Origin: Roseburia sp.
GTDB lineage: Bacteria; Bacillota; Clostridia; Lachnospirales; Lachnospiraceae
Direction of reading: 5' to 3'
DNA: 64,000 nt
Assembly (NCBI GenBank): GCA_026168605.1
Contig: JAPFDX010000020.1
Span: forward strand, 1-64,000
Shown: positions 1 through 64,000 of the stretch, one piece after another
Numbering within the stretch: the first letter of the stretch is position 1
How the letters are laid out: each line of letters begins with the position of its first letter
Notes under the pieces: generated by a model
Told to the model about the DNA's origin: nothing
The model's database searches: none
Seen by the model: only the letters and a program-made list of their open reading frames with translations
Made by a program: the position numbers and the translations under genes

Positions 1-235
1 CAATATGATAATATTCAACCTTCAAATTATGACTCTCAATTTCTTTACATACATTTGGGCAGAGATAATATGGAATATATATTGTCTTTGGTGCTATATA
101 TTGCATAACAGAAGCAACCGCCGCTTTTCCACAGTTAAACCGTTGCATCTGCGTTTCATCATATAAATAAAATTCCCGTCCCTCATTCAATTCTAAAGGC
201 AAAAATCCGCCATATTCCGTACGCGTCCTATTCAT
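1..235 (-). CDS. DegT/DnrJ-like (PLP aminotransferase-fold) protein, N-terminal part only
   Basis: The gene starts at an ATG ending at 235 and runs off the left edge, giving about 78 N-terminal residues. The visible part begins MNRTRTEYGGFLPLEL and has the segment FNCGKAAVASV followed by TIYIPYYLCPNV. That is the order seen in divergent DegT/DnrJ/EryC1-type proteins, where a substrate-binding Gly/Arg-rich helix is followed by a 'P-x-Y-x-C' strand. The PLP lysine region is outside the window, so catalytic activity cannot be judged. It lies 6 nt after the stop of the GT2 gene and is preceded by GAGGAAGAATAAG, so it belongs to the same transcript as the RffA and ATP-grasp genes. The family assignment rests on short similarity and is tentative. 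Confidence 0.5.
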   Translation of the reverse strand, partial: MNRTRTEYGGFLPLELNEGREFYLYDETQMQRFNCGKAAVASVMQYIAPKTIYIPYYLCPNVCKEIESHNLKVEYYHI

Positions 236-241
236 CTATTC

Positions 242-1216
242 TTATTCTTCCTCACCAAAGTTTACTTTTTGCCGAATTACAAACTGCGGAGCATTATTTA
301 AGGAAATATAAATTCTTCCGACATATTCTCCTAACATACCAAGCATGACAAATAATACTCCAAACAGCAGTAACATAACTGCCATAAGCGAACTGTATCC
401 AGCCAAAATAGATGGATCAACAATTTTTCTTATAATTGTCACAATCCCTGCAATCACGCCAGCAAATGCCAGTATAACACCAAACACCGTAGTAACTCTT
501 AGCGGCTTTACTGAAAAAGATGTAAATCCGCTGAGCCACAAATCTAACATCTTTTTTATACTGTACCCTGATTTGCCTTCCAGGCGTGGTCTATGTACAA
601 TATCTACATTTGTCACCTTTTGTGTTGCCCGCATCATAAGACCACCCAAATAAGGGTATGAATTTGGATATTTTATCATTTCATCCGCAACAAATCTGCG
701 AATTACCCAGTAAGTTGTCAGGACGATTCCCTTTGGTTTATTTATAAGCCATGTTGCCATACTCTCATTCATAAAAGTACCTAACTTGCGAAAGAGTGAC
801 CTTTTCTCTCTCTGTGCATATTTTGCCTCTATTACATCATATCCCTCATTAAGCTTATCAAAAAGTATAGGCAAATCAGAAAACGGTGTCTGACCATCAT
901 CATCTCCACATACAATATAATCACCTTGTACATAATTCAATGCAGCCATCACAGCTGATGGCTGCCCAAAATTTCGTGCCAAGTCAATCCCACGTATATG
1001 TTTGTCCTTTTCTGCAAGTTCTTTAATTGTATGATAAGTAGTTCCATCCGGTGAGCAATCATTAACCAGTATAATTTCATAATCATACTGGCTCATCTTC
1101 TCATTCATTGTTTTGGTGATTTCCTCTGTTACTATTCCAATTGTTCTCGTCGAATTATAACATGGTATCACAAAACTGACCAATTCTCTTTTTTCCATTT
1201 TTACACCATTTCCCAT
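242..1216 (-). CDS. DPM1/GtrB-like family 2 glycosyltransferase with two C-terminal TM segments
   Basis: This is a polyprenyl-phosphate glycosyltransferase of the DPM1/GtrB/ArnC type, which moves a sugar from a nucleotide donor to a lipid carrier on the inner membrane face (family knowledge). The GT-A domain has VSFVIPCYN at residues 13-21, VNDCSPDGT at 51-59 and the metal-binding DDDGQTP at 105-111. Two hydrophobic helices (about 241-262 and 278-297) form the membrane anchor. About 320 residues is normal for the family. The ATG at 1216 follows the previous gene's stop by 3 nt. A second ATG at 1198 (MEKRELVSF) is equally possible, because neither has a strong ribosome binding site. It is the last complete gene of the unit containing RffA and the ATP-grasp enzyme, so it may load the amino sugar onto a lipid carrier (inference). 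Confidence 0.85.
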   Translation of the reverse strand: MGNGVKMEKRELVSFVIPCYNSTRTIGIVTEEITKTMNEKMSQYDYEIILVNDCSPDGTTYHTIKELAEKDKHIRGIDLARNFGQPSAVMAALNYVQGDYIVCGDDDGQTPFSDLPILFDKLNEGYDVIEAKYAQREKRSLFRKLGTFMNESMATWLINKPKGIVLTTYWVIRRFVADEMIKYPNSYPYLGGLMMRATQKVTNVDIVHRPRLEGKSGYSIKKMLDLWLSGFTSFSVKPLRVTTVFGVILAFAGVIAGIVTIIRKIVDPSILAGYSSLMAVMLLLFGVLFVMLGMLGEYVGRIYISLNNAPQFVIRQKVNFGEEE

Positions 1217-1219
1217 TTA

Positions 1220-2419
1220 CTACTCAAATGTAACATATACACTGTTCAAAATTTCTTCAGCCTGTCTCTTAAGATCTTCAAAGTCTTCACCACCAATAAT
1301 AAAATGTCCCGGACGCATTCTTCCGTATTTGGGACTTTCCAGCATATCGCCTTCTTTCACATTTAACTGATAATCCAACACAGATGGATGGTGCTCTAAT
1401 ATTTCTTTACCATGAATCTTGTCCACTTTTCCTTCCCCAAAATCAAAAAACCGCATGATAACACAGCGTTTCTCCGGAAATTTTAATTCTGCGAAAGCTC
1501 TCTCGTCTACCTTTTCACCAAGTGCCTGTTTTATCAAATAATAATAATTATCAATGTCAGACATAAACGGAACAATCTTTGCCGAAAGGTTGCTTCCTCC
1601 CCCTCTCGCTCCCGCTTCAATCAAATAGAATTTGTTGTTGCAAAACTTATATTCCGAATGTGTTAACCCAAATGGCAATTCTGCTTTTTCCACTAATTCC
1701 TTATTGCTTTCACGCAATAGCGCATAATCATAAACCGAATGATCGTATGTGTATGTCTGCATTTTTGAAACATTTGGATTTTGTTCATACATTTCCTTTA
1801 TAGAGATGCATAGCGGATAATGTTTTCCATTGACCACAAGTCCATCAATAGTAAATTCTGGTCCTTCAATATATTCCTCTGCCAAAAACTCTTTTCTACG
1901 ATTAGAGTACCCAACTGTTTCAAGATAATGTCCCTTAAGCTCTTCCTCACTTATAACAGTAAATACTCCCCTGCTTGACTGACTATCAATTGGCTTTATG
2001 ATTATTTTACCATACCGATGAAGCATCTCCAATGCATCATCAAATGACTTACAAATTTTAAAATCAGGTACCGTTATTCCATTTTCTTTGCAAAATCTGC
2101 GCATCACTGACTTGTCAGTAAAAATATCCGCTTTCTCTGTACCAATTCCCTTCAAACCAAGTTGTTCATTCAGATACGCAACAGTCGGAACGGCTATATC
2201 ACTCTGATCCGATATAATTGCATCTGGCATATATTTTTTTGCAATGTCCAAATTTTTTTCTTTATCAAGTACGTCTGCCACCTCGCATGCATCAGCGTAC
2301 AGAAATGCAGGGGAATCTTCATATAAATTAGAACATATAACATAGTACCCCATTTGCTTCGCTTTTTTTACCAGTTCAATCTGCCAGTCTCCACCAGCAA
2401 TCACCATTATTTTTTTCAT
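1220..2419 (-). CDS. ATP-grasp ligase
   Basis: This is an ATP-grasp enzyme of the PurK/carbamoyl-phosphate-synthase-like branch. Such enzymes join a carboxylate, via an acyl phosphate, to an amine or thiol nucleophile. An N-terminal Rossmann-like pre-ATP domain (KKIMVIAGGDWQIELVKKA) is followed by the ATP-grasp core with IIIKPIDSQSSRGV (phosphate-binding lysine and small-residue loop) and AEEYIEGPEFTIDGLV. A C-terminal metal-binding segment contains LIEAGARGGGSNLS. The start at 2419 is chosen because AAAGGA lies just upstream. An in-frame ATG at 2437 would overlap the RffA stop (GCATGAG) but has a poorer ribosome binding site. Placement between an amino-sugar synthase and a lipid-linked glycosyltransferase suggests it amidates an amino sugar, possibly with an amino acid. 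The substrate is unknown. Confidence 0.85.
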   Translation of the reverse strand: MKKIMVIAGGDWQIELVKKAKQMGYYVICSNLYEDSPAFLYADACEVADVLDKEKNLDIAKKYMPDAIISDQSDIAVPTVAYLNEQLGLKGIGTEKADIFTDKSVMRRFCKENGITVPDFKICKSFDDALEMLHRYGKIIIKPIDSQSSRGVFTVISEEELKGHYLETVGYSNRRKEFLAEEYIEGPEFTIDGLVVNGKHYPLCISIKEMYEQNPNVSKMQTYTYDHSVYDYALLRESNKELVEKAELPFGLTHSEYKFCNNKFYLIEAGARGGGSNLSAKIVPFMSDIDNYYYLIKQALGEKVDERAFAELKFPEKRCVIMRFFDFGEGKVDKIHGKEILEHHPSVLDYQLNVKEGDMLESPKYGRMRPGHFIIGGEDFEDLKRQAEEILNSVYVTFE

Positions 2420-2433
2420 ATTATCCTTTAAAC

Positions 2434-3564
2434 TCATGCCCCAAAAAACCTTTTTACGTTAAATGCAATTTTTTCCACTTCATCCTCTTTGAGCCCATAA
2501 TACAATGGCAACCGCAAGAGTCTCTCACTTTCCTTTGTTGTGTATCTGTCCTCTCCGTGAAATCTTCCAAATGTTCTACCTGCCGGCGCACTGTGCAGTG
2601 GAATATAGTGAAAAACTGCATTCACCCCATTCTCTTTCAAATACTGGATCAAACGTGTTCTTTCTTCCAAATCCCTGACCTTAATATAGAACATATGCGC
2701 GTTATGCATACATTCTTCTGGCACAACTGGCAATTCAATCTTTTCTTTTTCTTGCAAATCCTCCAGCAATGTATAATATAAATTCCAGCTACTCATTCTG
2801 CTTTTTTGAATTTTGTCAATCTGTTCCAGTTGTGCCCATAGATATGCAGCGTTCAATTCACTTGGCAAATAAGAAGACCCTGCATCCACCCATGTATATT
2901 TGTCCACTTGTCCACGAAAAAACTTGCTTCTGTTCGTACCCTTTTCACGAATAATCTCTGCCCGTTCTATATTTTGAATATCCCTTATAAGCAGGGCTCC
3001 CCCCTCTCCCATACTGAGATTCTTTGTTTCATGAAAACTATAACAGCCATAATCACCAATGGTTCCACAATATCTCCCTTTATAAGTACTTGTAACAGCC
3101 TGCGCTGCATCTTCAATTACAAGCAGATTATGACGCTGTGCAATTTCCATAATAGTGTCCATATCACAAGAGACACCAGCATAGTGAACCGGAACAATCG
3201 CTTTTGTTCTCTCTGTAATAGCATCTTCTATCAGCTTTTCATCCATATTCATGGTATCCGGTCGTATATCAACAAACACAACCCTTGCTCCACGAAGAAC
3301 AAATGCGTCTGCGGTCGAGACAAATGTATACGAAGGCATAATCACCTCATCGCCTTGTTTCACATCAGCTAATAAGGCAGCCATCTCCGTCGCATGTGTG
3401 CAGGAAGTAGTCAGAAGCGCCTTTGCAATTCCCGTCTTTTCTTCAAGCCATGCATTGCATTTTCTGGTAAACTGGCCATCTCCGCATATTTTCCTGCTTC
3501 GAATGGCCTCACCAATATATTGTTCCTCCGTTCCTACTCTGGGTGGTACATTAAAACTAATCAT
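2434..3564 (-). CDS. rffA: dTDP-4-amino-4,6-dideoxygalactose transaminase (RffA/WecE type)
   Basis: This is a DegT/DnrJ/EryC1 aminotransferase. In the RffA/WecE family it converts dTDP-4-keto-6-deoxyglucose with glutamate to dTDP-4-amino-4,6-dideoxy-D-galactose (Fuc4N). The sequence shows TTSCTHATEMAALL at the PLP-phosphate site, EDAAQA at 151-156 and the PLP lysine K181 in SFHETKN. The SFHETKN context, rather than GFH.TK or SF..TK, is typical of RffA. At 376 residues it is full length. The RmlB encoded in this window supplies the keto-sugar substrate. A promoter (3638-3666) sits just upstream, so this gene starts a unit with the ATP-grasp enzyme, the GT2 and the DegT-like protein. Confidence 0.9.
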   Translation of the reverse strand: MISFNVPPRVGTEEQYIGEAIRSRKICGDGQFTRKCNAWLEEKTGIAKALLTTSCTHATEMAALLADVKQGDEVIMPSYTFVSTADAFVLRGARVVFVDIRPDTMNMDEKLIEDAITERTKAIVPVHYAGVSCDMDTIMEIAQRHNLLVIEDAAQAVTSTYKGRYCGTIGDYGCYSFHETKNLSMGEGGALLIRDIQNIERAEIIREKGTNRSKFFRGQVDKYTWVDAGSSYLPSELNAAYLWAQLEQIDKIQKSRMSSWNLYYTLLEDLQEKEKIELPVVPEECMHNAHMFYIKVRDLEERTRLIQYLKENGVNAVFHYIPLHSAPAGRTFGRFHGEDRYTTKESERLLRLPLYYGLKEDEVEKIAFNVKRFFGA

Positions 3565-3637
3565 TTGCCTAATATCCTTTTTCTAAAATTAAAATCTCAC
3601 TCATATAATATAGTAACATTCCTATGAAACCTATTGA

Positions 3638-3666
3638 AGTATACTACTTATCTTTACATAAATCAA
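3638..3666 (-). promoter_or_regulatory. Predicted sigma-A promoter upstream of rffA
   Basis: Read on the minus strand, TTGATT (3661-3666) and TATACT (3638-3643) are separated by exactly 17 nt. The -10 is about 75 nt upstream of the rffA start, in the 132-nt gap after the lysozyme gene. It matches the consensus at 4/6 and 5/6. No terminator was found between the lysozyme stop and this site, so read-through is also possible. Confidence 0.5.
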
Positions 3667-3696
3667 TACTGGTGTCTGCAAATGCCTTTTTACTGC

Positions 3697-6057
3697 CTAT
3701 GCTCTGCCATTTCTGCCCTCTGCAACCCCATGCTGTACATAATGCAGATAGTAACCCTCCAAATCATCACCATAGCCATATGCCAGATCTTCATAGCGGT
3801 TTCTATATGCCTCTACATTAAAGTTCTCGCTTGCCTGACGCCCCTCTGCCATTCCATGATTTACAAAATGCTCCAATGCACCAATAGGATCGTTTCCATA
3901 TACCGCATTTAAATCTGCATGATGCTCCATATAATACTTAAAGTCATAAACTGCCGAATAATTTACGCCCTCATAAGTAATTCCGTCATTCTGTATATCT
4001 CCGCCATTACGACCTTCTGCCTTTCCATGCTCTACATAATGCATATAGTACCCTTTTATATCATCACCGTAACCATATGCCAGATCATCATAACGTTTTC
4101 TATACGCCTCTACATTAAATTCTTCATTTCCACGACGCCAGCTTTCCAACATTCCATGTTCCACAAAATGTTTCAGAGCCCCAGCTTCATCGTAGGCGTA
4201 CAGTTCATACATATCCTGATAATGAGTGATGTAATACTCGTAGTTATAAACCGAGGAATAGTCAATTCCATTATAGACGGTCTCGCTGTCCATAATAGCC
4301 GAAGTCCCTGAACCATTTCGTCCTTCTGCTTTCCCATACAGCACATAATGCAGATAATAACCTTTCAGGTCTCTTCCATACCCCTTACGTAAATCTGCGT
4401 ACCTGTTTCTATATGTATTTACATTGAACTCTTCGCTTGCCTGACGCCCCTCTGCCATTCCATGTTCTACAAAATGTTTCAATGCTTCCAGATCATCATT
4501 TCCATAAACAGCTTTTAAATCTGCATGATTCTCCATATAGTAATTGAAATTGTATACAGGCGAATAGTCAATTCCGTCATATACCGTGACATATCCTACA
4601 AGCGTATCCGTTCCCGTTGCTATTCTTCCTTCCTCCTTTCCATAATTGACATAGTGCATATAATATGCTTTTATGTCATCCCGATATCCATTTCTTAAAT
4701 CTGCATAGCGGTTTTTATAAGAATATACATTAAATTCTTCACTTGCCTGACGCCCCTCTGCCATTCCATGTTCTACAAAATGCTCCAGTGCAGCAACATC
4801 ATCATTTGCATAAACTGCTCTTAAATCATCATGGTGTGCCATATAATATGGGAAATTATAAACTGCCGAATAATCTACTCCTTTATAAATTGTGGCATTT
4901 CCAACCATTGGTGATGTGCCTGCTCCACTTCTTCCCTCCTTTTTGCCATAATCGATATAGTGCAGATAATATCCCTTTAAATCACTCCCATATCCATTTC
5001 TTAAATCTGTGTAACGGTTTTTATATGTATACACATTAAACTCTTCACTTGCCTGACGCCCCTCTGCCATTCCATGCTCTACAAAATGCTCTATTGCTCC
5101 ACCCGGGTTATTCCTGTATAACTGATACATATCAGCATGGTGCGATATGTAATATTCATAATTATAAACTGCCGAATAATCTTTACCCTTATATGTTGTT
5201 GATGGCTTTTCGTACCAGAAATCCAAATCTACGCGTCCGGAAATTCCATTCAGATAACCACTGGAAGTGTACTGCCAACATGAATACTCGCCTTCATAAT
5301 CTGTCTGTGAAGTATAATTGGCAAGCCAGATATCTGCAACCGCACTTAATTCCCCCGCATTCAATCGGTTTCTAAGCATATATTTATTTGCATAAATCAT
5401 TGGTCTGTAACCTGCATTTCGCACTGTGCTGGCAAACGCCTTGCAAACTGTTGTAGCTTCTTCTCTTGACAAATTTGCATTATACAAGCGCCCGCCTTCT
5501 CCGCTGCTTGTTGATGCATACTCAAAATCCATAACCACTGGAAAAGAAATATCATAACCTGATATTCTTGACAGCATAAAATTTGCTTCCTCTATTGCCT
5601 CCTGTGTATTCGTTGCCTGAGAAAACATATATACGCCTACCTTCAGACCAGCATCCAATGCACCTTGTATATTGCGTCTGTAATTCGCATCCTCACGCAT
5701 ATTCCCAACTGCCGCATACCCACGATATCCTACCCGGATAATTGCAAAGTCAATACCTTCTGCTTTTACTGCATTCCAGTCAATATTCCCCTGATAAACT
5801 GATACATCTATTCCATTTAAAATATTATACCCATTAAATTTAGGATTATGGACATAACCTCCCGGAAGAGCGTATGTCTCTGTATCATCGTAAAATCCTT
5901 CTGCCAGCTCTCCCTTTGCCCTTCCTGCAAGAGGGTCATCATTGAGCGCATCTTTAATCAGAAAAGACTCCTCACTTGTATTTTTTGCATACACATCGCT
6001 GCCCGATAAGAGCAGAAGAGCTGCCATCAATGTTAATATTCCTCTGATTTTCCTCAT
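3697..6057 (-). CDS. Secreted GH25 lysozyme-like muramidase with five long C-terminal repeats
   Basis: A signal peptide (MRKIRGILTLMAALLLLSGS...VYA, cleavage near residue 24) is followed by a short linker and a GH25 muramidase domain at about residues 78-285. The catalytic acids are visible: D84 in NGIDVSVYQG and D177/E179 in VVMDFEYA. From about residue 288 to the end are five repeats of roughly 100 residues. Each has one half containing DYSAVYN...YY and HFVEHGMAEGR, and a second half containing FNV..Y.NRY.DL, GYG.DL.GYY and HY..YGK.EGR. GH25 enzymes cleave the MurNAc-GlcNAc bond of peptidoglycan. The repeats probably bind cell wall or polysaccharide (inference). The ATG is preceded by GAGGGATGAATT. 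A cell-wall hydrolase inside a polysaccharide operon could open peptidoglycan for polymer passage or anchoring. Confidence 0.9.
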   Translation of the reverse strand: MRKIRGILTLMAALLLLSGSDVYAKNTSEESFLIKDALNDDPLAGRAKGELAEGFYDDTETYALPGGYVHNPKFNGYNILNGIDVSVYQGNIDWNAVKAEGIDFAIIRVGYRGYAAVGNMREDANYRRNIQGALDAGLKVGVYMFSQATNTQEAIEEANFMLSRISGYDISFPVVMDFEYASTSSGEGGRLYNANLSREEATTVCKAFASTVRNAGYRPMIYANKYMLRNRLNAGELSAVADIWLANYTSQTDYEGEYSCWQYTSSGYLNGISGRVDLDFWYEKPSTTYKGKDYSAVYNYEYYISHHADMYQLYRNNPGGAIEHFVEHGMAEGRQASEEFNVYTYKNRYTDLRNGYGSDLKGYYLHYIDYGKKEGRSGAGTSPMVGNATIYKGVDYSAVYNFPYYMAHHDDLRAVYANDDVAALEHFVEHGMAEGRQASEEFNVYSYKNRYADLRNGYRDDIKAYYMHYVNYGKEEGRIATGTDTLVGYVTVYDGIDYSPVYNFNYYMENHADLKAVYGNDDLEALKHFVEHGMAEGRQASEEFNVNTYRNRYADLRKGYGRDLKGYYLHYVLYGKAEGRNGSGTSAIMDSETVYNGIDYSSVYNYEYYITHYQDMYELYAYDEAGALKHFVEHGMLESWRRGNEEFNVEAYRKRYDDLAYGYGDDIKGYYMHYVEHGKAEGRNGGDIQNDGITYEGVNYSAVYDFKYYMEHHADLNAVYGNDPIGALEHFVNHGMAEGRQASENFNVEAYRNRYEDLAYGYGDDLEGYYLHYVQHGVAEGRNGRA
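3700..5196 (-). repeat. Five tandem ~300-bp coding repeats in the lysozyme gene
   Basis: Five in-frame copies of a roughly 300-bp unit encode the C-terminal repeats of the GH25 protein. A nearly invariant block (plus strand ...CTGACGCCCCTCTGCC...) recurs near 3836, 4440, 4746 and 5051. The fourth repeat, near 4135, is the most divergent (HGMLESWRRGNEEFN instead of HGMAEGRQASEEFN). Such conserved repeats can change number by recombination. Confidence 0.9.
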
Positions 6058-6070
6058 AATTCATCCCTCG

Positions 6071-8104
6071 TCACTTTATTTCTGTTGCATATATGCCGCT
6101 TTCGTTTTCCAGATACAAATTGATTTCGTATTTCTCTGGATCAAACTTGTCAAAATATCGCTCAAATGCTGAGAATTTCCCTTCCATAACATCAGAACAC
6201 ATATTATTTTCGAGCTGACAAGTGTAATAATAGTTTTCCTCTCCGGTTTCTTTATCTCTCAGCCCAATATATACCATTTGTTTATAGGAATCAGTATTTT
6301 CCTTATATATATATCCTTCTAAAACCAGACCATCTGTACCTTCTTCACGAATATTGAATTCATATTTTACTTCAGGATCATTATATACAGCATCTGCTGT
6401 ATTCAGTTCCGGCTCTTGCGTCACTACACGAAAAACACTGACACCATTGATATATTTTGCCCAGGATGCATACGCATCCTCATTATAATGCCTTCGGATA
6501 TAGTCAACTTTTTGTTCCACATTCAGGTTATCTACCAGGTATACATCTGGATTATCCACAATTTCCCTAAAAGGGTTCAAAATCTGATATTTCTCCAAAA
6601 CTGCATTTCCTTGTGGCATTTTATATCCCCAGCCCCCCAGCACATAATGATTAGATGTAATCCCCTTTGGCACAACCGCGTATACCGGAAATGCTTTGAC
6701 CCATATATCATCTTGTGTATATTCCGAAACCAGATAAAGGTGTTCTTTATCGCTGTCTGTCAAATCAAAAAACTCACGTTTTTCAATCTGCTCCTCTTTT
6801 GTAATAGAAGTTACATGGTTATTTATCCACTCGTACTTATTAGTAAAAATAATTGCTCCCAGCAACAAGATCAAAATTCTATTATCAAGCCTTTTTATAC
6901 TTTCTTTCCCTATCAGGAGTGCAAAAATAACCGACACCGCCAAAAATAAATCATAATCCAACCGTTTTATCAAATATCGTCCTCTGTAAAAGCAGTATGC
7001 CGCTATGCCAAAAACTGCCATTATCTCATATAATACGAGAAACTTTCCCTTCCTCTCACTCAAACACCACAATAGCAATATAATGGCAACTCCTGCAAAA
7101 TACTGGTACTTGATAAATCCCTTTATTACTGTCTGTAAAAATTCTGCAATATACGATAAATCAACGTTTACTTCGCTTTTTTCTTTTGCCCTGATCATCT
7201 GGTCAATTGCAGACTCATTAAACTTCTCAGGATCCGCGAAATCCCAATTACGATACATTTCCAGATCTTCCTGCTCAATTCCAAGTTCCTCATAAAGCTC
7301 ATAATTCTCACTGTAATCTGGGAATCCGTAATCCAGAACATTTGCTCTTTTTGTGTTAAACGTCTTATATTCCTGCCATTCCCCAACAGAAGCATAAGCC
7401 CAGGAATCAAAATATCGGCACCCAAAGCAAACCAGAAATATGCATACAAACCATCCCACATACCGACCGATCTTTCTATATTTTTTCTGTACGAATGCTC
7501 TTATACATTGACATAATCCTACTCCAAAAAATACAACCAGCAGCATTTCAAATACAGAAAAACGAATCATGCTTCCTACTAAGATCAGTATTGCACCAAT
7601 AACCGCCTGCCGTATGTAGTCCTTTTCTTTTGACAGTGCAAAAAAGATTAAAAACATTCCTGCTGAAACAGCAATCCCTGCGGTCTTTGAAAACTGGATG
7701 TATGCATATGCTTCGTATACAAAGAAAACCCCCAGTATCCCATTGATCAACAATCCCTTCTTTATTCCGAGCACAGAAAAGACAATATAAAAAATTATTA
7801 CAAAGGACAGAAACATGACGGTATACTGAAAAACCGTATACCAGCATACACCTGGTATTATCTGCATCAGTATCTTTAAAATCTTTCCTATGATAACATT
7901 TATAAAAACAATTCTGCTACTATACTCTCCTGCACTTCCATACAATATGGCCGCCATATAGTTGTCATCATTCGTCTCGAAACGTGGCTCAAAAAAAATC
8001 TGAATTATTATAAACAAAATAGCATTTGCAATCACAGAGAGCATTACTGGTGAATCATTTAGTTTTGTCTTTATATTATTCCATAATACCTTTTTATCCT
8101 GCAT
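6071..8104 (-). CDS. Polytopic membrane protein, possible GT-C-type glycosyltransferase
   Basis: I do not recognise a named family with certainty. The protein (about 677 residues) has a first TM helix followed at once by FEPRFETNDDNYMA. It then has roughly ten further TM helices up to about residue 430 and a soluble C-terminal domain of about 240 residues. An acidic DD pair in the first extracytoplasmic loop followed by many TM helices is the general plan of GT-C glycosyltransferases that use lipid-linked donors. The start at 8104 (MQDKKVLWNN) is chosen over the ATG at 8131 because AGAAGGAG lies at the right spacing before it. It sits between a GT2-GT4 fusion and the repeat-bearing lysozyme, in the AT-rich left part. 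A role in polymer decoration or polymerisation is inferred only from context. Confidence 0.65.
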   Translation of the reverse strand: MQDKKVLWNNIKTKLNDSPVMLSVIANAILFIIIQIFFEPRFETNDDNYMAAILYGSAGEYSSRIVFINVIIGKILKILMQIIPGVCWYTVFQYTVMFLSFVIIFYIVFSVLGIKKGLLINGILGVFFVYEAYAYIQFSKTAGIAVSAGMFLIFFALSKEKDYIRQAVIGAILILVGSMIRFSVFEMLLVVFFGVGLCQCIRAFVQKKYRKIGRYVGWFVCIFLVCFGCRYFDSWAYASVGEWQEYKTFNTKRANVLDYGFPDYSENYELYEELGIEQEDLEMYRNWDFADPEKFNESAIDQMIRAKEKSEVNVDLSYIAEFLQTVIKGFIKYQYFAGVAIILLLWCLSERKGKFLVLYEIMAVFGIAAYCFYRGRYLIKRLDYDLFLAVSVIFALLIGKESIKRLDNRILILLLGAIIFTNKYEWINNHVTSITKEEQIEKREFFDLTDSDKEHLYLVSEYTQDDIWVKAFPVYAVVPKGITSNHYVLGGWGYKMPQGNAVLEKYQILNPFREIVDNPDVYLVDNLNVEQKVDYIRRHYNEDAYASWAKYINGVSVFRVVTQEPELNTADAVYNDPEVKYEFNIREEGTDGLVLEGYIYKENTDSYKQMVYIGLRDKETGEENYYYTCQLENNMCSDVMEGKFSAFERYFDKFDPEKYEINLYLENESGIYATEIK

Positions 8105-8174
8105 TTCACATCTCCTTCTGCGCCCGTTCAAAATAATGCTAATGCCAACTGTTTACAACTCCCTTTTCCATATG

Positions 8175-10439
8175 CTAACGCTTCACACAATGATAAGCCC
8201 ACTTCATAACCGATCTGGTTGCTCTTCCTACAGACGTATTTGTCATGAAATGTCTGTATTTCTGTACGAGTTTCCATGTACGCATACGCTTTATATTATT
8301 CAGTTCATGCCAAGCCTGCATTTCCTGACTCTCACCGCGTTCTTCCTGCACAGAAAGGATATAAATTTCCTCCGCCAGCATACCCAGACTTTCTATACAC
8401 TGACCGCGCTCCTTACTCTTCTCCCTTTGGGCGAGCAACTCTTCTGTCTCTTTTTCAAAAGTCTCTATCATTTTCTTTGTCGAAAATGTTTCTTCAACTT
8501 TTTTCCTGCAGTTTTTGCTACAAGCCTCGTACCTCTGCTTATCATTCAATAATTCCAAAACTGCATCTGCAAATTTCACAACCTCTTCTTCTGCAAACTT
8601 TCTGTTATCGTAATCCTCCCCTTCTTCCTGCATGATTGGAATAAGCGCACCGACCGTGTCATCAATTAAATCCTTTTGTCCCCCCACATCACTACTGATG
8701 ACCGGAACTCCCATTGCACATGATTCATATGCAGTAAGGGCAAGACCCTCTTTCAATGAACAGATCAGTGTAATCTTGGCATCTCTGTAACAAGATGGCA
8801 TTTGATCCGAACGCCCGATGCAATAGATGACATCGTTTAATTTACGGGAACGAATCTTGCCTTTTAACTCCTCCAACTGTTCACCATCCCCAACAACTAC
8901 AAAGGCTGCATCCGGATATTTATCGTTCACCTTCTCTGCAATGTCTAAAAGCATAAACGGTCGTTTTTGTGGACTGATTCTGCACGGAAATAAAATGACC
9001 GGTCGCTTGGACGATATTCCTAACAACTTGTATAAATACCCTGGCTGCGTCTTCTCAGCACTGTATTCTTCTTCATCTACACCAATATACAGTGTCTGCA
9101 CGCTCTCCGGTTTCCGCCCAAATATATTGATCATGACATCCCTTGTCGCACTGTTGCACACATAGGTCTTGTCCAGCAAATTTCCGACTACTCCTGAAAT
9201 TCTGGCATACCCGCCTGCTTTCCAGTACCACTCTTCCATATGCACGTAATCAATGATAGGAATATTCTGAAAACACTTTTTAAGCCATGGCACCATATAA
9301 TATCCCCTGTAAGAATTTGTAACCATGATCATATCAATATCCCGGCTCTGTATATAGTAACTTACATAATCCAGATAATAAATTGGCTCCAGAAATTCCG
9401 GCAGATTAAAAATATTGTTTGTATATTTTTCAAATTTCTGCTGCCATCCATTTTCCGATGAAACAGTTGAGATGATACTTATTTCAAACTTGTCCCTATC
9501 AAGTCCGGCTATAAGGTCCAAATTAAACTTATCTGCTCCTCCCAGGATCATCCACGGAATAATCATCAGGATATGTGTTCTCTGACTTTGATTCTTTTTT
9601 CTTCTTTCATCCCACGGAAACATCCGGGGGGTATAATATGGATTGTCCGATATGTAAACCGGATATTCTTTTGCAACTACCGATGTGTCTACCTTTTGTG
9701 CAGCATTTTTTATAATGTTATCACAAAATTCAACTCTCTCCGGATCCTTTCTGATATTGGAGAGCATTCCGTTATCCAAACGCCGATACCAAAAATGATA
9801 TCCACCTAAATGAACCGGCTTCTTGCTTGCCCCAAGCATCTCCAGCCAGAATCTCCAATCCTCAAAATAAGACCATTTTTCAACCTTATATCCCCCAATA
9901 TCCTCCGCGTCTTTCTTTCTGATAGCAGCAGAATAATTCAAGAAATTATATGTCTTTAACTTTTCTACATCCCACGGATACTTCCAGAGATACTGCTGCT
10001 CCTGAAAACCTACACTACACGTATAACACCATGCAGCTTCAGGATTATAATACATCCCAAAATATAAATACTCGACATACTGGGGCGAAATAACATCGTC
10101 AGCATCTAACGGAATTACAATATCTGTTTTTGCATTTGCGAACCCGGTATTTCTTGCGCAGGATAACCCCCCGTTTTTCTGGTGAATCACACTGATTCGC
10201 TTGTCCTGCTTTGCAAATGTTTCCAAAATGTCCAGATGCTCTTGTTCGTTGGTGCCATCATCCACAATAATCCATTCAAACCATGGAAATGTCTGGTTCA
10301 TAACAGAATTGAACGTCTGTTCAAAATATTTTCCTGCATTATAAAATGGTGTAATAATTGTTACCAGTGCCAGTTCTGGTTCTGGACTATAAAATTCTGT
10401 TCTGACCAGACCGGGTTGCTGTGTAAAATCAAATTTCAT
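8175..10439 (-). CDS. Bifunctional glycosyltransferase, GT2 fused to GT4
   Basis: The protein has two transferase domains. The N-terminal GT2/GT-A domain (about residues 22-250) has VTIITPFYNAGKYF, WIIVDDGTNEQEH and the metal site LDADDV. The C-terminal GT4/GT-B domain (about 288-670) has MIIPWMILGGADKFNLDL at its start. Its donor site SLKEGLALTAYE carries the EX7E pair, and VPVISSDVGGQ follows. A charged tail of about 80 residues ends the protein. The ATG is preceded by AGAGGTTAATT. The fusion implies two consecutive sugars added to the same glycan in the cytoplasm. Specificities cannot be read from sequence. It lies in the second polymer unit downstream of the Wzm/Wzt pair. Confidence 0.9.
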   Translation of the reverse strand: MKFDFTQQPGLVRTEFYSPEPELALVTIITPFYNAGKYFEQTFNSVMNQTFPWFEWIIVDDGTNEQEHLDILETFAKQDKRISVIHQKNGGLSCARNTGFANAKTDIVIPLDADDVISPQYVEYLYFGMYYNPEAAWCYTCSVGFQEQQYLWKYPWDVEKLKTYNFLNYSAAIRKKDAEDIGGYKVEKWSYFEDWRFWLEMLGASKKPVHLGGYHFWYRRLDNGMLSNIRKDPERVEFCDNIIKNAAQKVDTSVVAKEYPVYISDNPYYTPRMFPWDERRKKNQSQRTHILMIIPWMILGGADKFNLDLIAGLDRDKFEISIISTVSSENGWQQKFEKYTNNIFNLPEFLEPIYYLDYVSYYIQSRDIDMIMVTNSYRGYYMVPWLKKCFQNIPIIDYVHMEEWYWKAGGYARISGVVGNLLDKTYVCNSATRDVMINIFGRKPESVQTLYIGVDEEEYSAEKTQPGYLYKLLGISSKRPVILFPCRISPQKRPFMLLDIAEKVNDKYPDAAFVVVGDGEQLEELKGKIRSRKLNDVIYCIGRSDQMPSCYRDAKITLICSLKEGLALTAYESCAMGVPVISSDVGGQKDLIDDTVGALIPIMQEEGEDYDNRKFAEEEVVKFADAVLELLNDKQRYEACSKNCRKKVEETFSTKKMIETFEKETEELLAQREKSKERGQCIESLGMLAEEIYILSVQEERGESQEMQAWHELNNIKRMRTWKLVQKYRHFMTNTSVGRATRSVMKWAYHCVKR

Positions 10440-10463
10440 AATTAACCTCTTTACTATAAAATT

Positions 10464-12299
10464 TTACCCTATTTTATGGTATATTTTTCCTGCGGTCCTC
10501 CGAATCCAACTGCCCTTGGGCAGCACCTCTTTTGCCCATGTACGCACTTTATTTTTTAAAGAATTTTTCTTTTTTAATTCTTTTGTTACGCTGAACTGCA
10601 TATTGCTTAAAATCACTTCATAATATACCGTAGAACGCGCTACCTTCCAAAATTCATATGCAAAATCTTCATCTGGCTTCATCCACGGTTTTAAAAACCC
10701 GGCATAATGAACAATATAAGGATGTTTTCTTGCCTTCTCGTATTCCTCTAAGACACTTACCGGGGCATATTTAATCACATGATTCCATCTATAATGGTCA
10801 CAATCTGTCAAAAGATTCCACGACATATCCAGATATGTGACCCTGTTTTCACAAACAATATTCAAAATGTCCTGATCTGAATACTTGTATATTCCGGTAT
10901 CTGACATATCAAAAAGCTGTTCCACCGTAATTACTTTATTCAGTTCTGCAACATTCAAAACCAGTACCCCTGCCTGAAAATAAGTATACGGGTCCTTTAG
11001 TTTTAAAATATTTTCACAATAAGTCCTTGTTTCACAATTTGCTCCATTATACTGACCGATAAAATCCGGATCCATAGCCGCTGCTATCAGTGTGTCTCCC
11101 AGTTCTATCCGATACAGTTCAGCAACATCTTTCCTGATTATCATGTCACTGTCCAGATAAACGACTTTGGGATATTTTTTCAAAATATCCAGTATAAGAA
11201 ACCGGTAAAATGTTTCTGTCGTAATATGTTCCTTTGCCTTAAGCCTGTATCCATTTACTTTCTTTACAACATTTATAAATCTGATCCTAAAATTTTCTCT
11301 TTGCAGATGGCTTTGAAAGATCTCCTGACTTTCCTTATCAATATCTGTATGAAAAATAAAAATCTCATATTTATCGGTATTGTTGATATGATCTGCAACT
11401 GACTGGATGCAAGTATAAAGAATGGGCACATAGTTCTGATTTGCCGCAAGCACCACTGGTATTGAATCTTTCATTGCCTTTTCTTCTATTTCTACATCAG
11501 ATTCTGCATTTTGAAAAAATGCAACTTGTAACTCTCCCAACCGGTATTTCCCTTGCTCTTGCACATACTGATAATAGATACCAGCCATTCTCTCGCCAAG
11601 ATGCCCGATTGTTCTATACCCCTCCCTTGAATACAGACTTACATCTGCTCTTTTTTCAAACTCCTCCAGTACATCAAACAAAATTTCCGAGTATTCCTGA
11701 AACAACTCCTTTTTCATAATAAACATATTGCATGGATAAAATACTGTTCCTGCAAAATACTTGTCTGCAACCGACTTTAAAAAAGGATATTTTTCCCCTA
11801 TAATCTTCAAAAGCAAGTCCACATCATGAATATTTAAAGCGGGAGCTTTGGCGTAATGGTCATATACTGTTTTTGCGTTTAATTTCTTTACCTGAATTCC
11901 TTTTGCAATTAAAAAATCATAGTTCTCTACAAACGCCTTTATTGTAGATTCATCCAGTTGCAATTCTTTCTCTGCCATCTCATCCATAAAAGGATATGCA
12001 ATACATCCCCAGTCGTCTTCCGGAAGCATTTTCTTATTAAACGAAAAGACTCTGCGATAATGGCAAAATCCATAGTAATCTGCATCCACATTCTTCCACG
12101 CCCAGTACTGTGTCGTAAGTTCACAATAAGACTTGTTTTTTGAGGAAATATTCTCCCCCTGATTATCTTGTAACATCCCATCTGCAAGGGGCATCGTCTG
12201 AAAATCACTTCCAGCAATAACATTATAAAATAACGCATTATTTAGCTGAAGCGTTCTGCGGTTTGGTGTATGGGTAACAAATATTTTAATTTCACTCAT
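10464..12299 (-). CDS. DUF4422-GT8 fusion glycosyltransferase
   Basis: Two domains are visible. The N-terminal part (about residues 3-245) matches the DUF4422 pattern, with KIFVTHTPN, CELTTQYWAWKN, YYGFCHYRRVF and FYPCNMFIMKKELF; this domain is found on many capsule transferases. The C-terminal part is GT8, with IPVVLAANQNYVPIL and the metal-binding DSD in KVVYLDSDMIIRKD. It also has NAGV-like FQAGVLVLNV, SDQDILN and a final VHYAGFLKPW. GT8 enzymes are retaining transferases for glucose or galactose. The start at 12299 (MSEIKIFVTH) fits the domain boundary. The ATG at 12326 has a GGAG only a few bases away and is less likely. Loss of either domain would probably shorten the side chain, but this is inference. 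Confidence 0.85.
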   Translation of the reverse strand: MSEIKIFVTHTPNRRTLQLNNALFYNVIAGSDFQTMPLADGMLQDNQGENISSKNKSYCELTTQYWAWKNVDADYYGFCHYRRVFSFNKKMLPEDDWGCIAYPFMDEMAEKELQLDESTIKAFVENYDFLIAKGIQVKKLNAKTVYDHYAKAPALNIHDVDLLLKIIGEKYPFLKSVADKYFAGTVFYPCNMFIMKKELFQEYSEILFDVLEEFEKRADVSLYSREGYRTIGHLGERMAGIYYQYVQEQGKYRLGELQVAFFQNAESDVEIEEKAMKDSIPVVLAANQNYVPILYTCIQSVADHINNTDKYEIFIFHTDIDKESQEIFQSHLQRENFRIRFINVVKKVNGYRLKAKEHITTETFYRFLILDILKKYPKVVYLDSDMIIRKDVAELYRIELGDTLIAAAMDPDFIGQYNGANCETRTYCENILKLKDPYTYFQAGVLVLNVAELNKVITVEQLFDMSDTGIYKYSDQDILNIVCENRVTYLDMSWNLLTDCDHYRWNHVIKYAPVSVLEEYEKARKHPYIVHYAGFLKPWMKPDEDFAYEFWKVARSTVYYEVILSNMQFSVTKELKKKNSLKNKVRTWAKEVLPKGSWIRRTAGKIYHKIG

Positions 12300-12362
12300 A
12301 GTCACTCTCTTTTCATTTCTCTCCAAATATATCCTGGCTACTCAAAAATATCCTGAATCAAA

Positions 12363-13100
12363 TCACTGTCCCATGTATTTTGCACAGACTTCTTTTGCGT
12401 CCCCGCACATTTTTATCTCCCCTTTATCCAGCCATAGTGCCTTTTCACATATTTTTTCAACTGCTTCTTTTGAGTGCGAGACATACAACAAGGTTGTTCC
12501 CTTTTGCAACATCTCCTGCATTCTTTTCTCACATTTTTCCTGAAATTTATAATCTCCTACTGAAAGCACTTCATCACAGATTAAAATATCCGGACGAGCC
12601 ATCGTTGCAACCGCAAATCCCAGGCGGGCGGACATTCCTGATGAATAATTTTTAATTGGCATATCCATAAATTCCTGCAATTCTGCAAATTCTACAATCT
12701 CTTCAAAATGCTCTTTCATATACTTTTCTGAATGTCCGAGTAAAGCGCCATTGAGAAAGATATTTTCTCTTGCGGTCAATTCCCCATCAAAACCTGCGCC
12801 TAATTCAATCAGCGGTGCCATTGATCCTTTTACAGTCACGCTGCCTTTGTACGGTTTTAAAATCCCACAGATCAGTTTTAACAGTGTTGACTTTCCGGAA
12901 CCATTTGTTCCGACAAGCCCCCATGACTCCCCCTGCTTTACTTTAAAATTTATATTCTTAAGAGCAAGGAATTCCTGATACATCAATTCCTTTTTCAGCA
13001 GTTTAATCACATACTCCTTCATGCTGTCAACCCGCTCTGTTGCTTTATTAAATCTCACTGTCGCATCAACTACATCAATTATATAATTTGGATTCTCCAT
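12363..13100 (-). CDS. wzt: Polysaccharide ABC exporter, ATP-binding subunit (Wzt/TagH type, no C-terminal domain)
   Basis: This is the NBD of an ABC-2 type exporter for lipid-linked polysaccharide or teichoic acid. Walker A GTNGSGKST, signature NYSSGMSARLGFA, Walker B DILICDEVLSVGD and the H-loop YVSHSKEAV are intact. At 245 residues the protein stops soon after the NBD, so it lacks the carbohydrate-binding extension of the second Wzt in this window. The start at 13100 (MENPNYII) has GGAGG directly upstream; an earlier in-frame start at 13163 would overlap the permease gene. It pairs with the permease at 13111-13899. Lack of the extension suggests export that does not depend on recognising a chain-end cap (family knowledge). 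Confidence 0.92.
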   Translation of the reverse strand: MENPNYIIDVVDATVRFNKATERVDSMKEYVIKLLKKELMYQEFLALKNINFKVKQGESWGLVGTNGSGKSTLLKLICGILKPYKGSVTVKGSMAPLIELGAGFDGELTARENIFLNGALLGHSEKYMKEHFEEIVEFAELQEFMDMPIKNYSSGMSARLGFAVATMARPDILICDEVLSVGDYKFQEKCEKRMQEMLQKGTTLLYVSHSKEAVEKICEKALWLDKGEIKMCGDAKEVCAKYMGQ

Positions 13101-13110
13101 GCTGCCTCCA

Positions 13111-13899
13111 CTAAATATATAAAATAAATTTGTCCTGATTTCTAAGGAATGACCATGTCCCAATAATCATAAAAATACCACCTATACCGATTCCCCAGAC
13201 AACACTTCCTATATTTGGAAGCTGCCCCTCCAATACAACTGTTCGAAACTGGGTAATATAATTACACATAGGATTACAAATCATGATAACCTTCTGAACT
13301 ACTTCCGGAAGCTGCTGTAATGGATAAAAAATCGGTGTCAAATACATCCACGCAGTCGTCACGACGCCATAAATATACTGCAAGTCCCGGAAAAATACTG
13401 CTGCCTGCGCCAAAAACAGTCCAAATCCAAGGCAAAAAATATATATTTCAATTATTATTACCGGTATAAAAAGCATATAAACAGATATTTGAATTCTGGT
13501 TGCGATAAAAACGATCAGCATTGCTCCCATCGCAAACAGTAAATTTATAAGCGAACTTGTAACCTTAGACAAAGTAAAAATGTATTTCGGTACATATACT
13601 TTCTTAAGCAGTGAGCTGTTTGCCGAAATTGATACCAGTGCCTGATTTGTGGATTCCGTCATAAAATTGAACAACGTCTGTCCAATAATTAAATACGCCG
13701 GATAGTTTTCGATATTAAAACGAAACATATGTGAAAAAACTATAACTAATACCAGCATCAGAAGCAAGGGATTTAATATACTCCATAAATACCCCAGAAA
13801 ACTTCTTCTATACTTCAATTTAATGTCTTTTATAACAAGCTGTTTTACCAAGTGACGATAATCATAAAATACCTGCCATCTCTTTTTCATCATCTCCAT
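13111..13899 (-). CDS. wzm: Polysaccharide ABC exporter, membrane subunit (Wzm type)
   Basis: This is an ABC-2 permease with six predicted TM helices, 262 residues, the usual length for Wzm/TagG. The N-terminal amphipathic motif KQLVIKDIKLKYRRSFLGYL and the following WSILNPLLLMLV are the classic Wzm/TagG signature. TPIFYPLQQLP and the NPM segment near the C-terminus also fit. It forms a channel with the ATPase encoded immediately downstream. AGAGGT lies upstream of the ATG. This pair is distinct in sequence from the second pair at 38.4-40.5 kb, so it probably exports a different polymer. Confidence 0.93.
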   Translation of the reverse strand: MEMMKKRWQVFYDYRHLVKQLVIKDIKLKYRRSFLGYLWSILNPLLLMLVLVIVFSHMFRFNIENYPAYLIIGQTLFNFMTESTNQALVSISANSSLLKKVYVPKYIFTLSKVTSSLINLLFAMGAMLIVFIATRIQISVYMLFIPVIIIEIYIFCLGFGLFLAQAAVFFRDLQYIYGVVTTAWMYLTPIFYPLQQLPEVVQKVIMICNPMCNYITQFRTVVLEGQLPNIGSVVWGIGIGGIFMIIGTWSFLRNQDKFILYI

Positions 13900-13914
13900 T
13901 GTGCTTACCTCTTA

Positions 13915-14910
13915 CTATCTCCTCTTATATATATTATAAATGACTGTTCCAAACGGAAGTATTATATAATTCGTCCTTCGTAATAATATAATACTTTTCT
14001 TTGTTATGGCACTGTAAATTGCTGGATATTCCTTCTTCAGATTCTGATCCCACATTTTCAGCTCGTTCCATATACCTTTTTTTAATCCCATGCTAATGTA
14101 AATTTGAAACTGGTTTTCCACAACCTGTCCAATACAAAATTCTATATACTCCCGTGATGCATCAGATATGTCTCCCATATTATCATAAAACCTGAGAAGA
14201 CTGGTCAGCACTTTCATGTGCTGCGTACGATTCTTCTGCATACTCCTTATATCCATACTCTGCCCATTCCGCCCCAGACGGTACATATAAATGTTTTTAT
14301 TATAAAACTGAATGGTGTGAACATATGGCATGGGGAATGTGATATATTCACAATCCACATAATAACATTTTTCATCGATCACAATATTATGTTCCTGCAA
14401 TATTCGGGTTTTTATGGTAAATGAATGCATTTTTATCACATCCTTCACCATCACATCCTGCAGATTTACTACTTTCCCATATAGCTCTTGTACCGAAGTA
14501 CAGTATTTTTGCATTAAAATCTTTTCCGTTCCATCCTGAATACACAAAAAATCAGATGCTACGAGATCAGCCTCTGATGTTTCCAGCAACCGCACAAAAT
14601 CCGGCAATTCTTTTTCATTCAGCCAGTCGTCCCCATCAACCACTTTAAAATATTTTCCTGCCGCATATCTGATTCCATAATTTATGCCAGAACCATGTCC
14701 TCCATTTTCCTTGTTGTAGAGAAAATATGTGTGAGGGTACTTGTCGCAATATTTCTGCGCAATCTGTGGAGTATTATCTTTTGATCCATCATTTATAATC
14801 AGTACCTCTATTTTGTCTAATATCTCTGCTGTTTCAAACGAATGCAGACACTTATCCAGATAGTTTCCGACATTATATGCAGGCACTATAATACTCAATA
14901 TCTTCTTCAT
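13915..14910 (-). CDS. Family 2 glycosyltransferase
   Basis: This is a GT-A fold transferase acting on a cytoplasmic, lipid-linked acceptor. LSIIVPAYNVGNYLDKCL at the N-terminus, VLIINDGSKDNT and VVDGDDWLN (DXD metal site near residue 94) identify GT2. NGGHGSGINYGI is typical of the family's donor region. The C-terminal third is helical and mildly hydrophobic at the very end, consistent with membrane association. The ATG is preceded by GAGGGATATAG and lies 15 nt upstream of the Wzm start region. It resembles pyruvyl/EpsH-type capsule GT2s in length (331 residues). Sugar specificity is unknown. Confidence 0.88.
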   Translation of the reverse strand: MKKILSIIVPAYNVGNYLDKCLHSFETAEILDKIEVLIINDGSKDNTPQIAQKYCDKYPHTYFLYNKENGGHGSGINYGIRYAAGKYFKVVDGDDWLNEKELPDFVRLLETSEADLVASDFLCIQDGTEKILMQKYCTSVQELYGKVVNLQDVMVKDVIKMHSFTIKTRILQEHNIVIDEKCYYVDCEYITFPMPYVHTIQFYNKNIYMYRLGRNGQSMDIRSMQKNRTQHMKVLTSLLRFYDNMGDISDASREYIEFCIGQVVENQFQIYISMGLKKGIWNELKMWDQNLKKEYPAIYSAITKKSIILLRRTNYIILPFGTVIYNIYKRR

Positions 14911-14919
14911 CTATATCCC

Positions 14920-15729
14920 TCATTTTCTAAGTATTTTCCTATATACAAACTTTCTGACAAAGGTCGGTGATAATGTCATTTGCAGTGTAATAACACTGGC
15001 AACAATCCATTCTCTTGTATTAAGCAGACCTATCCGTTTTTGCAGATTTCGCAGTCTCAGATATTGTCCACAATAGGAAATCCCTCCCCTTCTCTCATAA
15101 ACATTATCATTATTTCGCATTCTTACCAAAACCTTTGGCACATTACAAATCTGTCCCTGTTTCACCAATATGCGGCTCCACAAATGATAATCCTCCAGAT
15201 AAGGGAAATGGCAATAATTTCCCGCGTCTATAACAGCACTCTTACGAAACATAACAGTCATATGATTCAGTGGATTTCTATATTTAGCATAACAATACAA
15301 ATCAGCCCCATGCTCAGGCATCCGCTTCACCTTTAAATACGTTCCGGAATCGTTAAACTCTTCCATCCAACCTCCGCACACTGCAATTTCTGAGTGCTCC
15401 ATCATATAAGTATACTGCTGCTCAAACCTGTCAGGTACCGCAATATCATCTGTATCCATTCTCGCGATCAGCTCATTTGCACAAAGTTCTACTCCCTTTG
15501 CCAATGCCCGTCCAAGCTGAACATTTTTTTCAAACCGGAAAGTGTGCAGATACGGGTATTTCCTTTTATAATCCTCTATCACCCCTTCCAGTTCCACCGT
15601 CAGCGGTCCGTCCTCTATCAGCACAATCTCATCCGGGGGGAGTGTCTGACTGATAATACTCTCAAGCGCTTCTTTCAGATAACCTGATTTTTCTCTGGCG
15701 TATACTGACATTAACACCGAAAACCCCAT
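14920..15729 (-). CDS. Family 2 glycosyltransferase (AmsE-like)
   Basis: This is a short GT2 (269 residues). FSVLMSVYAREKSGYLKEAL, EIVLIEDGPLT and the metal site ARMDTDDIAVPDRF are close to the AmsE/capsule galactosyltransferase group. The pattern NPLNHMTVMFRKSAV and YLEDYHLW follow as expected for that group. The start has AGAGGATTTGGG upstream. Immediately upstream is the initiating glycosylphosphotransferase, so this enzyme plausibly adds the second sugar of the repeat or linkage unit (inference from gene order). Confidence 0.88.
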   Translation of the reverse strand: MGFSVLMSVYAREKSGYLKEALESIISQTLPPDEIVLIEDGPLTVELEGVIEDYKRKYPYLHTFRFEKNVQLGRALAKGVELCANELIARMDTDDIAVPDRFEQQYTYMMEHSEIAVCGGWMEEFNDSGTYLKVKRMPEHGADLYCYAKYRNPLNHMTVMFRKSAVIDAGNYCHFPYLEDYHLWSRILVKQGQICNVPKVLVRMRNNDNVYERRGGISYCGQYLRLRNLQKRIGLLNTREWIVASVITLQMTLSPTFVRKFVYRKILRK

Positions 15730-15748
15730 CCCAAATCCTCTTTCACAT

Positions 15749-17092
15749 TTATTTCATCGCTGTCGTCTGCTCCTCATCGACGCCTTCCGTATTCTCCTTC
15801 TGGAATAGGATCTTAAACGTCAGCAGCATGATCTTGATATCCAGCCACAAGGAATAATTCTCAATATACGTCAGATCCAGCTTGAGCTTATCGTACGGCG
15901 TCGTATTGTATTTTCCATACACCTGCGCATAGCCTGTCAGTCCGGCCTTTACCTTCGTGCGGAGTACAAACTCCGGGATCGTCTGCTCATACTTGTCGGA
16001 GATCTCCTGACGCTCCGGTCTCGGTCCCACCATCGACATATCGCCCTTTAAAATGTTAAAGAGCTGCGGGAGTTCATCAAAGTGAATATTGCGGATGATC
16101 TTCCCGACCGGGGTCACACGCTTGTCCCCTTTTGCCGCAAGCCTCGCCCCATCTTTCTCAGAATCCATGCTCATACTGCGGAACTTATAAATCAGAAACG
16201 GCCTTCCGTCTCTTGTCAGGCGCTCCTGACGGTACAGAACCGGCCCGCCGTCATACAGCTTTACCGCAAGAGCGATCAGCAGCATAAACGGTGACGCGAG
16301 CATGATGCCGCAAAGAGAAAATAAAATATCGCACACGCGCTTTACCATGCGCTGGTCAATGGACAGTCCCTGATTCCTCGAGAGCAGAAGCGGTGTGTCA
16401 AACAAGTGGATGTCGTCTGCACCCCGGAAGAGAATATCAGAAATCTTCGGCGTCACATATGTGCGCACAGATTCCTGATAGCAGTACTTCATAATCTGGT
16501 TTCTCGCCTGCGACGGCAGATCGCAGAGGACCACCGCTTCATACTGCCGGATCATCGGGTAGAGCTTCTCATGACCGATACGGTAGCTCATCTCTTCACA
16601 GATATTGTACTTATCCTTTCTCGTGTTGATCTTCGCAATCAGGTCATCGGGAGAATGTTCCCCGTAGATCACCAGCATCTGTCTCGGCGGGTACAGCCAT
16701 GAATATGCCTTCCTCACCACATAGATCCACGGTAGCACAAACAAAAGCTCTGCTGCCATAACGCCAAGCATCGGCTCTGGGCTGACATAATCCCGGCAGA
16801 TCAGGCAAAGCTCAAGATATCCCGTAATACCACTCAAAATAATTGCGAGCACGTGTGACAGTGCAATATCCGTCATTCGCATATACCCCATGCTGTATCC
16901 GCCAAACACCTTCGTAAAAAAGAATATGATCAGCACATACAGACCGACAACCGCCCAGTTGCCTCTGTGGAAGAATGCATACTCTTCATACACCGTATAC
17001 CAGATATATCCAAATGCCGCGCCCTCTACCAGCAGGGTTGCCAGACAAGCCCCCAGATTGAGTAGGTGCTTATACTGTTCTTTTCCATTCAT
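15749..17092 (-). CDS. Polyprenyl-phosphate glycosylphosphotransferase (initiating transferase 2)
   Basis: This enzyme starts a lipid-linked glycan by transferring a hexose-1-phosphate to undecaprenyl phosphate. Four N-terminal TM helices and a short CoA-binding-like domain precede the catalytic bacterial sugar transferase domain. That domain has KRVCDILFSLCGIML, PVLYRQERLTRDG, YKFRSM, the HFDELPQLFNILKGDMSMVGP core split over two strands, and KAGLTGYAQVYGK. Length (447 residues) matches WbaP/WcaJ-like enzymes. It begins directly after a promoter at 17133-17161 and heads the second polymer unit. The window holds another initiator at 34781-36202, so two different polymers are probably started. 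Confidence 0.92.
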   Translation of the reverse strand: MNGKEQYKHLLNLGACLATLLVEGAAFGYIWYTVYEEYAFFHRGNWAVVGLYVLIIFFFTKVFGGYSMGYMRMTDIALSHVLAIILSGITGYLELCLICRDYVSPEPMLGVMAAELLFVLPWIYVVRKAYSWLYPPRQMLVIYGEHSPDDLIAKINTRKDKYNICEEMSYRIGHEKLYPMIRQYEAVVLCDLPSQARNQIMKYCYQESVRTYVTPKISDILFRGADDIHLFDTPLLLSRNQGLSIDQRMVKRVCDILFSLCGIMLASPFMLLIALAVKLYDGGPVLYRQERLTRDGRPFLIYKFRSMSMDSEKDGARLAAKGDKRVTPVGKIIRNIHFDELPQLFNILKGDMSMVGPRPERQEISDKYEQTIPEFVLRTKVKAGLTGYAQVYGKYNTTPYDKLKLDLTYIENYSLWLDIKIMLLTFKILFQKENTEGVDEEQTTAMK

Positions 17093-17132
17093 CTATCGTT
17101 GCCCTCTTTTATTTCCAAACATATATGATGAT

Positions 17133-17161
17133 AGTATAGCACAGTCACCATACAATATCCA
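17133..17161 (-). promoter_or_regulatory. Predicted extended -10 promoter for the second polymer unit
   Basis: On the minus strand TGGATA (17156-17161) and TATACT (17133-17138) are 17 nt apart. A TG sits one base before the -10 (TGCTATACT), the extended -10 form. It lies 41 nt upstream of the start codon of the glycosylphosphotransferase in a 91-nt gap. No clear terminator precedes it, so some read-through from the large upstream operon is likely. Confidence 0.55.
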
Positions 17162-17183
17162 TAGATGGATTCACTGAACTTTC

Positions 17184-17975
17184 TTAATTATTCACCCCTT
17201 CATAACGGTAAATATAATAATTTTCAGTACTGTCCACCCTCTGATAGCCCGCCCACTCAAGCGCTTCGCTCTGCACCTGATGCTTTGCCAGCACGATCAT
17301 GTTGATTCCCTTTTCATGTGCACGCTGTGCCAGATAGTACAATTCATCCGCCACAATCTCTTCCGCCGCATATTCGTACACATACCAGTGCAACTCCGCG
17401 CCACTCTCCGCTACCGCTTCCCTGCCGTACAGTTGAATAATATTCCCATCATACTGTCGCAAATAGACACACAGATAATAATTCGCCATGACACATGGAT
17501 ATGCCCATTCATCTTTTTTGTGTTCCTCAAGCTTGTCAGCCACTTCAATAACTTCCTGTGGTATTTTGTAAAGATTCGGTGCAGTCGTAAAAAACTTTTT
17601 TGAAAGAATATTCCCCCCGGTTCCCAGAAAAATCACGGCAGACAGAAGCAAAAGCAACACCTTCTGATATATTTTCCTTCTTTCCAGAAGTCGTGTTCCC
17701 ACATAAGCGCATCCAAGAATAAATGGAAACAGCCAGAATACCCTCACATATCTCCCGGTAACTGCCCCTTTCATCGAACACACCAGTCCGATTACTACCG
17801 GATTCAAAAACAAAATCCAGATGATGCCGCAAATCCACAATAATTTTTTACCTTCCTCACTGCGGTACTTCGTCAGCAATGCCAGAAGAATCAGCCCCAT
17901 CAACACAAGATACCAGTAGTTCTCAAAGTACAATTCATAGATTTCACACATATACGCAAAGCCTTGTTCCAACAT
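17184..17975 (-). CDS. Second subunit of a two-gene membrane module, copy A
   Basis: No named family is recognised. The 263-residue protein has about four TM helices (within residues 15-120) and a soluble C-terminal domain rich in aromatic residues (EWAYPCVMANYYLCVYL). The start at 17975 (MLEQGFAYM) has AGAGGAATCAT upstream; the earlier in-frame codon at 18044 would overlap the preceding gene. The protein matches the one encoded at 31630-32415 in length and layout. It shares the FLNPVV/FFNPVF segment, then an aromatic WLFPF/WMLPVSF helix, then a small soluble domain ending in a YxIYR/YAVYR strand. Its partner at 17987-19039 is likewise duplicated. Together they look like the C-terminal half of a GT-C-like enzyme encoded separately (inference). 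Confidence 0.6.
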   Translation of the reverse strand: MLEQGFAYMCEIYELYFENYWYLVLMGLILLALLTKYRSEEGKKLLWICGIIWILFLNPVVIGLVCSMKGAVTGRYVRVFWLFPFILGCAYVGTRLLERRKIYQKVLLLLLSAVIFLGTGGNILSKKFFTTAPNLYKIPQEVIEVADKLEEHKKDEWAYPCVMANYYLCVYLRQYDGNIIQLYGREAVAESGAELHWYVYEYAAEEIVADELYYLAQRAHEKGINMIVLAKHQVQSEALEWAGYQRVDSTENYYIYRYEGVNN

Positions 17976-17986
17976 ATGATTCCTCT

Positions 17987-19039
17987 TTATTTGTATACCA
18001 GATATAATTCCACAACTGCCAGCGCCAGACACGGCAACGCACACACCACCAGTTTTCCTACATTTTTCCAGCTTTTCTTCTCAATCAGATATTCCAGTCC
18101 AAATGCGCCCAGAAGAATAGGGCATAAAAACAACGCCATTGACGAGCAGAGGCACGCTCCAAGTACTGTCGCAAACATCAGCCCCCACATCCGCCTGTCT
18201 GTTCCGTCTTTGCGCAGGCAGATCCAGACATACCACAGCAACGGAATAAAGACGGCCGCGATCACTCCCTTTCCCTGCCAGACTCTTGTAAGCAGAAATA
18301 CAGAACTGGAAACGGTCGAAAATGCTCCAAAAATATTTGCCAGTATGACGAGCAACATAAATTCCATACGCTGCGAAAACCGGAGGAACAGCTTTTTTGC
18401 CAGAAGATAATAGACTACATAACACCACGCGATATTTACCGCCGGCAAAGCTGACCGCATCAGAATCGCCGGATGCAGAGACAGAAGTCTGGACCATGTA
18501 GCACAATAAACCGGGTAGGGTGAAAGCACATAATTTGCCATTGCCTTTAACTCTACCGGTGTTCCAAGATACGGATGGTTGATCGAAATCGTATCAGAAA
18601 AATATGACGTCACCGCCATCCCCACATAATAGGCATCATCATCATCCAGGTGCATATTGACACAGACATATGTCATTTGAAGAACAATCCCGGCTACGAC
18701 AAGCACAAATAATATCGTTCCCCATGCTTCCATTTGCGGGCGTTTCATATGAAATCCGACCAACTCTTTGCGATGCCATTTTACCCAAATGCCAATGCAG
18801 ATGATCAGAAACAACGTTCCTGCATAAACAGCCGACACCCTCGTGAGCGACTGCTTTGCAAAAGTTCCTGCCAGTACCCATACCTCAAATATGGCATACA
18901 TCACTATCATACCAAAATTCCATTTTTCCAAAACTTCGTTTCCATCAGTCCTGGTTTTTCCTATCTGGCAGACTGCCCCTATGCAGTAGGGCAACAGTGC
19001 CATAATCGCCAAAAATAAAATGATCTTTGCAATATCCAC
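17987..19039 (-). CDS. DUF6077-like membrane protein with DDDD motif, copy A
   Basis: This is a 350-residue polytopic protein (8-9 TM helices). An extracytoplasmic loop carries DDDDAYY at about residues 132-135, followed by HP and a Pro/Tyr-rich stretch. A later loop has RVWQGKGVIAAVFIPL. The same motifs (HGDDDDARF and RIWQGKAVCASFMIPL) occur in the paralogue at 32423-33487. I read it as the DUF6077 type of protein. The start is taken as GTG at 19039 because CCTCC (read GGAGG) lies exactly 6 nt upstream and the protein then aligns end to end with the paralogue; the ATG at 19072 lacks support. An acidic cluster in an outer loop suggests metal-dependent transfer from a lipid-linked sugar. This is not proven. 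Confidence 0.65.
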   Translation of the reverse strand: MDIAKIILFLAIMALLPYCIGAVCQIGKTRTDGNEVLEKWNFGMIVMYAIFEVWVLAGTFAKQSLTRVSAVYAGTLFLIICIGIWVKWHRKELVGFHMKRPQMEAWGTILFVLVVAGIVLQMTYVCVNMHLDDDDAYYVGMAVTSYFSDTISINHPYLGTPVELKAMANYVLSPYPVYCATWSRLLSLHPAILMRSALPAVNIAWCYVVYYLLAKKLFLRFSQRMEFMLLVILANIFGAFSTVSSSVFLLTRVWQGKGVIAAVFIPLLWYVWICLRKDGTDRRMWGLMFATVLGACLCSSMALFLCPILLGAFGLEYLIEKKSWKNVGKLVVCALPCLALAVVELYLVYK

Positions 19040-19078
19040 ACATTTCCTCCCCGTCATCACAGCTCTCTGCATCGACTT

Positions 19079-20887
19079 TTATCCCAGAATTTCACACAGT
19101 GTCCTCACAAGTCTGTCATTGTCCTCATGATTGCGTACGGCAGCCCTTAAATACTGCCTGCCATTTGCCACCTTCCTTGTCAGATCCTTCACCAGAATCT
19201 GATGTTGTATCAGGAGTTCTTTCATCACACCGGCTGCTGTCCTTCCATCTGTCAGTTCCACCATCACATAGTTTGCCTGCGTTGGAAGCACTCTAAGCCC
19301 GGGAAGCTTAGCAAGCTCTGCCACAAAGCTTTCTCTCTCCTCCCTAAAGCTTTTAAGCCCTGCGGCATAATCCTTCCGGTATTTCTCCTCAATCTGCATA
19401 TAATACTCTGCCAGAGAATTGATATTCCAGATAGCGACATCCTGCTTTAGCCAGGCAATCAGCTCCGTATCCCCGCAGGCAAGCACTCCAAGGCGCAAGC
19501 CCGGTATTCCATAAGATTTTGAAATACTCTTTACCACAATCAGATTCGGATATTCGGCAAAAAAACTCTCCTGAATCAGACTGTTCTCCTGCTCCTCTGC
19601 AAAATCAGCAAAAGATTCATCCCACAGCAGTGTGATCTGCTCCTGTTTCGTCCAGTCCAGCAGTTTTTTACGTTCTGCTCTGTCCAGATAATTTCCTGTC
19701 GGATTATCAGGATTTACAAGAACCAGGTTTTTCACACGGTTTTTGGAAAAGAACCCGATCAACTCGTCTGCTGTATAGCGAAAATCTTTGTTTTCCGGGA
19801 AAAATGTCACTGCCTCATCCCCATAACGATTGGGATATTCTTCAAAAGTCGGACGAATAAACCCTATTCTGCCATCCAGTTTTGCCATCACTGATTTTAT
19901 CAGCTCAGCCGCGCCATTCCCCACAACGATATGTTCCTGCTTTACGCCAAAATTCTTTGCCGCCAGCAGAGAATTGACACGCATACCTGACGGATACTGC
20001 GTGACAAGCACCTCAAAATTTGCTTTCAGCTCATCCAGAAGCTTCTGTGGGGGAAAATATGGATTCACCAGATAGCAGAAATCCAAAAGCTTCGGGTATC
20101 TCCAGTATCCTCCGTATCTCCCCGTCATCAACTCCGCTTTCGTGTCATCCTCCTCCGCAAACAGCGAAGTTGCAATATCCAGATCCTGCACATCATCAAT
20201 CTCATACCACAGCTCACCCTGTAGACGCTTTGCCTTGATGACAGGCTCATCCAGAATTGAGATGACACTCAGCACCTGCTCATAGTACTCGTTATTGCCA
20301 AGCGCTTTCTGGTAAGCCTCCAGAAACGGAACATACCGTGATCTCGAAAACTCTTTACTAAATTTATAAATATTCACCGTCTTATAGTAGCTTTCTTTTT
20401 CCTCGAACCGGAATTTTCTTCCGGGTATGAACTCTGTAATCTGATCCTTTTCGTCCAGCTTTACTACAGTGCCATCCATCCACCGCTCATACTTGTCCAC
20501 AAGCGCCAGTGTATCACGCGTATCCTCTACAAGTCCCAGCAATACGGCGTCCTCAAAAATAATGTCAGACTCCAGCAAAAGCGTATCATCCTCCATGAGG
20601 TACTCCTTCGCCATTGCAAGCGAATAGATATTGTTCGTCCTATCATAAATCGTGTTGTTCACATACACAACCGGCGTCTGAATTCCAAGCGTTCCGATAT
20701 AGTTCATCAGCTTTTCCCCTTCATAGCCTACCACGATCACAATTCTGCTCAACTGTAATTTTTCGAGCTGGCGCAGCGCGCGCTCAATCAGGGAGACTCC
20801 ATCCACCCTGACCATACATTTTGTATTGTTCTCCGTTAAGTCCTTCAGCCTTTTTCCCATTCCGGCTGCCAATATCACTGCCTGCAT
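19079..20887 (-). CDS. LicC-like cytidylyltransferase fused to a HisC/CobD-like PLP enzyme
   Basis: The 602-residue protein has two enzymes. Residues 1-245 form a sugar/alcohol-phosphate nucleotidyltransferase: MQAVILAAGMGKRL with K24 in NNTKCMV, the metal residue in LLESD (D108) and WYEIDDVQD near 228-236, like LicC CTP:phosphocholine cytidylyltransferase. Residues 265-602 are a fold-type I PLP enzyme. They show NPDNPTGN (392-399), DESFADF (D423), SISKSYG with PLP lysine K457, and GLRLG. The nearest relatives by motif are HisC aminotransferase and CobD threonine-phosphate decarboxylase. The start at 20887 has AGGAGG at good spacing. It follows LicD by 13 nt. One reading is O-phosphoserine (or phosphothreonine) decarboxylation to a phospho-aminoalcohol and activation as the CDP derivative for LicD. 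A transaminase feeding the same activation step is the alternative. Confidence 0.85.
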   Translation of the reverse strand: MQAVILAAGMGKRLKDLTENNTKCMVRVDGVSLIERALRQLEKLQLSRIVIVVGYEGEKLMNYIGTLGIQTPVVYVNNTIYDRTNNIYSLAMAKEYLMEDDTLLLESDIIFEDAVLLGLVEDTRDTLALVDKYERWMDGTVVKLDEKDQITEFIPGRKFRFEEKESYYKTVNIYKFSKEFSRSRYVPFLEAYQKALGNNEYYEQVLSVISILDEPVIKAKRLQGELWYEIDDVQDLDIATSLFAEEDDTKAELMTGRYGGYWRYPKLLDFCYLVNPYFPPQKLLDELKANFEVLVTQYPSGMRVNSLLAAKNFGVKQEHIVVGNGAAELIKSVMAKLDGRIGFIRPTFEEYPNRYGDEAVTFFPENKDFRYTADELIGFFSKNRVKNLVLVNPDNPTGNYLDRAERKKLLDWTKQEQITLLWDESFADFAEEQENSLIQESFFAEYPNLIVVKSISKSYGIPGLRLGVLACGDTELIAWLKQDVAIWNINSLAEYYMQIEEKYRKDYAAGLKSFREERESFVAELAKLPGLRVLPTQANYVMVELTDGRTAAGVMKELLIQHQILVKDLTRKVANGRQYLRAAVRNHEDNDRLVRTLCEILG

Positions 20888-20900
20888 TCCTTCCTCCTTC

Positions 20901-21719
20901 TCATACCTTACCTTGTTTACGGTACGCCTTATAATTATGTTGTGGACATCTTGCTTCCTCTGGCGGCAACTCCATATAATTACCATAAGAAGTTCGAAGC
21001 AGTCTGTCGTATTCTTTTGGTACCGTCACCTGCATATCACAAAATGGCAGTCTGGTGACCTGCTCAAAATATTCCTTTTCAAACATTTCCGGCTCCCAGA
21101 CAATGCATCCCACGTAACGACTCTCCTCCCATGAAAACCGATTTTTATACTGTTCCAGCCTATTTAAAAAATAGTCCTTCCCTTTCCATCTGGCAAACAG
21201 ATAGAGCAGATATTTATCTATCACACGGTATTTTTTCTTTGGCATTTCAAACTTCTGTCTGGTAGCGTAGTAGCTTCCGGCAATCAACTGCTGTCTGGTA
21301 CGCATCATCTTTTTCCAGATCTCCTTACTGTTTCCCATGCCATCCAGCGGATAAATATCCACAAACAGCCCCATCCCACACGGGATCTCATTCTTCACCT
21401 CGACCGGATATTCCACATTACAAAAGCGGGCAATCATATGCGGATAGTTTGCATTATTGCGGTTTGTAAAAATACGAAACGGATACAGTTCCTCTTCATG
21501 GCGGATACAGTACTCCAAAAACTTCTCATAGTCTTCCCGGCGCATCATAATATCCAGATCATCATCCCACGGGATAAACCCCTGATGCCGGACTGTTCCG
21601 ATCAGTGAACCATACGCCATATAGTAAGTCACCCCCAGTCCTTTTGCCAGTGCATCTATTTTTTTCAAAATATCCAGCGTCACCGCATGAATTTCATCCA
21701 TCTGCAATTCTCTCCGCAT
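20901..21719 (-). CDS. licD: LicD-family phosphotransferase
   Basis: LicD proteins transfer phosphocholine or related phospho-groups from a CDP donor to a glycan. Residues 34-60 have the family core, with MAYGSLIGTVRHQGFIPWDD continuing into the acidic DDDLD (52-56). The following MMRREDYEKF is typical. Length (272 residues) is normal. The start at 21719 (MRRELQMDEI) follows GAGAGGGAAA; an upstream ATG at 21758 would overlap the flippase gene. It is immediately followed by the cytidylyltransferase-PLP fusion, which strongly suggests the fusion makes its donor. No choline uptake or choline kinase gene (licA/licB) is in the window, so the donor may not be choline (inference). Confidence 0.92.
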   Translation of the reverse strand: MRRELQMDEIHAVTLDILKKIDALAKGLGVTYYMAYGSLIGTVRHQGFIPWDDDLDIMMRREDYEKFLEYCIRHEEELYPFRIFTNRNNANYPHMIARFCNVEYPVEVKNEIPCGMGLFVDIYPLDGMGNSKEIWKKMMRTRQQLIAGSYYATRQKFEMPKKKYRVIDKYLLYLFARWKGKDYFLNRLEQYKNRFSWEESRYVGCIVWEPEMFEKEYFEQVTRLPFCDMQVTVPKEYDRLLRTSYGNYMELPPEEARCPQHNYKAYRKQGKV

Positions 21720-21744
21720 TTTCCCTCTCCCAGCCTTATCTCTC

Positions 21745-23166
21745 CTATTTTCCAGCAAACTTTTCTTTTAATCTGTGTCCGATTTCAAACTCATGCTCCG
21801 CCCACCACAAGAAAAATATGCCAAGCCCTGCAAGCAGCATCCAGCGCACCAGCCAGTATTCGACCAGAAACAGCGAAACTGCACCAGCCGCCATTGTTCC
21901 CACACTGTAACATACCAGCTTTCCTGTATCGAATATACATCCTTTTTGCACACGCCATGCAATGATATAATGAAACACAAAATACAGCAGATAGGTTACA
22001 AGCGTGGTATATGCTGCCGCCAGATATCCAAACTTTCGAATAAACAGAAAATTCAAAATGATATTAATCCCTGCCGCCATTCCGGTTCCAAGTGCAATAT
22101 ACTTCGTCTTTTCATAATAATACTCCACACAGGAGGGAAATGTATATAGAAACATAAAATATCCTCCCACAACAATTGGAATCACGGAATACATGGCATC
22201 CCAGTATTCCTTTGCGCCAAGCAATTTCACCAGTTCGGGCGTTCCGAGCATGACCATCCCCGAAAACACCATCATGCCAAACGCATACTTACTTCCAGCT
22301 TTCCGGATGTCATCATATCTTTCCGCCGCCATTTTCTCATAAAACCAAGGTCCCCACACATTGTCCAGGGAATTTGCCGTCACGTTAATAATGGAAAAAA
22401 TCGTATATCCAAAACTGTAAATTCCTGCCTGCGCGCTTCCGATCATGTTCTGGATCATGATTCGGTCAAACTGTGACAGGATTACCTGCGAGATGCCATG
22501 CGGAATCAGGGGCAGGCTGTAACTCACAGCATACCTTACATACTCCTTATCCGGTACCGGTTTCGCCTGTCTCCAAAAATACCAGATAATGACAACCGCG
22601 ATCAAAATCACGGGAAGTGCATTTCCCAAAATCCTTCCGATCGCCCGGTCACTGCGAAAAACCGTCAGAATGAAAAACACCGACAATCCCAGATTCGCCA
22701 GCGCATTAAAGGCAGAAATTTTGAGAAATGCCGTATACTGGTAATCCAGTCCGACATATACATTAAAAAATTGTATCAGTGCAGTTCCAAAGCTGTCAAG
22801 CAGAAGCAGATTTACGATCACACGCGAAAATCCAAGCCATGTCCCATAAAGTGGATAAAGCAGATTTCCAAGCAACAACCAGATAAGAAGGCTTACCAGT
22901 GCAAGCAGTATACAGTTGGAATTGTAGCGGGCAAAATTCTCCCCATATTTATAACGTGCATTTTTCAGACTTGTGTGCAGCGCCAGACCAATCAATAAAA
23001 ACAAAATGGTCTGGTATGCCAGGTATGTATTAAAAATTCCGTATTCCGAAGTCGAAAGAAGACGTGAAAAAACAGGGACTGTCAAAAAACTCAGTCCCTT
23101 CAGCATATAATTCCCAACTGTATAACCGATACCGGCTTTTATTACCCTGCTGTTTTTTTTCTCCAT
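21745..23166 (-). CDS. wzx: Wzx-like lipid-linked oligosaccharide flippase
   Basis: This is a polysaccharide transporter of the MOP superfamily with about 14 TM helices over 473 residues. The N-terminus has the typical GYTVGNYMLKGLSFLTVPVF followed by SRLLSTSEYGIFNTY, a hallmark of the PST/Wzx group. It moves undecaprenyl-linked repeat units across the membrane for a Wzy-type polymerase. The Wzy-like protein encoded at 30424-31611 and the Wzz-like protein at 33477-34766 complete such a system. The start at 23166 (MEKKNSRVIK) is supported by GAGGAGATT. Presence of Wzx together with two ABC exporters shows that more than one export route is encoded here. Confidence 0.92.
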   Translation of the reverse strand: MEKKNSRVIKAGIGYTVGNYMLKGLSFLTVPVFSRLLSTSEYGIFNTYLAYQTILFLLIGLALHTSLKNARYKYGENFARYNSNCILLALVSLLIWLLLGNLLYPLYGTWLGFSRVIVNLLLLDSFGTALIQFFNVYVGLDYQYTAFLKISAFNALANLGLSVFFILTVFRSDRAIGRILGNALPVILIAVVIIWYFWRQAKPVPDKEYVRYAVSYSLPLIPHGISQVILSQFDRIMIQNMIGSAQAGIYSFGYTIFSIINVTANSLDNVWGPWFYEKMAAERYDDIRKAGSKYAFGMMVFSGMVMLGTPELVKLLGAKEYWDAMYSVIPIVVGGYFMFLYTFPSCVEYYYEKTKYIALGTGMAAGINIILNFLFIRKFGYLAAAYTTLVTYLLYFVFHYIIAWRVQKGCIFDTGKLVCYSVGTMAAGAVSLFLVEYWLVRWMLLAGLGIFFLWWAEHEFEIGHRLKEKFAGK

Positions 23167-23176
23167 AATCTCCTCT

Positions 23177-24124
23177 TTATCCGCGCACCTCATACTCTCT
23201 CATCAGTTTCAAAAACTTCCGGTACGACTTTGCCACATTGGAAAAATAAAAAATCTTCGCATCGCAAAAGTCCGTATAAATCTGTCTCGTCGTGACTGCC
23301 TCCTTGTGCATACAGACCACCTCCGGCGAATAGAGCATGACAAGTCCCCTCTTTTTTGCCAGATAGTAGAGGATCTCCTCCTCCGCATACAGAAACGTCT
23401 CCGGCCAGAAGCCGTCAAATTCCGCAAAAAAGTCTTTCGAGAACACCATGCAACAGCCGTGCAGGAGCACGTCCGTAAGTTCCTCTCCGATGCGCACATC
23501 CGCGGAGACGGATCTTCCCTCCACCTCACGCGTCGTCAGGTTCTTGCTGCCGTCAGAGACGTCCACGCCCGCCTCGTTTGTGGCGATCCCATAATATCCT
23601 GCCACCGCCTTTTTCAGTCGCAGGAGCCGGATCGCCCGGAACATCCACGCCTTGCAGGAGGAGATCAGCGCCTGCTTGCGCATATAGGGGATCGTGTAGA
23701 CGCGCGCCCTTGCCACCGGATTAAAATGCTGGGTGCGGCTCGCATCGATGATGTCCGCGCCAAGGACTGCGAACGGCTTTCTCTCATAGATCCCATACAG
23801 CTTCTCGCAGTAATCCGTCTGTTCAAAAATGATGTCGCTGTTTGCCGCCACGACAAAATCCGGATGAAAATGCTCTCTCGCATAGCGGATCCCCAGGTTA
23901 TTCCCCTGCGCAAATCCCAGATTCTGCTCCGCCGCAACAATATGCACCCGTGCCTCGCCCGCAAAATGTTCCCTTAGCTGCTCTGCGCTTCCATTTTCTG
24001 AGCCGTTGTCCACGATCACGATCTGTATGTCGGGATACGTCTGCGTCGTGAGAATGGACGCTGCACACGCGATCGTTTCCCCGTAGGTCTTATAATTTAA
24101 AATCACAAAACTGATAGTTCCCAT
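23177..24124 (-). CDS. Family 2 glycosyltransferase (rhamnosyltransferase-like)
   Basis: This is a GT2 of the WbbL/RfbF-like group. ISFVILNYKTYGETIACAAS, IQIVIVDNGSENGSAEQL, LGFAQGNNLGIRYA and VVAANSDIIFE (the NSD form of the metal motif) are all visible. VLLHGCCMVFSKDFF and ETFLYAEEEILYYLAKKRG follow, as in rhamnosyltransferases. That the window makes dTDP-rhamnose supports, but does not prove, rhamnose as donor. The start at 24124 (MGTISFVIL) is placed just after the stop of the neighbouring GT2; AGAGG precedes it. The much longer upstream extension is out of place with the family and overlaps the neighbour in another frame. Confidence 0.88.
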   Translation of the reverse strand: MGTISFVILNYKTYGETIACAASILTTQTYPDIQIVIVDNGSENGSAEQLREHFAGEARVHIVAAEQNLGFAQGNNLGIRYAREHFHPDFVVAANSDIIFEQTDYCEKLYGIYERKPFAVLGADIIDASRTQHFNPVARARVYTIPYMRKQALISSCKAWMFRAIRLLRLKKAVAGYYGIATNEAGVDVSDGSKNLTTREVEGRSVSADVRIGEELTDVLLHGCCMVFSKDFFAEFDGFWPETFLYAEEEILYYLAKKRGLVMLYSPEVVCMHKEAVTTRQIYTDFCDAKIFYFSNVAKSYRKFLKLMREYEVRG

Positions 24125-24129
24125 AGCCT

Positions 24130-24951
24130 CTATGCCCCTGAATATCTCGTCTTTGTCCCGAGCAGAATCCGGATGTACGGCGTCACCGAGCGCACGATCG
24201 CCGTTCCTAGTCCGAAATTCTTGCGCAGGAAATGAAACCAGTCGGCAAACGGCAGCCCTTTTCTGCTCTCCTTTAAGCGGATGCGCTCCATGCGCGGAAG
24301 CGTCTCGTCCTGCCAGGTGCGCTGTAAGGTATTGTCGTTGCACTCTCCCACATACTGGTGAAAGATGCGGATCGCATAACCCTTTTTGCTGATCTGCAGT
24401 CCGTAGTCAAAATCACCGATGCTGTGCTGGTAAAACGGGTCGATCCCCACCTGCATAAAAATATCGTGCGGAATCAGAGCGCAATTTGCATTAAACGTGT
24501 CGAAGCAGATCTCCTGCTCCCTCGGCCCATACTTTTTATACTTGATCCCTTTTGTATATTTGATTCCGCCATAGCTTAAGCTGCCGTCCTCGTTGCAGAT
24601 CGCGCCGACCATCACGGTATCGGACTTTAACACCGGGAGCATATCGTCAAAAACGCCCGGAAAAAACTTCGTGTCATCGTTCATCAGCATATAATAATCA
24701 TAGTCCGCATGATGCTTCTTGGCGTGCTCAATCGCCTCGTACATTCCTCTGTTCCAGAACAGACCGCCGTCGCCGTTTACAATGTCGATCTTCTCCGGCT
24801 GGGCGGCCAGCATCTCCGCCGTGCCGTCCGTACTCCCGTCATTGACCACGACATAGTCAAATATCACATCCTTATTTTCCCGGAGTGTGCGGATGCTGCG
24901 CTCCGTCATATCCCTCCGGTTAAAGCAGGTAAAAATTGCCAAAATTCTCAT
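24130..24951 (-). CDS. Family 2 glycosyltransferase
   Basis: A short GT2 (274 residues). ILAIFTCFNRRDMTERSIRT, FDYVVVNDGSTDGTAEML, GLFWNRGMYEAIEHA and MLMNDDTKFF (metal motif as NDD) place it near the WcaA/rhamnosyltransferase-like GT2s. QISKKGYAIRIFHQYVGECN and a Pro-poor C-terminal helix follow. The start at 24951 is chosen because AAGGAGACGGTC precedes it; 51 nt of upstream in-frame sequence overlap the next gene. It is separated from the following GT2 by only 5 nt, implying translational coupling and sequential action. Confidence 0.88.
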   Translation of the reverse strand: MRILAIFTCFNRRDMTERSIRTLRENKDVIFDYVVVNDGSTDGTAEMLAAQPEKIDIVNGDGGLFWNRGMYEAIEHAKKHHADYDYYMLMNDDTKFFPGVFDDMLPVLKSDTVMVGAICNEDGSLSYGGIKYTKGIKYKKYGPREQEICFDTFNANCALIPHDIFMQVGIDPFYQHSIGDFDYGLQISKKGYAIRIFHQYVGECNDNTLQRTWQDETLPRMERIRLKESRKGLPFADWFHFLRKNFGLGTAIVRSVTPYIRILLGTKTRYSGA

Positions 24952-24998
24952 GACCGTCTCCTTATTTACATTTCGGTGAGCGCCTTTCTGTACGGTGC

Positions 24999-25979
24999 TC
25001 ACGATTTACCGATGTAATTTCTCCGGAACAATTTATGGTACACGCGCTTGAAAAGATCCGGCTCAGAAATTTTTATCAGCTCCTTTTTCAGGCGCTTTCT
25101 GACCTCCGGCAGCTCCTCGATGCGCTCCGGAAAAAAAGTGACCGCCTCGTCCGTCTTTAACGCGTGTACCGCCTCGGGCGCTGCTCCATCGCCACAGTGC
25201 ACGCCCGAGCCGTCCCAGCCGTCGTTTGCCACAAGCGACCTTGTCGGGGCGAGGATCAGCCCGTCCTGCAAAAATGTCGCATAATACCAACGGATCGCCC
25301 AGGAATTTGTCCCCGCATCCTGCTGCTGTGCCTTTAAAATCTGGTAAAAATTGTAGGTGTTGTCATAGTTAAAGCGCTTGCGGTAAGCAGCGTCCGTCAC
25401 CAGCCGCTCCCAGCCCTTCGCATCGGCGTCAAATGCCGCCCAGCGGTCCGCCCAGGTCGCCCACGACCAGCTTGTCCCTGTCAGCCCGCACAGATAGGAG
25501 GACTTGTCGTAATCGGTGTGGTCGTCCAGAAACGAGTAGCCCGTCACTCCGGTCACCCGTTTCTCGTCCTCATAACGGTCCAGACCGTCATTCATAAAAC
25601 GCAGAAAAAAACGGTTTGTCACCAGATCATCCTCCAGCACGATTACCCTCCCGTACCGGTTTACAATCTCCGTCACACCCTCAATGATATTTTTCGCCAG
25701 CCCGTAGTTCTCCTCCCGCGCCACCAGCGTCACACGGGAAAAGCCCTGCACGCCGGCCGCATACGCGCGGATCTGCTCCACCTTTCTGACATTTTCCTGC
25801 CATGCCCGGCGTGCCTCCTCACTCTCATCCTTCTGCGGTTTCGCCGCATCCGAAAAGATATAAAGCTCTGTCTGATTCGCCAGCTCGTTTGCCGCCAGCG
25901 CCTCGATCGTATTTTTTGTGTGCTCCGGCCGGTTGTAGGTAAACAAAATCACCGGCGCCACCTGTCCTCTTTTACTCAT
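24999..25979 (-). CDS. GT-A glycosyltransferase of the GNT-I-like group
   Basis: The protein (326 residues) starts with PVILFTYNRPEHTKNTIEAL and has an insertion (KPQKDESEEARRAW) before RVTLVAREENYGLAKNIIEG. The metal site is VIVLEDDLVTNRFF. The block SSYLCGLTGTSWSWATWADR is characteristic of bacterial proteins related to GNT-I/sugar transferases in polysaccharide loci. The start at 25979 (MSKRGQVAP) is preceded by AAGGGATGCGT; another ATG two codons earlier would put the ribosome binding site too close. Substrate unknown. Confidence 0.82.
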   Translation of the reverse strand: MSKRGQVAPVILFTYNRPEHTKNTIEALAANELANQTELYIFSDAAKPQKDESEEARRAWQENVRKVEQIRAYAAGVQGFSRVTLVAREENYGLAKNIIEGVTEIVNRYGRVIVLEDDLVTNRFFLRFMNDGLDRYEDEKRVTGVTGYSFLDDHTDYDKSSYLCGLTGTSWSWATWADRWAAFDADAKGWERLVTDAAYRKRFNYDNTYNFYQILKAQQQDAGTNSWAIRWYYATFLQDGLILAPTRSLVANDGWDGSGVHCGDGAAPEAVHALKTDEAVTFFPERIEELPEVRKRLKKELIKISEPDLFKRVYHKLFRRNYIGKS

Positions 25980-26016
25980 ACGCATCCCTTAATAAAGATA
26001 TTTTACACTGCATCCC

Positions 26017-26937
26017 CTATTTCTTCTTCACCCAGTTTACATAATCCGCGATTCCGCTCTTAAGCTCCGTCTGCTTCTGATAGCCCGTCTTTTTCAGCAG
26101 GGAAATGTCCGCACGCCAGTTCTGCGGATCACCCACTTTTGTCTCTCCGCTAAAGGTCACGATCCCCGCGTCCTCACCGAGTTCTGCGGCATAGAGTTCC
26201 GCCAGCTCGCGAATGGACACTTCCTCCCCGTTTGCCACATTAAAGACTTCCTCCCCGCCGTCATAAGCGAGGATCAGCTCGATCGCGCGCATGATATCCG
26301 ACACATGGATAAAATCCCTGGTCTCATCTCCCGTTCCAAACAGCCGGATCTCCCCCGTATTCTGGTATTTCTGGTAAATATCCCACAGAAGCTGCTTGCG
26401 CAGCCCGCTGCCATACGCAGAAAAAATGCGGATCGCACGCGTCCTGTAACCATGCACACGGTTATAATAGCGGCACAGCTCCTCACACATCAGCTTGTGC
26501 ACGCCGTACGGGGAAATCGGCGCAAGCGCGTCCGTCTCGCGGACGGGAAGCTGTTTTGGATTGCCGTACACCGCCGCGCTTGAGAAAAAGATAAGCTTCG
26601 GTCTTTTCTCAAAAGATTTCAGCGCCAGCAGAAGCTGGTAGAGACTGTGCAGGTTTCCGTCGAGATCCGCCATCGGGTTGACGACCGACGCGCCGACATT
26701 GGCGCTTCCCGCACAGTGCAGGATGACGTCCGGCTGGCTTCCGGTAAAAATATTCGCAAGCTCCGCCGGATTCTGCGACATATTGCACTGATAATAGGTA
26801 AATACTCCCCCTGCGTGCTTCTCCCCACAGTAACTTTCTGCCAGATCGATGCCTGTGATCTCATATTCCTTTTCAAAATATTCTTTGGCGCTTCTTCCGA
26901 TAAATCCGTTTACGCCGGTTATCACCATTTTCTTCAT
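26017..26937 (-). CDS. NAD-dependent epimerase/dehydratase (extended SDR)
   Basis: An extended SDR acting on a nucleotide sugar. The NAD motif is VITGVNGFIGRSA (GxxGxxG), the catalytic residues are FFSSAAVYG (Ser) and SPYGVHK (Tyr and Lys). RIFSAYGSGLRKQLLWDI, DETRDFIHVSDIMRAIEL and VFNVANGEEVSI are typical of GalE/RmlB-like enzymes. At 306 residues it is full length. It could be a 4-epimerase or a 4-ketoreductase; the sequence does not decide this. AAGGAGCATTTGAG lies before the ATG. It lies within the Wzx/Wzy-type glycosyltransferase cluster and likely supplies a sugar for that polymer. Confidence 0.88.
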   Translation of the reverse strand: MKKMVITGVNGFIGRSAKEYFEKEYEITGIDLAESYCGEKHAGGVFTYYQCNMSQNPAELANIFTGSQPDVILHCAGSANVGASVVNPMADLDGNLHSLYQLLLALKSFEKRPKLIFFSSAAVYGNPKQLPVRETDALAPISPYGVHKLMCEELCRYYNRVHGYRTRAIRIFSAYGSGLRKQLLWDIYQKYQNTGEIRLFGTGDETRDFIHVSDIMRAIELILAYDGGEEVFNVANGEEVSIRELAELYAAELGEDAGIVTFSGETKVGDPQNWRADISLLKKTGYQKQTELKSGIADYVNWVKKK

Positions 26938-26949
26938 CTCAAATGCTCC

Positions 26950-28104
26950 TTACACCAGTACGCGTTCTAACGCCTTTGCATATTCCTTCGCTTCCCGGTA
27001 CATATTTGCAATTCCCGTCTCCGGGTTACCCACAAACACTTCCGTCATCCCCGGCTTTTGGGCTTCCTCTGCAAGCTCTTCCATCAGATCTGCAAGCTGC
27101 GCCGGATCATGCGGGTCAAACAGACGGCACTTCTCATTCTTCTGCTCTCTGTGCACCGGGATATCCGACAGCAACACCGTCTTATCCAGCACTTTCACAT
27201 CCTCGAGCACCGTTCCCCAGCCCTCGCAGAGAGAAGGCTGCACGATAAACTGCGCATTTTTCATAATGCAGAGCTGCTCCGTGCGGTCCACAAAGCCCAG
27301 CAGACGGATGGAATCCGCCACCCGGGGCGCTTCCATCACCGCCTTTAAGCGGTCAATATAGGCGGGATTCCGGTAATCCTCCAGATTTCCTGTAAACACA
27401 AAATCAACGTCCCCAAGCGCCTGCCGCTCCTTTAACAGCTCGATCGCTTTCACCGCCACGATGTGGTTCTTGTGCTGCCAGAACTGATTCGGTAGATAGA
27501 TATACCGCTTTTTCAACCCGAATTTTTCCCGCACCTTTTGTTCCAGCTCCGGTGTGATCGCGCGGATCTCCGGCTCAATATAGGAAACAAAGTGCACCAC
27601 CTCGATCCTGCACTGGTAATCCGGATAAAACCGTTCCAGATCGTGCTTTGCATCCAGACTGCTCAACACCATCGGGTTCTGGCTCATCACCATCTCCGTG
27701 TCTTTCTCCTGCTTCTTTGCAAGCTCGTCCTGCTTGAAAAATTCCGGCAGTGTCCGGTGCTGAAAATCCGGTATCCAGAAAATCCCCTTTTTCTTAAAAA
27801 AGCGTCCGATACGGTTTAATTCCAGCGCGTAGCAGTATTTCACGCCGCCCAGCCAGACCAGCCGCATCTCATAGAGCAGCAGCTTCCACTTACTGTCCCC
27901 CTCAAACACACGGATCTTCACACCGTCGGTGTTCCGGAAACAGTCAAAGATCTCCGCGTGCCCGGGATCGATCAGCACGACAATCTCAAATTTCTCTGTA
28001 ATCCTGGCGCTTTGCAGACAACTGAATATGATGTTTTTCAGATAATACAGACCGCCAATCCAGCCGCGGTTCCCCAAGCCGTTAAATAATATCTTTTTTT
28101 TCAT
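26950..28104 (-). CDS. Family 4 glycosyltransferase
   Basis: A GT-B fold transferase, 384 residues. The C-terminal donor domain has YIYLPNQFWQHKNHIVAVKA, VDFVFTGNLEDYRNP and the EX7E region QPSLCEGWGTVLEDV, followed by VLLSDIPVHREQ. The N-terminal domain begins ILFNGLGNRGWIGGLYYL, the acceptor-side glycine loop. It is preceded by a GAGAGAGAAAAG ribosome binding site and separated by 12 nt from the following SDR gene. The LPNQFWxHKNH motif occurs in several capsule GT4s. Specificity not deducible. Confidence 0.88.
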   Translation of the reverse strand: MKKKILFNGLGNRGWIGGLYYLKNIIFSCLQSARITEKFEIVVLIDPGHAEIFDCFRNTDGVKIRVFEGDSKWKLLLYEMRLVWLGGVKYCYALELNRIGRFFKKKGIFWIPDFQHRTLPEFFKQDELAKKQEKDTEMVMSQNPMVLSSLDAKHDLERFYPDYQCRIEVVHFVSYIEPEIRAITPELEQKVREKFGLKKRYIYLPNQFWQHKNHIVAVKAIELLKERQALGDVDFVFTGNLEDYRNPAYIDRLKAVMEAPRVADSIRLLGFVDRTEQLCIMKNAQFIVQPSLCEGWGTVLEDVKVLDKTVLLSDIPVHREQKNEKCRLFDPHDPAQLADLMEELAEEAQKPGMTEVFVGNPETGIANMYREAKEYAKALERVLV

Positions 28105-28116
28105 CTTTTCTCTCTC

Positions 28117-29214
28117 TTATTCACCTAACACATACCGGAGCGCTCCGATGCAGCCTTCTGCCACGTGCGCAAAGGAAAATGCCTGCGCGCGCTCATAGCT
28201 GCACGCGCCCATCTGCGCAAGCTTTCCCTCCGCAAACATCCGGTCGATCGTCTCCGCAAACGCCTCCGTATCCTCCGGGTCAACGATATATCCGTTTTCC
28301 CCATCTGCCAGCAGATCCTTTGCTCCATCGGCATACTTCGACGAGATCACCGGGAGGGACGCGCACATCGCCTCCAGGATCACAAGCCCGAAGCAGTCCT
28401 CCCGTGTCGGGAGGATAAACGCGTCCGACGCACAGTAAAGCTCACGCAGTGCCTCGCCCTCCACAAAGCCTTTGAACTCTATCCGCTCCGCGATCCCAAG
28501 CTTCTTTGCCTGCTGCTTAAGCGCCTGCTCCTCCTGCCCCTCTCCGACGATCACAAGGCGGATATCCTCCGCCGTCCGGGCAAGTGCCGGAAGCAGCAGA
28601 TCCAGACCCTTGCGCTGGATCAGGCTTCCCACATAGATCAACTGGCGCGCCTCATAGGAATCCTTTTTTGCCAGATATTTTTCGATATCAACGGTCAGAT
28701 AGGACAGAAAGCACTTCGACGGGTCTGCGCCATACGCCACCTGCGCCTCCCTTGACGCGGTGCTGCTCGCGACAAACGCCGCCGCTCGCTTTATGATGTA
28801 GCTTCTGGAAAGACGCTGCACCCTGCCGATCTGACGCTCGGAATGAAGCGTTCCATCCGTCCAGCTCACAAACGGGATCTTGTGTTTTCTGCACCAGTGC
28901 ACCGCGCGCAGGATCGTCGGATTGTACTCCATCGCAAATACCAGATCCGGCGCGATCCTTTCAAGCGCCTTCTCCACGCCGACCGGCAGGAAAATATAGC
29001 GGTCGTCAAACCGCTTGCGGATGATGACGGTGCGCGATTTCAAAAAGACCGTATGCTTAAGTCCCTCCATCTCAACACTCCACTTCCGGTTTTCCATCCC
29101 CGCCCCGGAAAAAATCACATGAAACTCATACTCCGGGAAATTTTTCTGCAGATAGACAAAAAAGTCCACCCGGTACGGCGACGGAATATTTGTAATAAAG
29201 ACTGCTTTCTTCAT
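28117..29214 (-). CDS. Family 4 glycosyltransferase
   Basis: A GT-B transferase of 365 residues. FITNIPSPYRVDFFVYL at the N-terminus, LIYVGSLIQRKGLDLLLPAL, RLVIVGEGQEEQAL and the EX7E site LPTREDCFGLVILEAM are clear, followed by ASLPVISSKYADG and GENGYIVDPEDTEAF. The EDCFG variant is common among capsule GT4s. AGGAGCAGACG precedes the ATG. It sits in a row of three GT4 genes, suggesting stepwise assembly of the repeat unit on the carrier made by the first initiating transferase (34781-36202). Confidence 0.9.
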   Translation of the reverse strand: MKKAVFITNIPSPYRVDFFVYLQKNFPEYEFHVIFSGAGMENRKWSVEMEGLKHTVFLKSRTVIIRKRFDDRYIFLPVGVEKALERIAPDLVFAMEYNPTILRAVHWCRKHKIPFVSWTDGTLHSERQIGRVQRLSRSYIIKRAAAFVASSTASREAQVAYGADPSKCFLSYLTVDIEKYLAKKDSYEARQLIYVGSLIQRKGLDLLLPALARTAEDIRLVIVGEGQEEQALKQQAKKLGIAERIEFKGFVEGEALRELYCASDAFILPTREDCFGLVILEAMCASLPVISSKYADGAKDLLADGENGYIVDPEDTEAFAETIDRMFAEGKLAQMGACSYERAQAFSFAHVAEGCIGALRYVLGE

Positions 29215-29237
29215 CGTCTGCTCCTGCCCTTCTGTAA

Positions 29238-30455
29238 CTACCCCTGCTTTTGCAAAATATCCTCGTAAATTTCGAGCAATTTCTTATAATTATCCTCTGG
29301 TCTCAAGCGCTTCTGGTAAAAATCCCTCGCGTTCTCCTTGAGCCGTTTAATATCCAGAGTCTCAAACTCCTCCACCTTCTTCGCCAGCTCCTCCGCCGAA
29401 TTGTACTGGAATTTTACTCCCGTGATCCCTTCCTTCACCATGCCCGCCATGTTGCCGACACTCCCGGCGATCACCGGAACGCCGTAGGAATACGCCTCCG
29501 CGATCGTCATTGCAAACGCCTCATAACACTGCGACGTCATGATCACCGCCTTGGCGTGGTAGAACCGTCTGGACATTTCCTCCTTCTGCAGATATCCCAG
29601 AAACCGGACATTTGTCAGGTGATGCTCCCTCACATACGCCTGCATCTCCTCCATCATCGGACCCGTGCCCGCGATATAGAGCTTTTTCTCCGGGAGCCGC
29701 TCAAACGCCCGGATTGCAATGTCGATGCCCTTTAACGCCTCGACGCGCCCCGCAAACAGAAAATACTCCTCGTCCTCCGGCTCCCTGCTCGGCGCAAGCC
29801 CCTCGGCAAACGTGAAATTCGGTTTGATATACACGCGGGAGGCGTCCACCACCCGCTTATGCTCCGGCACAGAAGGGTTGTTCAGCGAATCCAGAAGCTT
29901 GTTGCGGTTAAATTCCGTCAGACAGATAAAATTCACCTTTCGGTATGTTCCAAGCATCCGGTGAATCTTTAAGATCATCGCGCTCACGATCGTCTGTGCC
30001 GTGCTGCCGCGATAGCACTTGTGCCGCACCGCACAGCCCAGCCCGCCGGAAACGCACTCCTCGCAGATCACATTGTCGCGGAAAAAAGACCCTGCCGGAC
30101 AGAGCATCCGGAAATTGTGCAGCGTCTGTACAACCGGCACATGACACTGGAACGCCGCATAGAATACGGACGGACTGACCATCGTGAGCGTGTTGTGCAC
30201 GTGCACGATGTCAATTTTCTCTTCCCGGATGATACGCTTGACCTCCCGCACGGTCTTTCTCGAATAGACCGCCGTAAAGGGAAGCAGCAGCTTTCCAAAG
30301 ATCCCCTTTTCCCCCAGCTCCTTATTGGTTCTGTAATAGGTGTACACCGTATGCCCATGCTCCTCGAGCAGGCGTTTCTCGTTGCGGACAACGACGTCCT
30401 CGCCGCCCGGAATCTGGTAAAAATTATGCACTTGTAGAATTCGATACTGCCTCAT
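29238..30455 (-). CDS. Family 4 glycosyltransferase
   Basis: A GT-B transferase (405 residues). It opens RILQVHNFYQIPGGEDVVVR and has the metal-free acceptor-site pattern IDIVHVHNT. A Cys-rich insert follows (CPAGSFFRDNVICEECV), seen in a subgroup of capsule GT4s. The donor domain has FLFAGRVEALKGIDIAIRAF, MTSQCYEAFAMTIAEAYSYG (EX7E) and VPVIAGSVGNMAG. The start at 30455 (MRQYRILQV) has AGGAGACGT upstream and overlaps the preceding polymerase gene by 32 nt. A 15-residue upstream extension is unlikely. The Cys-rich segment might bind a metal or form a structural knuckle. Confidence 0.9.
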   Translation of the reverse strand: MRQYRILQVHNFYQIPGGEDVVVRNEKRLLEEHGHTVYTYYRTNKELGEKGIFGKLLLPFTAVYSRKTVREVKRIIREEKIDIVHVHNTLTMVSPSVFYAAFQCHVPVVQTLHNFRMLCPAGSFFRDNVICEECVSGGLGCAVRHKCYRGSTAQTIVSAMILKIHRMLGTYRKVNFICLTEFNRNKLLDSLNNPSVPEHKRVVDASRVYIKPNFTFAEGLAPSREPEDEEYFLFAGRVEALKGIDIAIRAFERLPEKKLYIAGTGPMMEEMQAYVREHHLTNVRFLGYLQKEEMSRRFYHAKAVIMTSQCYEAFAMTIAEAYSYGVPVIAGSVGNMAGMVKEGITGVKFQYNSAEELAKKVEEFETLDIKRLKENARDFYQKRLRPEDNYKKLLEIYEDILQKQG

Positions 30456-31611
30456 ACGTCTCCTCGTCTCTCTCCTGCTTTTTCCCGGACGGTTTTTCAA
30501 GAATACCCGGATACAGTAACACGGCTCCCAGCAGGATAAACGGATTCATAAATCCATTCATCACAAACTGCTCCAGCACACCGTAAAGCGCAAGCGTTCC
30601 GATCATCACCAGCTCCTTGAAATGCCCCTGCTTATAAAGACGGAACAGCGTCATGCACATCAACGCCAGGAAAAAGACCGCCACGATCCACCCACAGTAG
30701 AGGAGCACAAACATATAGGAATTGTCGATCAGACCATAGTAGCTTGCATAGAAAGATTCCTGCGTGCGCGGGTAGAGCGCAAGCCCCTGATCCCTGAAAT
30801 AACTGCTCATAATATAGATTCTGCCGGATACATAGTGGTTTAACAGCTTTAACACCGGATTGTCCGCATTGTAGATCACCATCGTGCAGAAACTGAAAAG
30901 CGCTCCCACCGGCACGGACAGCGCCAGTATAAACTTGGCTTTTTTGTTCTTCACACACTTTTCAAAGACGATCAGACCCCAGCAGAAAAAGAACACCGCG
31001 ATCCCCGTCCGGCAGAACGTCAGCTCGTAGAACAGAAACGCAACTGCGCTCGTCCCCAAAAACCACCATTTATTCAACCTCTCATAATTATAGTAGAGAA
31101 GAAGCATCATGGTCAAAAAGACGCACAAAAATGCGTAGTTCGGCTCACCCATGCCAAAGCTGTAAACCGGGATCTCCACATATGCCGTGTCCGGCGTCGT
31201 CTTATACCCGATGTCATACACGCCAAAAGTCGATCCGAGCACCAGCACAGAGACGCTGAACACACGGATATACAGCGCTATTTTTATCAGGATCTGGTAA
31301 CTGCAGTTCTTCATTCCGATGATCGTCAGAAACAGCAGCAGCCAGGTATTTGACTTTGTGATAATGGACAACGGAAGCGCCACACCGATCAAAATCGCCG
31401 CCCAGAGTACCTCACGCAGCGTGTATTTCGTCGTGACCAGCTTGATAGCAAGAAAGAACATCCCAAAGATAAAAAAGTATTTGTAAATGTCGTCGCCATG
31501 GTCATATGCAAATGCCTTCATCAATATATTCACTGCAAAATATCCATAATATGCGGCTGTTCCGATTCTGCTCCAGTCCGTTTCCTCATAGATTCTCTTT
31601 ATTCTGTCCAT
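30424..31611 (-). CDS. wzy: Wzy-like O-antigen/capsule polymerase or ligase
   Basis: A polytopic membrane protein (395 residues, about 11 TM helices) with a large loop between late helices (NPVLKLLNHYVSGRIYIMSS). Its VLxLLNxxxSGRxxxxxxxF pattern is characteristic of EpsK/Wzy-type polymerases in Gram-positive capsule loci. ELTFCRTGIAVF is the usual 'SRSxxL'-like region. Such proteins polymerise undecaprenyl-linked repeats outside the membrane. With Wzx (21745-23166) and the Wzz-like protein (33477-34766) it completes a Wzx/Wzy system. TTGGAGAAAACGA precedes the ATG. The family is highly divergent, so the name is by topology and context. Confidence 0.8.
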   Translation of the reverse strand: MDRIKRIYEETDWSRIGTAAYYGYFAVNILMKAFAYDHGDDIYKYFFIFGMFFLAIKLVTTKYTLREVLWAAILIGVALPLSIITKSNTWLLLFLTIIGMKNCSYQILIKIALYIRVFSVSVLVLGSTFGVYDIGYKTTPDTAYVEIPVYSFGMGEPNYAFLCVFLTMMLLLYYNYERLNKWWFLGTSAVAFLFYELTFCRTGIAVFFFCWGLIVFEKCVKNKKAKFILALSVPVGALFSFCTMVIYNADNPVLKLLNHYVSGRIYIMSSYFRDQGLALYPRTQESFYASYYGLIDNSYMFVLLYCGWIVAVFFLALMCMTLFRLYKQGHFKELVMIGTLALYGVLEQFVMNGFMNPFILLGAVLLYPGILEKPSGKKQERDEETYEAVSNSTSA

Positions 31612-31629
31612 TCGTTTTCTCCAAAAACA

Positions 31630-32415
31630 CTATTCCGGGATCCTGCGGTAAACCGCATAATCCTCCTGAACCACCGTCAACTTCTCATAACCGTATCCGC
31701 TCAGATCCTCCGGGATCCGGTGAAACGACGTGTTGAATACAATATATCTGCAATTCCTGTTTTTTGCAATCCCGGTGACAATCTCCAGATCCGGTTCCTC
31801 CCTGCTCATTTCCTCATAGACCGCCCTCTCGTCATCCTCGATATCCGTTATGAAGCCTCCGGCATTTCTGCCGTAGAGCAGTCCCACTGAGCAGGAGTAC
31901 TGTCTGACGTCACAGAGCAGCTCGTTCGGAACGATAATATTCTCTTTCCAGTCCATCAGGCTGCCCATCACAACATCCGAGATCTCGATCGCAGCCTGCG
32001 AGATCTCATACGCATTTTCTTTTTCCTGGTAAGTCTCTTTTGAGAATTCCCTCTCTCCGGTCACCGCGATGCAGACGCACGCCGCCACGACCACCGTGAC
32101 ACGCACCACATTCTTCTTCCACTTGAAAGTAAACTGTGTCAGCGCATAGGCTATCACAAAGGACACCGGAAGCATCCACAGAATACGCCAGTAGATACCG
32201 GACAAGAATCTGATCCCGATCGTCGCGTAGAACACCGGGTTGAAGAAAAAGAGGAGCACCAGCACAGACGGCCAGAACAGCCGCTTTCTGTCCCCCTTCC
32301 CCAGAAACGCACAGAAAACAAGCGCCGCGCAGAAGATGATCCAGTGCAAAATCCCGCTTCTTCCCCCTATAAAATTGACAAACTCATCCCAGACTGCATA
32401 ACAATAAGTAATCAT
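31630..32415 (-). CDS. Second subunit of a two-gene membrane module, copy B
   Basis: A 261-residue protein with several TM helices in residues 20-135 and a soluble C-terminal domain (about 140-261). It corresponds to the protein at 17184-17975: VLLFFFNPVFYATIGIRFL and WRILWMLPVSFVIAYALT align with FLNPVVIGLV and RVFWLFPFILGCAYV, and both end in an aromatic strand (DYAVYRRIPE versus YYIYRYEGVNN). The ATG at 32415 has TAGGAGATTC in front. It follows the DDDD-motif gene by 7 nt, as copy A does by 11 nt. The two proteins likely work together as one unit. No catalytic residues are evident in this half. Confidence 0.6.
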   Translation of the reverse strand: MITYCYAVWDEFVNFIGGRSGILHWIIFCAALVFCAFLGKGDRKRLFWPSVLVLLFFFNPVFYATIGIRFLSGIYWRILWMLPVSFVIAYALTQFTFKWKKNVVRVTVVVAACVCIAVTGEREFSKETYQEKENAYEISQAAIEISDVVMGSLMDWKENIIVPNELLCDVRQYSCSVGLLYGRNAGGFITDIEDDERAVYEEMSREEPDLEIVTGIAKNRNCRYIVFNTSFHRIPEDLSGYGYEKLTVVQEDYAVYRRIPE

Positions 32416-32422
32416 GAATCTC

Positions 32423-33487
32423 CTATCTTATCAGATAATATAACAAAAACGCAGCGTTTGGCACTGCTGCCATAAGGATCGTCACCGTCTTTTTCCTGTC
32501 GCGGTAGACAACAAAATCTACGATCCCATACAAAAGTAAAATGACCGGCACCGTAATGATCCCGATTCCCGACAGCAGACACGCCCCGGTTGCAGCCACG
32601 TACAAAAAGCCCAGCCAGACCTTGTGATACTCCCTGTGCATCAGGCGGTACATCAGATAGAAAAACAGCGGTATCATAAAGCTCGCGCAGACCGCCTTGC
32701 CCTGCCAGATGCGCAGAAGAAGCATCGACGCCAGCGTGTGCGTGGAGGTGTACCCCCACAGGTGGACGACGGACAGAAAGACCAGAAACAGAAAGGTCTT
32801 TTCCCAGTCGCCCCGCATCAGCACATGACCGATCAGAAGATAGACCGCATAGCAGAGTAAGATCAGAAAAAACGGCGCGTAGGTATGGGAGAGCACCGCC
32901 GGAGGAATGTCGCTGATCCTCGCGCACATCGCCATGTACATCGCCCACGGGGACGTGAGATCCTTTTTGACCTCCCCCTGGTTCCAGTACATCAGCTCCC
33001 CGGCAATCGGGTCGTCAATGTACATCGTATCGTGTACCACTGCCGACACCTCCTCCGCTATAAAGCGCGCGTCATCGTCATCGCCGTGCTCATAGCGCGC
33101 CGGTATATATGCCTGGATCAGGATCATGACCGCTGCAAGCACGCCAAACACGATACTCCATGTCTGCCATTTCTTCTTTTCCGCCCGTCTCCCAAACAGT
33201 TTCCCGCTCTTTAAACGGCGCAGCAAAAGAAAAAACGAACACACGGAAAGTGCACTCAGCGCCGTCTGCCACAGAATCATTGCCAGTGTCAGCGTCGCCT
33301 TAAGCGCCACCAGCGGCACCAGAATGACCTGCGCCACAGCCAGCATGGTTGCAAAACCCATCACCCACGCATGAACCAGCCGGCTCCATCCATCTTTCAG
33401 TTTTAACAGCTCCACCCACAGATACCCGATCCACATGGGCAAAAGGACAAATAAAACTGTTGTATACAGGATGTCTCTACAATTCAT
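32423..33487 (-). CDS. DUF6077-like membrane protein with DDDD motif, copy B
   Basis: A 354-residue membrane protein, paralogue of copy A at 17987-19039. It starts MNCRDILYTTVLFVLLP, aligning with VDIAKIILFLAIMALLP. The acidic cluster HGDDDDARF is at about residues 136-139, and RIWQGKAVCASFMIPL is near 255. TM helices total 8-9. In the paralogue the same motifs are at equivalent positions, so these residues are probably functional. It overlaps the Wzz-like gene's end by 11 nt. A metal-dependent extracytoplasmic transferase role is suggested by the acidic loop followed by an aromatic loop (as in GT-C enzymes), but this is inference. Confidence 0.65.
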   Translation of the reverse strand: MNCRDILYTTVLFVLLPMWIGYLWVELLKLKDGWSRLVHAWVMGFATMLAVAQVILVPLVALKATLTLAMILWQTALSALSVCSFFLLLRRLKSGKLFGRRAEKKKWQTWSIVFGVLAAVMILIQAYIPARYEHGDDDDARFIAEEVSAVVHDTMYIDDPIAGELMYWNQGEVKKDLTSPWAMYMAMCARISDIPPAVLSHTYAPFFLILLCYAVYLLIGHVLMRGDWEKTFLFLVFLSVVHLWGYTSTHTLASMLLLRIWQGKAVCASFMIPLFFYLMYRLMHREYHKVWLGFLYVAATGACLLSGIGIITVPVILLLYGIVDFVVYRDRKKTVTILMAAVPNAAFLLYYLIR

Positions 33488-34766
33488 ATACTAAAACCCC
33501 GTCAATTTGGATATGGTTTACATCCGCCGTATTCTTCGCACGGTACAGCGTCTCATTTTTTACACTCTTTCTGCCGCATACGACAAACGTTTTGTTGCAG
33601 AGCTTTGCGGCAGCGTATGCCTCAGGACTCTTCACCGCATCCGGTGCATTCATGACGATACACTCATATCTCTCGCCCATCTCCTCGATGAACTCCTGGA
33701 ATTTTTTATTTCCCACAATATCCATTCCCTCTTCTTCCGCCAGGTTTCTGCATACCGCATCCAGATATTCATTCATCGGCGCCGGCTGCACGCTCTCCTT
33801 TTCCCCGAGCACATATGCGCTGATGGAGTTTGTCGTCTCGCTGCCGCTGTTCTCGCTCAGATCCACATAGAGTGTCTTTTTCTGCTCATTTGCGTAGCTC
33901 ATCGCAAGCTTTAACGCAACGTCTTTTTTCTGGCACTGCAGGGTAATGCAGCTTATTTTATTGCAGGAAACCTCGTCATCCTTCAGATAAAGCGCTACCT
34001 TCTTAAAGGCGTTTTCATTGTCCTCGCCCGCTTTCAACACATCGATGATATTGGTGTCCAGAAACTCCCTGACTTCCTCTGCATTTTTCGGCTTCTTGTA
34101 GAGGAGCATCCAGAAGGTATAGAACACGACCTCCACAATGATTCCAAGCAGCACGCCTGCCGTAACCGCCTTCATCACACCTTTTCTAAAATCATCCTCC
34201 GTGATCGTGTAGGTCTTAAGCTTTACAACCTCGCTCGTCACATACGGCTTATCCAGAATACTTACTCCCGAGATTCCGATGACTTCCTCACAGGTCTGAA
34301 TGGTCGCCTCGAGAATACCCATGGTAAATTCTGCGGCGATCGTCTCATCGACAAGCGCAGCGTCTCCAACGGACGCCGGGAATGTCACATAAAAACTTGC
34401 AACGCCGGACGCCTCGCCCTGCTGTACGTCAAACAACTGTGTGTACTCATCCATGGTGATATCGTAACCCGTATTCTTACAGAACCGCTCGTAAGTACGG
34501 CTGCTCTTTGCAATCTTCATCACGTTTCCCACACGCTCCACCACGCTCGCCTCACTGTAATCGCTGACAAACAGCGACGCCACGATCTGCTGCTTGTTCT
34601 CATACATCTCGTTTTCCACATACTGGCGCGTCGACAGATACTTGTAACCGCCAAGGGCTGCCGCGCACACGACCGCCATGATCACCGCCAGCCACCACAT
34701 ACGCAGATTATAGCGCAAAATCTCCACAAAACTGTATTCCTTATCCACCTTATACTCTCTGCTCAT
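33477..34766 (-). CDS. Wzz/CapA-like chain-length protein with degenerate tyrosine-kinase domain
   Basis: The N-terminal half is a Wzz-type copolymerase: cytoplasmic start, TM1 near residues 24-43, a periplasmic-type helical region, and TM2 near 200-225. The C-terminal half (about 255-429) has the layout of a bacterial tyrosine kinase/CapB domain but with lost motifs. Where Walker A should be the protein reads CITLQCQKKDVALKLAM; the A' strand is TLYVDLSENSG instead of LLIDADLR, and Walker B is YECIVMNAPDAVKS instead of IIIDTPP. There is no C-terminal tyrosine cluster: the protein ends VDGVLVYEL. It should regulate polymer length. The dead kinase fold may be an assembly or signalling scaffold (inference). 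It overlaps the DDDD-motif gene. Confidence 0.8.
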   Translation of the reverse strand: MSREYKVDKEYSFVEILRYNLRMWWLAVIMAVVCAAALGGYKYLSTRQYVENEMYENKQQIVASLFVSDYSEASVVERVGNVMKIAKSSRTYERFCKNTGYDITMDEYTQLFDVQQGEASGVASFYVTFPASVGDAALVDETIAAEFTMGILEATIQTCEEVIGISGVSILDKPYVTSEVVKLKTYTITEDDFRKGVMKAVTAGVLLGIIVEVVFYTFWMLLYKKPKNAEEVREFLDTNIIDVLKAGEDNENAFKKVALYLKDDEVSCNKISCITLQCQKKDVALKLAMSYANEQKKTLYVDLSENSGSETTNSISAYVLGEKESVQPAPMNEYLDAVCRNLAEEEGMDIVGNKKFQEFIEEMGERYECIVMNAPDAVKSPEAYAAAKLCNKTFVVCGRKSVKNETLYRAKNTADVNHIQIDGVLVYEL

Positions 34767-34780
34767 ATTGATCTCCTTCC

Positions 34781-36202
34781 TTATTCTCCGCCTTTTTCAA
34801 ACACGACCCGGATCGTCTTAAATATGATTTTGATATCAAGCCCGATGCTCCAGTTGTCAATATACTGTACATCCAGCCGCACCACATCCTCAAAATCCCT
34901 GATGTTGTTGCGTCCGCTCACCTGCCAGAGCCCCGTGATGCCCGGCTTGGCACTCAGCCTTCTTTTCTGGTGCGCCTCATACTGCCGGAACTCGTCCACC
35001 GTCGGGGGTCTCGTTCCCACCAGACTCATATCGCCTTTCAGCACATTAAAAAACTGCGGGAGCTCGTCGATGCTTGTCTTTCGGATAAATTTTCCCACCT
35101 TTGTGATACGCGGGTCATCCTTCATTTTAAACATCAGACCTTTCATCTCATTTTGATCCTCAAGCTCCTTCTTGCGCGCTTCCGCATCCCGGTACATGGA
35201 GCGGAATTTATATATCTTAAAGAACCTGCCGTTTTTGCCTACCCGCTTCTGCGAGAAAAACAGCGGTCCGGGTGATTCGATCAGCAGCGGAGGCGCGAGA
35301 AATACCGTGACAACCGCCGTGATCGCCAGTCCGACGAGCGCCCCTATGATATCCATCAGACGCTTCACAAACAAAAGTTTCCAGTCATACTGCTGGTTGG
35401 AAAAAGTTACCACCGGTATGTTTCCCATCATATTAAAGCTTTTATAGTAATCGTCAAACTGGTTTAAGATCTCGATGCTGACGTGTACGGTCGCTCCCAT
35501 ATTCTCAAACGTGTTCACGACCTTTGCAAGGGATTCCCCCGTATCGTACGGAACATTGATAAACACCTCGTCCACGATCTGCTCCTTCGCATACTGGAAC
35601 ATATTGTCGTAGGTCGCCACGACCGGAACTCCCCCGTACCATTTGCCGACCTGGTTGTCGTCAATGATCGCGATGCTCGCCAGACGGTGCGCCCACTCTG
35701 CAGAACCGCCCGCCTCCGCGATGATATCCTCCACGCGCTCCGCAGTCGTCACCAAAAAGACCTGGTTGGTCGCGCGCTTATTGCGGTAAATCTTTAACAG
35801 ATAGTACTTGATCCCCGCGTGCGCCAAAAAGAACAGCGCCAGATTGATCCCCGCAATACAGAAATACACGCCGCGGGACGCATCCGCATTGTTGTGCAGC
35901 AAAAAGATCGTCAGCGATGTCACAAAGATGATTACAACGCTTGCTTTTACCGCCGCCCAGAGATCCCGGTAAAGATTTCTTTTGATAAAATTCTTTTCGA
36001 TATCTGAGAACACCATGACCAGCATATAGATCATCAGCACGATTCCAAAGCTGTCGAGAAGCTCCGTCTTCATATTCTCGACAGACACATTGCGGTAACC
36101 CACCAGCCACAGATATCCGCCGGCAATGTAGCTTATGATAAAACATATCATATCCGCCAGCAACAGAATCACATCCTGAATCCTTTGTCTTGATTGATAC
36201 AT
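34781..36202 (-). CDS. Polyprenyl-phosphate glycosylphosphotransferase (initiating transferase 1)
   Basis: The protein (473 residues) has four or five TM helices, a central cytoplasmic domain (about 130-250), and the catalytic domain at the C-terminus. The catalytic domain contains KRLMDIIGALVGLAITAVV, GPLFFSQKRVGKNGRFFKI, YKFRSM, KTSIDELPQFFNVLKGDMSL and TRPPTVDEF, followed by KPGITGLWQVSGR. It transfers a sugar-1-phosphate to undecaprenyl phosphate and starts the Wzx/Wzy-type polymer. The start at 36202 (MYQSRQRIQD) is favoured by AGAGAGGAATTGAT; the long Arg-rich extension before it is not credible. The Wzz-like gene follows 14 nt later. Confidence 0.92.
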   Translation of the reverse strand: MYQSRQRIQDVILLLADMICFIISYIAGGYLWLVGYRNVSVENMKTELLDSFGIVLMIYMLVMVFSDIEKNFIKRNLYRDLWAAVKASVVIIFVTSLTIFLLHNNADASRGVYFCIAGINLALFFLAHAGIKYYLLKIYRNKRATNQVFLVTTAERVEDIIAEAGGSAEWAHRLASIAIIDDNQVGKWYGGVPVVATYDNMFQYAKEQIVDEVFINVPYDTGESLAKVVNTFENMGATVHVSIEILNQFDDYYKSFNMMGNIPVVTFSNQQYDWKLLFVKRLMDIIGALVGLAITAVVTVFLAPPLLIESPGPLFFSQKRVGKNGRFFKIYKFRSMYRDAEARKKELEDQNEMKGLMFKMKDDPRITKVGKFIRKTSIDELPQFFNVLKGDMSLVGTRPPTVDEFRQYEAHQKRRLSAKPGITGLWQVSGRNNIRDFEDVVRLDVQYIDNWSIGLDIKIIFKTIRVVFEKGGE

Positions 36203-36221
36203 ATCAATTCCTCTCTCATCC

Positions 36222-37451
36222 TCACCGGTCGCAGCCCGCATCCGGCGTGCCGCCCCGGTATGTACACTCTTTTCTTCCAAGAGAAAGCTTAAGCTCCCAG
36301 TCCGCCTCCTTCGGCGCGACCCACACACAGTCAAATCCCCATGCCGGGCGGCTCACCCGCCGGATGTGAAACGCCTGCGCCACGTCCTGCCGTTCCCGTC
36401 TGGAAATCTCCGCAGAAACCCTATCTCCATTCCCGCTGTCCACCCGGATATTCACCGGAAGATATCTGCCGTCCCACGTCTCGGCAAACGCCCATCCCGA
36501 ACAGACATGGCTGCCGTCCTGGTATTCCTCCCGGTCGATCTGGAAACGGATCTTCCGCACACGCAGCCACTCCTCCTCCAAAACCCCGGCGCTGCCCGGA
36601 TCGTTCCCGCTCCCCGAACTGTCAAGCAGCTCTTCAAGCGGGATCACTCTTGTTCCGAGTAACCGCTGCATATTGCGGACCGGCAGCGCCCCGCTTCCCA
36701 GCCAGTTCTGGAAATGCTCTTCCATGCGCCTATATATCCCCGCCTCGTCCTCCCCGATGTCTGCCAGTGCAAGCAGCTCCTCCGGGCTTTTCCCGATGCG
36801 GTAGAGGACCTGGTAATATGCAAAATAAAGTCCTCTGTATATCAAAAATCCCTTTGGTATGGGAAATGTAAATGTCCACTCATAATCGATCGCCTGCCAC
36901 GGCGTCTCCTCTGCCGCAGCGTCCTCCCCCTCTGCAAAAAGGTTCGGCAGGATCATGTCAATATCGCTGATCTGCGCAGACGTGTGCGCCCATTCTCCGG
37001 CATTGGCAAGAATCTCGGCGTCCTGCGCGGACAGCGCGCCAAACACCTGCGCAAACTCCGCTGTCAAAGTGAAAGGAATCCTTCCGCCCTCCGCGCGAAG
37101 CCTGCGGATATATTCACCTAGGATCCGCGTGATCTGTCCGTCATCCCCGCTCTCGACCGCCCGCTCCAGCGTCTCCTGAAGCGGCGTGCCGCCAAGAAAC
37201 GGAAAAACTGCGGCGACGTCCTCTCCCCTGGCACGGATCCTGCACGGGCAGAATGTGATCCCGCCCGGACGGTATGCCTCGTTTAATCTGTGGCAATATT
37301 CCGCAAGATTTTCAATGTGCGCCCGCCCGGACGGCGTCAGTGCGTGCTTTACGACGCTTCGCTCACCGTCGTCCCCTGCCACAATATCTGTACGGATACA
37401 AAACTGTTCCGCCCGCTCATTGGAATATTTGGAATATAACGTCCGCTCCAA
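36222..37451 (-). CDS. Kinase-like protein with C-terminal beta-sandwich domain
   Basis: This is not a standard family. The N-terminal half carries the landmarks of a eukaryotic-type or LPS-kinase-like fold: GERSVVKHAL (K35, the beta3 lysine), RAHIENLAEY (E47), AVFPFLGG hinge, DIDMILPNLF (D163/D165 and N170 as catalytic loop) and AIDYEWTFTF (D189 as the DFG aspartate). The C-terminal portion (about 310-400) reads as a beta-sandwich with HVCSGWAFAE. It uses a TTG start at 37451, supported by AGGAGGAGC upstream. It follows a methyltransferase gene and the Wzm/Wzt pair. In E. coli O9a the methyltransferase-kinase WbdD caps chains for such an exporter, so this may be a split version (inference). 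Confidence 0.6.
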   Translation of the reverse strand: MERTLYSKYSNERAEQFCIRTDIVAGDDGERSVVKHALTPSGRAHIENLAEYCHRLNEAYRPGGITFCPCRIRARGEDVAAVFPFLGGTPLQETLERAVESGDDGQITRILGEYIRRLRAEGGRIPFTLTAEFAQVFGALSAQDAEILANAGEWAHTSAQISDIDMILPNLFAEGEDAAAEETPWQAIDYEWTFTFPIPKGFLIYRGLYFAYYQVLYRIGKSPEELLALADIGEDEAGIYRRMEEHFQNWLGSGALPVRNMQRLLGTRVIPLEELLDSSGSGNDPGSAGVLEEEWLRVRKIRFQIDREEYQDGSHVCSGWAFAETWDGRYLPVNIRVDSGNGDRVSAEISRRERQDVAQAFHIRRVSRPAWGFDCVWVAPKEADWELKLSLGRKECTYRGGTPDAGCDR

Positions 37452-37489
37452 CGCTCTGCTCCTCCTGTCTTACACCACTCCGGCTATCG

Positions 37490-38344
37490 CTACTCTCTGA
37501 CTGCCTCGATCAGATAGGAATTGGAAAACGATGCAAACAATCCCTCCGCCAGCAGCGTGTCATAGACCCTGCCCTCGTCAAAAAGCTGCAGCCTGTCACT
37601 CTCAAAATTTCTTCGGTTCTCCATGAGCTCGCCCGGTTTTGGGAGCCATTCATCCGAATAGATGCAGGATGGAAACTTGTAGTCGGGATACGGGTAGTAA
37701 AACGTCAGCTTTCCAAAACCGGCCTCCCTCAGATACCGCTCATACTCACCCTTCGTGTAACAGCGCGGCAGATCTCCCGCATCCGGCGCGCCGCCGTAAT
37801 TCTCAACACCTGAAAAACAGTTGCCGCCGTACTCCTCCCTGCATCCCGCAAAATACCGCAGTCCCATCCGGTTGGCGTCCGCGACAAACAGTCTGCCATC
37901 TGCCGCCAGCTTCTCCCGCAGCATGGGGAGCGCCCTCCGGCAGCGGTAAAATGCGCCGACCAGAAGGATCAGATCAAATCCATCCCCCTCCGCATCCCCG
38001 TAGGAGAGAACACTGCCCGGCTCACCGATGCAGATATGCAGCCGGCTCCCGGCATCCTTGCAGCGCGCCCGGATGATCTCGGCGTGTACCTCATCCTCTG
38101 CCAGACAGGTCACGCTTTCTGCCTTTTCCAAAAGCTTCCCCGTCAGCGCGCCGCACTCCGGGCGGCACTCCAGTACCCGCGCGCCCTCCTTCACCGGAAT
38201 CCAGTCCACCAGATTCTGCCGGATCTCTGACAGATGATAGAGGTACGGGTAGGAAGCCTCCCTCTGGATCACCGCCTGGTAATCTTCTCTGTCCTGTTTT
38301 ATGATGATGTCATGCAGTTTTGCCAAAAACTGTGCGTCCTCCAT
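37490..38344 (-). CDS. SAM-dependent methyltransferase-like protein
   Basis: A 284-residue class I methyltransferase fold. The motif I strand and loop read GARVLECRPECGALTGKLL, a variant of VLExGxGxG in which the first glycine is Arg. Then come VTCLAEDEVHAEII (motif II), GFDLILLVGAFY (motif IV region) and GRLFVADANRMGLRY. The C-terminal part has KLTFYYPYPDYKFP, a Tyr/Pro-rich stretch often seen in polysaccharide-associated methyltransferases. A GGAGGAACGGT site precedes the ATG. It lies between the Wzt carrying a C-terminal domain and the kinase-like protein. An O-methyl (or methylphosphate) cap on the non-reducing end is the obvious hypothesis. Confidence 0.75.
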   Translation of the reverse strand: MEDAQFLAKLHDIIIKQDREDYQAVIQREASYPYLYHLSEIRQNLVDWIPVKEGARVLECRPECGALTGKLLEKAESVTCLAEDEVHAEIIRARCKDAGSRLHICIGEPGSVLSYGDAEGDGFDLILLVGAFYRCRRALPMLREKLAADGRLFVADANRMGLRYFAGCREEYGGNCFSGVENYGGAPDAGDLPRCYTKGEYERYLREAGFGKLTFYYPYPDYKFPSCIYSDEWLPKPGELMENRRNFESDRLQLFDEGRVYDTLLAEGLFASFSNSYLIEAVRE

Positions 38345-38361
38345 ACCGTTCCTCCTGCCGC

Positions 38362-39642
38362 CTATGCCTCGACGCGCTCCACGGTCGTCTCAGAATTCAT
38401 ATCGTAAAAGCCCACAGTGTTCTTATCCGAGATCACCGTGACACCCACCACGTCATACAGTCTGTGGTAGGCGCGGAACTCTCCTCCGACATACCCGGTA
38501 CAGCTTAAGGAGAGCAGATACTCCCCTCCCTGCAGATCCATGTTCTGCCGGAAAGTGGCGACATAAACCTCGCCCTCCTTCGCCAGACCGACTCCCACCT
38601 TCTCGTACATCGTGTTGGTTCCGGTCACCGCCGTCCCCTGCACCGTCTTAAAGGTATAAGTAAAAATCGGATCCATGATGTCTGTCAGAAACCGTACCTT
38701 TGACCTGATCTCAAAGGAAGTTCCCTTCTGGATACAGTTCGTGTAGCTTCCATATTCATCCACCACTGCAAAATCAATGATTTCCGCTTCTCCCGTCCCG
38801 TATTCATTGACATCGGGATTCAGCTCATAATTGTTCTTCCAGAGCGCGGTATCCGGCGCGTTCTTCGCCCCGTCCAGCACCTGACCGCTCGGGATATTCT
38901 GCGACTGGTTCAGCAGAACCTTCTTATACAGATCGATGATCTCCTTCGGTCCACCCTCTGCAAGCTTCACGCCCTTGTTCAGAAGGATCACCCGGTCGCA
39001 GTATTTCGCAACGCTGCTGATGTCGTGGCTGACAAAAATGATCGTCTTGCCCTGCGTCTTGAAATCATCGAACTTCTTATAACACTTCGCCTGAAAAAAC
39101 GCGTCTCCCACCGAGAGAGCCTCGTCCACGATCAGAATCTCCGGGTCGATGTTGATGGCAACCGCGAATGCGAGACGCACGAACATTCCACTCGAATACG
39201 TCTTGCACGGCTGGTTGACAAAATCCCCGATATCCGCAAACCGCAGGATCTCAGGAAGACGCTCATCCATCTCCTCCCTGCTAAAACCCATCATCATACC
39301 GTTTAGGTAGACGTTCTCAATCCCGGTGTACTCCATGTTAAAACCCGCGCCAAGCTCCAGAAGCGCGGAAATCCTGCCCGAAATCTCAACGTTTCCCTCC
39401 GTCGGGGAAAGCACCCCGGTAATGATCTTTAAGATCGTTGATTTTCCCGAGCCGTTGGTGCCGATAATACCGATCGTCTCGCCTCTCTTCACCTCAAACG
39501 AGACATGGTCCAGCGCCCTGTGCTCCTTAAAGCGGTTTTTCCCCGCAACTCCCAGGGCATCCAGCAGACGCTCGGAGGGCTTGTGATACAATTTGTAGAC
39601 CTTGCTGACGTCCTCTGCCCTGATTGCTATCCTCTCATCCAT
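38362..39642 (-). CDS. wzt: Polysaccharide ABC exporter ATPase with C-terminal substrate-binding domain (Wzt O9a type)
   Basis: The N-terminal NBD (about 1-250) has GTNGSGKST at 61-69, signature YSSGM at 149-153, and ILIVDE at 169-174. After a linker the C-terminal domain (about 265-426) has the Wzt_C pattern, with AEIIDFAVVDEYGSYTNCIQ, KVRFLTDIMDPIFTYTFKTV and GGEYLLSLSCTGYVG. In O8/O9a systems this domain recognises the modified chain terminus and makes export depend on it (family knowledge). Length 426 is close to O9a Wzt. The permease is encoded just upstream, the methyltransferase and kinase-like genes just downstream. This supports cap-dependent export of a rhamnose-containing polymer. 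Confidence 0.92.
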   Translation of the reverse strand: MDERIAIRAEDVSKVYKLYHKPSERLLDALGVAGKNRFKEHRALDHVSFEVKRGETIGIIGTNGSGKSTILKIITGVLSPTEGNVEISGRISALLELGAGFNMEYTGIENVYLNGMMMGFSREEMDERLPEILRFADIGDFVNQPCKTYSSGMFVRLAFAVAINIDPEILIVDEALSVGDAFFQAKCYKKFDDFKTQGKTIIFVSHDISSVAKYCDRVILLNKGVKLAEGGPKEIIDLYKKVLLNQSQNIPSGQVLDGAKNAPDTALWKNNYELNPDVNEYGTGEAEIIDFAVVDEYGSYTNCIQKGTSFEIRSKVRFLTDIMDPIFTYTFKTVQGTAVTGTNTMYEKVGVGLAKEGEVYVATFRQNMDLQGGEYLLSLSCTGYVGGEFRAYHRLYDVVGVTVISDKNTVGFYDMNSETTVERVEA

Positions 39643-39676
39643 CTAAGCTGTCTTTTCCTCTCTCATTCCCCGTCTC

Positions 39677-40510
39677 TTACAGCACATCTGCAAAATGCGG
39701 ACGCAGCCGTCTGAATACGGAAGTTCCCAATAATAATATCGCGACTGTGACGATCCAGAAATATGCGGTCAGTCCCCAGTTCTCCCAGAAACCGATTTTG
39801 TGGATCAGCGCATTCCGGTATCCCGACACCACATAATACATCGGGTTCAGCTTTAAAAGCACCGCCGCCCATCCCGGTATCTGCGTCATCGCCTCAAAGT
39901 TCCACATGATCGGTGTGACCCACATACCGATCTGAAGCAGGATCGCCACAACCTCTTTCATATCGCGGAAAAATACGGTGACTGCGCTGGTCGCATACAC
40001 GATCCCCGTCGTGAGTACGATCATACAGACCGAATAATAAATCACAAGCAGCGTGTACAGATCGGGCGGATACCCCATGATCCAGAATACCACGATCGCA
40101 AACGCCACAAAAAACAGATGCGTAAACAGCGCCGATATCATCTTCACAACCGGAAGCGTATCGATCTGAAAGACAACCTTCTTCACGAGATAGCTGTACT
40201 CCACCAGCACACCCGTCCCTCCGTTCATCGCCTCCTGAAAATAAAACCACGGCACCAGACCCGCCATCAGCCACATCACGAACGGGATCTCGATCCCCGT
40301 CCGCAGGTCGCTCGCCTTCTGGTGAAGCCCAAACTCAAACACAAACCAGTAGAGCAGCACCGTGATGACCGGCTGTACAAACGCCCAGACGATTCCGAAA
40401 TAAGAGCCTGCAAACTTTTTCTTGACGTCATTTTTTGCAAGATTCCATATCAGCTTTCTGCTGCCGACAAGATGCGCGGGCAGCGATGTCTTACTTTTCT
40501 TTCCTGACAT
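39677..40510 (-). CDS. wzm: Polysaccharide ABC exporter, membrane subunit (Wzm)
   Basis: A 277-residue ABC-2 permease with six TM helices. It opens with LIWNLAKNDVKKKFAGSYFG followed by IVWAFVQPVITVLLYWFVF, the classical Wzm/RfbA signature, and has VAILLQIGMWVTPIMWN. It partners with the Wzt carrying the substrate-binding extension encoded 34 nt downstream. TTAGGAGAAAAGA precedes the ATG. Upstream is rmlC, so dTDP-rhamnose synthesis and this exporter are directly linked, suggesting a rhamnan-type polymer. Confidence 0.93.
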   Translation of the reverse strand: MSGKKSKTSLPAHLVGSRKLIWNLAKNDVKKKFAGSYFGIVWAFVQPVITVLLYWFVFEFGLHQKASDLRTGIEIPFVMWLMAGLVPWFYFQEAMNGGTGVLVEYSYLVKKVVFQIDTLPVVKMISALFTHLFFVAFAIVVFWIMGYPPDLYTLLVIYYSVCMIVLTTGIVYATSAVTVFFRDMKEVVAILLQIGMWVTPIMWNFEAMTQIPGWAAVLLKLNPMYYVVSGYRNALIHKIGFWENWGLTAYFWIVTVAILLLGTSVFRRLRPHFADVL

Positions 40511-40519
40511 TCTTTTCTC

Positions 40520-41104
40520 CTAATCCCGGACGCCGTGCGCCAGCTTGTATTCCGCAAAGCTCTTCTGCACCTTGTCCTTGTCCGACAGGATCAGATCCCC
40601 TGCGCCCATGCCCTCCGGCATCGGCCACTCAACACCGAGTTCCTCGTCGTTCCAGAGGATCCCGCCCTCGTCGTTCGGGTGGTAAAAATCTGTGACCTTG
40701 TAGCAGAACTCCGCATAATCGGACAGCACGATAAAGCCATGCGCAAAATTCTTCGGCACGAAAAACTGCTTTTTATTCTCCGCCGTAAGGAGCACGCCAT
40801 ACCATTTTCCAAAGGTCTTTGAGCCCTCGCGCAGATCGACCGCGACGTCAAACACCTCGCCGCTTATCACGCGCACAAGCTTATCCTGCGGATACTCGAT
40901 CTGAAAATGCAATCCCCGCAGCACGCCCTTTTTCGACGCCGACTGGTTGTCCTGCACAAACGTACAGTCAATGCCCGCCTCCGCAAAATCCTGATAATTA
41001 TATGTCTCCATAAAATAGCCTCTCGCGTCCCCGAACACTGCAGGCTCGATGACCTTAAGACCCTCGATTCCATTACAATTCTCTGTTACTTTAATCTTTC
41101 CCAT
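40520..41104 (-). CDS. rmlC: dTDP-4-dehydrorhamnose 3,5-epimerase
   Basis: This is the cupin epimerase of dTDP-L-rhamnose synthesis, converting dTDP-4-keto-6-deoxyglucose to dTDP-4-keto-L-rhamnose. The family motifs are visible: ARGYFMETYN, FVQDNQSASKKGVLRGLHFQ (catalytic His), KLVRVISGEVFDVAVDLREG, FFVPKNFAHGFIVLSD and YKVTDFYHP. Length (194 residues) is normal. It is in the order rmlB-rmlA-rmlC in transcription, with rmlD located far away at 54.3-55.2 kb. AAAGGTAACCGGT precedes the ATG. Confidence 0.97.
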   Translation of the reverse strand: MGKIKVTENCNGIEGLKVIEPAVFGDARGYFMETYNYQDFAEAGIDCTFVQDNQSASKKGVLRGLHFQIEYPQDKLVRVISGEVFDVAVDLREGSKTFGKWYGVLLTAENKKQFFVPKNFAHGFIVLSDYAEFCYKVTDFYHPNDEGGILWNDEELGVEWPMPEGMGAGDLILSDKDKVQKSFAEYKLAHGVRD

Positions 41105-41119
41105 ACCGGTTACCTTTCC

Positions 41120-41998
41120 TTACAGGCCTTCTGCAATCTCCATCAAATATTTTCCGTAGTCCGTCTTCAAAAGCGGCTGCGCCAGCCGGATCAACTGTTC
41201 CCTGTCGATAAATCCGCGCTTATAGGCGATCTCCTCGATACAGGAAATGTAAAGTCCCTGACGTTTCTGGAATGCGGACACAAAATCAGCGGCGGCAAGC
41301 AGCATATCGTGATTTCCGGTATCCAGCCATGCAAAACCGCGTCCAAGCGTCTCCACACTGAGTGTTCCGCGCTTTAAATACTCATTGTTGACAGAGGTGA
41401 TCTCGATCTCCCCGCGTGCGGACGGTTTTACATTTTTTGCGATCTCCACAACGTCGTTGTCATAGAAATAGAGTCCCGGCACTGCATAGTTGGACTTCGG
41501 CTCCGCCGGCTTCTCCTCGATGGAGAGCGCCTTGCCGTTTGCATCGAACTCGACAACACCGTACTCGCGCGGGTCTCTCACATAGTAACCAAAAATGGTC
41601 GCTCCCGGATTCTGCTGTGTGCGCTCCGCCGCATTTCTTAACACCTTTGAAAAGCTCTGTCCGTAGAAGATATTATCCCCCAGCACCAGCGCCACTGCAT
41701 CATTTCCAATAAACTGCTCACCGATGATGAACGCATCGGCAAGTCCTCTTGGCTCCTCCTGCACGGCATAGGAAAAACTCATGCCAAGCTGGCTGCCGTC
41801 ACCGAACAGCTCTTCAAACACCGGAAGATCGCGCGGCGTGGATATGATGAGCACCTCGCGGATCCCCGCCAGCATCAGCGTGGATAACGGATAATAGATC
41901 ATCGGCTTGTCATAAACCGGCATGATCTGCTTGGAAATCGCTTTTGTCAGCGGATAAAGTCTGGTACCGGAACCCCCGGCGAGAATAATTCCTTTCAT
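41120..41998 (-). CDS. rmlA: Glucose-1-phosphate thymidylyltransferase
   Basis: RmlA makes dTDP-glucose from glucose-1-phosphate and dTTP, the first step to dTDP-rhamnose and dTDP-Fuc4[50 protein letters not shown] and EEKPAEPKS are diagnostic. Length 292 residues. The start at 41998 (MKGIILAGG) follows GGAGGTTACT. A hairpin-T structure lies between rmlB and this gene (42087-42126), so some internal control is possible. Confidence 0.97.
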
Positions 41999-42086
41999 AG
42001 TAACCTCCATTTTTAACAATATATGGCACGTATCTTAATATTTCCGTCTGTCTGCATTTAATTTTTTCTTAAAATTGTCCTCTGAT

Positions 42087-42126
42087 AAAAACGCAAACAA
42101 GCAGTATCACCAAATGGCGGTACTGC
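42087..42126 (-). terminator. Predicted intrinsic terminator or attenuator between rmlB and rmlA
   Basis: On the minus strand GCAGTA and TACTGC (42121-42126 and 42101-42106) form the outer stem, with GCCA/TGGT inside. A T-rich run TTGTTTGCGTTTTT follows. The stem is interrupted by a CC/GA mismatch, so termination may be partial, allowing rmlA to be expressed both from rmlB and from a weak downstream promoter. Confidence 0.5.
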
Positions 42127-42138
42127 TGTCTGCATCAC

Positions 42139-43221
42139 TTATCTGTTCTGATACATATCCTCATAATACTTCTGATAATCACCGCTTGTCACGTTCTTCA
42201 TCCAGTCCTCATGCTCAAAGAACCACGCGATCGTCTTTTTGATGCCCTCCGCAAACATGGTTTCCGGCTCCCAGCCAATCTCCGCCCTGATCTTGTCCGG
42301 AGCGATGGCATAGCGTCTGTCGTGTCCCTTTCGGTCCTCGACATAGGTGATGAGATCTTTGCTGACCAGCGCTCTTCTCGGGTCATCCGCCGGAAGCATC
42401 TCCTGTAAGGTATCGATGATAATATGGATGATCTCAATATTCTGCTTCTCATTGTGACCGCCGATATTGTAAGTCTCTCCGAGACGTCCCTTCTCCTGCA
42501 CCATGTCAATTCCCTTCGCATGGTCGTCCACATACAGCCAGTCGCGGACATTCTTGCCGTCCCCGTATACCGGAAGCTTCTTGCCCTGCAGCGCGTTGTT
42601 GATGATCAGCGGGATCAGCTTCTCCGGGAACTGGTACGGACCGTAATTGTTCGAGCAGTTCGTGATATTCGCCGGGAACTTGTAGGTGTCAATATAAGCC
42701 TTCACCAGCATATCGGAGGACGCCTTGCTCGCAGAATACGGGCTGTGCGGCGCATACGGCGTCGTCTCATAGAAATAGGTGCCATCCTCCTCTAAGGAAC
42801 CGTACACCTCATCCGTCGACACGTGCAAAAAGCGCTTGTCCGCTTTGAATGTGCCGTCCGGCAGCTCCCATGCCGCCTTGGCACAGTTTAACATGACAGC
42901 CGTTCCCAGCACGTTTGTCTTGACAAAGACCTCCGGATTCTTAATGCTGCGATCCACATGGCTCTCCGCCGCAAAATGCACGACGCGGTCGATATCGTTC
43001 TCTGCAAAAATCTTCTCGATCGCCTCCTTGTCCGTGATGTCCGCCTTCACAAACGTATAGTTATCTCTGTCCTCGATGTCCTTTAAATTCTCCAGATTGC
43101 CCGCATAGGTCAGCGCATCCACATTGATGATGCGGATCTCATCCCCATACTTGCGAAACATATAATGAATATAGTTAGAACCGATAAACCCGGCTCCTCC
43201 GGTTACCAAATAAGTTCTCAT
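42139..43221 (-). CDS. rmlB: dTDP-glucose 4,6-dehydratase
   Basis: RmlB makes dTDP-4-keto-6-deoxyglucose, shared by rhamnose (RmlC/RmlD) and Fuc4N (RffA) synthesis. TYLVTGGAGFIGSNYIHYM, VHFAAESHVDRSI, STDEVYGSL and YSASKASSDML (catalytic Tyr and Lys) are clear. The length (360 residues) is typical. The start at 43221 (MRTYLVTGG) is preceded by a GGAG about 8 nt upstream; the longer N-terminal form would be an unlikely extension. It heads the polysaccharide operon behind a predicted promoter at 43292-43320. Confidence 0.97.
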   Translation of the reverse strand: MRTYLVTGGAGFIGSNYIHYMFRKYGDEIRIINVDALTYAGNLENLKDIEDRDNYTFVKADITDKEAIEKIFAENDIDRVVHFAAESHVDRSIKNPEVFVKTNVLGTAVMLNCAKAAWELPDGTFKADKRFLHVSTDEVYGSLEEDGTYFYETTPYAPHSPYSASKASSDMLVKAYIDTYKFPANITNCSNNYGPYQFPEKLIPLIINNALQGKKLPVYGDGKNVRDWLYVDDHAKGIDMVQEKGRLGETYNIGGHNEKQNIEIIHIIIDTLQEMLPADDPRRALVSKDLITYVEDRKGHDRRYAIAPDKIRAEIGWEPETMFAEGIKKTIAWFFEHEDWMKNVTSGDYQKYYEDMYQNR

Positions 43222-43291
43222 GTATTCTCCATCTTCCTTTCTGGCACGCATTTGCATACCATTTTGACCAAATCTTGTCATAATTATTATG

Positions 43292-43320
43292 ATTCTACCA
43301 CATATTTTCTGTCAGCACAA
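43292..43320 (-). promoter_or_regulatory. Predicted extended -10 promoter for the rml/polysaccharide operon
   Basis: On the minus strand TTGTGC (43315-43320) and TAGAAT (43292-43297) are separated by 17 nt, and the -10 is preceded by TGG (extended -10 form). It lies between the terminator of the sugar importer (43344-43390) and the rmlB start, 71 nt upstream of the ATG. It is the most likely main promoter for the polymer genes down to about 17.2 kb. Confidence 0.6.
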
Positions 43321-43343
43321 GGTCAAGACAATTTTCTTATACC

Positions 43344-43390
43344 AAAAAACAGGGTGTCTTTCCTATGATATTCCGAAAAGACTGCCCTGT
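43344..43390 (-). terminator. Intrinsic terminator closing the sugar importer operon
   Basis: On the minus strand ACAGGG...AGTCTTT pairs with AAAGAC...CCCTGT, with a small bulge, and is followed by TTTTTTGG. It lies 25 nt after the stop of the second permease gene and before the rmlB promoter. It separates the two transcription units. Confidence 0.8.
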
Positions 43391-43415
43391 TGGTTTCCTT
43401 TATTGAATGAAATTG

Positions 43416-44249
43416 TTATCCTTTTACCGCTCCTGCCACGACTCCCTCAATGATCTGCTTCTGCATCACGATATAGAAGATCACAAGAGGCAGCGTCGCC
43501 ATCACAAGCATCGGGAAGAATGAAGTCCAGTCGGTGGAAAACGGTCCCACGTTTCTGTATACCTGCTGCAGGAGCACCTGCTTTTCCGATGACTGCAAAA
43601 ATAACAGCGGCGTCATAAAGTCATTCCAGATTGCCAGCGTATCCAGAATCGCCACGGTGGAGACGATCGGCTTTAACAGCGGGAAGATAATCCTCCAGAA
43701 GCACTGGAAGGTCCCGCAGCCGTCGATCAGCGCCGCTTCCTCCAGCTCCTGCGGCACGGTGTTGATAAATCCACGCATCAGGAAAATAGAGAGTGGAAGG
43801 TTGATACAAAATACGTTGACCAGGATCACTCCCAGGTGGGTGTTCATCAGATTCGCGCCAGCAATGATCTTGTACAGCGGAATGATGGATACCTGGAACG
43901 GTATGATCAGACCTACCAGAAATACTGAGTACATCACTTTAAACATCTTTTGCTTACTTCTGGCTATGACATACGACGCCATGGACGCAAAAACCACCAG
44001 AAAGATCACGGACGTCACGGTGATGATCAGATTGTTTTTCAGCGCCTGACCGTAATTCATCGCGTCAATCGCCTTAATGTAGTTGTCAAAAGTAAAATGT
44101 GTGGGCAGCCCCAACGGACTTGCCACCGCCTCTGCCGGTGTCTTAAACGTTGTAACGAGCAGATAATAAATCGGAAGCAGCATTATCACCGACACGATCG
44201 CCAAAAATATGCCGTAACCTGTTTTTTTCGCTATATTCTTACACTTCAT
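43416..44249 (-). CDS. Carbohydrate ABC transporter permease (MalG type)
   Basis: A six-TM inner membrane permease of about 277 residues, second of two permeases. It ends with the EAA-loop segment EEAALIDGCGTFQCFWRIIF (binds the ATPase) and FVTPL-like MTPLLFL. Start at 44249 overlaps the MalF-type gene's TGA (TGATG), a sign of translational coupling; another codon at 44273 is GTG. The ATPase component is not in this window and is probably shared (MsmK/UgpC type), as in many Firmicutes. It imports the sugar bound by the lipoprotein encoded at 45207-46535. Confidence 0.93.
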   Translation of the reverse strand: MKCKNIAKKTGYGIFLAIVSVIMLLPIYYLLVTTFKTPAEAVASPLGLPTHFTFDNYIKAIDAMNYGQALKNNLIITVTSVIFLVVFASMASYVIARSKQKMFKVMYSVFLVGLIIPFQVSIIPLYKIIAGANLMNTHLGVILVNVFCINLPLSIFLMRGFINTVPQELEEAALIDGCGTFQCFWRIIFPLLKPIVSTVAILDTLAIWNDFMTPLLFLQSSEKQVLLQQVYRNVGPFSTDWTSFFPMLVMATLPLVIFYIVMQKQIIEGVVAGAVKG

Positions 44250-45130
44250 CACGCCTGAATCGCTCCTTCCCACTTATCCAAGAAGTACGTAACAACCTTA
44301 GAAAATACAAAGACAATGACAAAAAATACAACTGCAAACGCGCACGCGTACGCGGTCTTTCCCGTATTGAATCCTTCGCGGATCAAGGTCGTCATGATCG
44401 TCTCGGTCGCATAACCCGGTCCGCCTTTTGTCATGACAAACACCGCATCAAACATCTTCATACCGCCGATCAAGCTCATCAGCAGGTTAAACGATGTCGC
44501 CGGATATAAGAGCGGCAGTGTGATCCTGAAAAATCTCTGGATCCCGTTTGCACCGTCAATTTGCGCCGCTTCATACAGCGAGCTGTCGATACTCTTTAGG
44601 TTCGCCACATAGATGACCATCGTATATCCCGTCCACTGCCATACCTGCGTTGCAAGAACCGAGTACAGCGCAATATTGCTGTCGCCCAACCAGTTTACCG
44701 GCTGCCCGCCGAAAAACTGGATGATGCTGTTTAACAGACCTCCGTCCGCAGACGTCATGATGTACTGGAACAGATACCCCACGACCATGATACTCAGCAC
44801 CGCAGGCAAAAATGTGATTCCCTTTACGAAATTCGTCACTTTGGAATTTCTATTTAACAGCACTGCCAGTATGATGGAGAGCACGTTCTGGATGATCGTG
44901 ATCAAAATCGCGTACACAACCGAGTGCTGGATGGCAGCCACGGTCTTTGCATCCTGAAATAATTTCTGAAAATTTCGAAAACCGATAAAATCTATATCCG
45001 CATTATAAACTGACCAGTTTGTCAGACTGTATCCAAAACTCATAATAGCCGGAACAATAAACAAAATTATAAATCCAATAAACGCAGGAAGTATCATGAG
45101 AAAATATGTTCTGTTCTTCCTTTTATCCAT
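44249..45130 (-). CDS. Carbohydrate ABC transporter permease (MalF type)
   Basis: A permease of about 293 residues with six TM helices. YFLMILPAFIGFIILFIVPA opens the protein and the EAA loop reads LYEAAQIDGANGIQRFFRIT. AFVMTKGGPGYATETIMTTL-type sequence (FDAVFVMTKGGPGYATET) is typical of MalF/LacF partners. The start at 45130 (MDKRKNRTYF) has AAGGAAGG at better spacing than the ATG two codons earlier. It follows a strong hairpin (45162-45195) after the binding-protein gene. Confidence 0.93.
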   Translation of the reverse strand: MDKRKNRTYFLMILPAFIGFIILFIVPAIMSFGYSLTNWSVYNADIDFIGFRNFQKLFQDAKTVAAIQHSVVYAILITIIQNVLSIILAVLLNRNSKVTNFVKGITFLPAVLSIMVVGYLFQYIMTSADGGLLNSIIQFFGGQPVNWLGDSNIALYSVLATQVWQWTGYTMVIYVANLKSIDSSLYEAAQIDGANGIQRFFRITLPLLYPATSFNLLMSLIGGMKMFDAVFVMTKGGPGYATETIMTTLIREGFNTGKTAYACAFAVVFFVIVFVFSKVVTYFLDKWEGAIQA

Positions 45131-45161
45131 AATCATTTCCTTCCTTCTCGATCGCTCTTAT

Positions 45162-45195
45162 AAAAAAGGGGTGCAGAATGATCCCCACACCCCTT
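45162..45195 (-). terminator. Hairpin between binding-protein and permease genes
   Basis: On the minus strand AAGGGGTG (45188-45195) pairs perfectly with CACCCCTT (45166-45173) around a 14-nt loop and is followed by TTTTTT. It is a textbook intrinsic terminator shape but lies inside the operon. Such hairpins after binding-protein genes usually give partial termination or mRNA stabilisation so that the binding protein is made in excess (established pattern). Confidence 0.85.
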
Positions 45196-45206
45196 CCTGA
45201 TACTTC

Positions 45207-46535
45207 TTATTCTAATGTTTCCAATAAGCCTTTGTTGATCTCGTCCGCGTCAGCCAGCGCTTCCTCTACTGTCTTTGTTCCTGACAGAACTTCCTGTAAT
45301 GATTTTCCGTATCCTTCGGTTACGGCGTTACCGTTTGTCCATACTGCGGTCCACGGTGCGTATACATGACCTGCTGCAAATGCCTCCTCGCAGTCTGTAT
45401 AGATCTCGCCAAGGTCTACCTCTACGCCCTCAACGAAAGAGCTTCCGGCATTGTCCTTTACAAGTTCCTGCTGTGCCTCTTCGGTTGCTGTCAGCTCCAA
45501 TACTGCAAGAGCCTCCTCGATGTGCTCGGAATCTGCGTTGATCGCAAATGCAGAACCCGGTCCGCCTACCAGCCAGCCCGGCTCGTCTGCGTCAACACCC
45601 GGGATTGGGAACATACCGAAATCCAGATCCGGGTTTTTCTCTTTGATGGTCTCTACTGCCCACGGTCCGCACTGCCACATTGCAGCTTTCCCGGTTGCAA
45701 ACTCATCCAGAGCCTGATCGTAGCTGAGTCCCAGCATATCCTGTGTCAGGCAGCCTTCCTCGATGATCTTGTACCACTCCTGCACTGCCGGCAGCCAGCT
45801 CTCAGCAAGAGAAGCCTCACCCTTGTTGAACTTCTCGTCAAAATCCTTATTTGCCTCATCGGAATAGAACTCGTTGTTTACGAGCGCGATACTCTGCTTC
45901 ATCATCGGCTCATAGGACTGTGCTCCCATAGTCTGTGGCTTGATTCCTTTTTCTTCCAGTGTCTTGTGTAACTGGATAAATTCATCCCATGTCTTTGGAA
46001 CGGTCAGATTGTTCTCCTCAAAGATCGTCTTGTTGTAGAAGATTCCCTCATACCAGGACTGCAGCGGAGCCGCATAGATCTTTCCGTCAACGGTGTATGG
46101 CTGTATACCTGCATCCGCATATCTGGTGATAAATTCCTGATCGGACAGATCGAGCAGATATCCTGCATTTGCAAGAAGTCTCGTCTGACCGCCAAGCTCC
46201 ATGATGTCCGGGCCTTCTCCAGCCTGAAGCTGCGCGTTTAAGACATTGTCAAAGTTGTCCTGTGAAACAAATTCAAACTCGATCTCAATATTCGGAAGCT
46301 GCTCGTCCAGATACTTTAAGTAGGATGCTCTGGATGACTCTGCATTGTACGCCATCATGCGAAGCTTCACCACTTCCCCGTCCTCTGCTGTTCCAGCGTC
46401 AGACACCTCTGTTCCGTCGGCTGCAGACGTTCCAGCGTCCGTATTCTGGTCTGTTGTTTCTTCACTTCCGCATCCGGCAAACGCTGTCGCTGCCATGCAT
46501 GCGCATAAAAGAGTTGCAATGATTTTCTTTTTCAT
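45207..46535 (-). CDS. Sugar-binding lipoprotein of an ABC importer
   Basis: An extracellular solute-binding protein of about 442 residues. The N-terminus MKKKIIATLLCACMAATAFA with Cys22 in AFAGC is a lipoprotein signal. The Ser/Thr-rich linker (SEETTDQNTDAGTSAADG) leads to the family-1 fold starting EVVKLRMMAYNAESSRASYL. PDIMELGGQTRLL and GKAAMWQCGPWAVE are characteristic of this family. The start at 46535 follows GGGAGGAAACAAA. It is the first gene after the promoter at 46564-46592. The substrate is probably an alpha-linked oligosaccharide, judging by the neighbouring GH31 enzyme (inference). Confidence 0.93.
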   Translation of the reverse strand: MKKKIIATLLCACMAATAFAGCGSEETTDQNTDAGTSAADGTEVSDAGTAEDGEVVKLRMMAYNAESSRASYLKYLDEQLPNIEIEFEFVSQDNFDNVLNAQLQAGEGPDIMELGGQTRLLANAGYLLDLSDQEFITRYADAGIQPYTVDGKIYAAPLQSWYEGIFYNKTIFEENNLTVPKTWDEFIQLHKTLEEKGIKPQTMGAQSYEPMMKQSIALVNNEFYSDEANKDFDEKFNKGEASLAESWLPAVQEWYKIIEEGCLTQDMLGLSYDQALDEFATGKAAMWQCGPWAVETIKEKNPDLDFGMFPIPGVDADEPGWLVGGPGSAFAINADSEHIEEALAVLELTATEEAQQELVKDNAGSSFVEGVEVDLGEIYTDCEEAFAAGHVYAPWTAVWTNGNAVTEGYGKSLQEVLSGTKTVEEALADADEINKGLLETLE

Positions 46536-46563
46536 TTTGTTTCCTCCCTTTCTTGATGGACTC

Positions 46564-46592
46564 ATTATATCCCGCCACAGAACAAAGATAAA
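46564..46592 (-). promoter_or_regulatory. Predicted promoter for the sugar importer
   Basis: On the minus strand TTTATC (46587-46592) and TATAAT (46564-46569) are 17 nt apart, about 28 nt upstream of the binding-protein start. A perfect -10 with a weak -35 fits an activator-dependent promoter such as one used by the AraC-type regulator encoded at 48340-49863. Confidence 0.6.
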
Positions 46593-46605
46593 TTAAGAAT
46601 GTTAT

Positions 46606-46676
46606 GTTTTTCTGTGAATAAATTAGGGATTCCTTTCTTTTACACACATCCCTGCAGACAGCGTCCGTTTTTCTGT
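46606..46676. repeat. Two direct copies of GTTTTTCTGT upstream of the importer promoter
   Basis: GTTTTTCTGT occurs at 46606-46615 and again at 46667-46676, 61 nt apart, both just upstream of the -35. A shorter related site (CGTTTTTGTATC) lies upstream of the GH31 gene's promoter near 48322-48333. These are candidate operators for the AraC-type response regulator. Confidence 0.45.
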
Positions 46677-46715
46677 CACAATATTACGGTCTTATGAAAA
46701 AATATTACTTTCCTC

Positions 46716-48236
46716 TTATCCGATGGCTGATTTGTATCTGTAAATCACAGGGACTCCGTACTCCGATGTGACGCGGATGGTCTCTCCGCCGGAAATAATT
46801 TCTTCACCGTCCCTCTCCCACACTCCTTTTGGAAGATAGAGTTCTCTCCCATGCCCCCCTTTTCTGTAAACGGGCGCAACCAGATAGCGGTCTCCCAGCA
46901 TAAACTGGTCTGTCAGCTCCTCCACCGGCTCCCCCGGGAATTCATACGCCATATACCGCACCGCCGGTTCCCCGGTTACAGCGCTCTGTTCCAGAAGCTC
47001 CATCAGATAGGAAATATACGTTTCCCGCACCGCAATGCTTCTCTTGATCGCCGCAAAATGTTCCTCTCCAAGCACCCGGTATGGCGCCGCAGAAAACTGC
47101 ATTGCAGGCATCAGGCAGGCAATCTCGCTGTGTCTTACGAACAGTTCTTCATCCAGCGTTCCCTGCGCCATTTCCTGAAAATTGAGATATTCCCCGCCTC
47201 CGATCATGTCCGGGCAGCCGTAGGGATGACCGGTGATCCCCTGCAGCAGCATATCCGGGATCAGGGACGCCAGACCGTTCTCCCCCCAGGAATGTTCCTT
47301 GTCGCACAGTCTCTGCATCAGCGCATAGCCGCCGGCCCGGAATGTCACACGATATTCATTGAAGGCGTACTGTTCTCCAAATTCCGCCCACAGTCTCGAC
47401 TGTTCATCCGGCGTGACATTTCCGCAGGTTACATTGTCCTCCTCATAGTAGAGACTGTCCCCTGCATCAAACTTAAATCCATCCACCCCGAGCTCGCGCA
47501 GCGCATCGAGCTGTTTTTTCATCCATGCGCACGCCTCCGGATTCGAAAAGTCCAGCACGGCGGAATATCCGTTCCACCATTTTGCAATATAGCTTGCGCC
47601 GTCCGGATTTCTGACCAGGATCCCTTTCTTTTCTGCCTCCCGGTATTTCACGCTGTCCGCGGAGACATACGGGCAGACCCAGAGCATGACCTGATAGCCC
47701 ATCTGATGCAGCGCCTCGATCATCCCTCGCGGATTCCGGAACTTTCCACTGTGGAAACTCCAGTCTCCATAATATTCTGACCAGCCGTCGTCGATCATCA
47801 GAACGCCGGACGGCATACCCGCCTTCCGGATATTTTCTGCATATTTCATAATATCCGTCTCGTTCTGGTAAAAAGTCAGCTCTATCCACGTATTGTAAAT
47901 GATCTTCTCAAACAATTCACGCGCCGGCATTTTCCCGCGGAACGGGAAATAGTGGGAAACCGCATACAGATACGCTTCCCGCAGTCCTCCCTCCGTCGCG
48001 CTGAGCGTGCAGTCGTCCGGCACCGTGACCGTCCCTCCGGCAAACACCGTCCGAAAGCCCGTCTCTCTCCAGATCACTCTCCCCTTTGTCGAGAGCCACA
48101 GCGGCATCGCCTGGTTCGGCGTCTCATTTCTGGTAAAATCGATCACCTCGTCCGACGCCGCGCCAAGCGGCATCTTCATCCCATACTTGACACAGCTCCC
48201 ATACCAGTACTCGCCCTCTAAAATCTTTACTTCCAT
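46716..48236 (-). CDS. Glycoside hydrolase family 31
   Basis: A cytoplasmic GH31 enzyme (506 residues, no signal peptide). MPSGVLMIDDGWSEYYGDWS, YQVMLWVCPYVS and VDGFKFDAGDS (nucleophile D257) form the barrel; LYLPKGVWERDGEEI is the C-terminal beta domain. The block SWGENGLASLIPDMLLQG occupies the place of the usual 'GDN' acid/base region. The KFDAGD motif is close to the MYORG/KIAA1161-like branch, whose members include alpha-galactosidases, so alpha-glucosidase activity should not be assumed. The gene is preceded by its own promoter (48281-48309) and GGGAGGAAATGTATC. It probably cleaves the sugar imported by the neighbouring ABC system. Confidence 0.85.
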   Translation of the reverse strand: MEVKILEGEYWYGSCVKYGMKMPLGAASDEVIDFTRNETPNQAMPLWLSTKGRVIWRETGFRTVFAGGTVTVPDDCTLSATEGGLREAYLYAVSHYFPFRGKMPARELFEKIIYNTWIELTFYQNETDIMKYAENIRKAGMPSGVLMIDDGWSEYYGDWSFHSGKFRNPRGMIEALHQMGYQVMLWVCPYVSADSVKYREAEKKGILVRNPDGASYIAKWWNGYSAVLDFSNPEACAWMKKQLDALRELGVDGFKFDAGDSLYYEEDNVTCGNVTPDEQSRLWAEFGEQYAFNEYRVTFRAGGYALMQRLCDKEHSWGENGLASLIPDMLLQGITGHPYGCPDMIGGGEYLNFQEMAQGTLDEELFVRHSEIACLMPAMQFSAAPYRVLGEEHFAAIKRSIAVRETYISYLMELLEQSAVTGEPAVRYMAYEFPGEPVEELTDQFMLGDRYLVAPVYRKGGHGRELYLPKGVWERDGEEIISGGETIRVTSEYGVPVIYRYKSAIG

Positions 48237-48280
48237 GATACATTTCCTCCCATATCTGCAAATTCCCTATGATACGTCCC

Positions 48281-48309
48281 ACTATAACGGATTCCTGCCT
48301 TTACAGAAA
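48281..48309 (-). promoter_or_regulatory. Predicted promoter for the GH31 gene
   Basis: On the minus strand TTTCTG (48304-48309) and TATAGT (48281-48286) are spaced by 17 nt. The -35 is weak and a GTTTTTGT-type site lies just upstream, which suggests an activated promoter. It lies in the 103-nt gap between the regulator gene and the glycosidase. Confidence 0.45.
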
Positions 48310-48339
48310 GAAACTAACTTACGTTTTTGTATCACCATA

Positions 48340-49863
48340 TTATGATTTTTTGCGGTCGCGGTACTCGTTCGGCGTCATCTGCTCCTCTCTCTTAAACACC
48401 TTGGAAAAATAGCTCGGATTATCATATCCGACCTGAAACGCGATCTCATATGCCTTCAGATCCGTCTCATCCAGCAGCTTTTTGGCATACCGCAGGCGGA
48501 CGGTCGTCAGGTAATTCCAGAGGCTCATGCCAACCTCCCTCTTAAACAGATAACAGAAATAATTTTTGCTGACCGAGATGGCATTGCTGATCTCATCCAG
48601 AGACAGATTTTCATTGTATCTCTCCTCGATCAGCTTCAGACTCTCCGCGATCGGTTTGCTGTATTTTTTATTCTCCCCCGCATGAGGTTCATCCCCGATC
48701 CCGCTGATGATATTTTTCATAAACTGCTTTAATTCGGAGAGAGATTGATATTCGAGCAATTCCTTGTAGGAAATATCCTTTTTCAGCAAATACAGCGTTT
48801 TGTTGCAAAAATCGTAGATATCCTGCTTGGCTCCCGGCTGATAGATGGTCGAGAGTTCAAACGCCTCCTCCAGCAGACGGTAAAGGCTCTCCTTGTCCCT
48901 GGCTAAAACCGCCTGTTCCATCTCCCGGAAAATCCCGAGCCTGCGCAGCTCGTCAATCTCCTGCCCCACGCAGTTATAATCGTATCCGAGGATCTGCTCG
49001 TCCCCGATATAAAATCCGTATTTCGAGAGGCTGATGACCTGCTCGTACGCCACAGGAAGTTCATCCAGTCCCGCACAGTTTCTGCGAAAGCACACCATCA
49101 CCTGCATCTCCAGTTCCTGATGGAATACCGCAATGATCCCACCGATCAGGTCAAGCAGTTCTTCCTCCTCTGTCTCCTCCAACAGCAGAAACCACGCGTC
49201 ATCCTCAAACACCAGACACTTCTTATGATACCGGTCCGCCGCCACATCGCGCAGCAGCGCCGCCGCGTATTTGTTCCCCAGCAGCTCCATATTGCTCGCC
49301 GAGTCAAACTCATCCATCGAGTCGCTCTTTTGCTGGATGAGCAGCAGCGCGCTGTTTTCAAACCGGAAACCATACCTGTTCTTGTTCTGTACGATCTTAT
49401 TTTTATTGCCGAAACCGCGCATATACTTAAAAAGCTCCAGCATCCGCAGCTTTTCCTCGCTCTCCTCCTTCATCTTTTTCTCGTACGCCTTTCCGCGTAT
49501 CTGCTCGATCGCCGAGCGGAGCGAGCGCTCCAGTTCCTGCTCGTCGACCGGCTTTAAAATATAGTCGCTGCATCCCAGCCGCATCGCCTCTTTCACATAA
49601 TCGAAATCTGCATACGCGCTCATCAGGATGATCTTTGTGTTTTCCGACAGCTCCAGCACCTTTTTCACCAGCTCCAGCCCGTCCATATTTTTCATGCGGA
49701 TATCGGAGATGATAATATCCGGCATCTCCACAAGAATCTTGCGGTATGCCTCATCGCCATCCTGCGCGGTGTCTAAAAGCTCCAGTCCGAGCCTCTCCCA
49801 TGCAATGATACTTTTTAACATTTTCAGCGTGATGCTCTCATCATCGACCAGCAGTACTTTCAT
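48340..49863 (-). CDS. Response regulator with AraC-type DNA-binding domain (YesN type)
   Basis: The N-terminal receiver has the acidic pair VDDES, the phosphoacceptor D54 in DIIISDIRMKNMDG, LMSAYADFDYVKEAM and the lysine in YILKPVDEQELE. A middle region of about 250 residues precedes two AraC-type HTH motifs (ISNAISVSKNYFCYLFKREV and AYEIAFQVGYDNPSYFSKVF). Length (507 residues) is normal for YesN. It starts 23 nt inside the histidine kinase gene with GAGGAGGACG upstream. It likely activates the GH31 and importer promoters in response to sugar, as is usual for YesMN pairs beside a lipoprotein-dependent importer. Confidence 0.93.
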   Translation of the reverse strand: MKVLLVDDESITLKMLKSIIAWERLGLELLDTAQDGDEAYRKILVEMPDIIISDIRMKNMDGLELVKKVLELSENTKIILMSAYADFDYVKEAMRLGCSDYILKPVDEQELERSLRSAIEQIRGKAYEKKMKEESEEKLRMLELFKYMRGFGNKNKIVQNKNRYGFRFENSALLLIQQKSDSMDEFDSASNMELLGNKYAAALLRDVAADRYHKKCLVFEDDAWFLLLEETEEEELLDLIGGIIAVFHQELEMQVMVCFRRNCAGLDELPVAYEQVISLSKYGFYIGDEQILGYDYNCVGQEIDELRRLGIFREMEQAVLARDKESLYRLLEEAFELSTIYQPGAKQDIYDFCNKTLYLLKKDISYKELLEYQSLSELKQFMKNIISGIGDEPHAGENKKYSKPIAESLKLIEERYNENLSLDEISNAISVSKNYFCYLFKREVGMSLWNYLTTVRLRYAKKLLDETDLKAYEIAFQVGYDNPSYFSKVFKREEQMTPNEYRDRKKS

Positions 49864-51646
49864 CGTCCTCCTCCTCAGTTCCCGGGAGCTTGATCACAAC
49901 AGTTGTCCCGACGCCCTCTTTCGAGTTCAACTCTATGCCGTACGCTTCCCCATATTGCTTTTTGAGCCTTTCATTTACATTGAGAATCCCGACGCTCCTA
50001 TTCTTTTCGTAATGCGTGTGGGAATTTAAGTCGTGCTGCAATTCCTCCATCTTCTCTTTTGTGATCCCATTTCCATTGTCATGCACAATGATATATACGT
50101 CTTTGCCCTCTGCCTCCGCGCTGATGGTGATGACCACGCGCTTGCCCGTTTCGCGTCCGTGCTCGATCGCATTCTCAACGATCGGCTGGAGGGTCAGCTT
50201 CAAAATCGGCGTCCGCCCAATCTCGTCGCTGCATTCTATCGTATACAAAACCTGATTGTCATACCGGATGTTCTGCACCTTCAGGTAATTCCTCACGTGC
50301 TCCAGCTCCTCCTCCAGGATCACCGGATTGTAGGGCTGGTATACGGAATATGCCATCACCCTTCCGAGATAGGTGGAAAGCTCTGATATTTTCTGCGTCT
50401 CTCCCTCGATCGCCAGCGCCTTGATCGATTGCAGTACATTGTTGACAAAATGCGGATTGATCTGGTGCCACAGCGCCTTTAGCTTCTCCTGCGACAGCGT
50501 CTTTTCCTCCTCCACCATCTTATTGTTCAAAAATACGATATTGGAGATCATCCCCTGTATGGTGTCTGAGAGCACTCTGATTTCTTCCATATCCTCATCG
50601 GGGAACGAAACCTCATAATCACCGCCCGCCACAAGGTCACACCTTTTGATCAGACGCTTGAGCGGCGCCGCAATATACCGGCTCGTCTTCCGTGACAGAA
50701 CCAGGATAAAAACGACTGCGGCAAAAAGGATCGCCAGACTGAGCGCAAAAATCTGCATCTGTATCCTGCGCATCTCGTCCATCTCTTTGATCCCTACCAG
50801 ACGCAGATCGTAATAATTCGTCTTCATGGACACGATCATCAGATCATCCATGTTTTTCACACGCGTTTTTTCATTCCCCTCCGCCGCCTGCACCCACTGC
50901 CTGATCTTTTCATCTTCTCCGTATGTATGTGCGGCATACCACTCTCCCTTGGAATCGCTGATCGCAAACCGGACGTCCTCCGCCTCATTTCCCAGAATAT
51001 GATCCAGATCGATGTCACATACAACAAATGCCGGCGATGTAAAGGAAACCTGATCGATTCCGAACACCATCGGCATAACCATGGAAATACATTTTTCTTC
51101 CGAAGAATTATAATAGTATGTTTTATCATGCAGCTCTGAGATATACGGAATGTTCAATTCCACCTTTTCGATCAGTTCCCGAAACCACACGTTCTCCTGA
51201 AACTTCTCACTGTCTATCATCATGGGGGAGCTGTACAGACACTCCCCCTCCCTGTCTACGATATAAATATTTTCAATACCGGTATTCCTGCTGGCAATCT
51301 CAATCTTCTCAAGTATTTCTCTCTGGTGATAAAGCTCAACCGCATAGTCGATCTCGTCCGTCTCCATCCGGTATTCCACGATTTCCAGAATACGCGGATC
51401 ACCAGAAATGATCTGCAACGTCTCCTGGATCGCCAGAAGCTGGCTGTCCAAAAGATTCAGATTCAGTCCCACCACGTTTTCACAAAATTTCAGCGTCTGT
51501 GTGCGGTAGACCCCTATACTGAATATGGCAAACGCCAGAACAGACGTCAGCATCACCGAAAAAAAGACGATCGTGTAGCCCCTTCTGATCTCGCGTTCGA
51601 GCGTCTTTCCTTTTATCCTCTTTAAAATCCCATGTATTTTTTCCAT
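49841..51646 (-). CDS. Sensor histidine kinase (YesM/LytS-like)
   Basis: A membrane sensor of about 601 residues. One TM helix near residues 27-45, a long extracellular sensor (about 45-285), a second TM (about 290-310), then HAMP (KRLIKRCDLVAGGDYEVSF) and the His_kinase segment LKALWHQINPHFVNNVLQSI. PILKLTLQPIVENAIEHG and DNGNGITKEKMEELQ form the ATPase. The start at 51646 (MEKIHGILKR) is 1 nt after the stop of the GtrB-like glycosyltransferase gene, so the kinase is translationally linked to it. The cognate regulator overlaps its end. The signal is presumably a sugar bound by the lipoprotein or the sensor domain itself. Confidence 0.93.
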   Translation of the reverse strand: MEKIHGILKRIKGKTLEREIRRGYTIVFFSVMLTSVLAFAIFSIGVYRTQTLKFCENVVGLNLNLLDSQLLAIQETLQIISGDPRILEIVEYRMETDEIDYAVELYHQREILEKIEIASRNTGIENIYIVDREGECLYSSPMMIDSEKFQENVWFRELIEKVELNIPYISELHDKTYYYNSSEEKCISMVMPMVFGIDQVSFTSPAFVVCDIDLDHILGNEAEDVRFAISDSKGEWYAAHTYGEDEKIRQWVQAAEGNEKTRVKNMDDLMIVSMKTNYYDLRLVGIKEMDEMRRIQMQIFALSLAILFAAVVFILVLSRKTSRYIAAPLKRLIKRCDLVAGGDYEVSFPDEDMEEIRVLSDTIQGMISNIVFLNNKMVEEEKTLSQEKLKALWHQINPHFVNNVLQSIKALAIEGETQKISELSTYLGRVMAYSVYQPYNPVILEEELEHVRNYLKVQNIRYDNQVLYTIECSDEIGRTPILKLTLQPIVENAIEHGRETGKRVVITISAEAEGKDVYIIVHDNGNGITKEKMEELQHDLNSHTHYEKNRSVGILNVNERLKKQYGEAYGIELNSKEGVGTTVVIKLPGTEEEDDESTAGR

Positions 51647-51647
51647 C

Positions 51648-52622
51648 TTATTCTTCCCGCTTACACTCGTCTTCCCCTGCGCGCTCCACCGCATCCGTCT
51701 CCGTCTCTTTGACAATATAAACCGGGCGGTGCTTCACCTCCAGATACGCCTTTGACAGATACAGCCCGAGAATACCGATACAGAGAAGCTGCAAGCCACC
51801 GATCAGTATCACAATGCACGCCATGGACGGCCATCCATACGCGGAACCGCCGAAGAGAAGCTGACGCACAATGATAAACACGATCGCAAGCATCGCGACA
51901 CCGCACATCCCCGCTCCAATGATCGATGACAGGTAAAGCGGCGTGGAGGAAAATGCCACGATACCGTCCAGCGAATATTTAAACAGTTTCCAGAACGACC
52001 ACTTCGTCTCCCCTGCAATGCGCTCTACATTCTCAAACTCAATCCATTTCGTGCGGAAACCGACCCAGCCGAACAGCCCCTTGGAAAAACGGTTGTACTC
52101 CTGTAAACTCAAAAGCGCATCGACATATTTCCGGTTCATCAGCCGGTAATCCCGTGCCCCGTCCATCAGCTCCACATCGCTGATCTTGTTCATCAGCGTA
52201 TAGAATCGCCGCGCAAAAAAAGAGCGTATCGGCGGCTCGCCCTTTCTGGTCACACGTCTGGTCGCCGCAGAATCATATCCCTCCCCGGTCACTGCCCGGT
52301 ACATCTCGGGAAGCAGCAAAGGGGGATCCTGAAGATCGGCGTCCATGATCGCCACATAATCCCCCGTCGCGTGTGTCAGTCCCGCATAGATCGCAGCCTC
52401 CTTGCCAAAATTGCGGGAAAACGACACATATCTGACGCGCGCATCCTTCGCGCACAGCTCCCGCATGACAGCGAGCGTTCCGTCCCTCGAGCCGTCGTCC
52501 ACAAACAGATATTCAAATGTATTCTCCGGCATCTGCGCCGCGACCCGCTCCATCTCCTCGTAGAAATAATGGAGTGCCTGCTCCTCATTATAGCAGGGCA
52601 CAATCACGGTTATTTTCTTCAT
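51648..52622 (-). CDS. GtrB/DPM1-like glycosyltransferase with two TM helices
   Basis: A polyprenyl-phosphate glycosyltransferase (about 324 residues). ITVIVPCYNEEQALHYFYEE, YLFVDDGSRDGTLAVM and AIMDADLQDPPLLLPEMYRA are all standard, followed by KGLFGWVGFRTKWIEFENVE and two C-terminal TM helices. It loads a sugar onto bactoprenol for transfer outside. The start at 52622 (MKKITVIVP) has AAGGAGTAAGTG upstream; the codon before it is GTG. Its partner is the GtrII-like protein encoded at 52637-54232. The pair resembles phage or O-antigen modification systems, but there is no GtrA flippase gene here. Confidence 0.92.
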   Translation of the reverse strand: MKKITVIVPCYNEEQALHYFYEEMERVAAQMPENTFEYLFVDDGSRDGTLAVMRELCAKDARVRYVSFSRNFGKEAAIYAGLTHATGDYVAIMDADLQDPPLLLPEMYRAVTGEGYDSAATRRVTRKGEPPIRSFFARRFYTLMNKISDVELMDGARDYRLMNRKYVDALLSLQEYNRFSKGLFGWVGFRTKWIEFENVERIAGETKWSFWKLFKYSLDGIVAFSSTPLYLSSIIGAGMCGVAMLAIVFIIVRQLLFGGSAYGWPSMACIVILIGGLQLLCIGILGLYLSKAYLEVKHRPVYIVKETETDAVERAGEDECKREE

Positions 52623-52636
52623 CACTTACTCCTTCC

Positions 52637-54232
52637 CTACCACCAGTCCGTCGCAGGCGCTTCCCCTGTCTCCGACAGCCGCACGACGATAAGATCCTCC
52701 GTGACTGCCATACACCCGTCCGCCGGAAAATCGGAAAGCTCCCCGGCAAGCTCTGCGGCAAGCCGCTTTTGCTCCTCGTCCGCCGTCTCGTTTAACACAT
52801 TTCCCGTATATGCCTGCACAAAGCCCGCGATCCGGTGCGTTGCTCCGGTCGGCTGTGCGCTGCTGTAATCCCACTCATAGAACGACCATCCATACATCTC
52901 CGTGCGCCTGCACCACTCCGGCATTTCTGCCTGCTGGTATCCGACAAAGACGACCGGCTGCGTCGGCAGGGTCCCTCCGTTTTCCTCGCACAGCATGGCA
53001 ACCAACTGCTCTGTCTTCCCTGCATCGCTGGCGAATCTCTGCACATCCGTGTAGGCGAGACGCAGGTTATAGCCGCACTGCACGGCGAGCGCAAGCATTA
53101 CAGACACGGTGCACAGCCGTCTGCACCACCGCAGACTTATGCCGTCCGCCGCGTACATTCCAAAAAACGCCGCCGCCACCGGAAGCGCAAACTGTGCGCG
53201 CGTTACCAGCATCTCCCCCATATAGATCGTCATCAGAAACGGGGATACCGCAAGCCCCAGAAGTGCGAGGATCCGGAGCCAGAAGCGTAGACCTCTCTGC
53301 GTTCTCTCTGTCTTTCTCCACCGCCGCAGGACAAGCGCCGCCGTCACAAGAACGCCGACCGCATAGAAAGAAAAGTTGCGCGGCCCGATGCCGGTCAGCA
53401 CGTTTTTCACTGTCCGCAGCACATTTTTCAGACAGTCTGTGACGGGGTATCTGCCCCATCCGAGCTGTCCTTCCATATAATCCGCCGTCTCCATAAACCA
53501 GGTGTCCGCGATCACACGGTAAGCCACGTATGACACCACGAACAAGAGCAGAATCCCCGCACAGCCCCGGAGAAGCTTTCTGTTCTGCGCGCGCCGCTCC
53601 TGTCCTGGTCCGGCATCTGTCCCGGACCGCTCACTGTTTTCAAGCCATGCCAGAAAGAACACCAGACACACCGCAATATAGTATGCCGCAAGCGCCTGAT
53701 ACGCGCCGAAGCCCAGCACCAGAAGCGGGAGGGACACCGCTGCCCCGATGACACGCGCCGCTCCTTTTGCCGCAAAGCACGCCCACACGGTAAGCCACGC
53801 CGCCGCCACGAGCAGAAACATTGCACACGCAACCTCCGCCTGCTGCACGGAAAAGTAGATCTGATAGCTCCAGATATTGGATGTTCCATAGAGCAAAAGA
53901 AAAATCCAGTACGGATACGCTCTTTTTCCGGAAAAGTGATAGATGCCGAAGGTCAGAAGATTCCCGCCCAGCCAGAAAAACAGAAAAAACAGAATCCCGC
54001 TTTTTAAGGCGCTGTGCGTGGCAAGTCCGAGAAGATCCTTCAAAAACGCAAGTCCAAATCTGCCGATCGTCAGCCATCCCAGCTTAGACCCCGGATGGTT
54101 GAGAAGCTCCTCCGTATCGATGCGGATCGTCCCCGAAAAAACAAGAAAGCCGTAGCATAGGAGAGCTGCTGCCAGCGATACCGGTATCAGTATTCCATAT
54201 TGCTTCACATAATCCCGTATCTCTTCTCTCAT
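52637..54232 (-). CDS. GtrII-type glucosyltransferase domain membrane protein
   Basis: A polytopic protein (about 531 residues, 9-10 TM helices). After the first TM helix it has TIRIDTEELLNHPGSKLGWL followed by TIGRFGLAFLKDLLG, the hallmark of the Glucos_trans_II (GtrII/GtrC) group. A large soluble C-terminal part contains VVFVGYQQAEMPEW. These membrane enzymes transfer glucose from the bactoprenol-glucose made by a GtrB-like protein to a surface polymer. The start at 54232 (MREEIRDYV) or 54262 is possible; both have a GGAG. It is encoded 19 nt downstream of rmlD's end region and directly upstream of the GtrB-like gene. Confidence 0.85.
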   Translation of the reverse strand: MREEIRDYVKQYGILIPVSLAAALLCYGFLVFSGTIRIDTEELLNHPGSKLGWLTIGRFGLAFLKDLLGLATHSALKSGILFFLFFWLGGNLLTFGIYHFSGKRAYPYWIFLLLYGTSNIWSYQIYFSVQQAEVACAMFLLVAAAWLTVWACFAAKGAARVIGAAVSLPLLVLGFGAYQALAAYYIAVCLVFFLAWLENSERSGTDAGPGQERRAQNRKLLRGCAGILLLFVVSYVAYRVIADTWFMETADYMEGQLGWGRYPVTDCLKNVLRTVKNVLTGIGPRNFSFYAVGVLVTAALVLRRWRKTERTQRGLRFWLRILALLGLAVSPFLMTIYMGEMLVTRAQFALPVAAAFFGMYAADGISLRWCRRLCTVSVMLALAVQCGYNLRLAYTDVQRFASDAGKTEQLVAMLCEENGGTLPTQPVVFVGYQQAEMPEWCRRTEMYGWSFYEWDYSSAQPTGATHRIAGFVQAYTGNVLNETADEEQKRLAAELAGELSDFPADGCMAVTEDLIVVRLSETGEAPATDWW

Positions 54233-54280
54233 CACAGCTCTCCATTGCCTCGGCTTTTCCATCTCTCACAGCTCCAATAT

Positions 54281-55150
54281 TTACAATGTTTTCATATACT
54301 CATCAAGTGCGCTCTCCCAGTCCGCCATCCGATAGCCGTCTGTCAGGCGCATCATGTAATTGTCCAGAATCGAGTATGCCGGACGCTTCGCTGACGCCGG
54401 ATTCATACGCGCATACTCCTCGCTCGTCACATGGCAAACCTTTGTCGCTTTCCCTGCGCGCGCAAAAACTGCCTCCGCAAAATCCGCCCAGTTCGTATCC
54501 CCCTCGCAGGTTGCATGGAACACACCGTAGTTCTCGGTCGGCTCAAAATGGCGGATGGCTCTCGCAAGCTCCACCGCGCTCGTGGGCGATCCCTGCTGGT
54601 CGCACACCACGCTCACCTCGTCATGGCTCTCCGATAACCGCAGCATCGTCTTCACAAAATTCTTTCCGTCTCCATACAGCCACGCCGTGCGGAAGATAAA
54701 ATATTTTCCTGCAAACTCCTTTACAAACCGCTCGCCCTCCAGCTTCGTCTTGCCGTAAGCGCTCACCGGATCCGGAGCGTCAAATTCCGTATACGGCTGC
54801 GTGCCGTCTCCGGCAAAAACATAATCTGTGGACACATGGATCATTTTCGCATCCGTCTTTGCCGCCGCAATACTTAAATTGCGCGGTCCGATGGCATTGA
54901 TGCGGTACGCCGCGTCCCATTCCTTTTCACAGGCATCCACATTCGTGTGCGCCGCACAGTTGATGATGACATCGGGCTTTGTCTGTTCCACAAGCGCCAG
55001 CACCTCGTCAATCTTTGTGATATCGAGAGCTGTCACACCCTCGCCCGCCACAACGTCTGTAAGGATAAATTCCACCGCATCCCCGGCATATTCTGCGCGG
55101 ATGGCGCGGCCAAGCTGTCCGTTACAGCCCGTCACCAAAATCTTCTTCAT
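54281..55150 (-). CDS. rmlD: dTDP-4-dehydrorhamnose reductase
   Basis: The SDR that completes dTDP-L-rhamnose synthesis. ILVTGCNGQLGRAIRAEY, INCAAHTNVDACEKEWDAAY, STDYVFAGDGTQPYTEF and YGKTKLEGERFV (catalytic Tyr and Lys) match RmlD throughout its 289 residues. It lies 11 kb from rmlBAC, separated by the sugar importer, two-component system and GtrII/GtrB pair. GGGAGGATTTTTGGA precedes the ATG. The HPr gene is 17 nt upstream. Confidence 0.97.
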   Translation of the reverse strand: MKKILVTGCNGQLGRAIRAEYAGDAVEFILTDVVAGEGVTALDITKIDEVLALVEQTKPDVIINCAAHTNVDACEKEWDAAYRINAIGPRNLSIAAAKTDAKMIHVSTDYVFAGDGTQPYTEFDAPDPVSAYGKTKLEGERFVKEFAGKYFIFRTAWLYGDGKNFVKTMLRLSESHDEVSVVCDQQGSPTSAVELARAIRHFEPTENYGVFHATCEGDTNWADFAEAVFARAGKATKVCHVTSEEYARMNPASAKRPAYSILDNYMMRLTDGYRMADWESALDEYMKTL

Positions 55151-55167
55151 TCCAAAAATCCTCCCGT

Positions 55168-55431
55168 CTATTCTCCAAGTCCGCCTTCAATCGCTGCCAC
55201 CAGCGTGTCAAGCGCCTCCTGCTCGTCCTCGCCGTCACAAACCAGTTCAATCTCATCCCCCGACTTGATGCAGGCGCCAAGCACGCTCAGCACACTCTTG
55301 GCATTCGCCGTGTTCTCCCCATAATGAAATATGATGTGCGCCTTAAACTGCATCGCTTCTTTGCACAAAATTCCTGCCGGTCTCAAATGTAATCCCGTAG
55401 GATTCTTAATCCTGACCTTCTTACTAACCAT
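55168..55431 (-). CDS. ptsH: HPr-family phosphocarrier
   Basis: An 87-residue HPr. The active site His15 is in NPTGLHLRPAGI (Leu16 replaces the usual Ala) and Ser46, the regulatory phosphoserine, is in NAKSVLSVLG. Both are at the canonical positions. GGGGAGGAACT precedes the ATG. It is unusual for HPr to sit between glmM and rmlD rather than with enzyme I; this may be a second HPr dedicated to regulation (Crh-like but with an intact His15). Enzyme I is not in the window. Confidence 0.92.
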   Translation of the reverse strand: MVSKKVRIKNPTGLHLRPAGILCKEAMQFKAHIIFHYGENTANAKSVLSVLGACIKSGDEIELVCDGEDEQEALDTLVAAIEGGLGE

Positions 55432-55480
55432 AGTTCCTCCCCTTTCAGCCTTGATACTCTGTATATACCCCTGCCATAAT

Positions 55481-56830
55481 TTACAGCATGATTTTCGTGA
55501 TCAGCTCTGCCAGATTGTTTGCTTCCTCCTCGATCACCTGCTGATCCTTTCCCTCGATCATCACGCGCACCAAAGGCTCCGTGCCTGACGGACGGATCAA
55601 CACTCTTCCCTCTCCGTTAAACTTCTTCTCAACTGCTGCGATCGCATCCGCGATCTCCTGATACTCCATGAAGCTTTCTTTCTTGTGGTTTGGAACCCTG
55701 GCATTGACCAGTGCCTGCGGAAGCACCTCCATAACGGAAGCAAGCTCCGACAACGGCTTCCTGGTCTTCACCAGCACCTCAAGTAAATGCAATGCGCTAA
55801 GGAGTCCGTCTCCGGTCGTATTTTCGTCGAGGAAGATCACGTGCCCCGACTGTTCTCCGCCGAGATTGTATCCGTTCGCCAGCATATGCTCCAGCACATA
55901 GCGGTCGCCGACCTTCGTCTTTTCCACCTGGATCTTCTCCCGCTCTCCCATCAGTGAAAAGCCGAGATTCGTCATGACCGTCACCACGATCGTATCCTTT
56001 TTCAGCGTTCCCCGGTCTTTCATATACGCGCCGCAGATCGCCATGATCTGGTCACCGTCCACCAGCTCGCCCTTTTCATCCACCGCCAGCATACGGTCGG
56101 CGTCCCCGTCAAACGCGATACCGATGTCTGCCTTCTCATACACGACGCGCGCTTTCAGTTCATCCATATGCGTTGAACCGCAGTTTGCATTGATGTTCGT
56201 GCCATCCGGCTCTGTATGAATGGCGACAAGCTCTGCGCCGAGATCGCCGAGCGTCTTCACAGATGTATAGTAGGAAGCGCCCTCCGCGCAGTCCACCACG
56301 ATCTTCATTCCGGTCAGATCTACCGGAATGCACTTTTCCATAAATTTCACATATTCGTCCCTCAGGTCAAAGCGGTAATCGATCTTGCCGACCCCTGAGC
56401 CGATCGGCAGTACCACATCCTTCATCTCGTTGCAGATCAGATCCTCGATCTCATCCTCAAGGGCATCCGAAAGCTTGTAGCCCTCACCGTTGAAAAATTT
56501 GATCCCATTAAACTCCATCGGATTGTGAGACGCCGAAATGACAACTCCTGCGTCCACTTTATGCTTTCTCGTCAGATAAGCGATCGCCGGCGTCGGCATC
56601 ACGCCGACGAAAATAGCGTTCGCCCCGACCGAGCAGATTCCTGCCATCAGGGCGCTTGCAAGCATCCCTCCCGAAATCCTGGTATCGCATCCGACAATGA
56701 TCGTCGCCTGATGCTCCTGTTCCTTCGTGAGCACATAAGCGCCTGCCTGACCAAGTTTTGTCGCAAGTTCTATCGTAAGCTCTGAACCCGCCACGCCGCG
56801 CACACCATCTGTTCCAAACATTCTAGCCAT
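55481..56830 (-). CDS. glmM: Phosphoglucosamine mutase
   Basis: GlmM converts glucosamine-6-phosphate to glucosamine-1-phosphate for UDP-GlcNAc and peptidoglycan. MARMFGTDGVRGVAGSELT, the phosphoserine S101 in VVISASHNPMEFNGIKFF and the metal-binding DGDADR are standard. The C-terminal RPSGTEPLVRVMIE binds the phosphate. 449 residues is normal. Its position right after cdaA-cdaR reproduces the well-known cdaA-cdaR-glmM arrangement of Firmicutes, where GlmM interacts with CdaA and inhibits it. Confidence 0.98.
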   Translation of the reverse strand: MARMFGTDGVRGVAGSELTIELATKLGQAGAYVLTKEQEHQATIIVGCDTRISGGMLASALMAGICSVGANAIFVGVMPTPAIAYLTRKHKVDAGVVISASHNPMEFNGIKFFNGEGYKLSDALEDEIEDLICNEMKDVVLPIGSGVGKIDYRFDLRDEYVKFMEKCIPVDLTGMKIVVDCAEGASYYTSVKTLGDLGAELVAIHTEPDGTNINANCGSTHMDELKARVVYEKADIGIAFDGDADRMLAVDEKGELVDGDQIMAICGAYMKDRGTLKKDTIVVTVMTNLGFSLMGEREKIQVEKTKVGDRYVLEHMLANGYNLGGEQSGHVIFLDENTTGDGLLSALHLLEVLVKTRKPLSELASVMEVLPQALVNARVPNHKKESFMEYQEIADAIAAVEKKFNGEGRVLIRPSGTEPLVRVMIEGKDQQVIEEEANNLAELITKIML

Positions 56831-56862
56831 TGTCTTATTTCCTCCACGTAATTCATTCTATT

Positions 56863-58269
56863 TTACGGAACCGCAGGAGCTGTCTCTCCCTCCGGTCCAG
56901 TGATCTCTGTCATTTCTTGTGTCCCGGCATTCTGTCCGGCAGCCACGCCTTCCGCCGGGTTCTGGTCTGTGCCTTCCGCCGGATTCTCCCCCGCAGCACC
57001 ACCTGCCTCTGTTGCGTTGCCCGTGATCGTCACCGGCACTCTCACATTTTCTGTCAGCCAGCAGTACTGTTCCAGAAAAAGTTCCACGGTCAGACGGTGG
57101 CTGCCGGATCCCATACCGTTCGCATTGACCGCTCCCTGGATGCCCTTTGCCTTGAGCGCTCCGATAATACTCTCCGGTCCGCTGATCTCGACTACAACCG
57201 TATCTTCATCAAATTCCAGCTCATACCCGTCACGCAGGTTCTCCACCGTGAGGTTCGTCACCGGCACTTCAAAACTCTTCTTCTGTACCGGTTCGATCCG
57301 CACAGCCACCTCCACCTTCGCATCCGACGCCAGCACCAGAGCAGTTTCCTCCGGCAGGTAGGAAGTGATATCCACAACCGTCTCAAAATCCTCCGACATA
57401 TCCGTCACATCAAGCACCTCTTTGGGGATCGATATTCTGTTTACCGTATTCAGGACGGCGCTCTCTCCCTTGATACGAACCGTATCAAGCGCATACTCGA
57501 TACCCGTCACCATATAGCCGTCCATCGGCTTTCCTGTCGTGTCAAATTCAAGGGACACATCCCTCGTGCTCAGGATCTGCGCGGAAACCGTCACCGTGCT
57601 GAGACTTAGTTTCAGTCTCGTCGTATCGATCACATTGCCGTCGGCATCATACAAGACCGGAACCACGCTGTCCGTGACATCCGTGGAGACACCGTCCACA
57701 TTGATCGTTGCAACCGCATGGTCGATCCGGCTGATGATCGACGCCGGTCCTGAAATCTTGAGCAGGTTCGATCCGGTGATCTCCAGCTTTCCGAGCGCGC
57801 AGCCGTCTGCCACCGTTCCCCTCGTGGTCGCAGAGATCACCTTCTGGGTCGTTCCCAGATCCTCCAGTGCGACCTCCAGATACAACTGCTTTGACGTCAC
57901 CGTCACCTTATTCGTATAGCGCTTCGGCGTGATCGTCACCGGCACGCGGTAATTTCCCGTATTCTCATTGTATTCAATGCGTTCCATGTCCGCCGTCGCG
58001 GAAAAGTCCGAGTTTGACATCTCCGTCAAAACGCTCCGCTCTGCAGACGCGTTGAAAGTGACGGTATTCTTGCCGTCCAGCACTTCAAAATACTTATTCT
58101 GCGCCGTCAGATAATCTGTGTTCTCCGCCGTCACACTCGTGGTAAACTGGAGAACGATCGTCGGATCGTCAATGTTGATCACAACAACCCAGAGCACCAC
58201 TGCAAACAGTGTGGCGAGAAGCTTGAGGCCGAAATTGTTTGTTATCTTTTTACCGAGTTTTTTTAACAT
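56863..58269 (-). CDS. cdaR: CdaR, regulator of diadenylate cyclase (YbbR-domain protein)
   Basis: CdaR is a membrane-anchored extracellular protein that modulates CdaA. There is an N-terminal TM (about residues 14-30, LKLLATLFAVVLWVVVINID) and then YbbR repeats of about 80 residues each, visible from their VPVTITP / KTFEVPVTNL type strands. A low-complexity tail rich in Gly, Ala, Pro and Glu (from about 420) ends the protein. The start overlaps the end of cdaA by 20 nt and has GAGGAGGCTGAAAA. Length 468 is typical. Confidence 0.95.
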   Translation of the reverse strand: MLKKLGKKITNNFGLKLLATLFAVVLWVVVINIDDPTIVLQFTTSVTAENTDYLTAQNKYFEVLDGKNTVTFNASAERSVLTEMSNSDFSATADMERIEYNENTGNYRVPVTITPKRYTNKVTVTSKQLYLEVALEDLGTTQKVISATTRGTVADGCALGKLEITGSNLLKISGPASIISRIDHAVATINVDGVSTDVTDSVVPVLYDADGNVIDTTRLKLSLSTVTVSAQILSTRDVSLEFDTTGKPMDGYMVTGIEYALDTVRIKGESAVLNTVNRISIPKEVLDVTDMSEDFETVVDITSYLPEETALVLASDAKVEVAVRIEPVQKKSFEVPVTNLTVENLRDGYELEFDEDTVVVEISGPESIIGALKAKGIQGAVNANGMGSGSHRLTVELFLEQYCWLTENVRVPVTITGNATEAGGAAGENPAEGTDQNPAEGVAAGQNAGTQEMTEITGPEGETAPAVP

Positions 58270-59140
58270 TTTTCAGCCTCCTCTTCAATGATTCAATTTT
58301 CGAAACCTGCTGCTCACGGTGCTGTAAGTAAGCAAGCTTATTTTTCAGAAATTCCGCATCCACATTGCGGTAGAGCTCTCCGCCCAGCGCGATCGACACT
58401 CTTCCCGTCTCCTCGGACACAACGATTGTCAGCGAATCGCTCACCTCGCTGATGCCGACAGCCGCACGGTGTCTCGTTCCCAGATCCTTGCTGATCGAGA
58501 GTGAGTCTGTCAGCGGCAGATAGCAGGTCGCCGCCACAACACGGTCGCCGCGCACGATCACCGCGCCGTCGTGCAGAGGCGTATTCTTCTCAAAAATATT
58601 GATCAGAAGCTGACTCGTCAAAATACCGTCGACGGCAATTCCCGTCCTCTCGTATTCCGAGAGAACGATCTCATCCTCGACAACGATCAGCGCTCCGGTC
58701 TTTACCTTTCCCATCTCGTAGCACGCCTTTACCAACTCGGCGATGGTGCGGTCAGAAAATTTTCCCGTCTCATTCCTGGAAAAATCAAACGGAAAAATGG
58801 AAGTCAGAATATTCTTCCGTCCGAGATTCTCCAGCGCCTTGCGCATCTCCGGCTGGAAAATGATCACCAGCGCGATCAACAGGATATTGAGCGTATTCCT
58901 CGCGATCCATATGATGGTGTTCATCTGGAACACCGCCGCAAGCAGCACAAACAGCAGGATCACCATCAGTCCCCGCAACAGTACCCATGCTCTGGTGTTT
59001 TTGATCCAGACCAGCATATAATAAAACAAAAACGCAATTATGATAATTTCCACAATATCTGTGGTTGTTATTTTGGGCAAATTCATGTACACGGATACCT
59101 TTTCCCAGAAAGCATCCAATGTTACCAGCATACTCTGCAC
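58250..59140 (-). CDS. cdaA: Diadenylate cyclase CdaA
   Basis: CdaA makes c-di-AMP from two ATP. The N-terminus has three TM helices (about 31-44, 55-70, 77-95); the DAC domain contains TPLHDGAVIV (DGA, 191-193) and GTRHRAAVGIS (RHR, 223-225), the catalytic motifs. Length 296 residues. The start at 59140 is a GTG with AAGGAAG upstream; an ATG three codons later is a possible alternative. c-di-AMP controls potassium, osmolyte and cell wall homeostasis. It is followed by cdaR and glmM, so the whole canonical module is present. Confidence 0.97.
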   Translation of the reverse strand: MQSMLVTLDAFWEKVSVYMNLPKITTTDIVEIIIIAFLFYYMLVWIKNTRAWVLLRGLMVILLFVLLAAVFQMNTIIWIARNTLNILLIALVIIFQPEMRKALENLGRKNILTSIFPFDFSRNETGKFSDRTIAELVKACYEMGKVKTGALIVVEDEIVLSEYERTGIAVDGILTSQLLINIFEKNTPLHDGAVIVRGDRVVAATCYLPLTDSLSISKDLGTRHRAAVGISEVSDSLTIVVSEETGRVSIALGGELYRNVDAEFLKNKLAYLQHREQQVSKIESLKRRLKNVKKTR

Positions 59141-59152
59141 GTTCCCACTTCC

Positions 59153-60157
59153 TTAATCAAGTAAATCCTCGTCAATGTCCATCTCTCTTGCAAACTGCTT
59201 CTTGGTCAGGCGCTCCTGCTCTTTCTCTCTGCCGCTAAAACGTTTCACGCGCTTATCCGTTCCGGAGATAAAGACCTTCGGCACTGCCTTCACATAATAA
59301 TAATACTCATCATCCTCAAACTGTGTCCGCTCCGTCCGCGAATAATCCAGATTGAAGAACAAAAACTGCAGCACCAGCGCCACCGCAGCCGAGATCACGC
59401 TTCCTATCAGCACGCCGATGATCTTCCCGGAAATGCCAAGCAGCATATACCCCGCGATCAGTCCAACCGCCTCAAACAGCGTGCCGGAAATGATCGCCAC
59501 GCGCCACGCATTCTCGATCGACATTCTGCGGATGATGTACACGATGACCAGTGTCGCCGACAGCACGCCGAGCACCAAATACATCTCCTTGTTGCCGTAG
59601 AGCTGGTTTAACGCCACCGAGATCGTCGATACTCCCTCGCCTTCCACCTCTGCCGCGCCGCTTAACACCTTGGCATTATTCTTTACCCCGTCGAGGAAAA
59701 AATACACGACAGTTCCACAGATCATCGCAAACACCGCGTATACCTCGCGCAGAAGTCCCATGCCAAGCGGCATCACATACGGGATCCTAAACTGGCAGCA
59801 GACGGCTGTCAGCAGCACATCGCAGCCATGCTTCGGCGCAAACCGGAAATACAAAAAATAGACCAGTGCAAACAGGATCACCGCCACCAGACACACCTCC
59901 AGCGACAGCGCGTACATATCAAGCAGGATCACCACCGTGGCGATCAGCATCATCGCGCGAACCGGAAGTATCGCACACAAAAGCGCCAGGATCAGCGCGA
60001 CCGGAATGCTGCTGACTGCCTCCATATACCCGATATTCAGATTGATCATCAAAAATACGGTAAGCGCCAGCACAAAACGCATCACCGGTACAAGGTACAC
60101 TTCATTCTTCCCGTAAAAGCGCACCAGTTTCTCTTTCAGTTCCAATATGGCTGCCAT
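59153..60157 (-). CDS. Conserved polytopic membrane protein of unknown function
   Basis: I do not recognise this family with confidence. The 334-residue protein has 8-9 TM helices. The central segment NAKVLSGAAEVEGEGVSTIS is a soluble loop, and the C-terminus is a charged tail with SRTERTQFEDDEYYYYVKAV, then KVFISGTDKRVKRFSGREKE. The YYYYVKAVPKV stretch looks like a beta-hairpin. It has a GCAGGAGGAAATT site and begins a run with cdaA 12 nt later. The close spacing to cdaA-cdaR suggests a related membrane or osmotic function (inference only). Confidence 0.6.
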   Translation of the reverse strand: MAAILELKEKLVRFYGKNEVYLVPVMRFVLALTVFLMINLNIGYMEAVSSIPVALILALLCAILPVRAMMLIATVVILLDMYALSLEVCLVAVILFALVYFLYFRFAPKHGCDVLLTAVCCQFRIPYVMPLGMGLLREVYAVFAMICGTVVYFFLDGVKNNAKVLSGAAEVEGEGVSTISVALNQLYGNKEMYLVLGVLSATLVIVYIIRRMSIENAWRVAIISGTLFEAVGLIAGYMLLGISGKIIGVLIGSVISAAVALVLQFLFFNLDYSRTERTQFEDDEYYYYVKAVPKVFISGTDKRVKRFSGREKEQERLTKKQFAREMDIDEDLLD

Positions 60158-60170
60158 AATTTCCTCCTGC

Positions 60171-60662
60171 CTATTCCCATTCTGTATTGTCCGTCTTTAA
60201 ACGGTCTTCCCTCTCATACATCTGGTTGACCTTCTTCAGGCTCGCATAATACTGCTTCACCTTCCTGCGCCCGTCCGTATACTTTATCTGAAAAACAATG
60301 TAGGTTGCCCCGAGATAAAATACCAGAAACGCCAGATAAGAGAGTACCAAAAGCATGACCATCGTCCGGATCTCCATCGTGTTTATCATCTCAAACACAC
60401 GGTCTATGGAAGACAGCATCCAAAGCCCGAGTATCAGCCCGTAGCTGATGGTTCCCGTGACAAAGCTGATCAGCATCTGGAGCGCCACATAATCCCTTCT
60501 CGCATACTGGGTCATCGGCTTACAACGTTTGCCGTCGTTCTCGTCAAACTGCGCCAGCTTTATCATATGCCGTAAACGTTCCTCATTTACCATACAGCAG
60601 TTTATCCTTTCCGCTTCCCGCAACCACGCCGCCATTTTCTGATTTTGCACGCAATTACGCAT
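60171..60662 (-). CDS. Small membrane protein of unknown function
   Basis: A hypothetical protein of up to 163 residues, with two or three TM helices around 69-90, 95-120 and 125-140 and a charged end. No family assigned. The promoter at 60674-60701 places the transcription start only a few nucleotides before the ATG at 60662. That would give almost no leader. A start at 60605 (MVNEERLRHM, AAAGGA about 12 nt upstream) is a reasonable alternative. It lies first in the run leading to cdaA. Confidence 0.55.
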   Translation of the reverse strand: MRNCVQNQKMAAWLREAERINCCMVNEERLRHMIKLAQFDENDGKRCKPMTQYARRDYVALQMLISFVTGTISYGLILGLWMLSSIDRVFEMINTMEIRTMVMLLVLSYLAFLVFYLGATYIVFQIKYTDGRRKVKQYYASLKKVNQMYEREDRLKTDNTEWE

Positions 60663-60673
60663 TCTTGCTTCTC

Positions 60674-60701
60674 ATTATATCACAGTACCTTTCATTTTCA
60701 A
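60674..60701 (-). promoter_or_regulatory. Strong predicted promoter for the cdaA-glmM run
   Basis: On the minus strand TTGAAA (60696-60701) and TATAAT (60674-60679) are separated by 16 nt: 5/6 and 6/6 matches to consensus. The -10 lies 12 nt before the first ATG of the downstream gene. This is the best sigma-A promoter in the window. Confidence 0.75.
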
Positions 60702-60707
60702 AGAACA

Positions 60708-61016
60708 AAAGAGTTTCGCTTATAAGATTCAGGTGTCAAAATGTACCAATGATATTCTTTTTGTTCAGGATTCCGAAGCTAAGAACTTCTAAAATGTTCT
60801 GGATCAGGTATTGTGCATGGACGCAACCGCCCTCTATGCGCCATCCGTGGCGCAATTCGGGCTTTCACCGGCATCCCTGCCGTCGAATTGCTGGAAACCG
60901 GCAGAACATCAAGAAGTTCTAAGCTTCTCCATATTCACAAATCAGAATATCATTGGTGCATTTTGCCAATCCCATTTTGGCGCCCGAATCCCATAAAGGA
61001 ATAAAGAGTTTCGCTT
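60708..61016. repeat. Palindromic MITE-like element with flanking 14-nt direct repeats
   Basis: This is most of the only gene-free stretch over 300 nt (60663-61082). It holds a long imperfect inverted repeat: the left arm at 60721-60801 and the right arm at 60902-60996 are near reverse complements (for example CAAAATGTACCAATGATATT versus its partner AATATCATTGGTGCATTTTG). An inner inverted repeat GCAATTCG (60852-60859) and CGAATTGC (60884-60891) closes a hairpin. The element is flanked by AAAGAGTTTCGCTT at 60708-60721 and 61003-61016, which look like a target-site duplication. A separate perfect 10-bp inverted repeat follows at 61013-61043. I see no gene in it. Confidence 0.6.
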
Positions 61017-61042
61017 TATAGGGAACGACGTTTCCTATAAAG

Positions 61043-61071
61043 CAAAAACAGAGCCCCCGTTCAGGCCCTGT
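61043..61071 (-). terminator. Intrinsic terminator after yvyF
   Basis: On the minus strand ACAGGGCC and GGGCTCTGT form a 7-8 bp stem (one G-T pair) around TGAACGG, followed by TTTTTGC. It lies 12 nt after the yvyF stop codon and would close the comF-yvyF transcript. Confidence 0.8.
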
Positions 61072-61082
61072 CTTATCTTCAC

Positions 61083-61481
61083 TTATAAAAAACGCATACG
61101 GTCTTTGCCATCCCTCTTCTTTGGCGCCTCCTGCACCTTCGGCTTACCCAGAGTGCCTGAAAATGTATCCATCATACTTTTCTTGCACTTATCACAGAAA
61201 CGTCCCGTACAAATCGGCGCACCGCACGTCTCGCAGGTGATCCCATCCGCACCCGCATTGACCAGTGAAAGACGCTCCTCCCTGATCCAGTGTTTGATCT
61301 GTTTCGTGGACACGTCGACCTCCTCGGAGACCTCCGCGATCGTCGCATTGGGCTTTCTGTCCAGATACGCCTTTACCTCCTGGAACTTATCCTCCAGCGC
61401 TCTCTGGCAGGCCTGGCAAAGCGGTGCTCCGCCCATATAGTTAAACAAACGTCCACATCCCTTGCAATTCCTGACATCCAT
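61083..61481 (-). CDS. yvyF: YvyF-like zinc-finger/HTH protein of flagellar/competence operons
   Basis: A 132-residue protein matching the TIGR03826/YvyF pattern: N-terminal zinc ribbon (CKGCGRLFNYMGGAPLCQAC), a small HTH (ATIAEVSEEVDVSTKQIKHW) and a second Cys cluster (CETCGAPICTGRFCDKC). The tail is basic. In Bacillus yvyF follows comFC, as it does here. Its function is not firmly known; it regulates flagellar genes in related bacteria. GGGAGGATTGAAAT precedes the ATG. Its presence is a sign that this host is motile or related to motile species. Confidence 0.92.
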   Translation of the reverse strand: MDVRNCKGCGRLFNYMGGAPLCQACQRALEDKFQEVKAYLDRKPNATIAEVSEEVDVSTKQIKHWIREERLSLVNAGADGITCETCGAPICTGRFCDKCKKSMMDTFSGTLGKPKVQEAPKKRDGKDRMRFL

Positions 61482-61501
61482 ATTTCAATCCTCCCAGTCT
61501 G

Positions 61502-62215
61502 TCAAAATCCGGCTCCGATGCTGATACAGACATAACAGACGCGCTCTGCGCCACCGGAAAGCAGCGCTTTTGCAGCCTCATCCATCGTGCTGCCCGTCGT
61601 ATAAATATCGTCCACCAGCAATATATGGCTATATTTTACTACATCCGGTACTAATTGAAAAGCATTTTTTAGATTCTTCTGCCGCTGTGCATCACTTAAC
61701 TCCTTCTGCGGCACCGTATTGCGGATGCGTTTCAGCAGTCCGGACTCCACCGGGATCCCAAGTTCCCTCCCAAGCGCCCTTGCAAACACCTCGGCCTGAT
61801 TGTATCCGCGCCTGCGCTTTTTCTTCGGGTACATCGGAACCGGCACGATCACCTCGATGTGTTTTCGCACGATCCAGCCTCCGTACAACAGCGCCGCTTT
61901 TCTGGCATAAAACCGTGCATACTCCCGCCGGTTGCTGTACTTAAAGCGGTACATGGATTTCTTGATCCCCGCCCGGTAGACAAAGACCGCCTTCCCCTGC
62001 TCATAGCTGTGCTTCTTCCTCGCACAGTCCCCGCAGTACTCCTGCCGCTCATTCTCAAGCGGCTTGCCACATCTGGCGCACACCGGCTCCCTGACCGTCA
62101 CCGCCTCCTTTTCGCACCCGTCACAGATTTCACTGCCGGGCGCTAACAGCGCGTCACAGACCGGACACCGGGGTGGAAACAGATAATCCACCGCTGTTTT
62201 CATCCATCGCTGCAT
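61502..62215 (-). CDS. comF: ComFC-family phosphoribosyltransferase
   Basis: A ComF/ComFC protein (237 residues) used in DNA uptake or recombination. It has the N-terminal zinc ribbon (CPVCDALLAPGSEICDGCEK plus CARCGKPLENERQEYCGDC), and the PRPP site HILLVDDIYTTGSTMDEA. VIVPVPMYPKKKRRRGYNQA is the standard central motif. Adjacent to yvyF as in Bacillus. No helicase ComFA gene is nearby in the window. Confidence 0.94.
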   Translation of the reverse strand: MQRWMKTAVDYLFPPRCPVCDALLAPGSEICDGCEKEAVTVREPVCARCGKPLENERQEYCGDCARKKHSYEQGKAVFVYRAGIKKSMYRFKYSNRREYARFYARKAALLYGGWIVRKHIEVIVPVPMYPKKKRRRGYNQAEVFARALGRELGIPVESGLLKRIRNTVPQKELSDAQRQKNLKNAFQLVPDVVKYSHILLVDDIYTTGSTMDEAAKALLSGGAERVCYVCISIGAGF

Positions 62216-62305
62216 CCCTTGTTCCGCTCTCCCCGGAAACCGTATGCAATCCCTGACTCCTTTTCATCCTAGCACTTTTCTTTTCCTGATACCAGAAACA
62301 TTTTC

Positions 62306-62896
62306 TTAATTTTTTCTTGAGAAAAGCTTGCGGATCAGGCCTTTCTTCTCCACGCCGTCCGCCTGCGTCCCAAGGGTTTCCACGTCTTGCCCGGGCAGTC
62401 TGCTTTCCATAAAATGTATATCCTCCAGATCGTCGCGCCCGTTGATCCTTGCGCACATACTTTTGAGCGTCTCCGTCATGGTATCCATCATACGCCGGAC
62501 GTTCTGCGCCATGCGATCCTCGAGCGTCATACCCCTGTCCGGCGCGTCCTCGCCCCAGATACAGTCGTCCCCCAGCACCCGCAGTCTGTTCAGACGGTCG
62601 CGCTGCTCCTTGCGCACCGCGCTTAAGAAACGGCTGACCTGCGTATTGTGCGCCTCCTCCTGCGTGTAGCAGAGGAACTGCTCCAGCGAATTACTCCGCG
62701 GACATCCGATCTCATAATAGAGATTGTACACACGGCAGATCTGCTCTGCCACACCGCGCAGGATGATGCCGCAATCTCTGGGATTTTTCCGGTACTCCCG
62801 CTCCGCCCGTTCCAGTCCCTCGCCGATCGCGTCATACATTGCCTGCAATTCTTCCGATTCCATCCGGCACTCTCTCAAAAATCCAAAGTTCCCCAT
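62306..62896 (-). CDS. Hypothetical soluble helical protein
   Basis: Not recognised. The protein (196 residues) is highly charged and predicted helical. The first half has a DUF4145-like feel (CGIILRGVAEQICRVYNLYY), but I would not name it. It ends with a basic GLIRKLFSRKN tail that could be amphipathic. The start at 62896 overlaps the aroK stop (TGATG), an indication of translational coupling; an ATG at 62863 (MESEELQAM) is possible. No promoter or terminator seen in the 90 nt before comF. Confidence 0.5.
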   Translation of the reverse strand: MGNFGFLRECRMESEELQAMYDAIGEGLERAEREYRKNPRDCGIILRGVAEQICRVYNLYYEIGCPRSNSLEQFLCYTQEEAHNTQVSRFLSAVRKEQRDRLNRLRVLGDDCIWGEDAPDRGMTLEDRMAQNVRRMMDTMTETLKSMCARINGRDDLEDIHFMESRLPGQDVETLGTQADGVEKKGLIRKLFSRKN

Positions 62897-63417
62897 CAGC
62901 CCTGCTCCTGCTTTTCTGCCATCCGCTCTTGTATCTCCTCACAGATCTCCCGGATGGACCTTCCGTCCGTCGCCACACGAAGATCCGCGACCTCCTCATA
63001 ACGCACCCTGCGCTTCTCCATCAGCTCCCCGATATCGGAAACGCTCATATGCCCATTTAACACCGGACGGTTCGTACTCCGTTTCACACGCTCATATATC
63101 GTCTCCGGTCTTGCGGTGAGCAGCACGATACTGCCCTTCTCCCGCATCAGCGCCGCATTCTCCTCCCGCAGAACGCTGCCGCCCCCGCAGGAGACGACGA
63201 CCGGACGCCCGCTTCCCTGCATCCGCAAAAATTCCGTCTCCAGATCCCGGAAATACGCCTCTCCATATCTTTCAAAAATCTCTGTGATCGTCATATTCTG
63301 CTGTGTTTCGATCTGTCTGTCCATCTCAACGCACGCCATGCCAAGCTGCTCTGCAAGCACACTGCCCACCGCACTCTTGCCCGTCCCCATAAATCCAATC
63401 AGATAAATATTCTTCAA
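62896..63417 (-). CDS. aroK: Shikimate kinase
   Basis: Shikimate kinase phosphorylates shikimate for aromatic amino acid synthesis. Walker A GFMGTGKSAVG, EMDRQIETQQNMTITEIFER, SCGGGSVLREEN (shikimate binding) and the lid arginines (KRSTNRPVLNG) are all visible. Length 173 residues. The start at 63417 is a TTG preceded by a GGAAG about 7 nt away. It is near aroE, as in many Firmicute shikimate clusters. The hypothetical protein gene overlaps its stop. Confidence 0.96.
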   Translation of the reverse strand: MKNIYLIGFMGTGKSAVGSVLAEQLGMACVEMDRQIETQQNMTITEIFERYGEAYFRDLETEFLRMQGSGRPVVVSCGGGSVLREENAALMREKGSIVLLTARPETIYERVKRSTNRPVLNGHMSVSDIGELMEKRRVRYEEVADLRVATDGRSIREICEEIQERMAEKQEQG

Positions 63418-63457
63418 CGTCCCGCTTCCTTCCCTTAAGGCATCGCAGCCCTGCCGC

Positions 63458-64000
63458 CTAATCCCCGAAAAACCGCGCCTTTACCTCCTCCACAGGCATC
63501 TCCTGTCCCGTGTAGAGGCGAAATGCCGACACGCCCTGCCAGAGCAGCATTCCCTTTCCGCCGACGCAGGTACAGCCTGCCGCGCGCGCTTCCCGCAGCA
63601 GCCTCGTCTCCTTCGGGTGATAGACAATGTCCGCAACCACAAGCCCCGGATAAAACGCTCCGGTATCCTTCACCACAGTCTCACCATCCTCCGGCGCCAT
63701 CCCGACACTCGTCCCGTTGATAAAAATCTCACAGCCGCGGATCTCTCTCGTCAGCGTGTCCGTATCTGCGATGTCATGCACCCGCACCGTGCAGGAGGGA
63801 ACCTCCGCCCGGATGCGCTCTGCGGTCTGCTCTGCCTTTTCCACCGTCCGGTTAAAGATCACAAGTTCCCGGACGCCGTCTAAGGCACACTGTACCTGGA
63901 TTGCCGTCGCCGCACCGCCGCTTCCTGCGATCACAACACGCCTGCCCGCGACATCGATCCCGTGATCCCGCAGATTATTGACAAAGCCCTCCCCGTCCGT
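63458..64000 (-). CDS. aroE: Shikimate dehydrogenase, C-terminal part
   Basis: The gene runs off the right edge. Reading the minus strand from 64000 gives TDGEGFVNNLRDHGIDVAGR, including the NTDG-GF motif, followed by the NADP-binding VVIAGSGGAATAIQV and VIFNRTVEKAEQTAERI. FINGTSVGMAPEDGETVV, ADIVYHPKETRLLREA and GGKGMLLWQGVSAFRLYTGQ are the standard C-terminal motifs. The first residues (with the shikimate Ser/Lys sites) are outside the window. It lies upstream of aroK, an aro operon. Confidence 0.95.
   Translation of the reverse strand, partial: TDGEGFVNNLRDHGIDVAGRRVVIAGSGGAATAIQVQCALDGVRELVIFNRTVEKAEQTAERIRAEVPSCTVRVHDIADTDTLTREIRGCEIFINGTSVGMAPEDGETVVKDTGAFYPGLVVADIVYHPKETRLLREARAAGCTCVGGKGMLLWQGVSAFRLYTGQEMPVEEVKARFFGD

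Follow-up and report, generated by a model that had tools for sequence, protein, structure and literature searches.

A cytidylyltransferase joined to a PLP domain beside LicD in Roseburia: a predicted FrbH-type route from O-phosphoserine to CDP-ethanolamine

Introduction

In Roseburia sp., a gene of the LicD family lies directly upstream of a gene for a 602-aa protein in which a cytidylyltransferase appears to be fused to a PLP enzyme. What does the fused protein make, and is its product used by LicD? We address these questions for the window, by which we mean the whole stretch of 64,000 nucleotides analysed, and for related genes in other genomes. We think it fairly likely that the fusion is an FrbH-type enzyme with two activities, predicted to convert O-phosphoserine to CDP-ethanolamine for use by LicD.

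In the proposed mechanism, the N-terminal half would transfer CMP from CTP onto the phosphate of O-phospho-L-serine, an intermediate of serine biosynthesis, yielding CDP-L-serine. The C-terminal half, with a PLP aldimine on K457, would release the alpha-carboxylate as CO2, yielding CDP-ethanolamine. LicD would then place ethanolamine phosphate on one of the repeat-unit sugars, prior to export by Wzx. We presume that cytidylylation precedes decarboxylation by analogy with FrbH; the choice of phosphoserine over phosphothreonine or a phosphonate, and the transfer by LicD, are what we infer from the evidence below.

The locus

The features of interest all lie on the minus strand.

17987..19072, minus: DUF6077 protein, 6 nt downstream of the fusion (Pfam DUF6077, 275.3 bits)
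19079..20887, minus: bifunctional fusion, 602 aa, predicted cytidylyltransferase and PLP decarboxylase (translation, Pfam, NCBIfam, PDB matches, tree)
19082..20122, minus: C-terminal half of the fusion, residues 256-602, fold-type I PLP domain, serine-phosphate decarboxylase branch
20168..20887, minus: N-terminal half of the fusion, residues 1-240, LicC/PntC-type NTP transferase (Pfam, PDB matches, conservation)
20888..20900, minus: gap of 13 nt from the LicD stop to the fusion start, with Shine-Dalgarno-like GAAGGAGGAAGGA before the ATG
20901..21719, minus: LicD-family phosphotransferase, 272 aa, with WDDDLD; predicted user of a CDP-aminoalcohol (Pfam LicD, 137.2 bits)
21745..23193, minus: Wzx-type polysaccharide flippase, upstream of LicD (Pfam Polysacc_synt, 78.7 bits)

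Translation of both reading frames confirms the original prediction of a LicD gene followed, 13 nt on, by a 602-aa fusion. WDDDLD is present in the former, the latter (19079-20887) is intact with no internal stop over its 602 aa, and K457 and D423 stand at the positions first claimed for them. In Pfam the LicD protein exceeds the PF04991 gathering score (137.2 bits, against 22.6), and its single NCBIfam match is far under that model's cut-off (93.3 versus 225). Judged by gene position, the Wzx/Wzy polymer is a plausible target of decoration. The DUF6077 protein may be a polymerase or transferase.

It had also been noted that the window lacks choline genes. This is so: phmmer, queried with the choline-kinase-like and permease-like proteins of this genome, finds no choline kinase or uptake gene in the window. 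The absence is misleading, however, as a licABCD-like operon lies elsewhere in the genome (at G000:C37; the gene names are our reading of the sequences).

The cytidylyltransferase half

The N-terminal half matches NTP_transf_3 (PF12804-type) at residues 3-123 with 44.8 bits in Pfam. In the PDB its best-scoring solved match is PntC-AEPT, with 68 bits; LicC scores 44 bits. The residues we single out are G9, G11, R13, K23, D108, W136, K169, D232 and D235. Among 104 distinct full-length relatives, R13 and D108 occur in every one and K23 in 103. The consensus for LicC/PntC cytidylyltransferases, as given in an excerpt of PMC6697681, is GXG(T/S)RX4-8PK; the fusion reads GMGKR...TK, keeping the Gly, Arg and Lys and replacing the T/S and the P. 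The cytidine-binding residues, on which the original prediction had been staked, were looked at in part, and there both the Arg and the Lys of the CTP site are in place. The original reading of a LicC/PntC-type cytidylyltransferase joined to a CobD-like PLP domain is supported.

Placement of the PLP half

The C-terminal half matches Aminotran_1_2 (PF00155) at residues 314-596 with 119.8 bits in Pfam. A class V transaminase is ruled out, since PF00155 is found and PF00266 is absent. The residues of note are D423, K457 (window positions 19517-19519), R465, W487-N490, K567 and R581. Among the 104 full-length relatives, D423 is kept in 103 and K457 in 101, and R465, W487, N488, N490 and R581 are kept in all; both active-site residue sets of the fusion are intact. 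Such conservation speaks against a catalytically unimportant PLP half, in which case the protein would be only a phosphocholine or phosphoethanolamine cytidylyltransferase serving LicD. The loss of K457 in 3 of the 104 relatives and the lic-type operon elsewhere in the genome would suit that reading, but the operon encodes LicC-like and LicD proteins of its own, and we consider the reading highly improbable.

Alignment A1 and the tree built on it contain 18 fusions, the window's included, out of more than 100. In this tree, the C-terminal half shares one side of a branch with support 100/99 with the SMUL_1544-type serine-phosphate decarboxylase, which is represented by one long-branched sequence. 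Clustering with HisC, which was to count against the original prediction, was put to the AU test and is itself rejected (p-AU 0.018). The HisC model TIGR01141 scores 151.5 bits, under its curated cut-off of 276.55, and the HisC-type motif DEAY reads DESF in all 18 aligned fusions; the AU test, the cut-off and the motif rule out HisC. Grouping with the 11 CobD-type rows, a grouping picked for the AU test after the tree was seen, is likewise rejected (p-AU 0.0026). The top NCBIfam model, TIGR01140 (CobD), scores 178.5 bits, under its curated cut-off of 290.55, so that CobD is ruled out by both the AU test and the family cut-off. Of the HisC/CobD-like enzyme first proposed, a CobD-like domain stands, but the PLP half is neither HisC nor CobD.

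These results bear on two other assignments. If the PLP half decarboxylated L-threonine phosphate like CobD, the product would be CDP-1-amino-2-propanol. CobD is indeed the second-best match of the PLP half, both by sequence and by VIA-align, as well as the top NCBIfam model; the cut-off and the AU test nevertheless separate the two. Moreover, to supply phosphothreonine the cell would require a threonine kinase, whereas SerC, the enzyme that forms phosphoserine, is present in the genome. We therefore regard threonine phosphate as an unlikely substrate. Alternatively, the PLP half might be a transaminase, with CDP-serinol or a similar product. Its fold is common to HisC, and Cj1437, encoded in a capsule locus, is reported to make serinol phosphate in the portion of PMC12409886 consulted. 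The replacement of DEAY by DESF and the rejected HisC grouping make this very unlikely. The tree, motifs and fold thus favor a decarboxylase over a transaminase, as originally supposed.

Arg residues serve at the anion site of CobD and HisC. Position 567 is Arg in the CobD, HisC and SMUL_1544 types and Lys in the fusions (18/18 aligned; 103/104), which indicates that the anion site of the fusions differs.

Comparison with known systems

The two-domain combination has a precedent that the original prediction does not mention. FrbH, from the FR-900098 pathway of Streptomyces, has cytidylyltransfer and PLP decarboxylase activities in one protein, acts on 2-amino-4-phosphonobutyrate and gives a CMP-activated aminoalkyl product, according to an excerpt of PMC8007912. 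Its K38A mutation abolishes cytidylyltransferase activity, according to the excerpt of PMC6697681. The fusion too pairs a PF12804-type cytidylyltransferase with a fold-type I PLP domain in one chain. Three PLP-domain lysines are equally spaced in both proteins when the residue numbers in the published excerpts are compared; the offsets are unequal, however (1 for the PLP lysines and 15 for the CTP lysine, K38 in FrbH and K23 in the fusion), so that the match is only suggestive, the two papers perhaps following the numbering of different orthologues. The substrate of FrbH is a phosphonate and its pathway leads to an antibiotic, whereas the fusion lies in a surface polysaccharide cluster and few of its relatives' genomes have PEP mutase. 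L-2-amino-4-phosphonobutyrate is the phosphonate isostere of phosphoserine.

Other systems share single features with the fusion. The SMUL_1544-type protein, with which the PLP half groups, stands alone, unlike the fusion. PntC-AEPT of Treponema denticola (6pd1/6pd2) joins a cytidylyltransferase to a PLP enzyme, but that half is named class V / AEP transaminase in the PDB, whereas the fusion's is Aminotran_1_2. In a Foldseek search with the whole predicted model, PntC-AEPT chains take the first two places by E-value, with a TM of 0.34 across the two domains, followed by 6oux in third. The LicC/LicD phosphocholine system likewise has cytidylyltransferase and LicD neighbors, but no kinase or uptake gene was found in the window, and the amine is predicted to come from decarboxylation. 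Finally, Cj1436 is encoded in a capsule locus and forms ethanolamine phosphate, according to the excerpt of PMC12409886; we liken it to the fusion by that description only, and in Campylobacter the ethanolamine is finally bound as an amide rather than activated as a CDP donor.

The family and its gene neighborhoods

Matches spanning both halves number 34, in 33 of 299 genomes of the host's family (its own included); two of them are incomplete (1-504 and 1-511). A scan of genome contigs confirmed at least 587 relatives at E <= 1e-3, of 595 candidates among the matches listed. Because two-half matches recur in this manner, the fusion is not a chance join; its family is large and uncharacterised, and the fusion is conserved end to end across 18 aligned members, the window's included. 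Besides gut and rumen Clostridia, relatives are seen in Fusobacterium, a cyanobacterium, enterobacteria and actinobacteria, and those on plasmids mostly carry no annotation beyond 'aminotransferase class I/II-fold'. A 28-row alignment left out L022 (575 aa to the stop) and L028 (505 aa, contig end). Neighborhoods were counted in 32 of 33 relatives' loci and in 77 of 80 named loci; L068 was dropped from the former and L133, L157 and L169 from the latter because the ORF caller returned no fusion gene there.

LicD adjoins the fusion in only 5 of the 32 loci and lies within the flank examined in 12, which rules it out as a fixed partner; among the 77 named loci, 29 have LicD inside the flank. LicD is one partner among several, a point missing from the original prediction. 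A LicD or TagF-like transferase (our assumed name for Glyphos_transf proteins) is near the fusion in at least 49/77 named loci. The transferase counts are lower bounds, because the Glyphos_transf profile missed proteins in L070 and L071 that Pfam finds. Enrichment of LicD may partly reflect locus type, since the control regions had not been selected for being polysaccharide loci.

N-(1-carboxyethyl)ethanolamine phosphate occurs in O-antigens of Proteus and Providencia. An opine-dehydrogenase- or OCD-type gene lies directly beside the fusion in 30/77 named loci, which predicts an N-carboxyalkylated ethanolamine phosphate; in many relatives, the adjoining reductase probably N-alkylates the product further. 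Octopine_DH has no match in the host's own genome, a result that shows little because the control likewise gave no match anywhere.

A serine kinase was considered as a neighbor, since both L073 and Fusobacterium vincentii have a DUF1015 gene next to the fusion. For the latter, 'Free serine kinase' fills the top three PDB rows with a weak E of 0.012; for L073 there is no such row. A two-row profile placed a prenyltransferase first. L069 has Aminotran_5, 2-Hacid_dh and DUF1015 genes (a SerC-SerA-like set) about 5 kb from the fusion, a set absent from all other neighbor sets compared and given no weight here.

Phosphonates as alternative substrates

Were the substrate a phosphonate, either phosphonoalanine or 2-amino-4-phosphonobutyrate, the product would be a CMP-aminoalkylphosphonate as in FrbH, which provides the precedent. 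PEP mutase has no match within the window. In 5 of the 32 genomes of relatives PF13714 scores above its cut-off; among these matches those of 3 genomes (3/32) carry the PEP mutase motif exactly, and a 185-bit match without it, in G065, could be a variant. PEP mutase occurs in 2/77 named loci. As a general substrate, then, a phosphonate is disfavored. Within this genome it may nonetheless apply, since a PEP mutase bearing EDKxxxxxNS lies beside proteins read as phosphonopyruvate decarboxylase and PntC-like; split rhizobial relatives, too, sit next to PEP mutase. The genome's phosphonate cluster, however, is on another contig and carries its own LicD and PntC-like protein. On balance we hold a phosphonate substrate to be rather unlikely and retain O-phosphoserine.

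Discussion

More broadly, we tentatively suggest, with somewhat less than even confidence, that the family represents a widespread de novo route, so far undescribed, by which a single protein takes O-phosphoserine through CDP-serine to CDP-ethanolamine, bypassing phosphatidylserine decarboxylase and ethanolamine kinase. The product would feed LicD, TagF-like and CDP-alcohol transferases; coupled reductases would give N-(1-carboxyalkyl)ethanolamine phosphate; and FrbH and fosfocytocin-type DXR inhibitors would have arisen from this ester chemistry. One relative, carried on a Priestia plasmid, has an acetyltransferase, an oxygenase-like protein and DXR as neighbors but no PEP mutase, a cluster that resembles a fosfocytocin-type one. 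In the open-licence PMC literature we found no paper on phosphoserine or serine-phosphate decarboxylation with a cytidylyltransferase, capsule or CDP-ethanolamine, none on carboxyethylamino ethyl phosphate, and, by title and the start of the abstract, none describing such a fusion.

If this is correct, a single enzyme would lead from phosphoserine to CDP-ethanolamine, which would be of use in biocatalysis, and hundreds of proteins would gain a testable function. Through the isostere argument, cell-surface chemistry would be tied to DXR-inhibiting antibiotics. And many gut and rumen Clostridia could carry ethanolamine-type phosphates on their surface glycans without choline or ethanolamine uptake.

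Organization of the locus

The genes considered here are read from the minus strand in the order Wzx flippase, LicD, fusion and DUF6077 protein, and several glycosyltransferase genes are found in the surrounding region.

21745-23193, minus strand, Wzx flippase
20901-21719, minus strand, LicD (Pfam LicD)
19079-20887, minus strand, fusion of 602 aa (Pfam NTP_transf_3 and Aminotran_1_2)
17987-19072, minus strand, DUF6077 protein, after the fusion

The original prediction described a LicD gene with an adjoining two-domain fusion of 602 aa, and this observation is borne out by translation of all 602 aa without an internal stop, by the Pfam domains, and by the 13-nt gap between the two genes, which is a Shine-Dalgarno-like sequence. 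A whole-chain AlphaFold model of the fusion, built with an 18-row alignment (A1), has a mean pLDDT of 88.8 and a pTM of 0.85. The genome itself is a 2.73-Mb draft of 50 contigs, with the window on contig 32.

The best-scoring solved relatives of the N-terminal half are PntC-AEPT (68 bits), a cytidylyltransferase fused to a class V aminotransferase, and LicC (44 bits). The CTP-site consensus of PntC (PMC6697681) contains Gly, Arg and Lys; these are present in the fusion as G9, G11, R13 and K23, and the T/S and P of the consensus are replaced by K and T.

Placement of the PLP half

The leading NCBIfam models for the PLP half are CobD (178.5 bits, against a cut-off of 290.55) and HisC (151.5 bits, against 276.55). 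The genome also encodes a separate HisC, above its cut-off, and a separate CobD-like protein (289 bits), which we do not name CobD because the tree places it in a distinct subgroup with the motif DETY. Among solved proteins, 6oux (SMUL_1544) is the closest in sequence, and it also ranks first when VIA-align is applied to the PLP half; when Foldseek is applied to the whole chain, PntC-AEPT chains lead at a TM of 0.34 and 6oux is third. 6oux matches, without a listed difference, a Sulfurospirillum protein annotated as serine-O-phosphate decarboxylase, whose gene lies between cbiB and cobU, the position of SMUL_1544 in a table of PMC7755780.

In a maximum-likelihood tree of 56 rows, 18 fusions, five plasmid fusions, two split homologues and the decarboxylase share one side of a 100/99 branch, although the decarboxylase row is itself a long branch, which weakens its exact placement. 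The motifs DESF, YPS and WNIN accompany this decarboxylase branch. The original prediction had named clustering of the PLP half with HisC as evidence against itself; this grouping, set beforehand, is rejected by the AU test (p-AU 0.018). The same test rejects a grouping of the fusions with 11 of the 16 CobD-type rows (p 0.0026) and of the decarboxylase with all 16 (p 0.008), both groupings having been picked after the tree was seen.

Simple identity with the SMUL_1544-type decarboxylase is opposed by site 567. This site is Arg in both split homologues and throughout the 31 rows of HisC, CobD-type and decarboxylase proteins, but Lys in 18/18 fusions and four of the five plasmid fusions. By comparison with CobD and HisC structures, we infer that this change alters the substrate anion site, which would suit a substrate linked to CDP rather than one with a free phosphate.

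Comparison with FrbH

FrbH, from FR-900098 biosynthesis in Streptomyces, likewise joins a cytidylyltransferase to a PLP decarboxylase and acts on 2-amino-4-phosphonobutyrate. Its PLP-domain lysines 458, 568 and 573 (PMC8007912) are spaced (110, 5) like K457, K567 and K572 of the fusion, whereas the CTP lysine, K38 in FrbH (PMC6697681) and K23 in the fusion, is offset differently. The correspondence, by residue numbers alone, is no more than suggestive. The FrbH substrate is the isostere of O-phosphoserine in which CH2 takes the place of O, and therefore the simplest FrbH-type reading without a C-P bond leads from phosphoserine to CDP-ethanolamine. According to PMC12409886, a capsule locus already employs a serine-phosphate decarboxylase, Cj1436.

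We consider it reasonably probable that the fusion is an FrbH-type bifunctional enzyme, which would convert O-phosphoserine to CDP-ethanolamine, and that LicD would use this product. The original interpretation, which allowed several decarboxylation or transamination substrates for a CDP-linked LicD donor, is supported in part and is here refined to this reaction. Searches of open-licence papers, which cover part of the literature, found no description of such an enzyme.

Distribution of the fusion

Of 299 same-family genomes, 33, our own counted, contain matches that span both halves (34 matches, two of them shortened); one genome of another family, among 398 sampled across the phylum, has such a match at E <= 1e-50. 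A contig scan of genomes confirmed at least 587 relatives among the 595 candidates listed. The 80 titles kept, among the matches listed, are mostly Lachnospiraceae, Oscillospiraceae, Clostridia or Clostridiales, mainly MAGs, the rarer ones being one Treponemataceae, two Selenomonas-type and three actinobacterial. Among plasmids, 124 of 72,556 records match and 12 span at least 80% of the query; the latter include Fusobacterium (49%) and Gloeothece, Rahnella, Erwinia, Pseudonocardia and Priestia (31-35%).

Among 104 distinct full-length sequences, the residues of the two active sites hardly vary, K457 being replaced in three. These three, in loci L081, L130 and L150, are possibly cytidylyltransferase-only or decaying copies; the L081 fusion (aligned as L029) deviates in several further PLP motifs.

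Gene neighbours

The fetched flank contains LicD in 12 of 32 relatives' loci and 29 of 77 named loci. LicD or Glyphos_transf is nearby in 16/32 (by a profile that overlooked two further Glyphos_transf proteins found by Pfam) and 49/77, and an opine dehydrogenase or OCD in 8/32 and 31/77. None of the four was found in 20 control regions (318 ORFs), one from each of 20 relatives' genomes among the 32, taken on the contig that carries the fusion but at least 17 kb away from it.

An opine dehydrogenase (23) or OCD (7) gene adjoins the fusion directly, on the same strand, in 30/77 named loci, with a 4-nt overlap in six of the 30. Such OCD/mu-crystallin-type or opine dehydrogenase genes, seen in L094, L095, L124 and 27 others of L092-L171, would predict an N-carboxyalkylated ethanolamine phosphate. 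An opine dehydrogenase search of our own genome gave no match, its control being uninformative.

After the fusion comes a CDP-alcohol phosphatidyltransferase in Rahnella, and a methyltransferase and LicD in Gloeothece; these partners would be compatible with a CDP-activated alcohol that carries a free amine. Two loci (L070:10757-12679 and L071:6092-7996) carry near the fusion a single protein of 634-640 aa with 60KD_IMP (YidC-type) and Glyphos_transf domains. A DUF1015 gene adjoins the fusion in Fusobacterium vincentii (L224:10820-11869) and in L073:9838-11064; the F. vincentii protein has a marginal likeness to free serine kinase (E 0.012), and this neighbour may be a dedicated phosphoserine supply.

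Phosphonate chemistry and other LicD systems

PF13714, the family used to search for PEP mutase, is above cut-off in 5 of the 32 relatives' genomes, and the exact PEP mutase motif EDKxxxxxNS occurs in three (28 of the 32 drafts have a completeness of at least 90% and a contamination of at most 5%). Our own genome has a phosphonate cluster on contig 37 with LicD and a motif-bearing PEP mutase, whose motif sits in a longer protein, possibly fused to a second domain. The cluster also holds proteins resembling phosphonopyruvate decarboxylase, PntC and an iron alcohol dehydrogenase, and a licABCD-like operon stands directly upstream; these names come from reading of the sequence, family-search support on this contig covering PEP mutase and LicD. 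Three LicD systems thus coexist in this genome, and that of the window, unlike the other two, is flanked by neither a kinase nor a permease nor PEP mutase.

The contig 37 locus, with operon and then cluster, spans 390-15966 (L032); inspection by eye noticed no class V transaminase-like gene there, and the cluster may serve 2-hydroxyethylphosphonate decoration. On two rhizobial plasmids (L216, L217) the cytidylyltransferase and a CobD-like PLP protein are encoded by two different genes in the vicinity of PEP mutase. L216 also has a CDP-alcohol phosphatidyltransferase, and L217 a class I/II aminotransferase; these loci may provide a phosphonate-lipid route via phosphonoalanine.

A plasmid cluster in Priestia

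Plasmid pBM700 of Priestia megaterium QM B1551 (L218, record 138030-153796) carries an FrbH-like fusion beside an AAC(3)-family (aminoglycoside) acetyltransferase, two ATP-grasp proteins, a DXR homologue and an N-oxygenase-like protein, which weakly matches Lys/Orn N-oxygenase and is homologous to a protein beside the Rahnella fusion. No PEP mutase was found on this plasmid. PMC9782300 describes fosfoxacin as the phosphate congener of fosmidomycin and fosfocytocin as a nucleotide antibiotic. The Priestia locus looks like a fosfoxacin/fosfocytocin-type cluster, predicted to be the ester equivalent of FR-900098 biosynthesis, and as such would fit phosphoserine as the substrate of the fusion family.
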